Below, one piece after another: positions 1 through 64,000 of a stretch of 64,000 nt of DNA (position 1 is its first letter; each line of letters starts with the position of its first letter). The notes below the pieces were generated by a model. It saw only the letters and a program-made list of their open reading frames with translations, made no database searches and was not told the origin of the DNA. This DNA is from Endomicrobiales bacterium. Its GTDB lineage: Bacteria; Elusimicrobiota; Endomicrobiia; Endomicrobiales; JAFGGC01. The stretch spans positions 1 to 64,000 of the forward strand of contig JAFGGC010000001.1 in the NCBI GenBank assembly GCA_016930715.1. The letters are read 5' to 3'. A program made the position numbers and the translations under genes.

Positions 1-3000
1 GTGAATACAAGATCGCTGGCGATGAAAGTTTGGTTCGCTGTTTCCGCTGCTTTACCGGAATCTTTCGGGAACTCGATCTCCACCACGAAACGGTCCCCTT
101 CCCTCATGACCGGCTTGCCGTACTTGTAGACCCAGTGCGGCATCGCCCTGAACTGCGAAGCCTCATCCCTCATTCCGAGATACTTATTGAAATTCGCCTT
201 GTCATACACGCAGAGCTCAAAAGGAAGGTGCCCTTTTTCATCCGCGACATTGAAGTTATACTTGATGCGGTCAAAGCCTTTTTCAAGTTCGCCGTACTGC
301 GATTCTTTTACTATCTCGGTGAACGCTTTCCCGCCCTTTGAAAAGAGCCAGTTGTCGACCACATCGCGGGCTTTTGACAACTGCTGTTCGGAAACGACAA
401 CGCTCATGCCGAAAATGTCCTTCAATGACACGACCTCAAAATAGAGAGCCTCCCTGCTGGAGGTTATCTTTTCCCAGATGCTGCAGATTCCTTTCAATCT
501 TGCCGTAACGTCGCCACTTACCCCTTCATTGGCCAGCTGGGAAAGAAGCCTTTTTCTCATCGTTTCAAGCGCGTTCTTGGCTTCTCCGTATTTCATGCCG
601 ATGAGGCGTTCGACGGCCGATTTCACCCTCTGATACTCATAAGGGTCAAAAAGCCTGAGAGACTCGTCCCTTAAGACTTCCGATATCCCGTACTGCGCCA
701 TACTCATGCAGAAAGGCACGTATATGTGCTGAATCTCAAGAAACCTCGCGCGCCTTTCGCGTTCGTCCTTAATCCGGATCAGGGAACGCAGTTTACCGGC
801 CATAAGAAGGAGCATGGCGTCCGGGTTGCCACGCGTCATCTTGACGACCATGCCTATGTAATTCTGTATGGTGCGGTCCCCTTTTATCTTCGGGATGGTC
901 TTGCCGTCAACGTACGGGACCTCAAGGTCTATTTTCTCATATGCCGCTATCGCGCTCTTGACTTTGTCAAGGCGCTTGTTCAACAGTGAAGTCTCCCTCA
1001 ATACGTTCCGCGCGGGAGCGGCCCCGAGGTTGACACCGCTCAGCAGCGCCGCCGCAACGGCCAGGTCGCTTCCTTTCCAGGAAGCCACGTCTTTTGCCAT
1101 TTGGAGCCTTATCTCGAAGTCCGCCTTGTCGCGCCCGTTGAGCTTTGCCGCGACCGAAAAAGCTTCCCTTATCATCTGGCCGCTTTCGCCGGGATGGTTG
1201 TCTTTATAGGCGGACACTATGTCTTCAAGGATTTTTCTTTCTTCGGGGAAATCAACGGTTTCATAGTAGCCCGTTTTGAGCGCAGGTTCTTTTGCTTTTG
1301 CGCTTGCGAGTATTTCAGGAAGAAGCCTTAGAAGCTTTTCCTGTTTAGCTATAGATCTGAGCCTGCCTATGTCGACTTCATGATCTTGCGCGTAATCCTC
1401 AAGTTTTCCCGACGCCTCACTGCCCGAAACCAGCTCTATATAATGATGAAATGCTTCCGCGGATACCGAAAAGTTGTCTCTTTTGGCCGTGAACCTGAAA
1501 TCCGCGAATTCAGGCCCTTCCGCCCCGTTCAGGGCGAGATATTCGTCCAATTCGTGTTCCACAAGAGTTTGAATGAATTCATCCACGCTCCCGAACCCTC
1601 CGGGAACCGTGCCCGTGTCTATCAGTCTTTCGATATACCGCAGCAAGGCGCCGTGAGCGATAAACATGAACTTCTGCTCGTTCCCGGTGAACATTTTGTT
1701 AGTCTCGACGCCGAGAGAAGCGAGCATGCATGATTTTGGATCTTTAATAAGCGCCGGATCTTCCATCTCGACAACCTGAAGAATCGTTCTCGGACTTCCC
1801 TCGACACCGCTGAACAGCCCTTTTTCCCTGTTTTCAATCGCGAGCGCCATGGCAATGCGTATCCTCTCTGCAGCTCCTCCCTCCGATACGCCAAGCATAC
1901 CTGACTTAACAAGCTTCCTGGCAAGAGAAACAGATGGTCTTAAAAGAAAACGCCCCAGCAGCGCGTTCATGGGTGCGGAATCGTTTATAAGACCGTTTAT
2001 AAGCTTTTCAATACCCTCTCCATATGCTGTCACATGAACAACCGGCTCCAGGCCCCCAGCGGCTTCTTGAAGTATCTTTTTTATCGAAAACTGCTCGCTA
2101 ATTTTGAAAATGTGCGCGTCTTCGGGGTCCAGTTCAATATAAATCCCGTTCCGGGCGATTTCGCTTCCCGGATACACGTATTCCGGTTCGACGCCCGAAC
2201 GTCCTTTTGTCTCAGGGCGTTTCAATTCATAAAAAACATCCGCGAAAACATAATTCCGGGGCAGTTGTGTTTTCCAGTCGGGAGGAAGGAAAACGTGGCC
2301 TTTCTGCGGCGCATTCGTGATATTTATTACGACAAGAGTTCTCCTGTGGCCCAATTTTCTCGCATAGGCAAGCAAATTCGGATTAGAAGTGTCGCATACA
2401 TACAGGTCGCCCCTTTTAATTTCCGCAAGGGCTGTTTTTGCCACGAGCGATCCGCACCATTTCTGCATCTCCTCGTCCGCACTCACGCCGGTCTTGTCCA
2501 CCAGCTGCTGAATGGGCATTTGGTCAAGCCCCTGCGCGGTCCTGTAATGGAGATAGAATACTCCGGGTATAGTCGCGTAAAGAGCCAAAGCCGCCTTGAT
2601 GAAGTCCTTCCCTCTTGACCAAGCATTCGGTTCGTTAATGTCGTGGGTAGCCAGGAAATGCACGTCCCGTTCCATTTGACTTGTCGGAGACATAAGATAA
2701 CGCCTGACCGCCTGAACGTCGCCCTGAACTATACTGTCGCGTATTCCCTTGTTGAAAACAACGAACCTGGGATGAAGTTCTCTAAGATACTCGACTATAT
2801 CCCCGTAAGCTTCGGCAATTATGACAAGACGGGGATATTCGTCCAGTATTTCAGAAACCTCTTCATAAATATCTCTCGGCCAGTGTTCATAGAAAGCAGT
2901 GCTCTCGGGATGCCAAAGCTTCCTGAACGCTTCTCTGTCAAGAAGGTTCAGCATGTCAAGGCGGACGTTTATGCCCATCTTCGCCCAGAACCTTATCGTG

Positions 3001-6000
3001 TCAAGGATGTATCTCCTGACTGTTTCCTTGCTGTAATCAAGCTGCGCAGTATCCACCCAGCCTTCAAAATTCGGGTCCCTGCCGTGGGCTATCAAAATCC
3101 TGCTTGACCTGTCTCCGGGAACGGTGTAATAGACAAAGAAGTGATGATTGTCGGGGTTAAGGTCCATCCCGTGCCGTTTGAGGGCACGATGAAGCCTGTC
3201 ATAGACGCCCAGTTCCCGAAGCCTTTGCTCGTTAAAAAAGTCTTCGTCATCTATCTGCTCAAGTTCTTCTCCCAACGTCCGCGAGAGTTTGATGTGTATC
3301 GTATCTCCCCAGTTTTCCTTTAGCCATAAATTATCAATCCCGATATGATTGGGAACAACGTCAACATAAACCCTTGAACCTTTGCGCGCCAGCCTGTCGC
3401 GTATCCTGAAAAGATCGGTGAATTTCCCCCACTGCGGATTTATCCCCCGATCGTTAAAAACAGCGAAAGGTGAACCGTTGAATTCGATGTTTCCCTGCCA
3501 AGGCTGGTAGATTACAAGGCGTTTTTTGGCCGGCCCTTCCCTGCTTTTTCCCGTACCGACGTCTTCCTTCAATACTTTGTTATATTCATCTTCGTAAAGG
3601 GTATAAAAGGGAGTTTCTGCGTCGTTACCGATCCTCTCGCCGCGCGACATCCGCGTCACAAGGTCCCCGACAGGGAGGAGCCCGACAAGATAAACATCCT
3701 TGTATTTCCCGCCAATGCCGTCTATCTCCTCAAGCAGAAGTTCAGCGGTGCCGGGGATTATGCTGCCGTCTTCGCCGCGTTTCGCTCCGTAGGCAAGCGC
3801 GTTTATCTGGTACACCGGGCCGACCTGAGCTCTTTCGTGCCTTGATTCAACCCTTTCGCGTTTTATCGTCCCGGTCAAAGCCCTGTCTTCATCGGTGAAA
3901 TACAGCCGCTGAAAAGCTCTCAGGATATAATGGAACTTGACGGATTCCGGGCTGCCGGGACCTATTTTGTCAAGATACAGCTTTTGATAAATATCCTCGT
4001 CCACGCCCGTAACAAATGATTGTATGTCCGGAACGGATATCTTCCACAAAGCGTTCATAATATGGGCAAGCTCGTGGAATCTCGCGACAGGGTCGTTGGC
4101 TATGCTCTCGTGCAGGACACGCATTGGCCTGGCGTTATGCGGCCCTGGTCCGAGCCCGAGTCCAAGCAGGTCTTCGGGCACAAGCCTGCTGCCTGTTACA
4201 AATTCGGCTCTGTCGAATATGATGTCGTCCAACTGGGGATCTTCTGAAAGGAATTTTTGAAGGCGGGCGAACGCTACTCTGACTACGGGCTTCTGTGAAT
4301 CGAGAAATTCAAGGTCCTCTTTCAGGAAACTCGGCGGGGCGCGCCTGCCGTATATCACGATGTCTTCTTCGTGCGCAGCCCCTATCGGAAGGACCGTCAC
4401 GACCATCGCGACCCTGCCTTCGGGATATTCCCTGAACTCGCTGACGCTCACTCTTTCGAACTTGCCTATGCATCCGTCGGCGGTTTCTTCAGGCCTGGTC
4501 AGGTCCCTTAATCTGGCTATCTGCTCATCGGTAAAATTAAACCTGTGGTTCTTGCTGCTTTCACCGGTCAGCATATCTTCCACGACTTCCCCGATTTTTA
4601 CTACTTCTGCCTCATCGTTTTCCTCACGGCTTGATGAAACCGCGTCAGCAACCTGCTTTATTGCCAATTCTTCTATTGTTTTTGGTGCACTTAATTTTTT
4701 ATCCTTTGTCGGGAAATATGACGTGTACCTGCCCGCAACAACGCTAATGAGAGCGTAAAATACTTCGACTGACGCTATCCACAACCACGATTCATACGAA
4801 AGGTTCTTCAAGACTACCTTTAGTTTTTCCGAATATGTCGGGTCCGATGGTCTTGTTCCGTTTCTCAGGAAATTCTCGATCCTTGGTATTACCAGCGGAT
4901 CCGTAAGCATTTTAGACGCGACCATCACTCCGTCTATCGCAACGCCCCCTCCTTCAGCACCGCTTTCCGACGCCTTGATCATCCCGGCAGCGTCGTCAAT
5001 CGTACTTACCTGGCCGTTGCCGAATATATATGTCCTCTCCGGCGCCTCTCTTTTTATGTATGCGAGCAAGGGCCATTTGGTTCTCGCGTCCCTTGGTTTT
5101 ACCGTATCGAACTGCTCGTTTTTCGTGCGCGTGTGAATAACAACCCAGCTTGCCCCCGCGTCTACGACCCTGTTGACGAATTCCGACGTTTTCTTGTCGC
5201 TCGGGACAAGAACCTTGTTTTCATCTTCTTCCTGCAGCAGTCTCATCTTGACGGACACCGGCACGTCTTCGCCAACGGCCTTTTTAATCTCTCTTATTAT
5301 CTTTTCAAGAAGTGCCTGTCTGTTGTATAAGGCCGGCCCGCCGCCGAACTGTTCCAGCGAAGGGCACCCGGTATTGATGTCTATCGAAGTTGCACCGTTT
5401 AACACCGCGAGTTTTGCCGCGATGACGTACGCGTCCACGATCTTTTGGTCGCCGCTGTCAAACAATCCCAGGACGTTCAGGTGCTCTGGGATTGAGTGAG
5501 GGCCAGAAAGCTGTATCGCCGTGTGAGACTCGTTCGAGGAAATATCAAGCCTCGGCAGGCCGCTTCTGAACATAACATCACTCCAGTAATACCGCTTGTT
5601 ATACACGTGCACCTGCGTGTATATGTTCCCGACTTTCATCAGGTCGGAATACGCTATCTGGACCCCGCAATCCTGGGCAAGTAGGACGCGTTTGGGATAC
5701 ATCGTCTCGTTGTCGACCGGACCGGGCAGGACTTTCGGCAGCATTGAAGGATCGAACTTCTTTCGTTCGAACGTGATCTTTCCCGATCTTTCGCGCGCGA
5801 GATGCTCTTCATCCCTCAAATCGACGTACCAGTCCGGCGTCGTCAACGTCACGACCTCCGCGCCCGCGTCCTTGTGCCAGGCCAGCACGCCCGCTATCTG
5901 AAGGGCTCCGGGCGGGTTCGTCACGAGAAAATCTATCGTACCTTTTTCCCTGTCGTATCTCGCGGGCACGATGCTCCTCACATCACCCAGCCCACCGTCG

Positions 6001-9000
6001 TGCCTTTTGACTATCTGAACCCAGAGTATCCCTTTGATACTGCCTGGCTCGCCTACCATTTCAGGATTGACGTAATACTCATCCAGTTTAAAACCCTCGT
6101 TCAGCTTCCCGCCTATCGAACCCACCGGTAACGATACGTCCAGCACCATGGATCTCGGCTTGAACGCGGTTATGCCTTCCGTGTCCAATATTTCGACATC
6201 TTCGATCACTATTTTTTCTTCGGCGTCGGTCAGGATGCTCCCCGTGCCGTGCTTGTTAAGGAACTTATTTTCCATCAACACGTCTCTGGCGGAACACGGT
6301 ATTTTCGTGGCCACCGTATCCCATATACCCTGATGAACCCTCATTTTTTCCGGGCCGTAGTCGACCTTTATCGTGACTATGAGCCTGTCCGGCTTGATGT
6401 GTATCTTCACGTATTTTACCGGCGAGGAATACGTGTATTCAACTTCGTCTTCGCTTATCCAGTTCTCTTTAAAATCATACTGGTCGGCGTTTCTTTCATC
6501 CTCCTTGTTGGCGGCCCTTGTTCTGCATACGGTAACGAGTTTCTTTTTCAACTCACCCTTCGCGGTATCGCTCAATTCGGACAATCTCGCGCAGCCCTTT
6601 ATCTTGTATTCAGTGTAAGCCTTCTGCCACGTCTGGGGTTTGAAGATCTGATACACCTGCCAACCGATAGTCCTTGCGGAAGGCGCCTGCCACGAATCGC
6701 TTCCCTCAAACGTATCCACCAGAACCGCAAGCTTCTGCCTGTGGTTTTTATGGGTATGTACGCTGAACACTACCGTTTTATCGTATACATCCGACTGCCC
6801 CTTCTTTTCCTGCACGACGTAGGTATCCTTGATATTCACGTCAGCCGTGAACGGAGGTTCTCTCAACTCGTTTATGCCTACAAGGTGCCCGTACCACATT
6901 TCGCCGATCAGCATCACGTATTCCGGCTTCTGCTTTTTTACCGCTTTCTTCAGATCAGCGCGGTTATCGGCAGCATCAATCGCCAGACCCTTATTAAGAT
7001 AATCGCTTAAGAGCGGGGCATCTGCTCCGAATTTCTCCCTTATGAAACCGTTAAAATACGGTATCATCAATTGAATATCAAGATACGTCGCGTCACTTTG
7101 AAGCATCGGCTGGCTCTTGCCGAGCAGGGTCACCTTGAAACCAAGGTTCAAAAGAAGATATACCTGCCATAGGACATAAAACGCTTCCGCGCCGGCATTA
7201 TCCATTGCTACTATTACTTCGGGTGTCTTGCTTCCGCCTTCTTTCATTTTTGCTTTCATCAAATCGATCAGTTCTTTTCTATCATCAACCACGACAGTGT
7301 CCTTTGGCTGCACACCGGCACCCCTGCTCAGATCGCTTTCTATATTGCCTCTGGCGATCCTGTTCATAGTATGCGCGATGTTTCCCCAGAGGTCTGCTGA
7401 TTCCATCAGTCGCGGGTCAATTCCACCCATAAATTCGCCGAATTCATTGAGCCCATTTTTCAGAAGCTCGTACTTCCTTCTCCTGTCCTGGTCATAGTGA
7501 TAGAACCTTCCGTCAGAATCAGATTCATATATGCTATACCTCTTGGACGGCTTTGATGGATCAACTACAGGGCTGCGCGCGTGTCTCCTCTGGGAACCAT
7601 AAATGAACGTTAAATAATCCTCTTCAATATCGCCCGCCTTCTTTATCCTGCTCATGTCTATTTGAGTTTCCTTTACGGCCCTATCCCAGTCAAAGAAAAT
7701 ATTTCCAAGCCTGTCTAATGCGATATGGAGGGCCGTTTGTTCTTCAAGGGGAGGCCCCGTACTGCTGTTCCATGTCCGCCTGTCAAATCCATTTTCGTTC
7801 AGCTTGTACTTCTCGGTAATAATCTTCAATTGTTCCATTATTCTTATTGTTTCGGCAGTTAATCCCCCTGCTTTTTGTACTCTTTCCAGCCTTCTAATCA
7901 TAATATTCGCGAACCGCACCGCATCATAGAAATGATACATCGTCTTGCTCATTTCAATCAGCTTAAGATAGTAAACCATAAATGCGTTCAAATCGCTCTC
8001 CACTTCCGGCTGCAGGTCCAATGACCTCCTGACTAAACGCAATCTATCGATGGTCTGTCCAAGAACTCGCTTTGTATCGCGTTCCGATATCTTCCTGGCT
8101 TCAAGCTGCTTCGCGTTTTCGTGATGAATTTTATCCCTTTCATACTGCTCGGGCCAATACCTTCTTTCCATGTCCTGTATTTTGCGTTTTCTTTTCACGC
8201 CATAATCCTGGACCATGTTAAGCACCAGGTCATCCGGAAGGCCCACAACCGTCAGCGGGAATCCTTCAACATGGTCAATCACGAGGAATATATCCCTGTC
8301 CTGGATCGCAAAAGCGCCTCCCTGGCGCAGGGGTTTTCCTTCCGCGGCGTACGCAGAAATAATATCGCTTGTTGTAACCCTGTCTTTTTCAAGAAGAGGG
8401 GACAGATATCCATATTTTTCAGGTTCAGATTCGACTATTGTCCTTATTTTTGTTTTATTGACTCTTTCGTTCAACTTCTTGAAATGCACGTATGTTTTTC
8501 CATAATCAAGCGTGACCTTGCCTGATTCCGAATCAATAATGCAAATCCCGGTAACGACGCTGACTCTGTTCCCTGCATAGCTCCTGAGCTTCTCAACGGC
8601 TTCCTGTTCTGTTTCTATTCTTGGAACGGGCCCGTGGCTGTCGCTTATTATCGTGTCCATTCCAACAACCACTCCAGCTCCCCCTTGTTCTAAAACATAC
8701 AGCGCTTTCGCCAATGCCGATACCATCGCGCTGTTCTCATATGATAAACCTTTGCGACCCAATTCTTCAACCTGAGGAGTTACCCTTGTAACATTTTCAA
8801 ATATTTCCCTCATTATGTAATTCCTTGGCGACGGAGGTGACGCAAGTATTACTTCCCCCTTATTGGGCCTGGCTTCCCATTGGCCTCCTATTACTTCAGC
8901 CAACAGCATCTCTTTAACAGGTATGCCTCTATCTAGCATCCAACTAATTCTATCAACCACATATTCAACCATCCCCACGTATTGAATAATCTCTCTGGAA

Positions 9001-12000
9001 TTCCCTATCTCTCCATATTTATCCCAAAATTCTTTTAACTTATTTGCGTCAACAACCTCTCCGAACAAGATTATATATTTTCTAATTGTTTTTGTAAGAG
9101 CTTCGTCTTCAGCCTGTAAATGTTCACTCTGAAATGCCCTTATGGCATAATGAAATTTAATAGGTTCCGAATCATTATCGTCTATTTTTTGATCGTACAT
9201 TCTTCGGCATATATCTTTATTAGTTACTTCAGACAATACTCTGTGTGTCGGAAGCAAACCAAGACTATTGGCAATATGCGCGATTTCATGAAACCTTGCG
9301 ACAGGACTTTCGTACAGTTCTCTTCTGATTGCCCGTAGCGGTTTTCCATTGGGCCCATCAGCAATACCTATGCCTCCGAATTCAGAAGGCAATAGATCAA
9401 CACCTTCATAGCCCCTCCCACTTCTATAGCCCAAATCAACAGTCTTGGGACCTATCAATACAAAGCATTCATCTAATATAATGTCATCTATCTGAGGTTT
9501 TGATGCGAGATAGTCGCCGATTGCACGAAAAACATTCGAACCGGGTTCCCTGTCGACAAACAACATGTCCTGATTCAGATAATCAGCAGGAGCGCGATGT
9601 CCTGACAAGAATATCGTTTCTATCTTAGACGAATACCGTCTCTTGGCTATTAACGTAATATGGACCAGCCCGTCAGGATTCTCCTTAAATCTTTCGACTT
9701 TCACCGACTCATACTCACCTATAAATCCGTCGGCGGTTTCGGCATCGCGTGCATCGGCAAATGACGACCTTTCAGCATCAGTACCCGGCAACTCTTCCGC
9801 GGTCCATTGGCCCGCGGTCTCTTTCACCAGAAGACCGCCTCCTGCTTCAGCAAGCCTGTCTATGCGGCCAATAAAGTCCAAATCCGAAAGTTTCTGCTTA
9901 AGCTCATCGGGCCTCATGAATTTCGCGCTTTTTGGAAGCTCAAGCATTACAAAACCTGGTATCTTCAGTCCCGGGAAAACCTGTTCAACAAGCCTCTTCC
10001 AGTAATTTGACTGTTTTTCCTTGGCTATCGGGATGTCTTCAGCTTTTTTCACCGGGGCGAACACATCGTCGGCGTCATACCCTATTTCTACTCCGTAACG
10101 TTTTTTGTTGCCGCTTGAGCGCTCGAACTTATCCACCCCTATCAGCTGTTTGTTGGCGCATAAATCCAGAGGCGCGTGCCTCATCAGGAATCCCGCGGCT
10201 GGACGGGTCCTTCCGCCTTCAAGCAGGCCAACGAACCATTTGTGGTACACGAACGCCGCATCCCCTTTATTCTTCACGAGCGTCCAGGGTGTTTCCTTCG
10301 AACCTTTAAGGCTGTCCAGCGTGACCACCCTGATGCTCGGGTCGCCGTACGGCGATGCGTTGACGGCGTCCGAAGCGTCGCCGTAATCTATGGATTCCTT
10401 GCCGCCGTTGACTACGACGACGTTGCCCAGCCGGTCGGTGAAGGTTCTTCTTTCTTCATCCCATTGAGTCTTTTTGACAAGGGCAAGCGTTATATGGGCG
10501 CGGCCGCTTCTTTCGGACGCAGGGTCCCTGGTTGTCGCGTGATATCCAAGTATGACTTCGTCGGCCACGGGTTTAAGCGGATTGTCTACGTCCATGTACT
10601 GGACGTTCTCGACGCCAAAACCCTTGTACCATCTGACGACATCTGTTTCGATGAACCTGCCTTCGTCTTCAGACCAGGTGATTCCTCTGACCCCGGCTTC
10701 CGGGTTAAGCGCGTAATCGAAGGCGTCCCCGTGGCCGGCTCCGGAAAGCGCCAATTCGTACGGCGAGGCCATCACGACTTCCCTGGTCTTGGAACCAATA
10801 ACAGGAAGGTGCATCTGCTCTACAAAAATCACCCTGTCTTTTATCTCGTCCCATTCTTCCAGAGCCTGCAGGTACCGTATCGTCTTTTCCTTCGTCCTTC
10901 TGCTGACCATGAACCCGATGGGATACGTTTTTGAATGCCCGTACGCCTTTGCCGCGGCGGCTACCTCTTTTACTATGCTTTGATACATTGTTTCGCCGCT
11001 TAAAGGCGCTATTTTCATGAAACCTTTAGGGTCGTCGTCAGAAAGGCCTTCCGCCCCTCTTACTCCCGAGCCTGTCCCTCCGCAAACGACAAGACAGCCG
11101 TATTTGGCGGTGTCCAGGCCGGGGTCTTCGTTCGCGCCGGCCGTCAAGACATCCCTGCCGGCTTTTATTACGTCCTGTCCGGCAATGTCAGGGTTCTTCG
11201 GTTCGATGAACCTGAAATTTTTTGGGCGTTGCTTTCCGGCGGAACTATGCGCCGAACTCATAAGCTCATCAAAAAGCCTCCAATCGACCTGTTCTATGTC
11301 GGAAAGAAGCCTGTCCCTCTGCCTGTTCGAAAGTACGTCCCAGTCTTCAAGAAGGCCCTCCTGGCCTATCGAGCTTAAAACCTCTTGCGCGGCGATGTAG
11401 CGTTCTTCAAGCGTTCCGCCGGCCGGCAATCTTGTCCGGTAAGGCGTTTCGATTTCAGCCGGCTCTATGGCGAAATCCTTCGTTCCCAGAATGGATTTGA
11501 CTATGTTTTCGGACTCTATGTAGGCCGCTACCGCCTCCTCGGCGAAACGGAATATGTTGGGGTACTTTCCTTCGGTCAGTTCGTGGTAGTCAAAGTATTT
11601 TTCCTGCAGTCTGTCTTTCAAGTACAGGTATTCGTCCATCTCGTGAGCGACAAGTTCCTCGACCAGCGCGTCCTGCTCCGGAGGGGCGCGTTCCAGAAGC
11701 TTTTTTAAGAACCCTTCGGTGACGTAGAACACGTTCCTGCCGTTTTCTATGGACACGCTCGCGTAGCCGAGCCCTCCCCTGTCTTCGCCCACGATAAAGA
11801 ACTCCCCCTTTACCACCTTTACCTCCAGCTTGTCGGGCCTGGGAAGAGTCAGCTTGCCGCCGCTCTGGCCGGCGTATTCGAGCACCGCCATCCTTATCTT
11901 GCTTGCCAGCGGGATGAACGGCACGACATCCGCGTTAGGAAGGTAGTGCGGGGCCTCTTCGTGAATGGTAACGGTGTCGATGAACATCCTTGCCGCTATC

Positions 12001-15000
12001 CTTTTTGCCATGTCCTGAAGCCTGTCAACAGACGCGGGCCCCGAAACCGTTGACAACAGGTATTTAAAGACCATTTTTATGAGCTGTTCGTACCTGAAAC
12101 CGAGCGCCTGGCGGTGGTAATCGGCAAAAGTCATTTTATATGGAAAGAGCTCAAGCTGGACAGGCGGAGCGGGCTTGGGGGATTTAAGCTCGGGAAGGCG
12201 GGAAAGCGGTACTTTTTTCGCCGAATAGTACTCTTCCGGAGGTATTCCGTCCTTGCCGGTCTTGGTAAGCCATAGCAGGAGGTCCATCCTGACGTCGCCC
12301 TTGTCGTCAACCGGTATGAAAGGCAAATCTTTTAGCGCCATTCCCGATATATCCACGGAACCGAACAGCCTGCCGGCACGGGCGACCTGTTCCGCTCTGA
12401 AAATATTTCCTTCGCCGGCCCAGGCGAGCGGCCCGGTTCTCGTTATTAGGGATTTTACCTGCGGAGCCCCCTGTTTCCTGGCGGCCCTTTTCAAGTCCTG
12501 AACCCATTTTTCAAGCTGCGCCCTGTCTTTTTCATTCGTCATTCGCGCGGCGTACGCGTTAATGTAATCCTCCACCGCCTTCAAAGTCCACGATCTCGCG
12601 CCAGACATCAGACTGTCAAATTCACGCTGTTCGAAAGTCTCCCTGCGCATCGGATACGGCAAGAAAAGCCCGTGTTGTTTGCAGAAAACATCGATGGCTC
12701 TGCCGTATATCGTCTGCCCCTCAAGCGGGTCTTTGATTTCCAGTATGTCAAGAAGCTCCTGCGGATCGGTTATTGCGAAAGTTTTCATTCCCTTATACCT
12801 TACTTCATAGACTGTTCCGCCGATCTCCGTATCCTCAACCGCGGCAAGCTCCACGCCGCGGTCGGCGGCGAAGCGTACGAACTTTTCTTTAAATCCTTTA
12901 GCCAGGGCGGGAATATCGTGCTTTATATGCATAAGTCCGCCGGCCCTGGTGACCCTGAGTATTTCTTCAAGGCATTTATTCACGCCGTCGGCGTCGAGCC
13001 ACACGAACGTGTTTATCAGGCTTACTTTCGTGACGCTGTCGCTATCCATCGGCAGGCTTCGTATGTCACCCTGAATTATCCTAAGGTTTTGGGCGGGATG
13101 TTTCCTTCTGTCCCTGATTGTTTCAAGATATTGCTGGATGTTTTTCCCTCCGGATCCAAAAAGGAGGTAATCAAGTACGAAAGGGTCGTTGGCGTGTTCG
13201 GCAAGTTTCGTTACGATCGGTATGTTTTGCCCGGCGATATCCACGTACACCGAATCCTTAACCTTGCACGAAGCGGCCACCGCGGCGGTCCCCGGGCCTC
13301 CGGCAAGCTCCGCGTAAACGTCGTCTTCGTTGAGCTTGAGGGGCCCTATGACCTGGTTCGCGCTGTGTGCAGCGAAAGGCCTGACTTGCGAGTCGGATAC
13401 CGAAGCGGTTCTTATTTCCTCTTTAGGCACCGTTAAAACCGTCGTTTCACCCTGTCCAAGAAAAAGGCGTAACTGCTCCTGTGTGGACTTGGCTATCTGC
13501 CCGCCGACTCTTTTTGCCGTTTCCGGGAGGTTTCTAGCGGCAATAGCGGTGATCCTCATTATGTCCGGTTTTTCGATGTATACGAGCGAATTTCTCCCGC
13601 CCAAACCGTCATCTTCGGACGCATAAACGCTTTTATCGTCCACCCATTCGCCGTCGACAATAAACTTGTACTTGTTCTGGCCCTCGGGCAGCTTCACTGT
13701 AAGTCTATATACCCCCTCATCGGCCGCCCATTTCATCCGCAGCGTCCCCGGCTGCCACGCGTTGAAGCTCCCCGCCACGAATACCTGCGTTTCGGTCTTT
13801 ACCGGCTTGTACGTGAAAGTGTGTTCTACAAGAGGAACGGGGCTGTGGACGATCAGGCCCGTCCTGCCGTCGTACATCGGAAGGTCGAACACGAAACCTT
13901 CTTTTACGAGCCATTTCCACTCTTCGAGGAACCTGCCCCTTTCATCCTCATTCATATTCAGGACGATACATCTGAATCGTGACGGGTCTACAATATCCCC
14001 CTGTATCTCGCCTTTCCAGGCTCTTGTCAATTTAAGATATTCCTCTTTGGGTAAAAATTTCGTTCTTATGCCGTGAAGGTCCTTACCAGCAAAGGAACTT
14101 TCAAGATATCCTGCCTGGAACGTGTCAGAATATCCTTTTTCGGGATCTATCACTATCTGAAAGGATTTGTTTGTTCGCGGCATTGAGTTTTCGTGATGCA
14201 GTTCAAAAGAAGTATAAATCGGATGCAGGTCGTCGCCGGTGCCGAGTTCAGATATGTCTGAAGGCACTATGCCGTACCTGAAGATAGAGGCGAGAGTTTC
14301 GGCCTCAGGTTTCACGTAATGAGTCAAATAGGGGGTATCGAACACAAAATACGACAAGTGCGGTGCGCTGTCTTCGTGCGCCGGTTTTGCAAGGAAAATA
14401 CTCCCGTAAACAAGCATTGTCCTGCCGTCATAAATGAAAGACCCGATATTTGGATACGAAGAATACCTTGGAACCGTTTCTAAATCGATGTTCGTCCTCA
14501 TTCCTTCGAACATCCTGAAAAACATGTCGTATTTATTGCCTTTCGACGGTTTAATAAAAAGTCTTTCTTTTCCGGAATCGTCCACGAAAACATGGCCGCT
14601 GTCCCCGTAACCGTATTTACTGGGCTCAAAATACTTTTCGTGCCTGTAACTTTTCCCGCCGGCCATTAGAACGCAATCCTGTATCGACTCGCCGCCAAAC
14701 ACTACCTTAACACCCGTGCCCGTCGCCCCGCCCGTTTCCTTTGCCGGCTCTTCCTCCGCGGGAATATCAACAAGGAACAGCATCGAGGCGAATATTTCCC
14801 GCTTGGCCAGCGAATCTATATTCGTGCCTTCGGCCGTCCACACGAGAACGTCGCCGCCGTTGTCAAGGAGTATCGAGTCGGAAAGCCCCGCGTCGGCGCT
14901 CCGCTCGCAGAGTTCATCGAAGGTGATGCCCGCCTGCCTGTCGTCGCTTGACACCGCGAACACCTTAACGCTTCCGGTTCTCGTGGTCCCCACTGTCTTG

Positions 15001-17813
15001 TGCTGGTAGCGGCCGGGCTTGAGGAGTATCACGAGGTCCGTATCCGTGAAATAAAAATCTTCTTCCGTGTAAACGTCGCCGAGGAGCTCCGCTCGTATGT
15101 ATTCGATATCAGCCCTTCCTTCGGGCGTCTTGTAGCCGTATTCGGCGAAATTCGAAAGAGGCAGGTTGATGAATTCGCCTCGAAGCGCTTTGGCTTTTTT
15201 AACCGCGTCGAACCATAGGATGTTCCTGAACACGTCCTTTCCGCTCTTTGGGTCTTTGTTGTAAAGCGAATAGGGAAACTGGAACAGGTGCCTCGGGTCG
15301 GAATAGCCCTCGAAGCTTTCGTCTTTTCTCCAGTCGACCGGTTTGCCGTTCCTCGTGATCCTTTCACCGGAGACCAGCCAGCTCAACTCGTCCGTGATGT
15401 CTTGTTCGTTCTCAAGATCTATTATCCTTTCGTCCCGGATCTTAACGTCAATTATCCTCCTTGAACCGTCCCTGAAACCGGCGAATGCCGAATAATTCCT
15501 GTCCCCTATCGGTTCTTCAACCCTGTAGTGGAACCTGCCGTCGGCGTATATTATGTGCCTGCTCAAGTATCCGCCGTTACCGTTGCCGGTATAAGCCAGT
15601 ATTTTCGCGTCTGGCCCGTAAATTCCTTTTATCTCTTCTATATGGCGTTGTATCGTCCATTTGTTGATATGTTCGAACTCGCCTTCTCTCGTGAGTGACG
15701 GCTGGCAGGAGAATACCAGCCGGCGGCTGCCCGCCGGAGTGAAATTGAATATGCCTGTTCTCAGTTTTGCTTTCGAATCCGGCAGGATTCTTTCGGACAC
15801 ATCCGCGCCTGTCTGCGGAAGATACGAATTCAGAAGCCTCTGATAATCCCTTAACAGGCCTTTCAGCACTTCAACGGGCAGGGTACTGGCCATCTCATTG
15901 AAACGTTTTTTGGCTTCCGGTTCCGTACTTGCGAAATCCTGGCCCGACGCGGGTTCAACTTTTAATCCGGACGGCCTTCCGGGGTAGTAATTGTAAGCCC
16001 TTGTTTCCACGGCGGCCCCTCTTCTGACCGATATCGTGAAGCTATAGCCGTCCGCTTTTTTCACAATATGAAAAACAGAATCGAGCCCGCTTTCCCTGTT
16101 GATGTTGGAAAGGATCTTCCCGTTGATAATGGTTTCTATGTCCTCGACTGTCCGGTTTGCCGCAAGAAGGTTCTCAAGCACCGCACCGACGGCCACCCTA
16201 GCCTGGTAGTCGGCCGGGTTCTGTGACAGTAACAGCAGGGCGTAGGCGTTCTTGAGGACCTTCGCCTGTTCAAGCGCGATTTTTCTGTATGTTTTCTGCG
16301 CGAAGGAAACCTCGGAGGAAACATTAGGAGTGATGATCACGTACGGCACACCCCTGTCTTTCAGTATGTCCGCGAGCCCTTTTGAATGAAAACCGCCGGT
16401 TATGACTACCACTACGCGGGAGTTACTGATACGGTTTGACAGCTGCGTGCCTGAAATTTCCCTTTCGCTTTCTTTCTTGGGTTTTAGGCCGCCGCTTGCC
16501 TTCAGATACTTGATATTTTCGACGAAAACACCGTTCCTTCTGACGTTAGCTTCATAGAACCCCTTGAAAAGGCCGAAGTAGCGGTTGAGCTCGTCAAGGT
16601 TTTTCCCGCTCCTGTACTTAAGCCAGGTGCGCTTGAAGTCGCCGAGTTTCGAATTGAAGTATTCATAATCTTCTGGATTTATGCTGTTCGTGAAGTAATC
16701 CTTCAAGACGTCTGAATAATCTGAAAGGAACGCGATTTCGCGCTGGGTCTCGTTTTCACAAAGCGCATAACGCACTTCCTTCTCGAGCTTCTTCTCCTCT
16801 TTAAGCAGGGTCACGGGGTTTATTGCAGCGTCGGCGTCCTGAACCGCGCAAAGGCGCACGAACTCCGGGTACTTTCTGCCGAGCTCAACATCATATTTCC
16901 GCGCGAGACCGCCGATGAGACTGTAAAACCTGCCGGTGTCCTTGGAAGACGAATTGACTTCCTGTATCACCGCGTTAAAGACCCTGTACGGGACCTTCTG
17001 CTTGAGCACGCTCACCAGCTCCGTGAGCTCCTTTGATATCTTCTTGTAGTCCAGTTTTTCGGTGTCCTCAGCGCACTTAACGTAAGCCTTAACGCTGACG
17101 TATTCATTGAAACCGGCGCCGAGTTTCGCCGAATATTTTCCGAGAAGCGTGAAATACTTCTTCGCGTTCACGTTTCCCTTCCTGTAATCCGATATCAGCC
17201 TCTCTATCCTGTTCTGCTTCCCGGACAGGTATGTTTTCTTTAGGAAATCCACGTCATTCTGGACTTCCTCAAGTATCCTGCTCACCTGCTTGTCCGATTC
17301 GATTATTTCCGTGAGGCGTGAAAAATTGGCCTTGTACAACCGTTCGTTTTCCAGGCCTTTCAACAATTCCGGTTTTCCGGAAACCGCCGAATAGTACTCC
17401 GCCCCTGTCAGCCGGCCTTCGGCGATGAGAGATTCAAGCACGTCGTATTTCATTTTTTCGTCAGCGATGCCCTCAAGCCAGGCAGTGCTCACTCCTCCTG
17501 ACGCACCTTCGACGTAGACTTCCCCAAGCTCTTGTTTTTCGTTGAGAATTTGAAGTATTTTGGATATGTTCTTCTGGACTTCGGGGTTGCAGTGCAGGTC
17601 CTGTATGTTTATTACGAGCGTGCCGGCCTGCCCCGACAGGTCAATATCGCTTATTTTTGCCACTGACGGCGGCATAAAAAAACCGCCGAGCAGGGAACCG
17701 ATCTCCCTTGATTCGGCGGCGCGTTCCTTCGCGGCGTCAAATCCCCCGGCGGGAAAAGACGTCAGCAAAAAGGAAAAGGCGACGATAGACGACAGTATTT
17801 TTTTGCAGTTCAT
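1..17813 (-). CDS. Giant mosaic protein GP1, C-terminus beyond left edge (at least 5,937 aa)
   Basis: The frame opens at ATG 17811-17813 and reads without a stop to the window edge. Landmark motifs spread along its length (17589, 16386, 11628, 9276, 4062, 3345, 1539) all fall in one frame, so this is a single ORF missing only its 3' end. Residues 1-24 form a signal peptide (positive start, hydrophobic core SSIVAFSFLLTSFPAGG). The SD is weak (GAAGAAAA just before ATG), and an out-of-frame ATG lies 10 nt upstream. Domains from N to C, listed separately: TIKI/ChaN-like, module plus CBM48, methyltransferase-like, HExDEY module, UDP-sugar pyrophosphorylase-like, HExxH module, Maf, DUF89, Dus, second HExxH module, GH13, second HExDEY module, RelA/SpoT-like. 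Only one membrane-like helix is apparent (about 4790-4730). The function of the whole is unknown. A signal peptide ahead of normally cytoplasmic enzyme folds is odd. It follows the FtsH-like/lipoprotein pair across a MITE-like element. Confidence 0.93.
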   Translation of the reverse strand, partial: MNCKKILSSIVAFSFLLTSFPAGGFDAAKERAAESREIGSLLGGFFMPPSVAKISDIDLSGQAGTLVINIQDLHCNPEVQKNISKILQILNEKQELGEVYVEGASGGVSTAWLEGIADEKMKYDVLESLIAEGRLTGAEYYSAVSGKPELLKGLENERLYKANFSRLTEIIESDKQVSRILEEVQNDVDFLKKTYLSGKQNRIERLISDYRKGNVNAKKYFTLLGKYSAKLGAGFNEYVSVKAYVKCAEDTEKLDYKKISKELTELVSVLKQKVPYRVFNAVIQEVNSSSKDTGRFYSLIGGLARKYDVELGRKYPEFVRLCAVQDADAAINPVTLLKEEKKLEKEVRYALCENETQREIAFLSDYSDVLKDYFTNSINPEDYEYFNSKLGDFKRTWLKYRSGKNLDELNRYFGLFKGFYEANVRRNGVFVENIKYLKASGGLKPKKESEREISGTQLSNRISNSRVVVVITGGFHSKGLADILKDRGVPYVIITPNVSSEVSFAQKTYRKIALEQAKVLKNAYALLLLSQNPADYQARVAVGAVLENLLAANRTVEDIETIINGKILSNINRESGLDSVFHIVKKADGYSFTISVRRGAAVETRAYNYYPGRPSGLKVEPASGQDFASTEPEAKKRFNEMASTLPVEVLKGLLRDYQRLLNSYLPQTGADVSERILPDSKAKLRTGIFNFTPAGSRRLVFSCQPSLTREGEFEHINKWTIQRHIEEIKGIYGPDAKILAYTGNGNGGYLSRHIIYADGRFHYRVEEPIGDRNYSAFAGFRDGSRRIIDVKIRDERIIDLENEQDITDELSWLVSGERITRNGKPVDWRKDESFEGYSDPRHLFQFPYSLYNKDPKSGKDVFRNILWFDAVKKAKALRGEFINLPLSNFAEYGYKTPEGRADIEYIRAELLGDVYTEEDFYFTDTDLVILLKPGRYQHKTVGTTRTGSVKVFAVSSDDRQAGITFDELCERSADAGLSDSILLDNGGDVLVWTAEGTNIDSLAKREIFASMLFLVDIPAEEEPAKETGGATGTGVKVVFGGESIQDCVLMAGGKSYRHEKYFEPSKYGYGDSGHVFVDDSGKERLFIKPSKGNKYDMFFRMFEGMRTNIDLETVPRYSSYPNIGSFIYDGRTMLVYGSIFLAKPAHEDSAPHLSYFVFDTPYLTHYVKPEAETLASIFRYGIVPSDISELGTGDDLHPIYTSFELHHENSMPRTNKSFQIVIDPEKGYSDTFQAGYLESSFAGKDLHGIRTKFLPKEEYLKLTRAWKGEIQGDIVDPSRFRCIVLNMNEDERGRFLEEWKWLVKEGFVFDLPMYDGRTGLIVHSPVPLVEHTFTYKPVKTETQVFVAGSFNAWQPGTLRMKWAADEGVYRLTVKLPEGQNKYKFIVDGEWVDDKSVYASEDDGLGGRNSLVYIEKPDIMRITAIAARNLPETAKRVGGQIAKSTQEQLRLFLGQGETTVLTVPKEEIRTASVSDSQVRPFAAHSANQVIGPLKLNEDDVYAELAGGPGTAAVAASCKVKDSVYVDIAGQNIPIVTKLAEHANDPFVLDYLLFGSGGKNIQQYLETIRDRRKHPAQNLRIIQGDIRSLPMDSDSVTKVSLINTFVWLDADGVNKCLEEILRVTRAGGLMHIKHDIPALAKGFKEKFVRFAADRGVELAAVEDTEIGGTVYEVRYKGMKTFAITDPQELLDILEIKDPLEGQTIYGRAIDVFCKQHGLFLPYPMRRETFEQREFDSLMSGARSWTLKAVEDYINAYAARMTNEKDRAQLEKWVQDLKRAARKQGAPQVKSLITRTGPLAWAGEGNIFRAEQVARAGRLFGSVDISGMALKDLPFIPVDDKGDVRMDLLLWLTKTGKDGIPPEEYYSAKKVPLSRLPELKSPKPAPPVQLELFPYKMTFADYHRQALGFRYEQLIKMVFKYLLSTVSGPASVDRLQDMAKRIAARMFIDTVTIHEEAPHYLPNADVVPFIPLASKIRMAVLEYAGQSGGKLTLPRPDKLEVKVVKGEFFIVGEDRGGLGYASVSIENGRNVFYVTEGFLKKLLERAPPEQDALVEELVAHEMDEYLYLKDRLQEKYFDYHELTEGKYPNIFRFAEEAVAAYIESENIVKSILGTKDFAIEPAEIETPYRTRLPAGGTLEERYIAAQEVLSSIGQEGLLEDWDVLSNRQRDRLLSDIEQVDWRLFDELMSSAHSSAGKQRPKNFRFIEPKNPDIAGQDVIKAGRDVLTAGANEDPGLDTAKYGCLVVCGGTGSGVRGAEGLSDDDPKGFMKIAPLSGETMYQSIVKEVAAAAKAYGHSKTYPIGFMVSRRTKEKTIRYLQALEEWDEIKDRVIFVEQMHLPVIGSKTREVVMASPYELALSGAGHGDAFDYALNPEAGVRGITWSEDEGRFIETDVVRWYKGFGVENVQYMDVDNPLKPVADEVILGYHATTRDPASERSGRAHITLALVKKTQWDEERRTFTDRLGNVVVVNGGKESIDYGDASDAVNASPYGDPSIRVVTLDSLKGSKETPWTLVKNKGDAAFVYHKWFVGLLEGGRTRPAAGFLMRHAPLDLCANKQLIGVDKFERSSGNKKRYGVEIGYDADDVFAPVKKAEDIPIAKEKQSNYWKRLVEQVFPGLKIPGFVMLELPKSAKFMRPDELKQKLSDLDFIGRIDRLAEAGGGLLVKETAGQWTAEELPGTDAERSSFADARDAETADGFIGEYESVKVERFKENPDGLVHITLIAKRRYSSKIETIFLSGHRAPADYLNQDMLFVDREPGSNVFRAIGDYLASKPQIDDIILDECFVLIGPKTVDLGYRSGRGYEGVDLLPSEFGGIGIADGPNGKPLRAIRRELYESPVARFHEIAHIANSLGLLPTHRVLSEVTNKDICRRMYDQKIDDNDSEPIKFHYAIRAFQSEHLQAEDEALTKTIRKYIILFGEVVDANKLKEFWDKYGEIGNSREIIQYVGMVEYVVDRISWMLDRGIPVKEMLLAEVIGGQWEARPNKGEVILASPPSPRNYIMREIFENVTRVTPQVEELGRKGLSYENSAMVSALAKALYVLEQGGAGVVVGMDTIISDSHGPVPRIETEQEAVEKLRSYAGNRVSVVTGICIIDSESGKVTLDYGKTYVHFKKLNERVNKTKIRTIVESEPEKYGYLSPLLEKDRVTTSDIISAYAAEGKPLRQGGAFAIQDRDIFLVIDHVEGFPLTVVGLPDDLVLNMVQDYGVKRKRKIQDMERRYWPEQYERDKIHHENAKQLEARKISERDTKRVLGQTIDRLRLVRRSLDLQPEVESDLNAFMVYYLKLIEMSKTMYHFYDAVRFANIMIRRLERVQKAGGLTAETIRIMEQLKIITEKYKLNENGFDRRTWNSSTGPPLEEQTALHIALDRLGNIFFDWDRAVKETQIDMSRIKKAGDIEEDYLTFIYGSQRRHARSPVVDPSKPSKRYSIYESDSDGRFYHYDQDRRRKYELLKNGLNEFGEFMGGIDPRLMESADLWGNIAHTMNRIARGNIESDLSRGAGVQPKDTVVVDDRKELIDLMKAKMKEGGSKTPEVIVAMDNAGAEAFYVLWQVYLLLNLGFKVTLLGKSQPMLQSDATYLDIQLMIPYFNGFIREKFGADAPLLSDYLNKGLAIDAADNRADLKKAVKKQKPEYVMLIGEMWYGHLVGINELREPPFTADVNIKDTYVVQEKKGQSDVYDKTVVFSVHTHKNHRQKLAVLVDTFEGSDSWQAPSARTIGWQVYQIFKPQTWQKAYTEYKIKGCARLSELSDTAKGELKKKLVTVCRTRAANKEDERNADQYDFKENWISEDEVEYTYSSPVKYVKIHIKPDRLIVTIKVDYGPEKMRVHQGIWDTVATKIPCSARDVLMENKFLNKHGTGSILTDAEEKIVIEDVEILDTEGITAFKPRSMVLDVSLPVGSIGGKLNEGFKLDEYYVNPEMVGEPGSIKGILWVQIVKRHDGGLGDVRSIVPARYDREKGTIDFLVTNPPGALQIAGVLAWHKDAGAEVVTLTTPDWYVDLRDEEHLARERSGKITFERKKFDPSMLPKVLPGPVDNETMYPKRVLLAQDCGVQIAYSDLMKVGNIYTQVHVYNKRYYWSDVMFRSGLPRLDISSNESHTAIQLSGPHSIPEHLNVLGLFDSGDQKIVDAYVIAAKLAVLNGATSIDINTGCPSLEQFGGGPALYNRQALLEKIIREIKKAVGEDVPVSVKMRLLQEEDENKVLVPSDKKTSEFVNRVVDAGASWVVIHTRTKNEQFDTVKPRDARTKWPLLAYIKREAPERTYIFGNGQVSTIDDAAGMIKASESGAEGGGVAIDGVMVASKMLTDPLVIPRIENFLRNGTRPSDPTYSEKLKVVLKNLSYESWLWIASVEVFYALISVVAGRYTSYFPTKDKKLSAPKTIEELAIKQVADAVSSSREENDEAEVVKIGEVVEDMLTGESSKNHRFNFTDEQIARLRDLTRPEETADGCIGKFERVSVSEFREYPEGRVAMVVTVLPIGAAHEEDIVIYGRRAPPSFLKEDLEFLDSQKPVVRVAFARLQKFLSEDPQLDDIIFDRAEFVTGSRLVPEDLLGLGLGPGPHNARPMRVLHESIANDPVARFHELAHIMNALWKISVPDIQSFVTGVDEDIYQKLYLDKIGPGSPESVKFHYILRAFQRLYFTDEDRALTGTIKRERVESRHERAQVGPVYQINALAYGAKRGEDGSIIPGTAELLLEEIDGIGGKYKDVYLVGLLPVGDLVTRMSRGERIGNDAETPFYTLYEDEYNKVLKEDVGTGKSREGPAKKRLVIYQPWQGNIEFNGSPFAVFNDRGINPQWGKFTDLFRIRDRLARKGSRVYVDVVPNHIGIDNLWLKENWGDTIHIKLSRTLGEELEQIDDEDFFNEQRLRELGVYDRLHRALKRHGMDLNPDNHHFFVYYTVPGDRSSRILIAHGRDPNFEGWVDTAQLDYSKETVRRYILDTIRFWAKMGINVRLDMLNLLDREAFRKLWHPESTAFYEHWPRDIYEEVSEILDEYPRLVIIAEAYGDIVEYLRELHPRFVVFNKGIRDSIVQGDVQAVRRYLMSPTSQMERDVHFLATHDINEPNAWSRGKDFIKAALALYATIPGVFYLHYRTAQGLDQMPIQQLVDKTGVSADEEMQKWCGSLVAKTALAEIKRGDLYVCDTSNPNLLAYARKLGHRRTLVVINITNAPQKGHVFLPPDWKTQLPRNYVFADVFYELKRPETKGRSGVEPEYVYPGSEIARNGIYIELDPEDAHIFKISEQFSIKKILQEAAGGLEPVVHVTAYGEGIEKLINGLINDSAPMNALLGRFLLRPSVSLARKLVKSGMLGVSEGGAAERIRIAMALAIENREKGLFSGVEGSPRTILQVVEMEDPALIKDPKSCMLASLGVETNKMFTGNEQKFMFIAHGALLRYIERLIDTGTVPGGFGSVDEFIQTLVEHELDEYLALNGAEGPEFADFRFTAKRDNFSVSAEAFHHYIELVSGSEASGKLEDYAQDHEVDIGRLRSIAKQEKLLRLLPEILASAKAKEPALKTGYYETVDFPEERKILEDIVSAYKDNHPGESGQMIREAFSVAAKLNGRDKADFEIRLQMAKDVASWKGSDLAVAAALLSGVNLGAAPARNVLRETSLLNKRLDKVKSAIAAYEKIDLEVPYVDGKTIPKIKGDRTIQNYIGMVVKMTRGNPDAMLLLMAGKLRSLIRIKDERERRARFLEIQHIYVPFCMSMAQYGISEVLRDESLRLFDPYEYQRVKSAVERLIGMKYGEAKNALETMRKRLLSQLANEGVSGDVTARLKGICSIWEKITSSREALYFEVVSLKDIFGMSVVVSEQQLSKARDVVDNWLFSKGGKAFTEIVKESQYGELEKGFDRIKYNFNVADEKGHLPFELCVYDKANFNKYLGMRDEASQFRAMPHWVYKYGKPVMREGDRFVVEIEFPKDSGKAAETANQTFIASDLVF
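110..1010 (-). other. GP1 RelA/SpoT-like (Rsh) domain, degenerate
   Basis: The order follows Rsh enzymes. NYIGMVVKMTRGNPDAMLLLMAGKLRSLIRIKD corresponds to the HD half (normally DiRv-x-liKLADRlHN). EIQHIYVPFCMSMAQYGISEVLRDE corresponds to iyaPlAxrLGi-x-ElEdl, and PYEYQRV follows. VTARLKGICSIWEKI corresponds to the ppGpp-synthetase loop R-x-K-x3-S-x3-K, and LKDIFGMSVVV to i-Di-a-R-v-v. A late MPHWVYKYG corresponds to aaHW-YK. The HD metal residues and the YqSLHt segment are lost, so it is probably not a functional hydrolase and perhaps not a synthetase. The frame continues past the left edge. Confidence 0.7.
1470..1700 (-). other. GP1 HExDEY module, copy 2
   Basis: KFMFIAHGALLRYIERL, then a Gly-rich turn, then FIQTLVEHELDEYLAL with HELDEY at 1539-1556, then EFADFRFTAKRD and a helix (AEAFHHYIEL). 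It matches copy 1 of GP1 and the GP2 copy around the HE-x-DE core and the downstream aromatic-Asp segment. It lies between GH13 and the RelA/SpoT-like domain. Confidence 0.5.
2090..3840 (-). other. GP1 GH13 alpha-amylase-family domain with intact catalytic residues
   Basis: All four GH13 signature regions are present in order: region I VYVDVVPNHIG (3345-3365 holds VDVVPNH), region II GINVRLDMLNLL (nucleophile Asp), region III LVIIAEAYGD (general-acid Glu) and region IV FLATHDINEPN (transition-state Asp after His). The barrel begins near YQINALAYGAKR and ends with a beta domain around LVVINITNAPQKG. Family members hydrolyse or transfer alpha-1,4/1,6-glucans. The conserved triad means activity is plausible. 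The pairing with CBM48 upstream in the same chain suggests an alpha-glucan substrate. Confidence 0.88.
3850..4500 (-). other. GP1 HExxH metalloprotease-like module, copy 2 (HELAH)
   Basis: It repeats copy 1 in the same order: CIGKFERVSVSEFREYPEG, GRRAPPSFL, EDPQLDDIIFDRAEF, then DPVARFHELAHIMNALW with HELAH at 4062-4076, and KFHYILRAFQ. The two copies are about 5.2 kb apart, with Maf, DUF89 and Dus between them, so the whole block may have been inserted between duplicated modules, or the module duplicated around it. Copy 2 stands directly before the GH13 domain. Confidence 0.66.
4870..5720 (-). other. GP1 tRNA-dihydrouridine synthase (Dus)-like domain
   Basis: VLLAQDCGVQIAYSDLMKVG matches the Dus N-terminal APM-GvtD segment. 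The core reads NGATSIDINTGCPSLEQFGGG, including the catalytic Cys after TG, then VPVSVKMRL (FMN/substrate Lys), WVVIHTRTK (His), YIFGNGQV (GNGdi) and an Asp-Gly-Val-Met segment. Dus enzymes reduce uridine in tRNA using FMN and NADPH. Every core residue I can check is conserved, so this looks less decayed than most domains here. Its tRNA substrate would not be reachable if GP1 is fully exported. Confidence 0.8.
6860..7500 (-). other. GP1 DUF89 / ARMT1-like metal-dependent phosphatase domain
   Basis: MESADLWGNIAHTMNRI matches the DUF89 helical segment (LWGNxxDLS). It is followed by PEVIVAMDNAGAEAFYVLW (the metal-binding DN-x-G motif), a LLLNLGFKVTLLGKSQP strand-loop, SDATYLD (second acidic metal-site motif), and PEYVMLIGEMWYGHLVGI near the end (family: isKGm-NyE). 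DUF89 proteins are Mn/Ni/Co-dependent damage-control phosphatases acting on phosphometabolites. The core Asp and Asn residues are present. The domain follows the Maf domain, another house-cleaning activity, after a helical linker. Confidence 0.68.
8205..8875 (-). other. GP1 Maf-like nucleotide pyrophosphatase domain
   Basis: GEVILASPPSPRNYIMREI matches the Maf start LASxSPRR. It is followed by PQVEE, a KALYVLEQ helix, VVVGMDTIISD (Maf G-x-DT), EQEAVEKLRSYAGNRVSVVTGICII (Maf A-x2-L-x2-L-G-x2-H-x-V-x-TG), KTYVHFKKLN, then GGAFAIQDRDIFLVIDHVEGFPLTVVGLP (Maf aGgYgIQ, the ie-G-y-V-GLP end). Maf proteins hydrolyse modified or canonical NTPs. The second Arg of the SPRR loop is Asn and the KP lysine is missing, so activity may be altered. 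A Maf domain inside a giant exported-type protein is, to my knowledge, unusual. Confidence 0.75.
9050..9820 (-). other. GP1 HExxH metalloprotease-like module, copy 1 (HEIAH)
   Basis: A beta-rich front part (FIGEYESVKVERFKENPDG, then HRAPADYL) leads to SKPQIDDIILDE, then PVARFHEIAHIANSLG with HEIAH at 9276-9290, and an Ile-Lys-Phe-His-Tyr stretch with AFQ. HExxH is the zinc-binding and catalytic motif of zincin peptidases. A third ligand is not certain, although KFHYAIRAF follows about 45 residues later. Copy 2 at 4500-3850 matches it block for block. The DNA from about 9480 to 8900 is noticeably AT-richer than its flanks. Confidence 0.65.
10260..11120 (-). other. GP1 UDP-sugar pyrophosphorylase-like (UDPGP) domain
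   Basis: Starts with LVVCGGTGSGVRG and DPKGFMKI, which match the uridylyltransferase glycine-rich loop plus PKG. A helix-strand region ends in VIFVEQ, then SPYELALSGAGHGDAF corresponds to the PdGxGG segment, and GVENVQYMDVDNPLKPVAD to the Gi-x-hVDN-l-x-aDP metal/sugar-binding strand. In the known family (UTP-glucose-1-phosphate and UDP-HexNAc pyrophosphorylases) these bind UTP and sugar phosphate. GP1 keeps the PKG lysine, unlike the GP2 copies, so this copy is the likelier active one. It lies between HExDEY copy 1 and the HEIAH module. Confidence 0.72.
11515..11840 (-). other. GP1 HExDEY module, copy 1
   Basis: A roughly 110-residue module: LEVKVVKGEFFIVGED, VTEGFL, LERAPP, then LVAHEMDEYLYL with HEMDEY at 11628-11645, then YFDYHEL and a FRFAEEA helix. 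GP2 has the same chain (IEIVKGDMIAVGKD, IAEGFL, ARAPP, LHDLDEL at 25468-25485, FADYHEF, EIFEYAKE), and GP1 has a further copy ending in HELDEY (1539-1556). The motif differs from a classical HExxH zinc site because the second His is replaced by an acidic or aromatic residue. No family is recognised. In both giants it follows the CBM48 block at a distance. Confidence 0.6.
12880..13340 (-). other. GP1 class I SAM-methyltransferase-like domain
   Basis: The sequence reads YAELAGGPGTAAVAASC (motif I, E-x-GxGxG-like), VYVDIAGQN (second acidic strand), then a GDIRSLPMDSDSVTKV segment typical of motif III/IV, VSLINTFVWLD, and EEILRVTRAGGLMHIKHD (motif VI, a helix followed by a strand after GG). This is the order and spacing of Rossmann-like SAM methyltransferases. 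No substrate can be inferred. It follows the CBM48 domain directly, and GP2 lacks it at the equivalent place. Confidence 0.65.
13590..14750 (-). other. GP1 shared module followed by CBM48/AMPK-type glycan-binding domain
   Basis: The first part (about 14750-13870) matches a GP2 segment: YGSIFLAKPA / YGNVMLAKPA, then THYV / SHYV with an Ile-Phe and Gly helix, then CIVLNM / GIVINI and FDLPMYDGRTG / PDLPIYDGASG. It may be an ADP-ribosyltransferase-like fold, which is only a guess. The second part (about 13860-13590) is a clear CBM48/AMPK glycogen-binding domain: VFVAGSFNAWQP, a Trp-containing strand, LPEGQNKYKFIVDGEWVDD, and a final GGRNSLVYI. The family binds alpha-1,4/1,6-glucans through aromatic residues, and the key Trp and Lys positions look intact. 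The same two-part block occurs in GP2 at 27220-25990. Confidence 0.8.
16290..17640 (-). other. GP1 N-terminal TIKI/ChaN-like domain (shared with GP2)
   Basis: Residues about 60-510 of GP1. Visible anchors are NIQDLHC (17589-17609), an acidic YVEGA strand shortly after it, an ANVRRNGVFVENI helix, and VITGGFHSKGL with GGFH at 16386-16397, followed by TPNV. The same anchors occur in the same order and at similar spacing in GP2. The layout of an early His motif, a strand ending in Glu, an R/N-rich helix and a late GxxH motif resembles the TIKI/TraB/ChaN/EreA clan (heme-binding or hydrolase fold). That assignment is inference; homology between the two giants is directly visible. It sits right after the signal peptide, so it should be extracytoplasmic. 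Confidence 0.5.
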
Positions 17814-17823
17814 TTTTCTTCAT

Positions 17824-17937
17824 AAGTAGGGACAGCGCCTACTTATTTTTAATTTCTATTGATGCATTATGCACAGATACAGAATGCACAAGATGCAATA
17901 TTAAGCCTCAATCAATAAGTAGGCGCTGTCCCTACTT
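17824..17937. mobile_element. MITE/REP-like element with perfect 24-bp terminal inverted repeats
   Basis: Positions 17824-17847 and 17914-17937 are exact reverse complements (AAGTAGGGACAGCGCCTACT plus TATT). Each arm is itself a small hairpin (AAGTAGG/CCTACTT around GACAGCG). The 66-bp centre is AT-rich and holds no ORF. This resembles REP/MITE sequences moved in trans by TnpA-REP-type transposases; no transposase is present here. The right arm supplies the last codons of the lipoprotein gene and the left arm ends 10 bp before the GP1 start codon, so it occupies nearly the whole gap. Confidence 0.8.
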
Positions 17938-18694
17938 TTATCGTGAAATCGGCTCCCTTGCCGGAGACCTTCACCTTTCTGGTTTCATATCCGAGGTATT
18001 TCTTGTTTATTTTCTCGGCCTGTTTTATGAGTGTATCCTCGAAAAACGAGAAAAGTTCCGGGGTCAGCTTGTTGGTCAGTTCCACGTCGAGCTCGCCGTC
18101 CCTGAAATCCTTGTATCTCAGCTGGATACTGCCGAGGATTATCCCCAGAAAAGGGTTGTTCCGGGAAAGCATGTTCATCTGCGACACGACGAGCCTGCCG
18201 ACGAATTCCGGCATGGTAAGCTCCCTGTCCATCCTGTCCATATCACCGTAGCGGGCGTCTTCGGACGTGTCTATCTCAAGCACCAGCCTGTCCTCGTAGT
18301 CGGAACGCGAAATCTTCTGATAAAGATAGTATTTTATGTCGTCCAGACGCTGTATTATCCTCAAGTGCAGCTTGTAGGTGGGGTGGCTGGCGACAAGGAC
18401 CAGGAACCTTATTTTCGCGTCGCTCGAGAGCGAGACCCTCGTTATCGTGAGAGACGCCCCCTGCACCTTCTTGAGTATGTCCGTCAGGGCTTTCTGTTCC
18501 GTGGTGATAAGGTTCGCCAGCTGTATCTTCAAATATAGCGTTTCGCCAACGAGTTTCGCCTCGCCGTCGAGACCGTATTCCTTCTTGACGAGTTTTTTCA
18601 CTGCGTCGGGAACCATCGCCCTGGGGTACGAAGGCTTGCATCCGGATAAGCCGGCAAGGACGAATACCGCGCACAGGAACAGGCATTTCCTCAT
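17912..18694 (-). CDS. Lipoprotein of unknown function (260 aa)
   Basis: The N-terminus [19 protein letters not shown] is a lipoprotein signal peptide with lipobox LSGC at residues 16-19, so the mature protein should start at Cys19 and be lipid-anchored. The rest (about 240 residues) is mixed alpha/beta with conserved-looking charged segments but no motif I recognise. The start ATG (18692-18694) overlaps the FtsH-like stop by 4 nt (ATGA), which implies translational coupling and a shared transcript. The last eight codons (VGTAPTY and stop) are encoded by the right inverted repeat of the MITE-like element, so the original C-terminus was probably replaced when the element landed. Confidence 0.9.
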   Translation of the reverse strand: MRKCLFLCAVFVLAGLSGCKPSYPRAMVPDAVKKLVKKEYGLDGEAKLVGETLYLKIQLANLITTEQKALTDILKKVQGASLTITRVSLSSDAKIRFLVLVASHPTYKLHLRIIQRLDDIKYYLYQKISRSDYEDRLVLEIDTSEDARYGDMDRMDRELTMPEFVGRLVVSQMNMLSRNNPFLGIILGSIQLRYKDFRDGELDVELTNKLTPELFSFFEDTLIKQAEKINKKYLGYETRKVKVSGKGADFTIKVGTAPTY

Positions 18695-20352
18695 ATGTTC
18701 TGACCCTGGGAATCGGCCGAGTTCTGGTCCGGTTCGATGAATTTTTTAGCCGCCTCGTCCAACGGTTTCCCTTCCCTCTTGAATATCGCGTCTATCGTGT
18801 CGAAATCAAGCTCGTTCTTGTCGATGAGCTCCCTGGCGAGGTCGTCCACGAGGTTCCATTTGGCCTTTAGGAACTCCGTAACCTTGGCGTGGCAGTCGTT
18901 CATTATGGCAATCGTCTCGTTATTGAGTTTTTCCTTGAGACTGTTCGATATCTCGTTGTCTGGAACCGCCGAAAAATCTCCTATGAGTTCCTGTCCCATC
19001 CCCAGCTCCCAGACCATAACGTGGGCTATCTTCGTCGCCTTCTGGAAATCCGACGAAACGCCGGTGGACGTAGTTCCGTACTTTATTTTTTCAGCGACAT
19101 ATCCCGCCAGCGAAACCTTTATGTCGGCAAGCAGTTTTTCCCTGGAATGTGTATGCAGTTCTTCCCTCGGGTGATGGCTCACCATTCCGAGTGCCGGGCC
19201 CCTTGACTTGATCGTCGCCTTGAACACGTCGTCGGTCGGATGAAGAAAGTAGAGCGCCACCGCGTGCCCGGCCTCGTGGTATGCCGTCTGTTCCTTTTCC
19301 TGCGGGGTCATCAGTATGTGCGTCTCAAGGCCCAGGTCAATCCTATCCATAGCCTCCGAGAGGTCTTCCATCTCTATGTGTTCCCGTTTTTTCCTGGTAG
19401 CTATCAGCGCGGCTTCTTTGATTATGTTCTGTATGTCGGCAGGCGATTTATACACTGTTTTCTTTGCCAGCCGCGATACGTCCATGCTCGGGTTGTATTT
19501 CACTTTTTTGAGGTAGTACTTGAAAAGGTCTTCCCTCTCGCCGAGGTTCGGGTGGCTGATGTATATCTTTCTGTCGAACCTGCCCGGCCTAAGGAGTGCC
19601 TTGTCTATTATCCCTTCGGCGGCATTGGTGGCGCCCACCACTATTATGTTGTGTTTTCCGCTCTCAAGACCGTCCATCTCGACAAGAAGCTGGTTCTGGG
19701 TCGAATTTGTTTCCTCGCCCCCGCCCATGAAGGAGAAGGTCCTTCCCCTTCCTATCACTTCAAGTTCGTCTATGAACAATATGCAGGCGCCCTCGGCGTA
19801 GGCGTACTGGCGCGCCTTCTTGAAGAGCTTCCTCACCCTCGATGCCCCCACGCCGACGAATATCTCGACGAACTCGCTGCCGGATATGGAAATGAAGGGG
19901 ATGTTCGATTCGGTGGCTATCGCGCGGGCAAGAAGCGTCTTTCCGCAGCCCGGAGGGCCGACCAGAAGCAGCCCTTTTATCACCTTGCCGCCTATCTTCT
20001 TGACGTAGGCGCGGTCCTTAAGGAGCTGTACTATCTCCATCGCCTCTTTTTTGGCGCCTTCAAGCCCTATGACGTCCCTGAAACGCACTTTCACGTCGTC
20101 GGTCTTGATTTTTGATTTTTTCAGCCCGCCCAGGCCGCCCCTGAATATCGCCATGTAAAAATAGACGAAAACCATCGCGTTGATGCCCGTCAGGAGCAGC
20201 TGGAGAGGTATGGTGGCAAGCGTAAGGTTCCTGTAGAAGGATTCCAGCATTCCCAGGCCGACGACCGTCAGGATTATCAGGGAAACGCAGACTACAACAA
20301 TGGTCAACTTCAACCAGTGGTTGATCCAAAATACCTTGAGTTTTCTGTACAT
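18691..20352 (-). CDS. ftsH: FtsH-like membrane AAA+ zinc protease, short form (553 aa)
   Basis: Two membrane helices (residues about 14-36 and 46-68) are separated by only about 10-15 residues, so the usual periplasmic domain of FtsH (roughly 70 residues) is missing. The AAA+ module has Walker A GPPGCGKT (19936-19959, residues 132-139), Walker [10 protein letters not shown] and the second region of homology RPGRFDRKI. The protease has HEAGH (19264-19278, residues 359-363) and the third-ligand Asp in [10 protein letters not shown]. At 553 residues it is shorter than the typical 610-650. The SD GAGGAAAA precedes the ATG. FtsH extracts and degrades membrane and some cytosolic proteins. As the partner of a lipoprotein next to three giant membrane proteins, it may handle their turnover; this is inference. 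It could be an accessory paralogue rather than the housekeeping FtsH. Confidence 0.93.
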
Positions 20353-20412
20353 TTTTCCTCGTTCGAGATTTCTATATAAACCAGAAATCTCTGATTACAT
20401 TGATTATTAAAC

Positions 20413-20503
20413 AGATTACACAGATTATAAACTTAACGGTGTAATCGCTGTAATCGTAATTTGTTAATCTGTGTAATCAAGGCTGTTGTGTTTTTCAACA
20501 GCC
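20413..20503. repeat. Inverted repeat ATTACACAGATTA plus hairpin
   Basis: ATTACACAGATTA at 20415-20427 is exactly inverted at 20465-20477 (TAATCTGTGTAAT), with related GTAATCGCTGTAATCG copies between. Directly beside it, 20481-20503 forms a perfect 8-bp stem (GGCTGTTG/CAACAGCC, loop TGTTTTT). The hairpin lacks a U-tract on the minus strand, so it is a poor intrinsic terminator. The same GATTACACAGAT word recurs at 21107-21183. These fill most of the 184-bp gap between the response regulator and the FtsH-like gene. Confidence 0.75.
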
Positions 20504-20536
20504 ATAAGGATTGAAAAAGATTAGCCCGGCGGGTCG

Positions 20537-20935
20537 TTATTCGCTCGTTATGTGGTTGAGTATCAGGTTGAGCTTGTGCTTAAGCTCTCCCTTTTCGAAG
20601 GGCTTGATGATACTCATATAGGCGCCGCATCTCAACGCTTCCACTATCCTGTCGATGTCGTGTGAAGTGACTATTATGCGCTTGAAATACGTCTCCCCGT
20701 ACGAATTAACGATATCCTTGACAAAATCTATGCCCGTCATCCCGTCCGGACTTATCAATCCTATATCAGCCAATATAGCACAATACTCATCATTTTTCAA
20801 TAGATTTTTGGCTTTGTCCATGTCTATTGTGGAGTGCACTTCGCTGATGGGAGGCAAGTCCTTTACCGTGTCCGTAACAACGTTTACAAAATGCTCGTCC
20901 GCGTCAATTATCAACACTTTTGTCCGCTGCGTCAT
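20537..20935 (-). CDS. Single-domain response regulator (CheY-like receiver)
   Basis: A receiver domain only: VLIIDADE with the acidic metal pocket, phospho-acceptor Asp in AILADIGL, the Thr/Ser switch in RIIVTSHD, and the conserved Lys in SIIKPFEKGEL. There is no output domain, so it would work by protein-protein contact or as a phosphate relay or sink. I prefer ATG 20933-20935 as start, with GGAAGG and AAGAG upstream; an in-frame TTG at 20957-20959 would add eight residues. No histidine kinase is in the window. It is separated from GP2 and FtsH by repeat-rich gaps, so it may be its own unit. Confidence 0.9.
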   Translation of the reverse strand: MTQRTKVLIIDADEHFVNVVTDTVKDLPPISEVHSTIDMDKAKNLLKNDEYCAILADIGLISPDGMTGIDFVKDIVNSYGETYFKRIIVTSHDIDRIVEALRCGAYMSIIKPFEKGELKHKLNLILNHITSE

Positions 20936-20975
20936 ACTCTTACCGTTCCTTCCAAGCAAACTACCCGTTGTTTCA

Positions 20976-21097
20976 GGGGTTTGGCTTTGGTTTATTTGTT
21001 TGCGATATCAATTGTCACCCTCACCTGCCTTTCAGGCACCCTCTCCCCTCGAGGGAGAGGGAAGGGTGAGGGGTTTGACTTTGGTTTATTTTTTTGC
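20976..21097. repeat. Near-identical 28-bp direct repeats flanking a CCCTCACC-type hairpin element
   Basis: GGGGTTTGGCTTTGGTTTATTTGTTTGC (written with gaps: GGGGTTTG, G/A, CTTTGGTTTATTT, G/T, TTTGC) occurs at 20976-21003 and 21070-21097 with two mismatches. Between them, 21018-21072 holds a compound palindrome: outer CCCTCA/TGAGGG, an inner TGCCT/AGGCA hairpin (21026-21038) and CCCTCTCC/GGAGAGGG around CTCGAG (21039-21061). This is the widespread CCCTCACC...GGGAGAGGG...GGTGAGGG REP-like sequence. The direct repeats suggest a duplication at insertion or copying of a repeat unit. Confidence 0.72.
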
Positions 21098-21106
21098 ATT
21101 AAAAAC

Positions 21107-21206
21107 GATTACACTGATTTTTAAAACCGATTACACAGATACGGAAAAATCTACTGTCATGATATATTTTAATCTGTGTAATCTCAGTATGTAATCTGCG
21201 TAATCT
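21107..21206. repeat. GATTACACAGAT repeat cluster downstream of GP2
   Basis: GATTACACTGAT (21107 onward), GATTACACAGAT (21129-21140), the inverse ATCTGTGTAATCT (21171-21183) and GTAATCTGCGTAATCT (21191-21206) lie just after the GP2 stop. The inverted pair 21129-21140/21171-21182 could fold in the GP2 3' end. No T-tract terminator is obvious. It is the same family as in the 20353-20536 gap. Confidence 0.7.
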
Positions 21207-21216
21207 TATTTAAAAA

Positions 21217-24200
21217 TTATCCGGCGCCCAGCATTGCCGCGAAGCCCTTGAGCGCGTTGCCGGCCGCGTCCTTCACTATAGGCGCTATGACTATGCGCCT
21301 TTCCTGAAGTATATCGAATATCCTCATTAACTCGCCTATAGCCCATACCTCTTCCGGCTTGCCGACGTATTTTTCATCAAGGACTCCCGTCCTGAGCATC
21401 GCGTCGAACAGGGGGTTGAGCGTTTCCCTGATCTCCGAAACCGGCCTGTCCTGTTTCGTCATCTCGCTCGCTTTTGCGACAAGCGCGATGAAGCCCAAAG
21501 CTTTATCAGGGCGCATACTGCCGAGGTTGCCGCGGGCGCCGTTAAGGCCTATGATGGTCCTGAATATTCTCCTGTCTACCGATCTGGCGTCCGGAAGCGA
21601 CGCTTCGCCGTTCCGCGCTATGTATTCCCTCTCGGCAAGCTGTTCAACTACGCCGCGCAGGAAACCCGCCAGCTGCCCGCTGTAGGCGGCTACGTCTCCC
21701 GGCCTCGCGGCCGCGTTTTTATCTATGTTCTTGATATATGACCATCCGGCCGGCCACTGATTGGGTTTCAATCCCTCTATATCCACGAGCACGCTGCTGA
21801 TTGCCTCAAAATTCAGGCGTGTTTCCCGGCGTTCATCGGCCTGAAGCTTCGTGAGCGCGTAGAACAGCTCGTGTATCCCTGTTTGAACCGAAGGAATCTC
21901 GATATTGAGCCCCGTCTCATAGCCGAACCTCGCCATCTCCGCCGGGTTTTGCGGCCTGTTGAGGCGCTTGGCAATGTCGGATAGTACGTCCGCTATCCTG
22001 ACAAGGTTCGTATCCACCCTGCCTTCAAGCGGCAGGCGGTAGACCGGCGTAAGGCCTCTCGCGTCACCGACCTGCGCTCCCACGGACATCGTTATTATCG
22101 AGGCCCCGGAACGTATGGCTCCGCGAAGTTCGGAAACAGCCTCCACGCTCGTTTCAGGTTTAATAGCGTCAACTACCAAGTAATTGCCAAGGTCGATAGC
22201 GGAACCGCTCAGGCCGTATGCGCCTTTTAATTCAGCCATGCTCGCAACTTTCAGGTTGAGTATGAAACCTTCTCCTTTAGCTTTAACTCTGTCTTCCGTT
22301 ATCGTAGGAAGCTCGGCTATGGCGATTGCTTCAGGGTTCTGGGAAATTACGGCTTCTTTCAATTTTTTGTACTCGCCGCGCTCCAGCCCGTCCCTTTCAA
22401 CAACAAATCTCCAACCGTCGTTCAAGCCCAACCGGCCCCAGTATTTCACGGCGTCCACCGCCTTGTCTATCGTGCCGGCCGAAATCCTCATTGTCAATAT
22501 GATTTTTCCGCCCCTGGCGTGGACGTCTTTCGCCATCTGGCCCGCCTGTTTGGCGAACAGCCACTGGAGGAAGGTGGCGGTATTGCGCTCGCGCACGCTA
22601 TTGCCGTATTCGCCGTCAAGGCCGCCCTGAAGGGCGTTAAAGAACTTACCGGCAAGTTTCTGCGTGCGTTTTTCTATCTCATCCCTGTCGATTTTTTCAT
22701 CGCCTTCCGTCCTTATGAGGTCCAGTATCTCCTCTTCGCCTTCCTTGCCGAATTTGATGCCGGCATCCTTGAACATCCCAAGGACCGCCAGCCAGTCAAT
22801 AAGGTGCGGATCGCCCGTAAGCAGGTCTTCCGATGAGAATGACTTGAAATCCGAGAGCTTCGTGACAGGCATGAGCTCGACAGTCCTGTCACCCACGAAA
22901 TCGGCAACCTGCGTCAGTTTCCCTATGCCCTGGTCGTCTTTGGCCGAAGGAATGGCCGATACCGCGGCTATGGTATGAATGCTCGTCGCCGCGGCGACCT
23001 TCGATTCGGCTTCCTTGGTTATGACTCCGGGGAGGTACTCGTTTATAGCATATCTTTTCGCGTCCGTTTCCTCGTCCGAAAGCCATGTATTGAACCTTTC
23101 TGCGTCATCGTCATATACCGTATGAACGCCGGCGAATTCGGCGTAATGCTCATCGTCGAGCGCGTTCGGCGCCGCAAGCTCCGAGCTTTGGTCTATCTCG
23201 ATTATCGAAGGTTCTAATGTATCTCCCATATTGAAACCGTATTTTTTGAGCTGTGATTTCAGATTATCGCTCGCTAGGTTTCTGTTCTTATGTGTTATGG
23301 TCTCTCTCATCTGCAGAAGCACGGCAAGCGCGCCACTTCCCAGCAGAATGTCTTCCTCGTCGTCCGGTATTACGCTGTCTACCGAACGAAGGATAAGGAC
23401 CGGCGCGCCAGTTCTCTTATCCGTGAATATCTTCGCTTCAACCGTAACCGGCCTGCCCTTTATGTAGATGGTTGCGCTGCTGACAGGTTCGCCGGGCATC
23501 GTTATGTAAGAAAGCCCTGGCGTGGGAAGAGTTATGCCAATCGCGGGTATGCCCAGTGAATTCAGTTCCGCGATCTTCTCCAGATCCAGGCTTCCCGAAA
23601 CCTGGACGAACATCTTGCCGAGAAGCTGCGGCGCCTTTTCCCTGGTCCACTTGTACGGGTCGCTGGCCTCTTCGGTCTGCCTGAGCGCTCCAGCGCCTGC
23701 CACGAGCGAAACCGCGCCGGGCAACGCTCGCGCCGCGACGGGAACGACCCCGGCCGGCTCGGCGGCCCCTGGCCCGACGGAAGGACGAACACCTGCTACG
23801 GGCTCCGCGGGCACCGGCGGAACTACCACGACGGGCTTCTTCCTTTCATCGATCATGCTCATGAAAGCGATAAGCTCCTTTGCCGCTTCTTTTTCCCTCA
23901 TTTTCGATATTATCACGGCAGTCCTGTACAAAGCGTCCATGTTTTCAGCCCTGAACATGTGCAGTTTGTTAGCGCCGGGCAGTACGTTATCCGCTATCTC
24001 CGGGACGACATCTTCAGCCATACCCCTTGATACGCACTCGGCTGATTCGCCGAGACGCTCAAAAAGATGCCTCGACCTGAACAGCTCGTCTTCAAGGTTG
24101 AAGCTCTTTTTCGCCTCCCTGCTCGTCACCATTACCGTGTCAAAATTAACCTTGAACTTCGCGACCTTCTCCACTTCCGTCTTTACGGCCGCAAGCAGCT

Positions 24201-27200
24201 TCTTTATTTGGACCCCGACTTGCTCTTGTCCGAGATCCCCCTTGAAGCATATGACGAACCTGTCCGGTCTCCTGCGCCCAAGCATATAATCGCCGCCGCC
24301 CAGGTTCAGGTTCGGCAGTATGCCGGCAAGAATGGAATCCATCTGGCCGTAAATCACCTGGATCGCCCTGTCTCCGCCCACCGGCCCGAAATTGTCGTTT
24401 ATACCTTTTAACCCCATAGACACACCGTCCTTGAAATATGACGGCATTATTTCGAAGAGAGTGACTTCCTGGCCTTCTCCAAGCCATACGTCAATCGTAT
24501 TTCTGACGCTGCTTTCTTCTCCCATTTCATCGCTTAAAAGAGGAATAGCGCCTATCGGCCGGAGGTCCGTATGCGATACGCTTCCCTTGAGTATTTCAGC
24601 CGGCTGATCCGCGGAACCGTTGTACGTTACAATCCTGTCCCTGCCCATCGTGCCGCCTTTTGCGGCAATCTCCGCCTCGCCGGCGTGTTCTCTTACCTTA
24701 GTGAAGAACGCCCGAGGCGAAAATTCCTTTCTTTCTTCTTCGGGAAGAGCGGACAGGTCCACCGCTCCCATCGAAAGGGTCGGAGCCCAGAGTATCCCTC
24801 CGTTCAAACTGTCAAGCTTGGCGTTGCCCGGTTCCCTTAAAATATTCCCCATCCTCATCCTGTTAAAGGTTTGCTGGACAGTTGAATCCTCGTCGATTCT
24901 GAAAAGAACCTTATAGACCGAACCAACCATGTTTACCGCTATAACGCCCTTGCGGTCCCTTATCTGTTTAAGAACGTGTCCGGTGGCCTCGCTGGCGGGT
25001 ATTGTGGCCACGCCGTACTTGCCCTCTATGGCGGTCCTCGCTTTTATCCTTATCTCATCGAGAACCTGAACGGCATTCTTTACTTTCGCGGGAAGATAGG
25101 TTATCCATTCGTCCCCGCCCCAGCGTATTTCAAGGCCATCGTATTTCTTTGCTTCCCTGCCTATCAGCGTCAGGTATTCCTGAATTATGAAATTGACTAC
25201 TTCCTTGCCGTAGTAGTTGTTCATCTTGCCCAGCTTATCAAGGTCCGAGAGAGCCACGAAACCGGTCCTGTTGATTACTTCGCGCAGTTTCTTGAGCATT
25301 ACGTTCTTTCCCACGTTCCTGTCAAGGACCCAGTTCGAGTATTCATAGAAATTGTCGATCAGCAGGCGGCTGGCCAGTTCCTTGGCATACTCGAATATCT
25401 CCTTGTCCCTTTCTCCGCAGAATTCGTGATAATCCGCGAACCCTTTTCCTGTTTCCTCGGCATACATCAACTCATCAAGGTCGTGCAGAAGGATCGAGAC
25501 AAAAGGCGGAGCCCTGGCGCCCCTGTTCCTGAGGAAGCCTTCCGCTATCCTGATTATTATTTCGTCCCCTCTTTGCACGCTTTCCACGAAACCGAGGTCG
25601 CAGGAATCCTTGCCCACCGCTATCATGTCGCCTTTTACTATCTCGATCTTGATATTGTCTTTTCGTATCGGGTCCCTGCCCGTCAAACGCCCCGCGAGGT
25701 ACGGATACGATTTACCCAGAATCGTCTTGTTGCTTTTGAAAATGATGGTAAGCGCGTCATCCAGTTGTGCGCGTTCCTGCTCATAGGCATCCTCCGGGAG
25801 TATCTGCCGGCCTCTCGCCTTGTTCATCACGTTGGTCACGATATCAGTGGCTTTTCTCTGGATACCCAGCGGGGTTACCACCGGGCTCATTATCTCGCCC
25901 ATGCTTTCGACCGCGATATCCATCAGTTCCTTCATCGTGAAACCGACCGCGGTGAACCGCCTCGCGCGTATCCATTCTTCGGTTAGGTCGAGCACCGAGT
26001 TCTGGCCGCCGATGCCGTTCGGCTCGGTTTCCGCGCCGGCCGGGTCAAGTATCCACTGTCCGTTAACTATTAACTTGTAAGGGTGCCTGCCAAGAGGAAG
26101 CTTGAGCGTTATTGCGTATTCTCCGCCGCCCACATCCTCCATCTCGACCGGTTTCCACGAGCTGAAAACCCCCGCTATCTGGACCTTCTGGCCCTGAATG
26201 CCGTTGTAGGTGAAGCGGACGCTCTCCCAGTTTGCCGGCACGTGAATGAGCTCGCCGCTGGCGCCGTCATATATCGGAAGATCCGGCATGTATCCTTTTT
26301 CTACCAGCCGGCCTATCTGGCTGAGCAGTTCTTTTCTTTCGGAAGTATCAGCGATGTTGATAACTATGCCTTTTATTTTTTCTGGGCCGATGCGCCCTTC
26401 CTTGGCTACGACTTCGCCCCGCGTGGCAGTGTACACTGCGCCGGAAGGCGCCGGGACAAAAGAGTCGTCAAGGTCAAATAGAAGATGGAACCTGGACAGA
26501 ACGGGCATAGTGTTTGGCCCGTGAGTCATGAAACGCGCCTGGCCGGCGTCTTCAGGCGCCTCGCCCATCTCTATACCGGTGAATCTTCCCGCCATCACGC
26601 CGTGAAGGAATATTTCAGCCAGCTTTTCGGCCGTCAGCCCGCTTACATAATGGGAAGCGTATTTCCTTGAAAAATCGAACGTGCCGGTTGCTTGTTCCTT
26701 GCCTGCATACGCGGGTTTGGCAAGCATAACGTTACCGTATATGAAGTGGCTGAAATTCTCATTGACACTTTCCCCGGTTTCGTGCAACAGCGAGCTTGAG
26801 CTCATTATCCTGCCTACAAGCGGAAGCGAAACACCGCCGGGAAGTTCTATCCCGCCGGGCTCATGCCTCAGATACCTTATAAAAAGATTATCGGCTCTGG
26901 GGCCGTAGACCGGACCTTCCGTGACAATTATCTGTTCACCGGTTTCGGATTCAAACAAGGCCATTTTCTTTCCGATGTACCTTGAGAAAGCGAACGTTTT
27001 GCCTCCGAACACGGGCCTTAAGAACTCGGTTTCGTTCGAATACGCGTACATCGTTTTTCCGCCGACATTAACCGCGCCGATATTCTGGTAATACTGGAAA
27101 CTGGACGCGTTATACTCGTGATCATAACTACCAGACATGTCGACCATAACCTGAGGATAATTTTTCGAACCTAAAAAGACCTGGTACTTGCCGTTTTCAG

Positions 27201-30200
27201 ACCTGAACGCGGACAGTTCGTGTAATTGTCCGTAGTATATGAACGTTCTTCCGTGAATTATGAGTTTCGTATCTTCGATGTTCTGGCCTTCGAGCACACG
27301 GTGTTCTACGGCAGTAGTTTCTTTAAAAGAGCTTTCATCAATTCCAAACCTGCCAAGCACGTCCGCCATCGAAGCCGTGGCGTCGGCCACCGGCACGGCA
27401 ATGGGCACGACTTGTGCCACCGTCTTGGCCGCCGCCTTGACGGAACCCTGCAAGACCCGTATGGCGGGATCTTCTATTTGGCCCCTGCCGTGGACGAGCA
27501 CTCCTTCAAGATGCTTTTCTTCGTGGTTTATCAGCTCTATCAGCCCCCGCATGTTCTCGGGCGATTTCCGCGCTTGGTCAAGGGCGATTTCATGAAAGAC
27601 TACGTTGTCGTGAGTCACCCCTGCGTGGCCGAGCACTCTGCCTTCGGCGTACAGGCCCTTCTTCGTCAGCAACACAAGTATGTTTCTCGCCCGCTTGGAC
27701 AGGTCGGACCTGGCCGCCGCTCGCGCCGCGGTAAGAAGTTTTTGCCTGAGATCCTCTTTCCACGCCTTGTCCGCAAGTTTTCCCGCAAGTGTCTTCTCGA
27801 TCTTTTCTTTTTGGTCCTGAGTTACTTTGAAACCTGATGTAAGGCGGTCCACTATGGTCTCATTGGGCCAACCGAATATCTCTTCGAAGCGTCCGACCAT
27901 CTCTTCCTCACTCAGGCCGACAAGCATTAGCGCCGGCAGAAGCACCGCCTCGCCGTTAAGTATGGCGTTCCTGGTCTCGACATTCCTTTCGACCTCGTCC
28001 ACGTCCGCGTCAGCGATGTTCCTCGAGGCCGATACGGCGGCTTCCTTGTACTTTTTGTCCGTGACTCGCTCAAGGAACTCTATGAACTGTTCGTTCCTGT
28101 CCTGGACAGCCGCGAAATGAAGCGCCTCCGGCAGGTTCTTGAACTCCTTGAAGTCGTGTATTACGTCCGCTTCGTAAACGGACTGACTTTCTCCGTTGAC
28201 GGTCTGGTATACGTGCGAATGCTCCGGCAGCTTGAAGAACGCGGGGTTGGATTCCGAATCCTGAGTGAAATCTCCCGTGACAAGCTCAACAACAAATTTC
28301 CCGTTTTTGTACTTGACGTTCACCGGCAGGCCTCTCTCCGCAACCCCCGCCATCTTTTCAAGGTCGTAGAATATCCTGAACGCGTTGTAGGGAGCCTCCT
28401 TTTCACTTAGCGCGTCTATGAGCTCCGAAAGCCTCGTGTCGCCTATGGAATTCAGCTTCTCCACAAGCATCGGTTTTTTTAGGTAGTTGTTCCATATGGC
28501 GTTTCCGCCTTTCTGTCTTCCGGGGTTGCCTACCAGTTCGACCACGGCACCGCGCTTACGCTCGTCCATCTCATAGAGCCCGTAGGCAATCCTGTTGACG
28601 TCAAGGACCTCATCCGTCAGCATTGTAAGGTCGTTGACCCGGTGCATCATCACCTTTTCGACGCCGATGTCCTTTAGAACGTTATCCACGCTGTCATCAA
28701 TGGGTTGTTCAACGCCTTCCCTCGTGACTGTAAAACCCTGATTTTTCTGGAACACCTGGCCGTGCGAATCCCCGTGGCCGATGGGCAATTTACCAGCTCC
28801 GGGATTCGGTATCACCTGGCCTTTTATATAATCATAAGGCTGGGTATAAACAGCCGTTATAAAGAAGATTCTCTCAGGATTGAATCCGTAGAAGTCATTT
28901 TTCAGAAGGTCCTTTTTCATTTCTTTCCAGACATCGTCGCTGATATGCATCACTATGGGGAATTCGGACAGTACTTGTTCTATTTCTTTTCCTTCCTGTT
29001 TTGCCAGAATTTCCAGCATGTACCTGTAACCCAGGAGCTGTCTTGTCCCCAGCGATAGCCCTGTTCTTTTTGCCGTCCTGTTGTATTCGTTAAGCGCGTT
29101 CCTTATATCCCCTTCAAGCTTTATCCTTGCCTTGTTTATTTCCGTGGCCTTTTCGTCTCCGTATCCCTCCACTCCCAGGTCATTTGCTATATCCTCTGTC
29201 GATACTTCGGCATCCTTTTTCAGCCCGTGCCTTTCCCTGTACGCCTTTTTCATTTCATTTACTGCCGCATCGTTCAGGTAGTCTTCGAATTTATCCTTTA
29301 TCTCCTTTTCCTTTTTATTTATTTTTTGCTTATGAGACAGCACTATTTCCGCCAGCTCCACAATATCCAGCGTGTACATTGGCCCAACTCCAAGCCTTGT
29401 GGCGGCTCCGCCGACGAACAACTGCATCGCTATTTTACCGTCCAATACCTGTAGCCTTGCCTTTTGCAGTTTTACCTTAATACCCTCGCTCTTCGCAAAA
29501 TCCCTGTATCGATTATCTGGGTCCTCAGAGCCAGGCAGTTTCGTGAAATGGTCGTCTGAAGCGCTCTTTTGCGCGTTGATTCTTGCGACCGTGTTGTCTA
29601 TTTTTGTGTCAACATCCTTTATGCTTTCTCCTAACAACCTAATGTCTCTCCTTGCCTGCCTTTTGTCTTCGGGTGACAATTCTATTTCGTCAAGGGCTTT
29701 CTGGATTTTGTTTATCTGGTCGATTAGGTTTTCTCTCTGGTCCAAAAGCGCGCTTAACATCTGCCTGTGCTCATTAAGCTTTGTCCTTAGCACTTCGGGG
29801 TACCTGGCGTCGACGGATTCTCTTTCTATCCCCCTTGACGGCTTTTCCTTAGACAGTTTGTTGTATTCGCCGCGGCCTTGCAGGTTCCCGTACATCCTCG
29901 CGGCGAAACCAACCGCCTCGGGAAGGTTCTTGAATTCTTTGAAATCGTGTATGACGTTTCTTTTGTAACCCGCCTGTTCCCTTTCCACCGCGCTGGGATC
30001 CGGCAGTTGGAAGTAAACGGGCCTTGTCATAGGGTTACGTGTTATATCCCCGGAGATTATCTCGACCGAAAACCTGCCGTCCTTGAATTTTATGTTAATT
30101 GGCAGGGGTTCCTCTGAAACCGCGTTACCGACGGTTTTTAAATCGTACATCAGCCGGAAAGCGTTGTATCCGCTTCCGGATTCCCCTATAAGATTTACTA

Positions 30201-33200
30201 AATGCGCAAAATATGCCGAACCCCTCGTGTTCGTGGCTTCCGTCAGCGCGTCAGTAACACCCTCGCTCGCAGAATCCGTAACTACATTCCCGCCTTTTTG
30301 TTTTCCCGGGTTTGCCACGAGCTCGACTGAAACCATCCGCCTCTCTTTCTCAGGACGGTCTTTACCTTCATCGTCCTTTTTGTCCATTTCATAGAACGCG
30401 AACGCGAGCCTTTCGACGTCAATGGCCTCATCGGTCAGCATCGTCAGGTCGTTGACGCGATGCGCGAGCACGAGCTTGTTTTTTAAGCGGCTTTGCAGGC
30501 TTCTCACAAAAACCGGCCTTTCTTTCCCTTGCCTGTTAAGCCTCGTGAACTGCCTCTGCTGGAACGTCTGCTGAAGAGCGTCGCCGTGGTTTAGCTGCTG
30601 TTTCTTCGTGCCTGCATCCTGCGTAACTTGCCCTTCATTATAGACGAAGGGATAGTCGTAATCGGACACTATTATATAGACATTTTTGGGGTTGAAACCG
30701 TAAAATTGATTTTCCACAAGGTCCTGTTTCATCTGTTCGTACATATCCGGGCTCACATGTATGACAACCGGGACCTTTTGCAGCGCTTTGTCCGCACCTT
30801 CAAGGAGCTCTTCCGTCGTTTTTCTCATTCCGTCGGCACTTTCAAGCAGCTCCATCGCCGTTTTTCTTATTCTCTCGCGGTACAAAAAGAACTGCAGATG
30901 GCCCAGGGTAAACGCCGGTTTTGCCGGGAGCCGTCCCTCTACCTCCCTGTACTCGCTCAATGCTTCCATGATTTTCGTCCTGAGAGCCGCTTTTTCATTC
31001 TCGGTCCTTCGGCTCAACAGTGTCTCATAATTGAGCTTTTCTGTATTGATGCATTTCTTTTTTATTTCCTCGACAGTCTCGACGTTCCACTCTTTCATCC
31101 ATTTCGTGATGGCATTTTCCTTGCAGTACTTGTCGAAGGCAGCTCTTATCTCGTTTTGTCTGTCGGTAACCGGATTGTCCATAGTAACGGCCTCTGCCGT
31201 TTCAATGACATCCACCGAATATATGGGACCTATGCCGAGCCTCGTAGCGGCCCCACCAAAGAACAACTGCAGGAGCACTCCTCCGGAAACAAGCGCGTTC
31301 GCAGCTTTTTTGACGAAATCCTTCCGCCTGGGGCTTGCCAAAAAATTATTGTATCGCTGGACCGGGTCGTAGCTCAACGGAACGTGCCTAAATACCTCAT
31401 ATGGCTTCAAACCTGCTTCTGCGGCTATAATGCTGATTCTTTCGTCTTTTTCATTAATCTCTTCCGATAGTCTTTTCTTAAGGGCTTCATCACCGGTTTT
31501 GTCTTTCTTTGAAACGAGCTCGTTCCTGTCCTCAACGAGTTTTGTCAACTCATTCTTGTGCTGTGCCAGCTCCGGCCTGGTTTCTGTCTTTAGCGCATTT
31601 ATTTTGTCCACTATGCCGTTTATTTCGCCGTCAATTGAAATAAGCCCGGATATGTCTTCATTTGCCGAAGCTACATTCCTTTTTCTGAGAAGCGTCATTA
31701 GCCTGGCATTGTAGGGGGCGAGCTTTTGCCTTATGACTTCCGGATATTCACCTTTGACGTCTTCTCGCCTTATTCCGTATTTCTGCGCATCGCGCATTAT
31801 CCGCGCAATGCCTTCCGGTTCCATAGGCCTGAAAGCGTCTAGAACTATTGATGTATCGCCGCGCAGGACAGCTTCGTAATACACCCTAAGGTCCTCTGCC
31901 ATGGATGAAAACTTCGCTATGAATGCATCAAGCAGTCTTGAAGCTTTTTCAACACTTTTTTTGCCAGCAACGTCTGAAAGCGTGTCCAATATTTCTTTCA
32001 ACTCCTCGATCAGCTCGTCGCGGTTGTAGGTTTTCCACTCTCCGCTTTTGTCACGGTACCTGATTATAGGCCGCGTTATATCGTACCCGTCAACTTTCTC
32101 GGTCACTTTTTCGAACCTTACCACGCCCTCCCTGACCAGCACCACGAGCATGGCAAGCGATTTCTGTATCGATACTATGCGGGGATCTGCCGCCACTTCA
32201 TCATCATACTCTTTCTTGTCCTTTAATTCATTGACGGCATGTTCAACGTTGACATAGACGCGTTTTATGTATTCTATCCTTGTTTCTTTTAGTTCTTCGT
32301 TCGCGGTCGCAAGAAGGGCCCCTTCCGCCTTACCGAGTATCATCTCCCGCAGATTAAAGAACAAGAACCTTGAGTATTCGGGATGTTTCTCAACGTACTC
32401 TAGGGCTGAAATCGGCATTATCATCAGTTCGTTAACCTTTTTCTCCCTGAACGATTCCCTTATACGTCCTGAAGAGATATTAAGCGTATCGTTGCGCTGC
32501 GGTTCGATGACAGTAACGGCAAGCCCGTTTTTCTCAGCCCATTCGATGTCTGCCTGGATCGGACTCACGCCGTGCATACCCAAGAATATCGCCGACATCC
32601 TGTGCCTGCCTCTTCCCTTGTTCTCGAAAACCTTGTCATTTATGCTGCTAACCATCTTGGTCAGTAACCCTGGCCCTATCCTGCCGCTGTAGTTATATTC
32701 ACGGCAGCAAAAATCAACACCCGCGATGTAGGACGCATTGATGTCCTCATCTTGATAATGCTCCAGGATCTTATAGAAATTCTGCAGTCTGTTAGTGCCT
32801 GGAAGCTGCACGACTTCCACATAGTCACCTAGTATCGCAAAGGATTCCTTTGCCATTTCAAATCGGAAATCGCTTGTGAACTCCAGGCTTGGGTTGACAG
32901 GACCATCTACAACGACCTTCAAATCGTCAATTTCGCCGGCCGCCTTGGCCTCAAGAGCGCCGATTAAATGAACCCAGTGTACCGGGTTGCCCGCTATGCT
33001 GTAGACACCTACGTTCTTTTCCCGGCGTGTCTTCTCCGGGTTTCTTTCATTAACTACGATTTTCGCCAGAGCCTTTGCGGCGCGCACGGTCAGCTTCATG
33101 TGGGCTTCTTCCATCTCTTCTATCCTGCTGCGCGCGGTGTTTCTCTTCGCGGAATCCGAACTATTGAGATTCTTCTTTTCTTCCCTGTGTACGCGTTCAC

Positions 33201-36200
33201 TCATCTTCGCGAACGCTTCCATTATTCCGCGATAGACTTTAGCCGCTTTTTCGTTCGTGTAAATGACGCTCTTGTCCCAGAGTATGCTTACCGGGTCGAA
33301 ATTATCGATATCATCGGCGTGTTCCCCACGGTGTATATCGCGGTCCTCGTGCCCTATTGTTTCCGCGAGCCCGATTTTATCGGTTTCTGTTTCTACGGCG
33401 TTAAGTGCGTTTATGTGCAGGTATATCGAAGGAGGATAATCGTTTTGCCCAATCCCCGCGTGGCTTAAAACCTCTCCGTTTAAAAATACTGGGCTGTCGT
33501 CAAGTATTATGACAAGCCTGCGTTCGAAGAGGTTTTTATTGGCATTGCGGAATCTCTTGTAGCTTGAGGTTTCGTAGACTTTCGGCACCGTTTGCAGCGC
33601 GAGAAGTATCTTCTGCTTAAGCGCCTCCGTTCCTCCCGGCATGCGCGCCAGGTGCTTCGCGAGCAGACGCTCTATGCGCGCTCTCTGGTCTTCGTCATCA
33701 TAATCAATATCTGCGGAAAGCTTGTGGGCTATTTCTTCCATGCTGCCAGAGAAAATGCCGTCAACGTATTCCCTCATCCCGTTTTCATCAAGGCCTTTTA
33801 CGGCTTTAAGGCTAAGACTTATGGCTTTTCCGGAGTCAAACGCACCTTTGAACGCGGCGTTTATCCTCGCCTTCTGGGCCTCGGATTCCTCTTCGGTTTT
33901 CATCCTAGTAGCTATATTAGTGTCCCGCTTATATGGTTTCTTTAATTTCAGCACCTTCCCTAAAATACCTATTTTGGCAAGAGGTTTTATTATCAGCGTG
34001 TTCCAGAAAAAGCGCTTTGCCAGCGTGTTCCAAAGGAATTTCTTTACAATCACACCCCATATTGCGGGCGTCAGCCATACCACCAACAGCACGGCTGGGA
34101 CAACAAAAGCCCAGTGCTGGAACACCGGCGCTATCATCCATCCGCCGACCAGCATCCAGGCCGGGAACACGAACGCTACGCCGACCAGGGCAAGGCCGAT
34201 GAATTTGAGAGGTTCCTTGTTCATCAGGTCGTAGAAGAATTTGCTCGGGTAATTGAACCAGGTGTTGCTGTTGAGCAGCCAGCCTCTTATAGGCGCGTAA
34301 GGCACAGTTACTCCTTTTTTCGCGGTAACTCTATCCTTACTTATTATCCCGGTTTTAACCAGAAACCACTTTTTCCAGAAACCCGCAGGATTACCGTCCA
34401 CATACGTAACGTCGCCTTTAAAATAATTATACGCGTTAAAACCCGATATGTACGCGAGCGCGGCGAAAAGATACGGCACGTGCATGAAGAAGTACACGCC
34501 GGCTCCGATGATGTAGAAGATCGAGTCGCTGGCGGTGAATATCATCCTGGCATTTAAAATAGCGAGCGAAACAGAAGTGACAAATGAAAGCACGCCCATG
34601 CTCCCCCAGAAGACAGGCCGCTTGAACATGCTCGCGTCCGCGTTTATGAGGTTATAGCGCCCCATAGCGTCTTCGGTGGCAAGGTTTGTTTCCTTTCTTG
34701 TCCTGATGAAGGCAAATACTTCCTTGCCGGCGTTGGACACGCCTCTCGCGAACGATGGCGGGAGCGAAACGAACATCCCGAAACCCTTCTTCGCGTCTTT
34801 TGCCGTGAGCAACAGCGCCCTTCCGAAGCTGTTTGTCTGCCTCATATAGCGGACGAATGTCGGCACGTTCTCCGACTGCATGAATATGATGGCGAACACG
34901 AAAGACGCCACCATTACTATCGTCGAATAGCAGTTGAAGCTCGCGAAAAGCACGAGCGGCGGGACCAGCACGACCGAAAGGAGCGCAATCGCCGCCATGA
35001 AGTAATGCGTGAAAAGGTACAGGTGCCCGAGCTTGATATCCGCCGAAACCCTCGGGTTCAGGAACAGCTCGAAATTGAGCGAGTCCATCATGAAGCGCGA
35101 AACGTTGTATCCGTAGCGCATCTCGGTCGAGAACACGCTTTCGACGAACAGGGCCGGCCTGCCCCACTGCATCATCCTGTACGGAAGCTGGGTCGAAATG
35201 AACGGCCTTCTGGTAGTGCCCGAAAGCGCCTGAAGGAACAGGTAGGCCGTGGAATCCTCGCCCGGCGGGTTGATGGACGCTATCATTTCGGGAATCACCA
35301 TTCCCTTGCCGTAGAAGGTTATCTTGCCGCGGAGCGACCTCTGCATGTCCTGCGTGAAAGTCGCCTGCGCCGCGCCGTAGAGCTGGGTCACCGGGAAGGA
35401 ATCAAAATAGGCGGAGCTCCAAACCGTGAACGCCGGGTTGTAAACCGCTATTTCCGGGTGGTTGGAATGCTCGGCGAGGTACGAGTTCGTCCAGGCGTTA
35501 TGGCCGGGCATTATGCGCACGTGGCCGTCGCGCCTGTCCATCACGCCGGCGAACCTGTGCATGTCTATGCCTATCGCCGGGTTCTTTATGGGCATTAAAA
35601 ACTCACTTGCTGGATACCTCGGCAAGGTACTCGAAATACCGTATTCCTCGGAGTCATTTATTATCTTCGTCTGCTGATAGGCAGCTTCAAGAAATGTCAT
35701 TAACATCTCGCCGAAAAATCCTCTCAGCGCGGCAAGCTCCCCGCCGTTCAGCAATGCCGCATTCAACGCGGCCAAATCTCTTGCCATCTCCTGGTTGTTC
35801 TGTCTTATCTTCTCCTGGCTTTCAACAGTTCCTTCATTTTTAAGCTTAGAATTCTCATCGGAAAGCTCCTTGTTCCTGGCAAGAATCTTCTTTAGAAAAT
35901 CAATTTGTTCATTGCCGAGAATTTCCTTCAGCTCCGGCTTAGGAGCAAACCCTTTCTTCGCGTCAAATGCAAAATTGTACAACACGGGCAGGTCATCAAT
36001 TGTTAGTTCCACGTGACGGCTTATACGTTCCTTCATCGCGATAAAGTTCGCGAGATTTGCGTCATACCACTCAATAAAATCAGCCGCCCATCTCTTCGCA
36101 TTGAACGGCACCATTTTCTTGTTCGCATCGTATTTCGGCATGAATGCAATATCTTGAGGATTCTGCAAATTATGCCTGATTACTGAAGCTAACTGTTTTT

Positions 36201-39200
36201 CCGCACCCCAACCAGTCATATTGCCGTCAAAATTAATGCCAAAAAGTATATCCTTCACGTGAGTCGCGAGGTACTTGCGCTCGACGATCGCCTGATATCT
36301 TCTGTATGTCGAGCCCAGGCCCCTTCTCACCATCTCGTCCTTGAGAATGAACGCTTTTCCCACGGCAAGAGCTTCCTTGAGGGCTTTGAGATACGCAAGG
36401 TCCCCCAACTGCTGGGCAATCATCAGGTGGTACTCGATTATGTCCTTGTGCACCGTTTCCGCGGTCGCCCGGTCGTTGGGGCGCAGGTCGTTGAGCCAGG
36501 TTTCTATTTCTCTTATGACTTCCGTCATCGCCTGTCTTTGAGCCGGGGTGGTCGCGGGGTCGGCGATGAACCCGTTAATGTCGTTATAGACATCGCCGAA
36601 CTCGTCTATGTTGAGTAGTTTCTGACGGATGACCGCGGCTATGGAAGGATGCTCCTTCATCAATCTTGCCATCAGGTTCTTCCACTCGTGGTTCTGCGTC
36701 CTCGCCATGTAGCCGAGTATTGAAGGTATCGGTTTACCCGGGAATTTCTTCTTGTATTCTTTCTGGACTTTCTTCTCGTTAATGAAAGTCCCCAGCCTTG
36801 CCGCGTTGTACCAGGTGTAGGTATAGAACTCGCCCACGCCGGAAACGTTGGAAGTCAGCGAACGGAGCCTCGAAAAGTCCACGACCTTCGGTTTCTTGAG
36901 GCTCATCGCGTAGAAAAGGTCGTACATCATCTGCTGGGCGATGGGAGACTCGGGCCTTATGAACCCGTAAACCCTGCCTTCGGGTTCCCCTTCAATCTGC
37001 CCGGTCCTTCCTTCGATGGCGCCGAGCCACGCCTTCTTTTCGTGCTCGCTTATGTACGAATACTGGTACAGCCAGTTTATCTGCTCGGCGAAGTATTCCC
37101 TCGCCGTCCTTCCATTGGGCGCGACGGCTCCTTTTGCCGCTTCCGTGTCGGTGAATTCCTTGAACCATTTTCCGTAGTGCCTTGCATATCCCCACTTGCT
37201 TCCGGAGATAACGGCGTCAATGCCGGCCCAGCCGATTATCAACCCCACCAGCGAACCGAGCGTTATCCAGAAAATAATCGTGGGCAGGCCGAAAAGGCCG
37301 GCTATGAGCGTGACGATGACGGCCCCGCTGAAAGCCGAAGGAAAAAGCAGGGCTTTGAGCTTCGAGCGCGCGGTGGAACTCCAGAGGTCGTTGTAGTTCT
37401 TCTGATAAGCGCCTATCGAGCGCACTATGTTCAGGAAAGCCATTATGGTCGGTATGCTCCAGAGAAGCACGAGGCCCGTCGTGATGATGTAGGGCCCCCA
37501 GACCGGCAGTATGGACTCGCCCATCTGGAAGAATATCTGTATGAACATCGCCGAATAATATAGCGAAAACGCGGTAAGTGTCGAGCCGAGCCCGAGTTTC
37601 GCCTTCCAGTTCAGGTTGGATTTAACGAGAACCGGCACCCAGCTGAATATCATTATCGGGACGCCGATGGAAAACCCCGAGAAACCCGTGGCCAGTATTA
37701 TGGAAAAACCCGCGGCGAACGAAACAAACGACACGAAGAGCGGCCAGGAGGATTTGGCTCCCCAGAACCTCTGCACCCTTGTTATTGGCGTCAGGAAAGC
37801 CCTCAAATAAATGCTTATGGCGCCTCTCGGTTTTGCCCTGTAGGCGTCAGCTACCAGCCCAGACGTTCTGCCGGGCTTGTCGGATGTGAACCAGCTTTTT
37901 AACCTTGCGCCTATCGTAGCCCGGGCTTTATCGCCGACTTTAAACTTACCGGGCTGCCCGGCTATCAGGCTGTGAGTATCTGTTTTCATCGCCTTTGATA
38001 TCCTGTTCATCCTCTTTCTTTTTTCCTTTATGTCAGGAATACCCTTGTTGTATCTCCAGAGAATACCATTTGCTTCTATTACAGCTTTAAATTTGTCCAG
38101 GAAGGACAATCCTGATACGTTGATCCCCATTTCACCAGCAAGCTGATCAAGTACTTTATTGGTCTCGATCATCGAATTCTCGTCAAAATCAAGTCCGGCC
38201 TGAGTGAGCCGCCTGAAGAGGTCCATAACGTCCATATCCCACAATATGTCGGCAAGCCGTTTGTTCAGCCTGAACTGCAGGCCCATCGGCACGACATCAT
38301 CCCTGAAGTATTCGGGATATTCTTCGATTGAATTCTTGGGCGTGGTTATGAAATAGAATTCATCGTTCTGTCCGCCGGCCGGTATTACCCCCCCCGTCCC
38401 GAACTGCGTCTGGAACATCGGATGGAGCGCGAAATATAGCTTGCCGAGATACGACCAGGCATCCTGGTTGTTCCTGAGCATCTCGCTGGCTTTTCTGGCG
38501 ACAAATACCAGCATCGTGTTTAGCACGCTGTATTCGCCGAACGAATGGTTCTTCGTGAAACCGGGGTTGGACATGATGAACTTCAAAACAACGTACTCTC
38601 TCAGGGTCCTTGCCGAAACAACGTCGGATATCGGATTGAGGTCTATGTCGCCGGCAATGCTTCCGTCCTTGGCTCTTGAAACGCCGGTGAGTAGCGCGGG
38701 GTTCTTGTAGAGCCTGTCGAGCATTTCCCTTGTTACGGTCCCTTTTACGGTCTCTCTCACGCTTGAGTGTACGTCCCCCGCGTTCGCGTTCGCGGTGAGG
38801 GCGTTGAAAGTGGAATCCACGAGAGGCGAGAGCACGCCGTTTTCAAGCAGGTCGTCCGTGAGCTCGATAATCGTCCGGGCGCTTTCCGCCTTCGCTCTTA
38901 TTTCAGCTGGCGTGAAAATCCCGCTCCCGCTCAAACGCGAAAGCATTACCGCGGAGCTCGTAAGAGGCATCCTGCCGATATCGGCTATCCTCGTGAGGTC
39001 GCCTCTGCGTATTTCTTCCAGCACTTTTTGTTCGGCCTTGGCTGTCAGGGCCTTGTTCAGCATTTCCCATATAACCGCCGTCTGTTCCCGGTCTATCTCG
39101 CTGAGCGTGGCCCTCACGTCGTTGAGCGTGGAAACCACTTCCGCCATATCCGTCAAACCTTTGTCCATCAGGTCGTTTATCGCAAGGGCCAGAGGGTGCC

Positions 39201-42200
39201 TGCTGTCTATCCTTGCGGCTCCGGCGTTTATGGCGTCGAGCGAAGGAGGCGCGGCGCGGCTCCTGACGTTCTTTATCGCCGATTCCTTGACTCTCAACCT
39301 GCCGTCCGCTATAAGGCCCACCACTATGCCGGCTTCCGCCGCACCTATCGCCGACGCAAGGAAGCCTTTTAGGGTATCCATCTTGGAAGCGTCGCCCCTG
39401 AGGTCCGCCGTATCGTGTATGATATCGCCGATGTTCTCCCTCATTATCAAGAGGCCTTTTGCTATCCTGTCGGCCTGATCCTGCGGCACGCCGCTTGCCA
39501 GGAGGAACCTTATGAAACCGTCAAAACCCGCCGCAGGCGATGAAAGATTGAACTTCGGTGTTATCCTGAAAAGCCCGGCCGCTCTGCGCAGAAGCCTGAA
39601 ACCTCCGCCTATGAGGGCGATCGGCCCCGAAGCGACCAGAAGCACCGCCACGTGTATCGCTATCCTGGTCATGACGTGCTGGCCCGCGAAATAGGCGCGC
39701 CAGCCGCCTATGACCGTCGGTTCGCCTCCGGCTTCGCGCGTTCCCCGGAAATCCGCCCATTTCTCTTTTATAAACATCCACGTGGCTGCTATCGCTCCGG
39801 GAACTTCCGGCGTTTTAAGCGTTTCGTCCTCCTCAAGGCCGTTCAGGATGTCCCTTAATTCTTCCGCTGAATCAACCCTTTCGGCGTACGTGCGCGGCGC
39901 GTAGAGGTATTTTGTTATGAGAGGCTTGCCGCCCGTCACTTCCAGACTGCTGTCCTGAAACGGGGTGAACGCCCGCGACAGAAAACTCTTGTCGGCCGAC
40001 ACCGCTTCGCGGATGTCGTAAAAGCTCACCAGGCGCTCAAGAGGGACTCCCGGATTTGCCGCCATTTCGGGAAGTTCAACGAGAAGGTCCCTCACGCCGT
40101 CGACAAGCCCGAGCGGGAAGTCTATCTTTCCGGACGGGTCGTCTTTCATAAGATAAAATTTCTGCCTGTAGAGGTCTATGCCCGAAAGGAATTTGTAGTC
40201 GTGGCCCCGGCTGTCGCGTATGAAAATAAAAGATGTCTGTTCCGTGTGCCCGTCGACTTTTTCGGCCCTGAAACCCCTCTCCGTTATCCTTGCCCTTTCG
40301 GCCCTGACCTGAGCCGCGTCTTCCATGTCTATCGAGCTGAACAGGAATATTTCCCTGAGCGCGCCTTCAGGTATGCTTGTCGGCATCAGTATTCCCTTGC
40401 CCTTGGGTATGAAAAGGTCCTCTTTCTGCGTTATCGGCCTTCCGCCGGCGTCCTTGATTATCTTGCCGTCCGGGGTCCTCTGTCTTGCCTGATAGGTGCT
40501 CTTCACCCACAGGGAATCGGCCGTGGCATTGCCCATTATCATGTACATTGTGTCGCCTTCGGCCTCGAAGTTCCTGCGCGCGAGGAATTTCTCGTCCCAC
40601 TCGCTTTTTTCCTTGTCCCAGCCCTTGCCCGCCTTGCCCCAGAAAACTATGACCCTTGTGACCATAGGCTTGTCTTTATTGGCATCGTTACTCAGTTCCG
40701 CTTCCTTGCTTACGTAGTATTCTCCGCTCTGGAACGTCAGGGGCACGACGGTGCCGTCCGGCATCGTGTAGTTGTCCCTGCGCACGAATATCTTCTTTCC
40801 GGTGTCGTCTTTCTTCTCCACCGCGTCGGAGCTGAGGTTATCGAGGTTTATCTGGTTGGGGTCTGTTTCATCCTGTTTAAGCTTATTATCGCGCGTTGCG
40901 GTAAAAACGTACATTATGTCCGTCTGGTCCGCGGCCCTGGTGAGGTCGGACGAGAACACGCCGTAGCCCTTTTTGCCTTCCATCGCGTCGTCCATCCTCT
41001 TCTTGGCCGCGTCCGAAAGGTAAACCCTGTAATACTTGTCGCCTATCTTCTTGACGTAGTCGTACGTCACCTTGCCGTACTTGTCTTTCTTTACCTCGCC
41101 TTCGGCGTCCCTCGCCGGCGCGCGCCAGACGTTGTCGCCGGTATTCACGTAGTCCCTTTCAAGGTTCACCGTTCCCATGAAGGCCCTCAAGAGCCCGCCC
41201 TGGCCGGCGTATTTCGGGTCCTGCTTTTTCGGGTCTTTTATGGCGTCCTTTCTGTCCCTTATCTCCTGTCCGACCTCGTAAACGTAAACGTTGCCGTTGT
41301 ACCTCACGTTTATCGTCGCGTCTTCCTCTTCTCCGGCCTTTATCACTTCCACTCCCGGCCGTTTTTCAAGGTCGTCCGCCGAGAATACGTCCACTATTTC
41401 GTTTATGCCGACGTTGACGAGCTCCGGCACCACTATGCCGAGCCCTTTCATTCCGCTTTCATACGCCCGTTCGGCGGCCGGAGAAAGGTAGAGCCTGTAG
41501 AACCTGCCGTCTATCTCCCTGACGTAGTCCTTCTTGGTTTCGCTTATCTGGCGCACGTAAATGCCGTCGCCGGTATGCTTGTATTTGGCAAGCTCGGATT
41601 TAGGCATGAAATTCCTGACGAAACCCGCTCTGCCCGTCCTGTCTATGCCCGCCTCGCGCGCCTGCACTTCAGCCGACGGCTCTATCGTGTATGAAATACC
41701 CTTGACTTCCACTATCGTGGGAAGTCCTTTCTTCTTGTCGCCCGCCTGAACAAGCTTCACACCGGACATCCTCTCGAGCTCTTCGGCCGAATAAAGCCTT
41801 ATCCTCTGGCCGGGTTTAAGCTTGGAAAGATCGCTGGGAAGAGCTATGCCGAGGCCCGCCTCTATATTCGCGTCGTACAACTCCTGCATCTTGGGGCTGA
41901 GGTACAGTCTGTGCCAGTTCCCGTCTATATTGACCACGAAATCCCTTTTGCCGTCCTCCATCACCTTACTGTAGACGTTCTTGCTCCCCTTGTAAGGGCT
42001 GTACTTGTCGGGTGTATTGCCGAAATCCCGTTCGCCGAGTATGGCCGGCAAAAGCTCGGCCAGGTCCGACTTGTCGGCCTTGGCCTGTTTTTCAAGTATT
42101 TCGTTACCGGCTTCGAATACGTACACTCTTCCCGATTCGTCCCTGGCAAAGAGCATGTTGCCGACCCTGAAGGTCTCAAAACCTTTAAGGACGCCGTTCC

Positions 42201-45200
42201 CCTTCTTCAAGGCCCCTCCTATCTCTATGGCCCGCGGCATGTCGTCAAGTGAAGCTAGGATCGGGGCGAAAATACCCATTCCTTTGGTCATGTCTTCGCC
42301 CTTTTTGAGGGTTAAAAGCCCCGGATCGACGAGGGCGAACGTGTGCCTTGCGACGTCGACTATCATCATCCGGCGGTCGCCGGGCTTGTAGTTAAGGTAA
42401 ACCTTGTGCTGTTTATCCGTTCTCGTGTCCTTCATCCAAACGAAAAAGTCCTTTTCGTCCCTGAATATGCCTATCTTCTTGAGTTCCGAGGCCGGAAGCG
42501 CGAGTATCGAGCCGACCGTCCTCAAATTGTCGAAATCAGCTTCGGCCATCGCCTCGGGCATCCTGCCGGGATAGGTCTTCATACCCCATTCCCTTATATG
42601 CTTGGCGCGTTCGCGGACAATGGCGTCGCCGTACGCGTAGCTGTACTCCCGGCCGTCCACGTTCATCCTCTGAGTCCTGAACACGCTTGGTATCAGCATG
42701 TCAAGAAGGCCTTCCGCTTCTATTTCCATGTAGTGTTTTGCCTTGCCCCTGAAATAGGCCATTATGCTGTCGCCTTCGCGCACTTTGAGGCCCGTTTCAG
42801 GTATGGTTCTTGGCGCCTTTTCGCCTTCTCTAAGTATCGTTACCGCCGGAAGCGTCAGGCTCATCTGCCTGAATCCTTCCTTTACGGGCACCCTCAAGGA
42901 AACCTGTGCGGCGCCCTTTCCTATCTCGGCGCCGTAGTATTCCATTCCGTATATGTTCTTCTGGTAACCCGCCGACACCGTGACGCCTTTGGCCTTCACG
43001 CTTACCTTGGCCGACCTTGTCGCCTGGGTGCCCTCCGCATCCACCCTTACTGGCCCGAGGTTAACGCTGCCCCGCGCGCCGTACAGCGTCTTTTCCAGCC
43101 CGTTGAACTCGGAGGTATCCTTGAACCAGCCGCCGAACAGGGCGAGCTTATTGCCTTTACGGTCGTCATATCCCATGTCAAGCTGGGCGGAATAAAACTG
43201 TTCGCCCGCTGAAATCATTCTCTGCGTATCCCGGGTAACGCCGGTCAGCTGCTGCCTGTCGAACTCCTCCCAGGAAAGGGTTTCGACCCTGTTCTTGGAC
43301 GTCGAAAGCATGCCGCCCCTGAAACCCGCGAAGAAATTCTTCGCGAACTGGTCCCTCACGTGCACGCTGTGAGCGTGTATGAACCCGCCTTTTTTGTCTA
43401 AACTGAAATCGACATAGCCCGAATACCCGAGCGTCAGCCCGCCGGCGGGGTTTGCCGCGAAATTCTCGAAGAGCACCATTCGGTATTCGGTGGAAGGTTC
43501 GTCTACCGCCTCCCCTCTTTCCATGTCCCATCTTTCTAAGTTCCTGAAGCGCGTGACGAGCTCCGCCTGCGAGACGGAAACCCAGCCGTCCCCCTCTTTT
43601 CTCATCAGCATGCTCATTCCGGCCGTGGACCACCTGGGCACGACCTTCCCTTCCGGGTCCTTTGTCGTTTCCCTTATGCCGAAAACGCCTATGTCGAAAT
43701 TGAACCCCATCGCCCTCCATAGGTCCCTTGTCTGCATTATGTTGCCGCTCGCGCCGTTGACAAGCATGTGTTCGTAGACCGTGTCGGGGTTCTTGGTGCG
43801 GGCCATCTCCCTCAAGTCCCCGGTGCCCACGAAATACGGCATCGAGACGTCGAGCTGGTCCTTCAAGAGCTCCCTTATTTCCTGTTCCTTGGCCTGTATT
43901 TCGCGTATTTTAGCGTCCACGACCCTGTTCTGCTCAAGGAAGGTGAACATCGCGTCGATGTTCCTTTCAAGCTGCTTGACGAGCTCGGCGTTGACGTCCT
44001 TCGAGTTCTGTATCTGGTCCCATATGGACATTATGGCGTCCCTTCTCCAGTCAAAGTACCTCTGCCTGCTTTCCCATGTCCTTATCATGTAGTCAAGGTA
44101 CGCCTGCGCTATCTCTATTTCTCCGGTAAGCCGCTCTATCTCGGCTTCTATCTCTTCCCTTCGCTGTTGTAGCGAACCGACCTGGTTCTGCGCGGCGGGT
44201 ATCAGACTCCCTCGGAGGTCCCTTTCCCTTGCCAGCATCTCGGGAAGCTTCACGTCCTTTAGGAACTGCAGGTACTCCCTCGCGCTCACGAGCTGTATCT
44301 GCCAGTAGTTCTCGCCCCGCCTCAGCACGTCCAGTTCTTCGTCTATCAACTCAAGGTAGTCCTCGGCTTCTCTAAGGCGTATCTGCCAATAGTTTTGTTC
44401 TATGCTCAGGAGGTATATCTCGTTCTGGTCCGTGGCTATAGCGGCCTCGTCAGCGGGGATCTCAACGTCCCTGAGATTCAAAGCCGCGGTTTTCAATGCG
44501 CCGTCAGGCCAGGCATCTATGTCTCTTGTACCGAATAGAATCTCGCCGGCGTCAACTATGGCAAGAAGGTCGGCCTCATCCTGGGCAAGCTCTGCCTGGT
44601 CGTCGGCAAGCTGCTGCGGCCAGTAAACCTGGGCATCAGCAATTTCCTGAGTGCATCTGGCTATCCAGCCTACGGTTTCATTGCGCTGGTTCTGCCAGTA
44701 GTCCCGCGCTTCGTCTATCTGCCTCTCGTACCACGCGAGCGAGCCTTCCCTGTCGGCCGAACCGTTCTCGAGAAGGTTGATGTGGCCGCGCACCCCGGGG
44801 ATGTTGTCGTCATTCCACTCGTTGCCCGGCACGAACCTTGTACGCCCATTTTCGTCCTCAACGAATTTTCCTCTTTGGTAAGACCGGCTTGTCAACCTGT
44901 CCAATTCGCCTTCAAGCGTGCCAAGCCAGTTCTCGGCTTCACGGATTTCCTGCTCAAGCGGGCTGAGACGCGGTCCTTCTTCGCCGTCGGGATCCGTTAT
45001 GTAGTCCTGAAGCCGCTTCTGCAGGTCAATGAAGTACTGCAGGCCCTGCCTCGCCCTTTCGGGGTCGGACTGGGACCTCGCGAACTCGTTCCACGCTTCC
45101 ATTGTCCGGGGCAGGTTGGTGGTGAACGCCGCCGGGTCGTCAAGGATGGCAATCATTGACGAGATTTCCGCGGCGCGGGCCTGGGAAAGGTTGTAGTTTT

Positions 45201-48200
45201 GGACGAAATCCGGAGCGCCATCGGTCCAGCCCGACGGATTGTTCAACCTGCCGAGGTAACCGTTGGCTGCCTGAAGCTCGGCCTGAGTATCCGCAAGCTG
45301 CTGATTGAGGCCCGCGAGTCTTTCCCTGTAGTAGTCCCTGGTGACTTCGTTAGTGGCGGCTGCAAGCCTCGACTCGAAATCCCGTATTCTTTCCTGTATA
45401 TCGCTTATTCTTTCGTTAATCAATCTTACGCCGTATTCGGCGTTTGCTACCTCGTAGCGATACCTGCCTATGGCGCCGGTTTCGCTGACGTTTATCGGCC
45501 TGGGCCTGCCGGTGGCCTCGTCCACGTCAGGCCTGCCGTCCGTGTCCACGTCGGGTTGTCCGTCCCCGTCCTGATCGTCGAGATAGACTATCCTCTCCAT
45601 ACCGGCCTGCTCGCCTCTCAGGGGCTCTATTTCAACGCTGAACTGCTGCGACCAGAAATCGGCGCCGAATATGGCGTCAAGGCGCTGTCTCACCTGTTCC
45701 CTGTTGAACGTGGTCCTGCCTATCTGCCTCATCATCTCTTCGAGGGCGGCACGCGCCTGGGTCGTTTTTGCCACGCTCCTCAGCTCGCCGATAAGCTTCC
45801 AGTATTCGGAGTACAGGCGGCCTTTCTCGCCGGTCACGAGGCCGCGCTTGACTTCTTCCGGCGGCGGCGTTGTGGTTTCCCTGCGGGCCTTGTCCGCCGG
45901 TATCTCCGGCGGGGCGGCTTTTGCCGTCTTCGCCGCCTCGGCCTGCCGCGCCTGCAAGGTCTCAATCCTCGGGAGCAGCGCCTGCAGAAGCCCTATGCGC
46001 TTGGCGGCCGACTGGGCGTCGCTCTCGTTTTCCTGGATCATCGTGTCGAGGTTGCTGCTTATCGAACGGAATTTCTGTTCGGCCTCCCTGTGCTTGTTGA
46101 CGAGGGAAGCAATCTCTTTTCTTTGAGAGGGCACCTGTTTTGTTTTCTCCGCAAGCAATTCATTCAGCGTGTCAATTGTTTTTCGATACGCGTCCCTCTT
46201 CTGCGGATTCCTTTCGGCTTTCATCTCTTTCTCGGTCGCCGGAATGCTTTCCCTGAGGTTTGCTATTTCTCTTTCCAGTGCGGCAAGCTCGTACCTCGCG
46301 CTGGCTATCTGATGTATGTATCTGCCTATCGTGCCGGATTTCTTAAGATCGATCGGCTTGGGTTTTCCGTTTTTATCAAGGTCCACCATTTCATCGCCAT
46401 CCACGCTACCGTCTTTATAGACTATTCTTCTTACCGCGTCTCCCTTTAGCTTCATTTCTTCTATCTTGGCCCGCCTTGATTCAAACGACGCCGCCCAGTA
46501 TTCGGACTTTGCGAGGGCACTAAACATCTGCCTGAGCGATTCGACATTGACTTCCTCGATGGGCCTGCTCATTTCCCTGACTATGGCGTTCAGTTCCGCG
46601 ATTGCCTTCTTGTCCTTCGTCGTGCGCCTCAGGTCGGCTATCAGCCGCTGGAACTCCCTGGCTACCTCTTCTCTTGAACGCGCTTCAGACTTGAAATCCC
46701 TCGCGGGCGCTTCCGCTTCGCGTTCCCTGCGCGCCTCGGCTTGTCTCTCGGCGGCAAGCCCGCGTTCAACCGGCGCGAAGACCGGCGCCTCACCCGCTAC
46801 CGCTTCGTCCGGTACCGTTATCGTCTCGCCGGGCGCGAACGGGAGGATGTTCAGTTCCTCACCGAGGCCGCTTTCGACCCTCGCGCCTCGGTCAGTCATC
46901 GGGTTGTTGGCAAATTCGAGTATCAGCGGGACGCCGTTCTCGAAGGACAGCATCGTGCCTTCGGGAAGCGTTATTCTATTGCCGTTGTCATAGGTTATTT
47001 CGGTTATCGCCTTTCTTCCGGGCCTTGTCCCGAAGGGATCGCCGACCACGTAGGGTTTCTTTACCGTGTCAAGGTCGTATATGAGCCTAGTCGGGGCGAC
47101 GCCGGGGTTGGTGCTGTAGGCGATGGCCCGCGGTATCCTCATCTTTCCGTCAAAAACTATCCTCTTGCCTTTTCCGAGGGCACTGGCGTCCACTTCCCTG
47201 TCAACCACTATCTCTATCGTCCTCTTTTTGCCTTCAAGGCTGTCAGCTTTGCCGGTTTCTGTCAGCACAACCGTGAATGCGTGCTCCTTGCCGTCGTCGA
47301 GCTTGGCACCCGTCTTCGGATCACGGTATTCCATCCCGTAGCGCATCAGCGCGAACTTCATTGAGGATATCATGTGGTCGCCGGTGTACGGGTTCATACG
47401 CGCGCCGTATTTCGTGTAAACCGTAGCCGGTATCCGCGAGACGTCGTCGTACAGCTGCACCCGGCCCGTCGAAGGGTCTATCTCACCGCCCCAGTCGCTG
47501 TGCTCGACCGCGCGTTTTATCTCGCTCAGGTTGTCTATCTGAAGTATCGTGGGAAGCGCGACCATGCCGCCGTCTTCCTGCCACCAGCCCACTCTGTCGA
47601 GGAACCTGCGGGTTATGACATTGCCCCTCTCGTCCTTGGGGAACATCAGCTGTTCCGATATGATGACGTCTTTATATGTCCTTACCTTTTTGCCGTCAAC
47701 GGTTTTTTCTTCCATTGACTCCATGTCTCTTTTGATTATGTACTGGTACTCGCCGCGCCTGAGGGCGAAAAAGGCGAAACGCGGGTCGTCTGACGCCGCC
47801 GACTCGAGCGCCTCCTTGAACGCCATCCTGTGCGTCTCGCCCAGGTAGACTATGGCGTCGAAGTTTTCCTTGTGGGCGCCGAACAGCCTGCTTATGTTGC
47901 CGAGAATGAACTTGCTTACCCTTTCATATGGAAGGTCGATGTTGATGAGACGCACGGTCTCCGGTTTCGCGTTTTTCGTAGGGATGAGTTCACCGTTTTC
48001 GTCGTACTCATAGTTATATACGCCTTTGGGCAGTTTTATGCCTATGGCCCTTCTGACAATGTTGCCCTTGTCCGTGAAAAGCACTCCGCCTCTTTCCTGA
48101 AGCTCCGCCATCTTGGGCGCGGAATATATGTCAGCCGCGGAATCAGCCACCGCAAGGGCGATGTTGGTGAGCCGCATCGCCTTCGAGAAGAAACCCGCGC

Positions 48201-51200
48201 TTTGAATGACTTCTGCATCGCCTTTTCTTATCTCGTCGACGAGGCCTCTCGTGGCGTTGGCAAGGTTTATCCAGGCGCCGTACTTGCCGCCCACTCCGAG
48301 GCCGATACCGAGCTTGCCTAAATCGCCTCCGACACCCAGCTGGCTCAGTTTTCCTTCGTAGACCGCGTTGTAGAGGTAGTTGCCTATGTTTATGTAAACG
48401 GTGAGGAGCTTGCGCATTTCGGGGTCTTTCGTCCTTGAAAGAGTGTCCTGAAGAAGGTCGATGCGTTTTTTAAGAAAGAGCTTGTTCTCTTCGTCCGCCT
48501 GTACTATCGACTCAAGGTTCATCTCGCGGTACTCGAGTTCGGAGTGCACGAAACGTTCTTCCATTTTCTTAAGCTCTTCACTGCTGACAAAATCCTGATC
48601 TGGGCTCGATTCGGCCACGGAAAGCGGGTTGAAATCCTTGTTGGCCATCGCGAACCACAACGAGGAAATAATAGCGTCGCCCCTTGCCGTGCGTATGCCG
48701 GAGAAACCCGTGGGTATGTTTTCCCTCGTGCCGTAGGGCAGTATGCCGTCGTCCGAGGCGACCTCGATGGAGTTCCTCAGTTCCTCGGCGAACTTGACGT
48801 CGCCTGCGCGCCGCGCCGCGAGCACGGCCATTGCCGACCACTCGAAACTTCCGAGCTCAAGGCGTTTCGAATAGTCTCCGAAAGCTATGATGGTCCTTAT
48901 CTGTATCTTGCCCTTTTTCGGATGCTCGTAATCGGTCTTTATGCTGAAATTCTTCTTGGCGTACTCGACGAGCTCTTTTGCGAGGTTGGGATGGTCCGGA
49001 TGTATCTCGTTGACCCTGTCTCCGAGAATGAGCACGGCCATCGCCCAGAGGTCGGAAGCCGTCTGCGCTTCTATTTCGCCGGTCACGAGGTCATAACCGG
49101 AATTGAAGTACCCTTTCTTCGGGTCGTAGGCTTTCTTTATGGACTCGAAAAGCTTGTCCCGTTTCACGAGGTACGATTCGTCTCCGGTTATCTTGTGCAG
49201 CCACTCGTAGGCCGCGTAGCCGGATATGAGGTGTTCCGTCGATACCTTCTGGTAGGCGAGCTCTTCGGCGTCGTCGGAGACCCTGAAAACCGCCGAGCCG
49301 TCGGCGTTGTCCACCCAGAAGTTCTCCGTCAAATACTGTTCGATGTTTTTGGCTATATGCGCGTAGGACTCGTTTGAGCCCCTGTTCTGCTCGTAATTGG
49401 ATATCGCGATTATCACGTGCACGAGGGGGCCGGCCATTTTCATTCGTTCGGCTTCGGACAGCTCCGACAGGTTGTATGCGGTGAAGTAGCCGTCGCTTCC
49501 GTCGCCGAAAACCGCCGTGAAGGCTCTTATCATCTCGGCTGCTCTGGCGGGGTCGGCTTTCGCGTAGTTGCTGAGGCTCGTGGCAAAGTCGTAGATGTAT
49601 AACCTTCCGTACTGGGTCGCGTCGCCCGAATACGACACGGGCAGTTCCTTGACGCGGTCTATCATCTCGAGCTTATCCACGAACATGCCGTATTTCTTGT
49701 AAACTTCGGCGCGTTCGGCCGGCGTCATCAGGCGTTCGGCAATATTTACCGACATCTCCTGCATGAAATCCACGCCCGTGGCCCTTCCGAAAACCTTGTA
49801 TATGGCGTCCACCGCCGCGATGCCCGCGGTCACGTAGGCAAGCTTGTCTTTTTCTCTTTCGGCGTCTTCGGGGGTCAGTATCCTTGACCTTTCCGTTAGG
49901 AGCCTTATCCCTCCGAGGAATATGCCGCTTCTTTCCTCTCCGTCCTCGTTCCAGGAGATCTCGACCACGAAGCTCGTGCCCTTTTTCGGGTCGCGCTGGT
50001 AGGCGTCAATGTCACTTATCTCAGCGCCTTTCACTCTCTGTCCCCTGGCGTCAACGGAAAGCTCATAATACTTTATCGTCTTGCCTTCGACGAAATTGAG
50101 GACGTCGTCATAGGAATAAAAATTCTGTATCCTTGAGAAATCGGATTCGTTGACGAGAACGCCGTAGCCGGCTCCCGTGCCGAACAGCTCGCGCATGTTG
50201 CCCTTTATGTTTGCTACGACATCCCTGTTTATCAGGGTGTTCCGCGGCGCGGGAGCGGCCGCCGTTTCGGCCGGCGAAACCGTTTCCGCCGTTTCGGCCT
50301 CCGCGGGCCGGGTTTCGGCGAACCTCGCCTTCGCGGCGTCCGATATGCCGAGCCTGAACGGGTTGACGTTTTCCTTCGCAAAATGGTACCAGACACTTGA
50401 AGCGAGCGACGGGTTGTCGGTCGCGTCTATTCCGTGCGTGGTGTCTATGTCGCGGTCGGCGTAGGGTATCATCCCGCCGGTCGAGCCAGAAAAACCTTCA
50501 AGCTTGCTTATGAGCTCGTCGGCTCTCGCGTTGTCGCCCAGTTCCCTGATGGCGAGGGCCATCTGCATCGAGCCTTCCCACCAGGTCGCCTCTTTTCTAT
50601 CCGTGAAATCGAAACCCACTTCGGTGCCGGCTTTTTCATCAGCGTACTTCACGAGCCCGCTCCTCTGCTCCCCGCTTAGAAGGTCGCCTAGCGCGAGCGC
50701 TCCCCACGAATGCGTGTCGGTGGCAAACGCCGTGTCGCCGGCGCCCCTGTTAAATCTTCCTTCCTGCGCGTTATACGCGTTGTGCCTGAGCCACTGCCCT
50801 ATCCTGTCCCTGGCTTCTTCGTACTTTTTCTCTCCGGTCTGCTCGGCAAGCATGTTGAAAAACGAATAGGCGCTTATATTATGTTCGGTGAAATTGCCCT
50901 TCAACCCTTCGCCGGCCCTTATGCTTCCATCGTCCGAACGGAACTTGAGCAGGTAATCCGCGACGTCGCCGGTAAACTCGCTGAACTGCCTGTCGCCGGT
51001 AACGGCCTCATACTGCGCAGCCGCCATTCCTATCCACGCTATCTCGCCGGTTTTTTCAAGGTACTCGGCCGGTTTTCCCGTGCCCACGTCGTAAGCGGTG
51101 AATATCCTGCCGTCGGCCGCGAAATGGTAATAATAGAATTCGAGTATTTTCCTCGCCGTTTCCCCGTCGCCGCGGGAAAGCGCGTCCATCACCGCCAGGG

Positions 51201-54200
51201 ACTGGTCGTACGTGTTGCCGAAATTGCGCAGGGAATCGGATTCCGGCACGTCATAGCTCCTGACGAGCCCTGTCCTGCCGCGGCCGTCATAAACGGAATC
51301 GGATATCTTTTCTTCGAACGTCCTTTCCCTTTCGGGGACAACCGCCCTTGCACGCTCCCTTTCCCTTTCGCGCGATACTGCCGGCTTCACTATTCTTTCG
51401 GCCGCATCGCGGGCCACCTTCACGGCCGGCACCGCCGATATGACCGGCGCCGCAACCGGAGCCGCGGTCGCCTCGGGAGCCAACCGCGTTATGGGCGTTT
51501 CTGCGGGCACCGCCGCCTTTTCTTTGGCGGCGACGTCGGCTCTGGCCACCGGGAAGATGCTGGTGTTGAGAACCGCCGAAATGCTCTGCCTGACCGATGC
51601 CACGAGTGTCACGCCCTTTTCTTCCTTGGGACCCACGAAAGTCTCGACCGTCCTTTCGCGCACTCTTTCCATACGCTGGTTAAAGGCATTTTGCGCTTTT
51701 ACGGTCTTGTCGTGCGCCCTGACCTGCCTGAAGGCGTCGCGCCAGGTTGCTATCTTTACCCTGGACTCGATGGGCCTGCCGTCCGCGTCCTGCGCGGCAT
51801 AGACTATCTCTCCGTTCCATATGCCGGAAAGGATTTCCGGCGAATGCATCACGTATGACTGCACGTCTCCGACTACCGGCACGCCGTCGAACCACATGCT
51901 GAAATCGCTCACAAGGGTATTGAATGACCCGAGCATTCCTCCGCGTGCGGCAAACCGGCCGAAGAAATCGTCTTCGGAGAACAACCTTACTCCGGTCGAG
52001 GCCACGCCGTGCCCCTGTTCGGCGTGGGCGCCTTCTATGGTCTGTCCGAGCTGGCCGAGAACGTGGAACTCGATGCCGAATATTTTTGAAACTATGTTGT
52101 CAAAAAAGCCCATCTGGCCGAGCACTATTGAAATTTCCGTGTTGACGAACCACATCGAGAACCAGCCCGTTACAAGGCCCCGCCAGAAAGCCGAACTGTT
52201 TATGACCTGGGCCCTCGCTCCTTTTCTGGCGTCTTTGACGATTTCGCTGATCTCCGCTACCTTGTCCTGCGCTTCGAACGGCGGGGCGTTGGGGTTGAGC
52301 TGCGTCAGGAGCGCCCTTATCTGGTCTTTCTGCACGCCGTCGGCGCGGACAATCCGGTAATTGGAAGCTTTCCATTCGTCGTGCCTCAGCGCGGCTGATA
52401 TGACGGTGATAACGGCGTTTTTCTGTTCTACTGAAAGCTTGTCATTGGCAAGCTGGACTTCGAGAAAAGCTATCAGGGTCGCGCCGTCCCACGACCACTG
52501 GATGAATTGGCCGTTCTTGTCAAGGAAGCCTTTAACGGGCATATAACCGTGTTTTTCCGGCGCCTCGGCTACTGCGTTTGATTCGGTTTCAAAGCTCTTG
52601 ACATAGACCGTCTTTTTTGTCTTTTTATCGTATTTCGCGAATTGTTTTTCGGCCATAGCGCCTTCAAGACCGAGATCCTGCTCGTCAAGCAGCTGGTTTC
52701 TCTTGTCCCTTGTCATCCGCCAGAAGCTTCTTACGGCGACGGTGATGAGCGGGCTGAGCATAGCGTGGACCGTGAGGCTCTGAAACAGGGTGCCGAAAAC
52801 CGGCGTGGTAAACATCCACAGGGCCGCCCCTTCCGAAATGAAGGGCATCAGCACGTTCATCCCGAGCAGGCCCGGCCCGGCCACGAAGTACAGGGCTATG
52901 AGCGCCGCCGGAAGAAGCGACATCCGCGCCACGTGCCAAACGACGGCCCTCTTGTGCGCCTTGAGCATGGCTTGATACTGCCGCTCAGCCTGCTCTCCGG
53001 TTTTGGCCAGTTGCGGCTTCGCGGGCGCCCATTTATACGTTATGTAAATGTAGGCGATCGCTATCGGAACAAGGATTATCGGCGCCGCCACGGCAAATTT
53101 TATGATTGTCCCTGCGATTATCGTGCTTGCTATGAAAAGGCTCGCCCTTTCCTTGAGGAACCTGAGGTGCGCTGTCACGAGAAGGACGTTTGATATGGAT
53201 TCCAGACCGCCGAAAAGCTCCTTTGCCTTGCGCGCTATGCCGGACTGGCGCCTCTGTCCCTGCATCTCATCCCTGATGTTGTTGGCAACTACGGGAGCGT
53301 CAAGGTAATTGTTTCTGTTTGCCCCGAACCAGTGGTATGAAATGGCCGAGAACACGTGCCTCAGGTAAAACCCGTGAAAGAGATGAAGGGCCATTCCGCC
53401 CAGCGCCGTTACAAGGACGGTTATGCCTATCGTTTTTCCGGCCTTGGCGAGCTGTTTTTGCTTCGCGTCAGCGAAAGCTTCCTTGAAAGCCTTCATCGCG
53501 TCGAGCTTTTCAATCTTTTCGCCGTAACGGCTGCGCACGAAATAGTTGAAGTTCGCCCGCTCAAGCCGCCTGAATACGAGCCACCAGTTGGTCCCGTTGC
53601 CGAAGAGATTGGCTATAGTGCCCTCGTTCTCACCCTGTTTTCTAAGCGAGTCCTTTATCACGTCTTCTATGGACATCCCTTCCTTTGCCAGCCCCGCGTA
53701 TTTATTCAGGACATACGCCTTGGCGTCTTCGTTGGCTTTGGAAGAACCCAAAAGGTGGCGCACGCTTATCGAAAGGCGCGCCATCGAATCGGCAATTCCA
53801 CCCTCGGAGCGGGACATAATGAATACCTTCACTGCCGCCGCAATGCCTATGACGCTGAAGAATACCGGCGCGACAAGAACGGCCTTCCCTATGAAGGTAA
53901 GGACGACTATGCCTGCTATCGAAAGCGGTACGACCACGCCTACGACCCACGTGATTTTATTAATGAGCGATTCGGAGGTCTTCTTTACGACTTTCTCGGC
54001 TTTCACCGGTTTTGCTTCCTGTGCGGCCGATTTCACGCGCGGCTGTGCGGGCTGTTCTGTCCGTTCTGCATCGGCTTTCTGTCTGCGCGCTTCTTCTTTA
54101 CTTGTCATCTTCGCCGTGACTTCGGGCTGGAGCTCCGCTTTCGCCACCGGCGTGCCGTGGACGAGCATGTTGACGGCGTCGGCGATGTCGCCTATTGAAA

Positions 54201-56553: not shown

Positions 56554-57191
56554 TACACTCTCCCTTGTACGGCGTTTATTATGGTTATAGACAAATAAAA
56601 ATCCCGACTTGTCGTTGCAAGTCGGGATATTTTTTTCCCTATATAGAACATGATCGAAGCGTCAGCGGGCAGAGCACTCCTTGCAAGTATTAAAAAGAAC
56701 ATCATAAGCATCAAAAGGGCGCACGTTCCCCCCGGAAGGCACGAACTCTCGGCTATCCGGGGTGCTTCTTTCAGGGATATCGCGGCAGACGATACGAATT
56801 TCGCCGCAAGATCGGCCGAACGCAGGTTCGAGATGATCCTCGAGTTCGTCCTTATGTCCGCGCCGGTCAGTGAATAATCGGTCGATGTGTTGGCGGTGTT
56901 TTTCGCGTCTTTGGCCGGGATGTTTTTATCCGCAGAGGTTTTAACGCCCATGTTCTGGGCCATAAGCTCGTTTACTATCTTTACGGGCAGGGTCGAGAAG
57001 GAGAAAAAGCTGAGCAGCACCGACTGGTTCTGCATGATTTTCGAGAGCGTTTCGGCGTCCTGCGAATTCATCGCGAATCTCGGCACGAGCCCGTTGACCG
57101 CTATGCAGAGAAAAATAAAACCCGCGAGGAACCTGTTCAGCACGGTTCCCGAAGGTAAAACCTGCGTCAGTAGGTTGTGTGATTTACGCAT
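56553..57191 (-). CDS. Small membrane protein upstream of GP2 (212 aa)
   Basis: Two hydrophobic helices, near the start (FLAGFIFLCIAVNGLVPRF) and near the end (CALLMLMMFFLILARSAL), flank a Ser/Asn/Thr-rich middle. No family is recognised. I choose the ATG at 57189-57191, preceded by SD-like GGGGA at 5 nt; an in-frame ATG at 57216-57218 lies at the predicted transcription start and is unlikely. The stop (56553-56555) overlaps the GP2 ATG by one base (TAATG), and SD AGGGAGAG for GP2 lies in its last codons, so it is probably co-translated with the giant and may be a leader, chaperone or membrane partner. A terminator-like hairpin lies inside its 3' coding end. Confidence 0.85.
   Translation of the reverse strand: MRKSHNLLTQVLPSGTVLNRFLAGFIFLCIAVNGLVPRFAMNSQDAETLSKIMQNQSVLLSFFSFSTLPVKIVNELMAQNMGVKTSADKNIPAKDAKNTANTSTDYSLTGADIRTNSRIISNLRSADLAAKFVSSAAISLKEAPRIAESSCLPGGTCALLMLMMFFLILARSALPADASIMFYIGKKISRLATTSRDFYLSITIINAVQGRV
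56601..56637. terminator. Hairpin with T-tract inside the 3' end of the small gene
   Basis: ATCCCGACTT (56601-56610) pairs perfectly with AAGTCGGGAT (56619-56628) around an 8-nt loop. On the + strand it is followed by ATTTTTTT; on the minus (coding) strand by TTTTTATTTG. On the minus strand it would act as a terminator about 50 nt before the GP2 start and inside the small ORF, so it could attenuate GP2 transcription. On the + strand it could stop antisense transcription. Confidence 0.65.
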
Positions 57192-57221
57192 TTTTCCCCG
57201 TCTCTCAAAATGCTTCATTAA

Positions 57222-57250
57222 TATATAGAATATAATGTGCCTTTTGTCAA
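57222..57250 (-). promoter_or_regulatory. Near-consensus sigma-70-type promoter for the small gene and GP2
   Basis: On the minus strand TTGACA (57245-57250) is followed by exactly 17 bases and TATATA (57222-57227). Transcription would start near 57215, giving a 5' UTR of about 24 nt with GGGGA before the ATG at 57191. No operator palindrome is evident. It is the clearest promoter seen in the window. Confidence 0.75.
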
Positions 57251-57348
57251 GGAAAAAACACTCGTTTTTGGCACAAGTATTCTATACCTTCATATTGAAA
57301 AATTCCCAAAAAACCCGTGAAATATTTGTGAAACCCTCAAAACCAGTA

Positions 57349-57440
57349 ATGTGTAATGAGTTTTGAGTAATGAGTGTGCCTTAAAACCGCGTTTGTGGTG
57401 CGTTTTTACTCTCATTACCCATTCCTCATCACTCATTACC
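57349..57440. repeat. Short AATGAGT-type repeat between GP3 and the small gene
   Basis: GTAATGTGTAATGAG and GAGTAATGAGTG on the left are matched by inverted CTCATTACCCATTCCTCATCACTCATTACC on the right. It resembles the AATGAGTAATGGGTAATGAG dispersed repeats seen in several uncultured bacteria. It fills the rest of the 253-bp gap together with the promoter; no ORF lies in it. Confidence 0.6.
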
Positions 57441-57444
57441 GCTT

Positions 57445-60400
57445 TTAGGCTGCGCCTATCATCGCCCTTGCGCCAAGCGGGCTTACGAGCTTGGAGCCCT
57501 TCTTCTCGATTATGGTGCCCCTGAACTCGAAATCGTCATACACGCTCTTGATATCGTCATCAAGGGTCCTCGGGCCTATGCCTATGGCGGTAAGCACTCT
57601 TTCGAACCTCTCGCCCATTGTCCTTTCCCTCTCAACCTCAGCCCGTATTTCATCAAAAGCCCTTGTTAAATCAACTACTTCTTCAACTGGTGTTTCAGGC
57701 GCTTTTTCGGCTGCCGCCTGTACCGCGGCGGGTTTTATAACCCTCATCATTTCTGCCAGTTTGCCTTGGTATTCAGGCGTCCTTGTGCCGCTGTAAAGAA
57801 TGTCCGAAAGCGCCTGAATATTGACCCTCTCTCCGCTGTTATAGTCCCGGGCAAGCGTATCGAACTCGGCAATGGCGCCGTTGACCATCAGTATATCCCT
57901 TTCAACCGCAAGCAGGGCCAGCTGTATGCGCCGCGCGGACTCGTTCATAAGGCCCTGTCCCGCAAGCGCGTTCGTGAGCTCGACCTGCATTTTGTACTTG
58001 GAGATCACGAACTCCGGATCGGACGCCCTGTTGTATTCGCCGGGCTCAATGCCGAGTTCCTTATACAGGTCCGACCTGTTCTCGCATATCCTGAACACCA
58101 GGCCTATCACCGGATTGAGGTCCTTGGGCGCCATGAAACCCGTCTGGCTCTCGCGCACCATTGCGGTTATGTCGCCTGCGGTCGTCGCGGGCCTTGCGGC
58201 CGCTGCTTTGGGCAGCACTCCGAGGGCGCCTCCCCTTATCGTTGCAAGCGCAACATCGCTCATTAACGTAGCTCCTCCCATCGCGGCTGCCATCTGCTCC
58301 ATTGAAAGCTGGGAACCCTTCACGCCTTCAGGAAGGTCGGCAAGTATGAAATCCGTGAATTTGAACTTGTCGTCGAAACCGCGGACGCGCACGCCGTCGT
58401 CCCTTATCATATTGTACGAAAGCGTGTGGCTCCTGTTGTCCATCGTGTATCTTATGACGATCTTTTCCCCGTCGACAGTCATCCTGGACGACACGTCGTC
58501 AACTACGACGAAATGCCCTATGCTGCCGTTGCTCAGGTGCAGTATCATCGGCCTGTTGCCGTTGCTGTTGAATATGGTAAGAAGGTCCTGCGGGCCCGAA
58601 ACTCTCGCGCCCTGCATGTCGCTTCCGTAACCCATTGCCTCCCTTGCTTTGGCTATGCCTTCCTTCAAGGCGGCCATACTGAGCTCGGGCACTCCCTTGA
58701 CCGCGATGTCGCCTGTCACGCGCCTGTTTATGACGTCCACCCAGTACATCGTGGGCACGAACGACATCATTATGGTCATCATCAGCGGGTTCGCCGTTAT
58801 CTCGTCAAGGTCATCGGTGCCGAGCACTATATTAGCCACGGCCTGGACCGCGCAGTTGACTATCTGCCTGCCCCTTAGCGTGTCTATTACCATCTTTGCG
58901 GCCTGAAGCTGTGCGAGCACCGCGTCGTCGCGTTCGGTCGCTATCGCCCGCGCTATCTTCTGCGTGAGCGCATCGTTTACCCTCGCCGAAACTAGCTGCT
59001 GCGGCGTGTACGCGCGCGGCCCCTCGTCGGTTTCGACGAGCACGACGGGCTGCCTGTTCCCCTTATCGTCGACCTTGAAGTACGACACAACCTCGCCGCC
59101 GTCGGCCACCCTTGTTTCCGACGCGAGCTCAACCTCGTTGCCGTATATGTCAAGCGCTCTTTCAAGTCTCGGAGCCGGCGCGGCGGCCTCTGCAGCTACA
59201 GCGGGCGCTCCTTTTGCGGCTCTCTCGGCTTCCGCCTGCTCGCGGGCAAGCTGCGCTTCAAGCGCCGCCACCCTCGCGGTTGCCTCTTCGGCCTGCCGCG
59301 CCCTTGCCAGCGTCGCGGGCGCGCCGAAGTCTACCCCGTTGTTCAGGAGGCCTTCAAGCTCGGCGTAGGTAAGCCTTTGTATCTGCTCGTGAGACAGGTC
59401 ATTGCCCGTCACGTTATAGATCATCATCTTAAGCCGCTCGCCTGTCCCCATGCCGAGCTGTCCGATCTTCACCCTTCCCTTAATCTCACTAATACCTATT
59501 GAAGGATTGGCGGAGGCCTGTATACCGAACGCGTCGGACAGCCGGTCAATGGCCGCCCGGACCGTAAGGTTCCTGAACGCATCCGCTCTATCGCTCGTTA
59601 TCTCATCCGCACGCCTGTTCAGCCAGGCAACATCGTCGGCAGCTGTAAGCTCCGACATGGTTTTCCTCGGAGCCTGCGCGACAACAGGAGCCACGGGCAC
59701 TGCCGGCACGGCAGGCGCCGCAGGCACTTCCGGCAGAAGTTCAAGTTCTTCCGGCGCTATCTCAAGCACGTCCTCTTCGGAGGGCACAGCGCCTATTTCG
59801 GAAACAACGCGCTCAATGTCGGTGGCCGCCTGTATCACCCTCTCAACTCCTATCATCTGCGCCAGCTCGGGAGTGATAATCTTGCCGGCTATGGCGCTGA
59901 ATTTATCGACGCCCATCGCCCGTATCGCTTCCGCGAGCAGGTTAAAACCGTTTTCAGGATACATTATGGCGTCCGCGAGGCCGACCGCGAGGTTCTGCGG
60001 GTCCTCCGGAGCCAAGAGCCCTGTTATCTGCGCCACGAGGGCGTCCCTGTCGGCCGCCGCATTTGCGTTCTTGAACACCGCGGCTATATCCTTTATCGAA
60101 CCGTCGTTTGCTATGATTTCGGCTATCTCGGCGGCGACGGATTTGACGCTCGCTTTGCCGACAAGCCCGTAGCGGCCAATTATCCTGCCGACGGCCTCCG
60201 CGAGCGCATCCCTGTCGCCTGAATCGACGCCGGCGAACAGCCCCTTGTCCATCTTTGAAAGCGTGGCGAACGCCCGCTGCTTGTTTTCCCTGGCTATCCC
60301 GTCCGAAAGGCCGATGGTAATCATCGCGAACTCAGAATAGCTCATTTTGCCGGTAAGATAGCTGACTATCGGCGCGTTAAGCCCGTAGAATGAAAGGCGC

Positions 60401-63400
60401 GCGAGACTGATAACTACCTGAGCGTTATTACCCGTGCCTGAAAGAACCGTGAGCCGGTCGATGACGTCCTTCACTTCCCCCATATTGAGCAGGCCGTACA
60501 GAAGAGCGGCGTTTTCGCCGTTCTTTGACAGACCTGCCGCGACCGACCTTGCCGCGGGATTGGAGAGAAGCCCTATGAGTTCGTTTCTCAACGCTTCAAG
60601 CGCCGCCCTGTTCTTAGCGTTCATCGGAACCGCTTTTATGCTCGAACGCGGCGCGAAAATCCCCTTTAGGCCCAGCACGCCGGCCGCGTCGGCAAGCGAC
60701 AATCTCTCACCGTCGGGCTTGGCTATGAGGGCACCCACCTCGTCAACAAGTTTAGCTAGTTTGTTGACATCTATATCTTCGCCGCAGTTGGCAACGGCGA
60801 AAGCCGCGAGCCTTGAGGCGCGGTTGGCGATTTCGGCCCTGCTGTTTCCGGCCCTTACCGCCGCCCTGGCCGCATCGTCGGCTTTTCCTATAAGGCCCGC
60901 AAAACCTTCCTCCGCCAGCATTCCCAGGGAAAGCTGGTCCGCTTCTATGAACCTGCCAAGCGCGGCCGCGTTGGCGAGCATTGTCTTTTTCTGTTCATCG
61001 CTCAACCTGAATATCCTGTTGTTAAGTATCTCTTCCGGCCGCTTGCCGGAGGCCTTAGCCGCTTCGAGTATGTCGGCGTACGTGTAATCGAACTGTTCAT
61101 CAGCTTTCTGAGCGGCTTCCTGCTCCATCTGTTCGGCGCTCATCGGCTCTTTGCCTTCCGCCTTGGCTTTCTCGGCCTGCTGCTCGAGCGACGCCTTTAT
61201 CTGGGCTGTCAACGCTTCCGTCCTCTCGCTCCTTATATTAGAAAGAACCTGGTCCGCGACGAAATCCGCAGACGTGAAACCCGCCGACGCTATCTGCGCC
61301 ACGGGCAGGGCCGCCGCGCTTTCGGCGCCGAGCATCCTTGCCACTGAATCGCGGTTGCGCACCGCAACGTCGGGGCTGAAACCCGGATTGAAGGCAATGA
61401 CCGCAAGCCGTACGGCTTCATCCGTCGGCTCCGAGGTCCCGGGTTTCGTGCCGAACACCGATGCCGCCACGACGGCGATGTCGCCCATTGTTATGCTTGA
61501 CACGGCGTTTTCGGCCGCCTTCTGTTCTATGAATGCCTTGGCCATCAGTCGGGCTGTTTCCATAGGCACACCGCGCGCCTTGGCAATCTGCTCGGCGGTA
61601 GCCTCTATCTCTTCCTCGGAAGGCCCGGCCTTCGTGCGTTCCCTTGCCAGCTGAGCGAAACGCTGCGCCGCCATAACAAGTTTAGGATCAACGTTCTTGC
61701 CGAGTTTTGTTATCAGCTCAAACCCTCTGCCGTCCGCGAGCATTCCGATTATGTCGCCGAGCCCCAGGCCCGCCCAGTTCGTCATATCGGGGAAGTTTGC
61801 CATCAAACCGTCGATAAGATCTTTGAGTTCCGCCGCGCCGGTCTTTCTCGGGCTGTAGCCTTTGGCCAGCATTGCGGACAGTATTTTCATATCGGCGTTG
61901 ACGTCCTGCTTCTCGGTTTTGGTGGTCAGCCAGGTTATGCCGGGCTTGAGCGAAGTAACTCCCGTAATGAACAACGAAACGACCGTGAAAGGCAGACCCA
62001 CAAGGTAGGAAATGGGCAGCGCAAGCCCGGTGAGCCCGAGGCCCTTCTGCTGCTGGGAAAACTGCTGTTTGAGTATGCCTTTGATTCCGGCTCCCTTGGC
62101 TCTGGCTTCAGCCGCGCCTTTCATCATATTTTTGATGTCCATGTTTATAAGCATTGATATACTCAACGCGGCTCCGGCCACCCAGACGGGCGCGCCGAAC
62201 ACGAGGACGGCAATTCCTATGCCTATCGCAAGAGACACGTTGAATATATGCTTGCCCATGCGCGGTTTTTTCGTTACCGGGGCGCCTGCGTCGAGCGAGT
62301 CAAGTATTTCCTGCCACTGCTTCTTGGCAAGTTCCGCTGCCTCGTCTTTTGCTTCTTCGGGTTTCGCCGCTTTGGCTATCTCCGCGGCTACCGCGTCGGC
62401 TTTCTCGGCCTGCGGTACGACCGCGCCGAGGGCGTCGACGGCAAGCCGTCTTGCGGCGGCTTCCGCCTTCTTGCTCTTTGCCACAGCCGCGAGCGCGTTT
62501 ATGGCCGCCTTTCTCTGTTCGGCGGTGTTCCTTGTATTCGCCGCCGCTTTTCTGAGCTTATCCACGGCCCGTGCGCTTAATGTCCCTCTTATGGAAGCTA
62601 TCGCCGCAAGCTGTTTGACCTGCGTGTCGAGCGCGGCACCGTCGGCCGCCTCGGTCTCGGATACCTGCGCCTCAAGCTCCGCGAGGACCACGTCAACGTC
62701 CCTGGTTTCATCGGCAACTATCGCACCCGCTAACTCGGGACTGTATAACAACAAAACGTTTCTTACCTCAACACCACCTGCGACTATTGTCTGAAGCCTG
62801 TCCAGTATTGTCTTTTCTTTGACAGTAACTCCCAAGAAGGTTTTTATTGCCGTCCAAGGACCCGTGAATAAATCTTCGACATACGCCACGACAGCGTCCC
62901 TGTCCGAAACATCCAGCCCCGAAAGACCGGCAAGCTTGGCTTTCCCGGACCTGAAACCCCTGCTCGAAGGAATGCCCTGTGCCTTGAGTTTTTCTATAAA
63001 CTCTATAAGGCTTATGCGATTTGAGGTTTCCGACAGGAACAAGTCTTCACCTTTCTGTTCAAGACTGAGCATGCTGAATGCGCTGTCAACACCGGCTTCC
63101 CTTCCAGCCAGTATGTCCCTTAACAGACTGTTTTCGCTGTTAAACAGTTTCCCGTACAACCGGCGAACCCCAAGGTTAATCTGAAGACCAAGTGTTCCCC
63201 ATCCCAAAAATACTGGAAGTATCTTGCGTCCGGCCTCCAAGTCCCTTGAAGCCCTCATTTTCGCCTGACGGATCTGCTCCGGCAACTGGCCCAGATAACC
63301 CATCTGGGCAAGGCGCAGTCTCTTTTCCAGATCAAGCTTTGTCTGTTTCTTGCCGATAACCCTTCTTTCGGCGGCGGTAAGATTGACCGCCACGACTCTT

Positions 63401-63999
63401 GAACCGGCCATATCGCCGGAAAGCCCGCTGTTCTCGATGAGACCGGTCAGTCCGTTCTGCCTGTAAATCCTTACGACATTCGAAAGCCATTCGTAGGTCA
63501 CCGGGATCCCCTCGGAAGCTTTTATCTTCCCGGCACTAATGAGTGAACCCACGGCAAGCAGACTGTCCAGATCGGACATGCTATCAAACGGAAGAACACC
63601 GGCACCTGAAGCACCTTTGACGAACTCTATGGCGTCATAAGCCCTGTGCACCGGCACGGTCCCCATTGCGAAACCGGGTATTATCGAGCCCAATATCGAG
63701 TCCTGTCTTGCTATAGCGCCCGGATCCATCATCTTCCCGCTTGAATTAAAACCAATGACCCTGAGAACCTGGTTAGCCGCGACGAGTCCCTGCGGCGACA
63801 AAATTCCGTCAGGATTGAACCCTGGAGTACGGGCTACAATTAGGTCTATAGCCGTGTCGGCATATCCCGCTTCTTTGAGCTTCGCTCTGTAATCGGCCTG
63901 TGTCTGCACCATAAATTTCTCGGGGCGCCTCATCTGCGTTTCAACAGGCACGAGTTCTCCGGCTTTAGTCATCGCCAGAGAAAGAATAGCGCTTATCCT
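57445..63999 (-). CDS. Third giant protein GP3, N-terminus beyond right edge (at least 2,184 aa)
   Basis: The stop is at 57445-57447. Reading upstream, the frame stays open to the window edge (RISAILSLAMTKAGEL), so the Met at 63972 is probably internal and the true start lies outside. The visible part is Ala-rich and largely helical: a HEAT-like stretch (about 62680-62380), two membrane helices (about 62265-62120 and 62035-61950), more helical repeats to about 59800, Ala/Pro-rich linkers (PAAPAVPAVPVAPVV), and a C39-like peptidase domain near the end. Function unknown. It lies upstream of GP2 in the same direction but has its own end and a gap with a promoter, so they need not be co-transcribed. 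Confidence 0.9.
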   Translation of the reverse strand, partial: RISAILSLAMTKAGELVPVETQMRRPEKFMVQTQADYRAKLKEAGYADTAIDLIVARTPGFNPDGILSPQGLVAANQVLRVIGFNSSGKMMDPGAIARQDSILGSIIPGFAMGTVPVHRAYDAIEFVKGASGAGVLPFDSMSDLDSLLAVGSLISAGKIKASEGIPVTYEWLSNVVRIYRQNGLTGLIENSGLSGDMAGSRVVAVNLTAAERRVIGKKQTKLDLEKRLRLAQMGYLGQLPEQIRQAKMRASRDLEAGRKILPVFLGWGTLGLQINLGVRRLYGKLFNSENSLLRDILAGREAGVDSAFSMLSLEQKGEDLFLSETSNRISLIEFIEKLKAQGIPSSRGFRSGKAKLAGLSGLDVSDRDAVVAYVEDLFTGPWTAIKTFLGVTVKEKTILDRLQTIVAGGVEVRNVLLLYSPELAGAIVADETRDVDVVLAELEAQVSETEAADGAALDTQVKQLAAIASIRGTLSARAVDKLRKAAANTRNTAEQRKAAINALAAVAKSKKAEAAARRLAVDALGAVVPQAEKADAVAAEIAKAAKPEEAKDEAAELAKKQWQEILDSLDAGAPVTKKPRMGKHIFNVSLAIGIGIAVLVFGAPVWVAGAALSISMLINMDIKNMMKGAAEARAKGAGIKGILKQQFSQQQKGLGLTGLALPISYLVGLPFTVVSLFITGVTSLKPGITWLTTKTEKQDVNADMKILSAMLAKGYSPRKTGAAELKDLIDGLMANFPDMTNWAGLGLGDIIGMLADGRGFELITKLGKNVDPKLVMAAQRFAQLARERTKAGPSEEEIEATAEQIAKARGVPMETARLMAKAFIEQKAAENAVSSITMGDIAVVAASVFGTKPGTSEPTDEAVRLAVIAFNPGFSPDVAVRNRDSVARMLGAESAAALPVAQIASAGFTSADFVADQVLSNIRSERTEALTAQIKASLEQQAEKAKAEGKEPMSAEQMEQEAAQKADEQFDYTYADILEAAKASGKRPEEILNNRIFRLSDEQKKTMLANAAALGRFIEADQLSLGMLAEEGFAGLIGKADDAARAAVRAGNSRAEIANRASRLAAFAVANCGEDIDVNKLAKLVDEVGALIAKPDGERLSLADAAGVLGLKGIFAPRSSIKAVPMNAKNRAALEALRNELIGLLSNPAARSVAAGLSKNGENAALLYGLLNMGEVKDVIDRLTVLSGTGNNAQVVISLARLSFYGLNAPIVSYLTGKMSYSEFAMITIGLSDGIARENKQRAFATLSKMDKGLFAGVDSGDRDALAEAVGRIIGRYGLVGKASVKSVAAEIAEIIANDGSIKDIAAVFKNANAAADRDALVAQITGLLAPEDPQNLAVGLADAIMYPENGFNLLAEAIRAMGVDKFSAIAGKIITPELAQMIGVERVIQAATDIERVVSEIGAVPSEEDVLEIAPEELELLPEVPAAPAVPAVPVAPVVAQAPRKTMSELTAADDVAWLNRRADEITSDRADAFRNLTVRAAIDRLSDAFGIQASANPSIGISEIKGRVKIGQLGMGTGERLKMMIYNVTGNDLSHEQIQRLTYAELEGLLNNGVDFGAPATLARARQAEEATARVAALEAQLAREQAEAERAAKGAPAVAAEAAAPAPRLERALDIYGNEVELASETRVADGGEVVSYFKVDDKGNRQPVVLVETDEGPRAYTPQQLVSARVNDALTQKIARAIATERDDAVLAQLQAAKMVIDTLRGRQIVNCAVQAVANIVLGTDDLDEITANPLMMTIMMSFVPTMYWVDVINRRVTGDIAVKGVPELSMAALKEGIAKAREAMGYGSDMQGARVSGPQDLLTIFNSNGNRPMILHLSNGSIGHFVVVDDVSSRMTVDGEKIVIRYTMDNRSHTLSYNMIRDDGVRVRGFDDKFKFTDFILADLPEGVKGSQLSMEQMAAAMGGATLMSDVALATIRGGALGVLPKAAAARPATTAGDITAMVRESQTGFMAPKDLNPVIGLVFRICENRSDLYKELGIEPGEYNRASDPEFVISKYKMQVELTNALAGQGLMNESARRIQLALLAVERDILMVNGAIAEFDTLARDYNSGERVNIQALSDILYSGTRTPEYQGKLAEMMRVIKPAAVQAAAEKAPETPVEEVVDLTRAFDEIRAEVERERTMGERFERVLTAIGIGPRTLDDDIKSVYDDFEFRGTIIEKKGSKLVSPLGARAMIGAA
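58310..58900 (-). other. GP3 C39/papain-like cysteine peptidase domain
   Basis: RQIVNCAVQAVANIVLG gives the Gln (58864-58866) and candidate nucleophile Cys (58852-58854), four residues apart. About 113 residues later comes SIGHFVVVDDV with the candidate His at 58513-58515, then IRYTMDN with a candidate Asp/Asn. The order Q-x(n)-C, then H-x-V-V-x-x-D, then D/N matches the C39 (bacteriocin-ABC-leader) and related bacterial peptidase families. The usual DCG is NCA here, so activity is not assured. It could release a part of GP3 or process the neighbouring giants. Confidence 0.55.
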
Positions 64000-64000
64000 T

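What the first reader, a model, noticed from the sequence alone, without database searches (positions are those of the whole stretch)
110..13340. GP1 is a chain of housekeeping enzyme folds: MTase, UDPGP, Maf, DUF89, Dus, GH13, Rsh
Each domain retains its signature order (for example IDINTGCPS for Dus, GMDT for Maf, MDNAG for DUF89, all four GH13 regions). In known genomes these are mostly separate cytoplasmic enzymes of nucleotide, tRNA, alarmone and glucan metabolism. Finding them in one frame behind a signal peptide suggests serial capture of whole genes and reuse of the folds, a mode of protein growth I have not seen described for these families.
Basis: partly seen in the sequence, partly recalled or inferred. 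Interest (0 to 1): 0.9.

Follow-up and report, generated by a model that had tools for sequence, protein, structure and literature searches.

The report
Exported giant protein of enzyme folds
A bacterium related to Endomicrobia makes a huge, probably exported protein that strings together recognisable copies of ordinary cell-interior enzymes, and its relatives carry similar giants with other enzymes, which suggests that this lineage grows giant proteins by capturing whole enzyme folds.

Summary
The chain is real. It defines an Elusimicrobiota family (213 confirmed stretches, best 80 kept; 7 in this genome; 44 of 149 genomes). Other members carry other enzymes: cytidylate kinase, PPDK, PGM/PMM, GH94, ABC1 kinase, UDPGP. 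GP1 lies in a conserved FtsH - lipoprotein-like - giant locus (5 relatives). Against nine relatives it has 3,652-3,938 more residues between anchor and RSH module. Serial capture is supported; recent copying from the genome's own Maf and Dus genes is not. The GH13 module keeps its catalytic residues; RSH has lost its hydrolase motif in 7 of 7 giants aligned. Export is likely, not proven. Giant proteins of Elusimicrobiota are in print; my searches showed no description of this architecture.

The parts
3..17813 (-). GP1: giant open frame, 5,937 aa, N-terminus at 17813, C-terminus beyond the contig end
17739..17813 (-). N-terminal hydrophobic, signal-like segment
   Evidence: 17-residue mean hydropathy 1.83, over the 1.5 used for the family; did not pass the stricter 19-residue, 1.6 setting
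16224..17696 (-). anchor domain (QDLH ... EGA ... GGFH), shared by GP2, GP4 and the family
   Evidence: alignments A1/A6, own-genome search 588 bits (GP1 is a row of that model), AlphaFold2 pLDDT 84.7
13563..13790 (-). AMPK1_CBM / CBM48 glycogen-binding module
   Evidence: Pfam 1.2e-12
12936..13130 (-). class I methyltransferase fold
   Evidence: Pfam Methyltransf_25 2.3e-6
10539..11096 (-). UDPGP (UDP-sugar pyrophosphorylase) fold; PKG and VDN motifs present
   Evidence: Pfam 2.7e-5, PDB UAP 6.5e-4
9126..9779 (-). HExxH module, copy 1 (HEIAH)
   Evidence: self-match 39%, motif
8208..8852 (-). Maf fold, two stretches
7065..7397 (-). DUF89 / ARMT1-like fold (MDNAG)
   Evidence: Pfam 2.4e-7
4797..5426 (-). 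Dus fold; GCP cysteine, KMR, IHTR and GNG present
3906..4529 (-). HExxH module, copy 2 (HELAH)
2253..3449 (-). GH13 alpha-amylase catalytic region and C-terminal domain
   Evidence: Pfam 2.6e-10 and Malt_amylase_C 1.1e-4 (below its cut-off), PDB, aligned with a G003 frame
90..1259 (-). RSH-like module, HD motif lost, synthetase motifs changed
17912..18694 (-). small lipoprotein-like ORF (LSGC), conserved partner
   Evidence: 34-42% identity in 5 relatives; lipobox read by eye in the window copy only
18691..20352 (-). FtsH-like membrane protease (AAA + M41), conserved partner
   Evidence: Pfam, 60-67% identity in 5 relatives
21217..56553 (-). GP2: 11,778-aa giant with the same anchor, plus CBM48 and a GGDEF match

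Best explanation
GP1 is one member of an Elusimicrobiota family of giant proteins that are probably exported. Each starts with a hydrophobic segment and a conserved ~490-aa anchor domain, often followed by a HExxH (zincin-like) module, and then a lineage-specific string of folds, several of them captured from cytoplasmic enzymes. Shown: architecture, family, conserved locus, difference in length, residue status. Inferred: the protein works outside the cytoplasm, at the envelope or surface; modules whose substrates exist there (GH13, CBM48, perhaps the HExxH modules) stay active on glucans and proteins, while folds that need nucleotides or tRNA (RSH, Maf, perhaps UDPGP, DUF89, Dus, methyltransferase) are kept as repurposed binding or structural units. 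The neighbouring FtsH-like protease and lipoprotein-like protein probably serve insertion, folding or quality control.
For: All seven folds matched. Anchor domain in 7 giants of this genome and 44 of 149 genomes of the phylum, with invariant H35, E63 and H437 in 37 rows. Median cysteine 0.32% in 70 members against 0.95% in 27 other ORFs of the contig. Hydrophobic segment before the anchor in 63 of 63 members tested, though 16 of 27 other ORFs also have one by the same measure near their start. Conserved order anchor giant - FtsH - lipoprotein-like - anchor giant with RSH in 5 relatives. 3,652-3,938 more residues between anchor and RSH in GP1 than in 9 relatives. GH13 keeps the catalytic D, E and HD at 35-38% identity to a frame of G003, another family. 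HD..ED lost in GP1 and all 6 other giants aligned, while a free-standing RSH of 582 bits is present in the genome. HExxH 53 observed against 2.1 expected in 70 members.
Against: Dus and UDPGP in GP1 keep several catalytic residues although no substrate is known outside the cell, which fits an inactive role badly. No proteomic or localisation data. The anchor has no significant fold match. The G003 frame used for GH13 is a 1,422-aa fragment cut at both ends, with no anchor in view. Maf and Dus occur in a giant only in G000 among 83 genomes (complete list for Maf; capped list for Dus), so selection on them cannot be measured.
Confidence: 0.5

Rival explanations
1. Injected multi-effector: the giant is delivered into a host or prey cell, where the nucleotide, tRNA, alarmone and sugar-nucleotide folds meet their substrates.
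For: Dus and UDPGP keep catalytic motifs; HExxH modules could cut the protein into pieces; cargo differs between members; many named relatives come from ruminants or carry Endomicrobium names (record titles).
Against: RSH hydrolase motif lost in 7 of 7 giants aligned; Maf lost the GKP motif. No delivery or pore family appeared in the Pfam scans, but no dedicated search was made, nor one for an immunity partner.
Confidence: 0.17
2. Polyprotein: the chain is cut by its HExxH modules or by the FtsH-like protease into separate small enzymes.
For: HExxH enrichment (53 against 2.1); whole domains in a row; protease gene in the conserved locus.
Against: M41 proteases act on the cytoplasmic side (recalled); the RSH module has lost its hydrolase motif, so release would give an inactive product. 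No linker or cleavage motif was looked for.
Confidence: 0.13
3. Near-neutral ratchet: coding DNA is inserted into long proteins and tolerated; the captured folds have no function beyond length and solubility.
For: Very long branches of the Maf and Dus copies (6.7 and 4.8 substitutions per site); cargo differs between members.
Against: GH13 signature residues kept between two families; RSH module present in large frames of six genera of the order; the 17.8-kb frame stays open.
Confidence: 0.2

Closest known systems
Huge proteins of Elusimicrobiota and giant ORFs of Omnitrophota (PMC11573180, PMC10066038; passages seen)
   Same: Very long ORFs in related phyla; PMC11573180 names Elusimicrobiota among bacterial phyla enriched in proteins above 5,000 aa.
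   Different: The passages seen report few annotated domains, transmembrane and adhesion domains (Omnitrophota), and no COG assignment for Elusimicrobiota; they describe no shared N-terminal anchor or chain of housekeeping enzyme folds. The full texts were not read.
Modular multi-effector exported proteins such as MARTX and polymorphic toxins (recalled; PMC3482391 seen only in search listings)
   Same: Long exported proteins with a constant part and lineage-specific enzyme cargo.
   Different: The cargo resembles housekeeping enzymes, and one widespread module has lost its hydrolase motif. Their defining features were not searched for here.
RelA/SpoT (RSH) alarmone enzymes
   Same: Linker region and, in 5 of 7 giants, the R-x-KS-x-YSI/M-x-EK motif (RLKGICSIWEK in GP1); HW-YK in 4 of 7.
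   Different: HD hydrolase motif lost in 7 of 7, synthetase motifs changed; embedded in a giant.
EreA-like / TIKI superfamily domains (recalled)
   Same: Invariant His, Glu and a final GGFH; the PDB entries 2rad and 3b55 appear at ranks 18 and 33 (that these are EreA-like is recalled).
   Different: E 1.2 and 1.8, TM below 0.2: no significant match.

Membership tests
Anchor-domain giant family (defined here) | N-terminal ~490-aa domain with QDLH, EGA, GGFH | tested here: met
   GP1 588 bits, 6.2e-177; GP1 is itself a row of the model, so also see the alignments with GP2, GP4 and relatives
Anchor-domain giant family (defined here) | long frame after a hydrophobic segment | tested here: met
   GP1 5,937 aa, segment 1.83. 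Family: 20 of 80 frames reach a stop inside their locus (2 of them cut at the 5' end), median 2,531.5 aa, shortest 594 aa (L089); 60 of 80 run off the locus; 63 of 63 with the segment, control 16 of 27
Maf (PF02545) | domain match over the curated cut-off | tested here: met
   85.5 bits, cut-off 27
Maf (PF02545) | ASxSPRR, GKP and catalytic D motifs (roles recalled) | tested here: not met
   D of GxDT present; ASxSPRR reads ASPPSPRN, GKP absent, two insertions
tRNA dihydrouridine synthase (DusB) | equivalog score (TIGR00737 cut-off 293.3) | tested here: not met
   87.5 bits
tRNA dihydrouridine synthase (DusB) | catalytic Cys, K-x-R, H-x-R and GNG motifs (roles recalled) | tested here: met
   all present; the N-terminal LAPM motif is not kept (LAQD by eye)
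GH13 alpha-amylase | four regions with catalytic D, E, D | tested here: met
   DVVPNH, VRLDML, IIAEA, LATHD; catalytic positions kept in the G003 frame
RelA/SpoT | HD..ED hydrolase motif | tested here: not met
   absent in GP1 and 6 other giants, present in 3 free-standing RSH
RelA/SpoT | synthetase motifs YQS(L/I)H and E(I/V)QIRT | tested here: not met
   GFDRIKY and FELCVY in GP1; the first Glu of E-x-QIRT is kept in GP1, L035 and L039; the region could not be aligned in L036-L038
UDPGP | match over cut-off with PKG and VDN | tested here: met
   23.5 bits, cut-off 22; motifs; not found in GP1 at E 0.001 in the genome-wide search
DUF89 / ARMT1 | match over cut-off | tested here: met
   30.7 bits, cut-off 25, profile positions 109-213 of 311, only in the short piece; hhalign against 3 free-standing copies and BLASTP found nothing; single-sequence model unusable, pLDDT 38
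MARTX / polymorphic toxin | delivery repeats, autoprocessing protease, immunity gene | not tested
   no such Pfam family appeared in the GP1 scans, but no dedicated search was made

The most novel reading that the evidence does not exclude
Elusimicrobiota possess a dedicated, phylum-wide way of growing exported proteins: whole cytoplasmic enzyme genes are taken into giant frames behind a conserved anchor domain, then kept for or stripped of catalysis according to whether their substrate exists outside the cell. Different captures are visible at different ages (full-length cytidylate kinase in G006, an older one in G003, Maf, Dus and RSH in GP1).
Probability: 0.43. Interest if true: 0.88.

Novelty: new variant of a known kind. 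Interest (0 to 1): 0.76.

Why it matters
If true, it gives a testable origin for a class of bacterial giant proteins that is poorly characterised, with captures at several stages of divergence. It makes a clear prediction: modules with extracellular substrates stay catalytic, the others do not. And it names an anchor domain (with invariant His, Glu, His) and a conserved FtsH - lipoprotein-like locus by which the family can be found and studied.

Tried and rejected
Omnitrophota as the source: my first guess from memory; rejected, because named relatives are Endomicrobia/Elusimicrobia and contig lengths of G003:C11, G007:C88 and G011:C11 equal those of such records. Four candidate genus names without those words were looked up and are Endomicrobiaceae.

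Recent copying of the genome's own Maf or Dus: not supported. GP1's Maf joins a G003 sequence on a branch of 6.7 substitutions per site, which I take as long-branch attraction, not as origin. No sequences from outside the order were in these trees.

Fold of the anchor: Foldseek gave 182 matches at E <= 10 and none at E <= 0.001; the second structural library was not available. A profile search of PDB sequences gave nothing credible (best 0.024). Pfam on 37 anchor rows: DUF1722 in 11 of 37 (best 8e-5, 23.3 bits against a cut-off of 22.5, in GP1), in the helical part; I do not rely on it.

DUF89: hhalign, BLASTP and a single-sequence AlphaFold2 model gave nothing; only the short-piece Pfam match and a weak PDB match support it.

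UDPGP of GP1 against UDPGP of other giants by BLASTP: one match at E 0.71, none credible.

Upstream giant: GP3 (the 2,184 aa inside the window) had no BLASTP match to the long frames that lie upstream of the locus in the relatives, so only the GP2 - FtsH - small ORF - GP1 part of the order is shown to be conserved.

Hydropathy control: 16 of 27 other ORFs of the contig also show a hydrophobic segment near the start, so that measure alone does not prove export.

Counts and drops: of 80 fetched family loci, the 70 frames of at least 1,000 aa were Pfam-scanned in four groups and the 10 shorter ones were not; 60 of 80 frames run off their locus, so lengths and cargo are lower bounds. Of 213 confirmed stretches only the best 80 were kept. 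The phylum survey drew 149 genomes, scored at most 10 candidates each and printed a capped match list.

Papers: passages seen by word search in PMC11257099 (no 'giant' in it), PMC11573180, PMC12057145 and PMC10066038; others only in listings. The bioRxiv work on giant genes by West-Roberts and colleagues is recalled; it is not held.
Full report
What is there. The window is the first 64 kb of a 200,778-base contig of a 2.30-Mb genome. Most of its minus strand is giant frames: GP1 (17813..3, 5,937 aa, cut by the contig end), GP2 (56553..21217, 11,778 aa) and GP3 (a 7,229-aa frame with the next stretch of contig); a fourth, GP4 (a 9,162-aa frame), lies further on.

The seven folds. Methyltransferase, UDPGP, Maf, Dus and GH13 pass Pfam's curated cut-offs in the first scan, DUF89 passes when a 301-aa piece is scanned, and RSH is significant in NCBIfam (6.5e-11) and PDB (2.1e-6), though below curated cut-offs.

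Residues 40-530 form a domain with invariant Q-D-x-H, E and GGFH. It is predicted with fair confidence (pLDDT 84.7, pTM 0.79) but has no significant PDB match. It also begins GP2, GP4 and four more giants of this genome. A scan of genome contigs gave 213 confirmed stretches; the best 80, which were kept, come from records titled Endomicrobium, Endomicrobia, Endomicrobiales, Endomicrobiaceae or Elusimicrobia, or from candidate genera placed in Endomicrobiaceae. In a draw of 149 genomes of the phylum, 44 have it: 37 of the window's order (its own counted), 2 of the same class and 5 outside the class, the last at much weaker scores (1e-46 to 1e-52). Of 80 frames, 20 reach a stop inside their locus (median 2,531.5 aa, shortest 594); 60 run off.

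Export. Cysteine is low (median 0.32% in 70 members against 0.95% in 27 other ORFs of the contig). A hydrophobic segment stands before the anchor in 63 of 63 members tested, and in GP1 (1.83); but 16 of 27 other ORFs show one near their start by the same measure. GP1's segment failed a stricter setting. I take export as likely, not as shown.

Other cargo. Pfam over 70 members (E <= 1e-4) finds, mostly in one or two members per group: GH94 (4e-55), AAA_5 (1.4e-55), PPDK_N (1.1e-45), ABC1 kinase (7.5e-30), PGM/PMM (3.7e-22), HD and HD_5, SecA-DEAD (4 of 17 in one group), LMW phosphatase, calcineurin-type phosphatase, M48, UDPGP, starch synthase, GA modules and TPR repeats. The results do not say which member holds which family beyond the first of each group, and the four first members had 0, 1, 0 and 0 families. 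A giant of G003 has cytidylate kinase (8.2e-18). A 5,103-aa frame of G006 has it at full length (6.5e-61); that frame starts with the anchor motifs, and the module is 36-40% identical to three free-standing copies, against 25-26% for the G003 one. UDPGP was found in 13 of 83 genomes of the order; all 14 matches lie in frames of 1,138-11,689 aa, and four of these frames stand in the capped anchor list with the same contig and length.

The locus. In five relatives (G057, G018, G013, G010, G011) the order is: an anchor giant of 1,952-1,989 aa that also matches GP2 residues ~1774-2054; an FtsH-like protease (60-67% identity); a small ORF (34-42%), lipoprotein-like in the window copy; and a 2,906-3,328-aa giant with anchor and RSH module. 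The window has the same order, but GP2 is 11,778 aa and GP1 exceeds 5,937 aa. A further long frame lies upstream in the relatives, as GP3 does here, without a BLASTP match to the part of GP3 tested. In nine relatives with both ends matched, the anchor-to-RSH distance is 989-1,388 aa; in GP1 it is 4,889-5,122 aa. The six named enzymes other than RSH lie in this extra part. Pfam on two of the relatives' giants (L036, L035) shows none of the six at E <= 0.01, with the caution that long pieces can hide weak matches, as DUF89 did. Loss in the relatives instead of gain in GP1 is not excluded.

Origin and decay. The genome has its own free-standing Maf, Dus, DUF89 and RSH. GP1's Maf and Dus are 26.7% and 21.9% identical to them, no more than to other genomes' copies (best 29.7% and 24.8%), and trees give branches of 6.7 and 4.8 substitutions per site. 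So the captures are old or from elsewhere. GH13: D, E and HD are kept between GP1 and a 1,422-aa fragment frame of G003 (35-38% identity). Dus: Cys, K-x-R, H-x-R and GNG present, LAPM not. Maf: catalytic D present, ASxSPRR changed, GKP lost. DUF89: DNAG and the D of (N/S)D present, the FD after DNAG lost. RSH: HD..ED lost in GP1 and in the six other giants aligned; the synthetase motifs are changed, with the first Glu of E-x-QIRT still there in three; the R-x-KS-x-YSI-type motif is kept in five and altered in GP1 and L043. Motif roles are recalled.

HExxH. 53 in 70 members against 2.1 expected from composition shuffles, 40 of 70 members with at least one; 28 of the 53 lie 650-950 residues after the anchor's start. 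This points to a metallopeptidase-like module as a second common part; it was not modelled.

Reading. The architecture (constant anchor, protease-like module, variable captured folds) works like a surface or envelope scaffold with some active glycan enzymes and some repurposed folds; I give that 0.5, lowered from 0.55 after the hydropathy control. Delivery into another cell, a polyprotein, and near-neutral growth remain open. Huge proteins in Elusimicrobiota are in print (PMC11573180, passages); the searches did not show this architecture, but most subscription papers and all bioRxiv papers are outside the library, and the full texts were not read.

Noticed in passing
L227/L228 (G006:C59:47031-62339): 5,103-aa frame with anchor motifs and a full-length cytidylate kinase, the youngest-looking capture seen.
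   Followed up: partly
window:21220-56553 (GP2): GP2 carries CBM48 (8.4e-11) and a GGDEF match (4.5e-7) in its last 2,378 aa; the five 1,900-2,000-aa pieces before that gave only a sub-threshold CMD match (E 0.0031) at E <= 0.01. Cysteine is only 0.13%.
   Followed up: no
L231 (G000:C6:48500-52500) and L229: Free-standing cytidylate kinase frames of G000 and G006 continue into a further conserved C-terminal part (acyltransferase-like by recall), unlike G002.
   Followed up: no
genus g6: Of listed genomes, 10 of 26 of genus g6 have anchor giants (1-5 each), against 27 of 31 of other genera of the order; loss with genome reduction is possible.
   Followed up: no
window:56553-57218: Short ORF between GP3 and GP2 with two hydrophobic segments and no Pfam match at E <= 0.01.
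   Followed up: no
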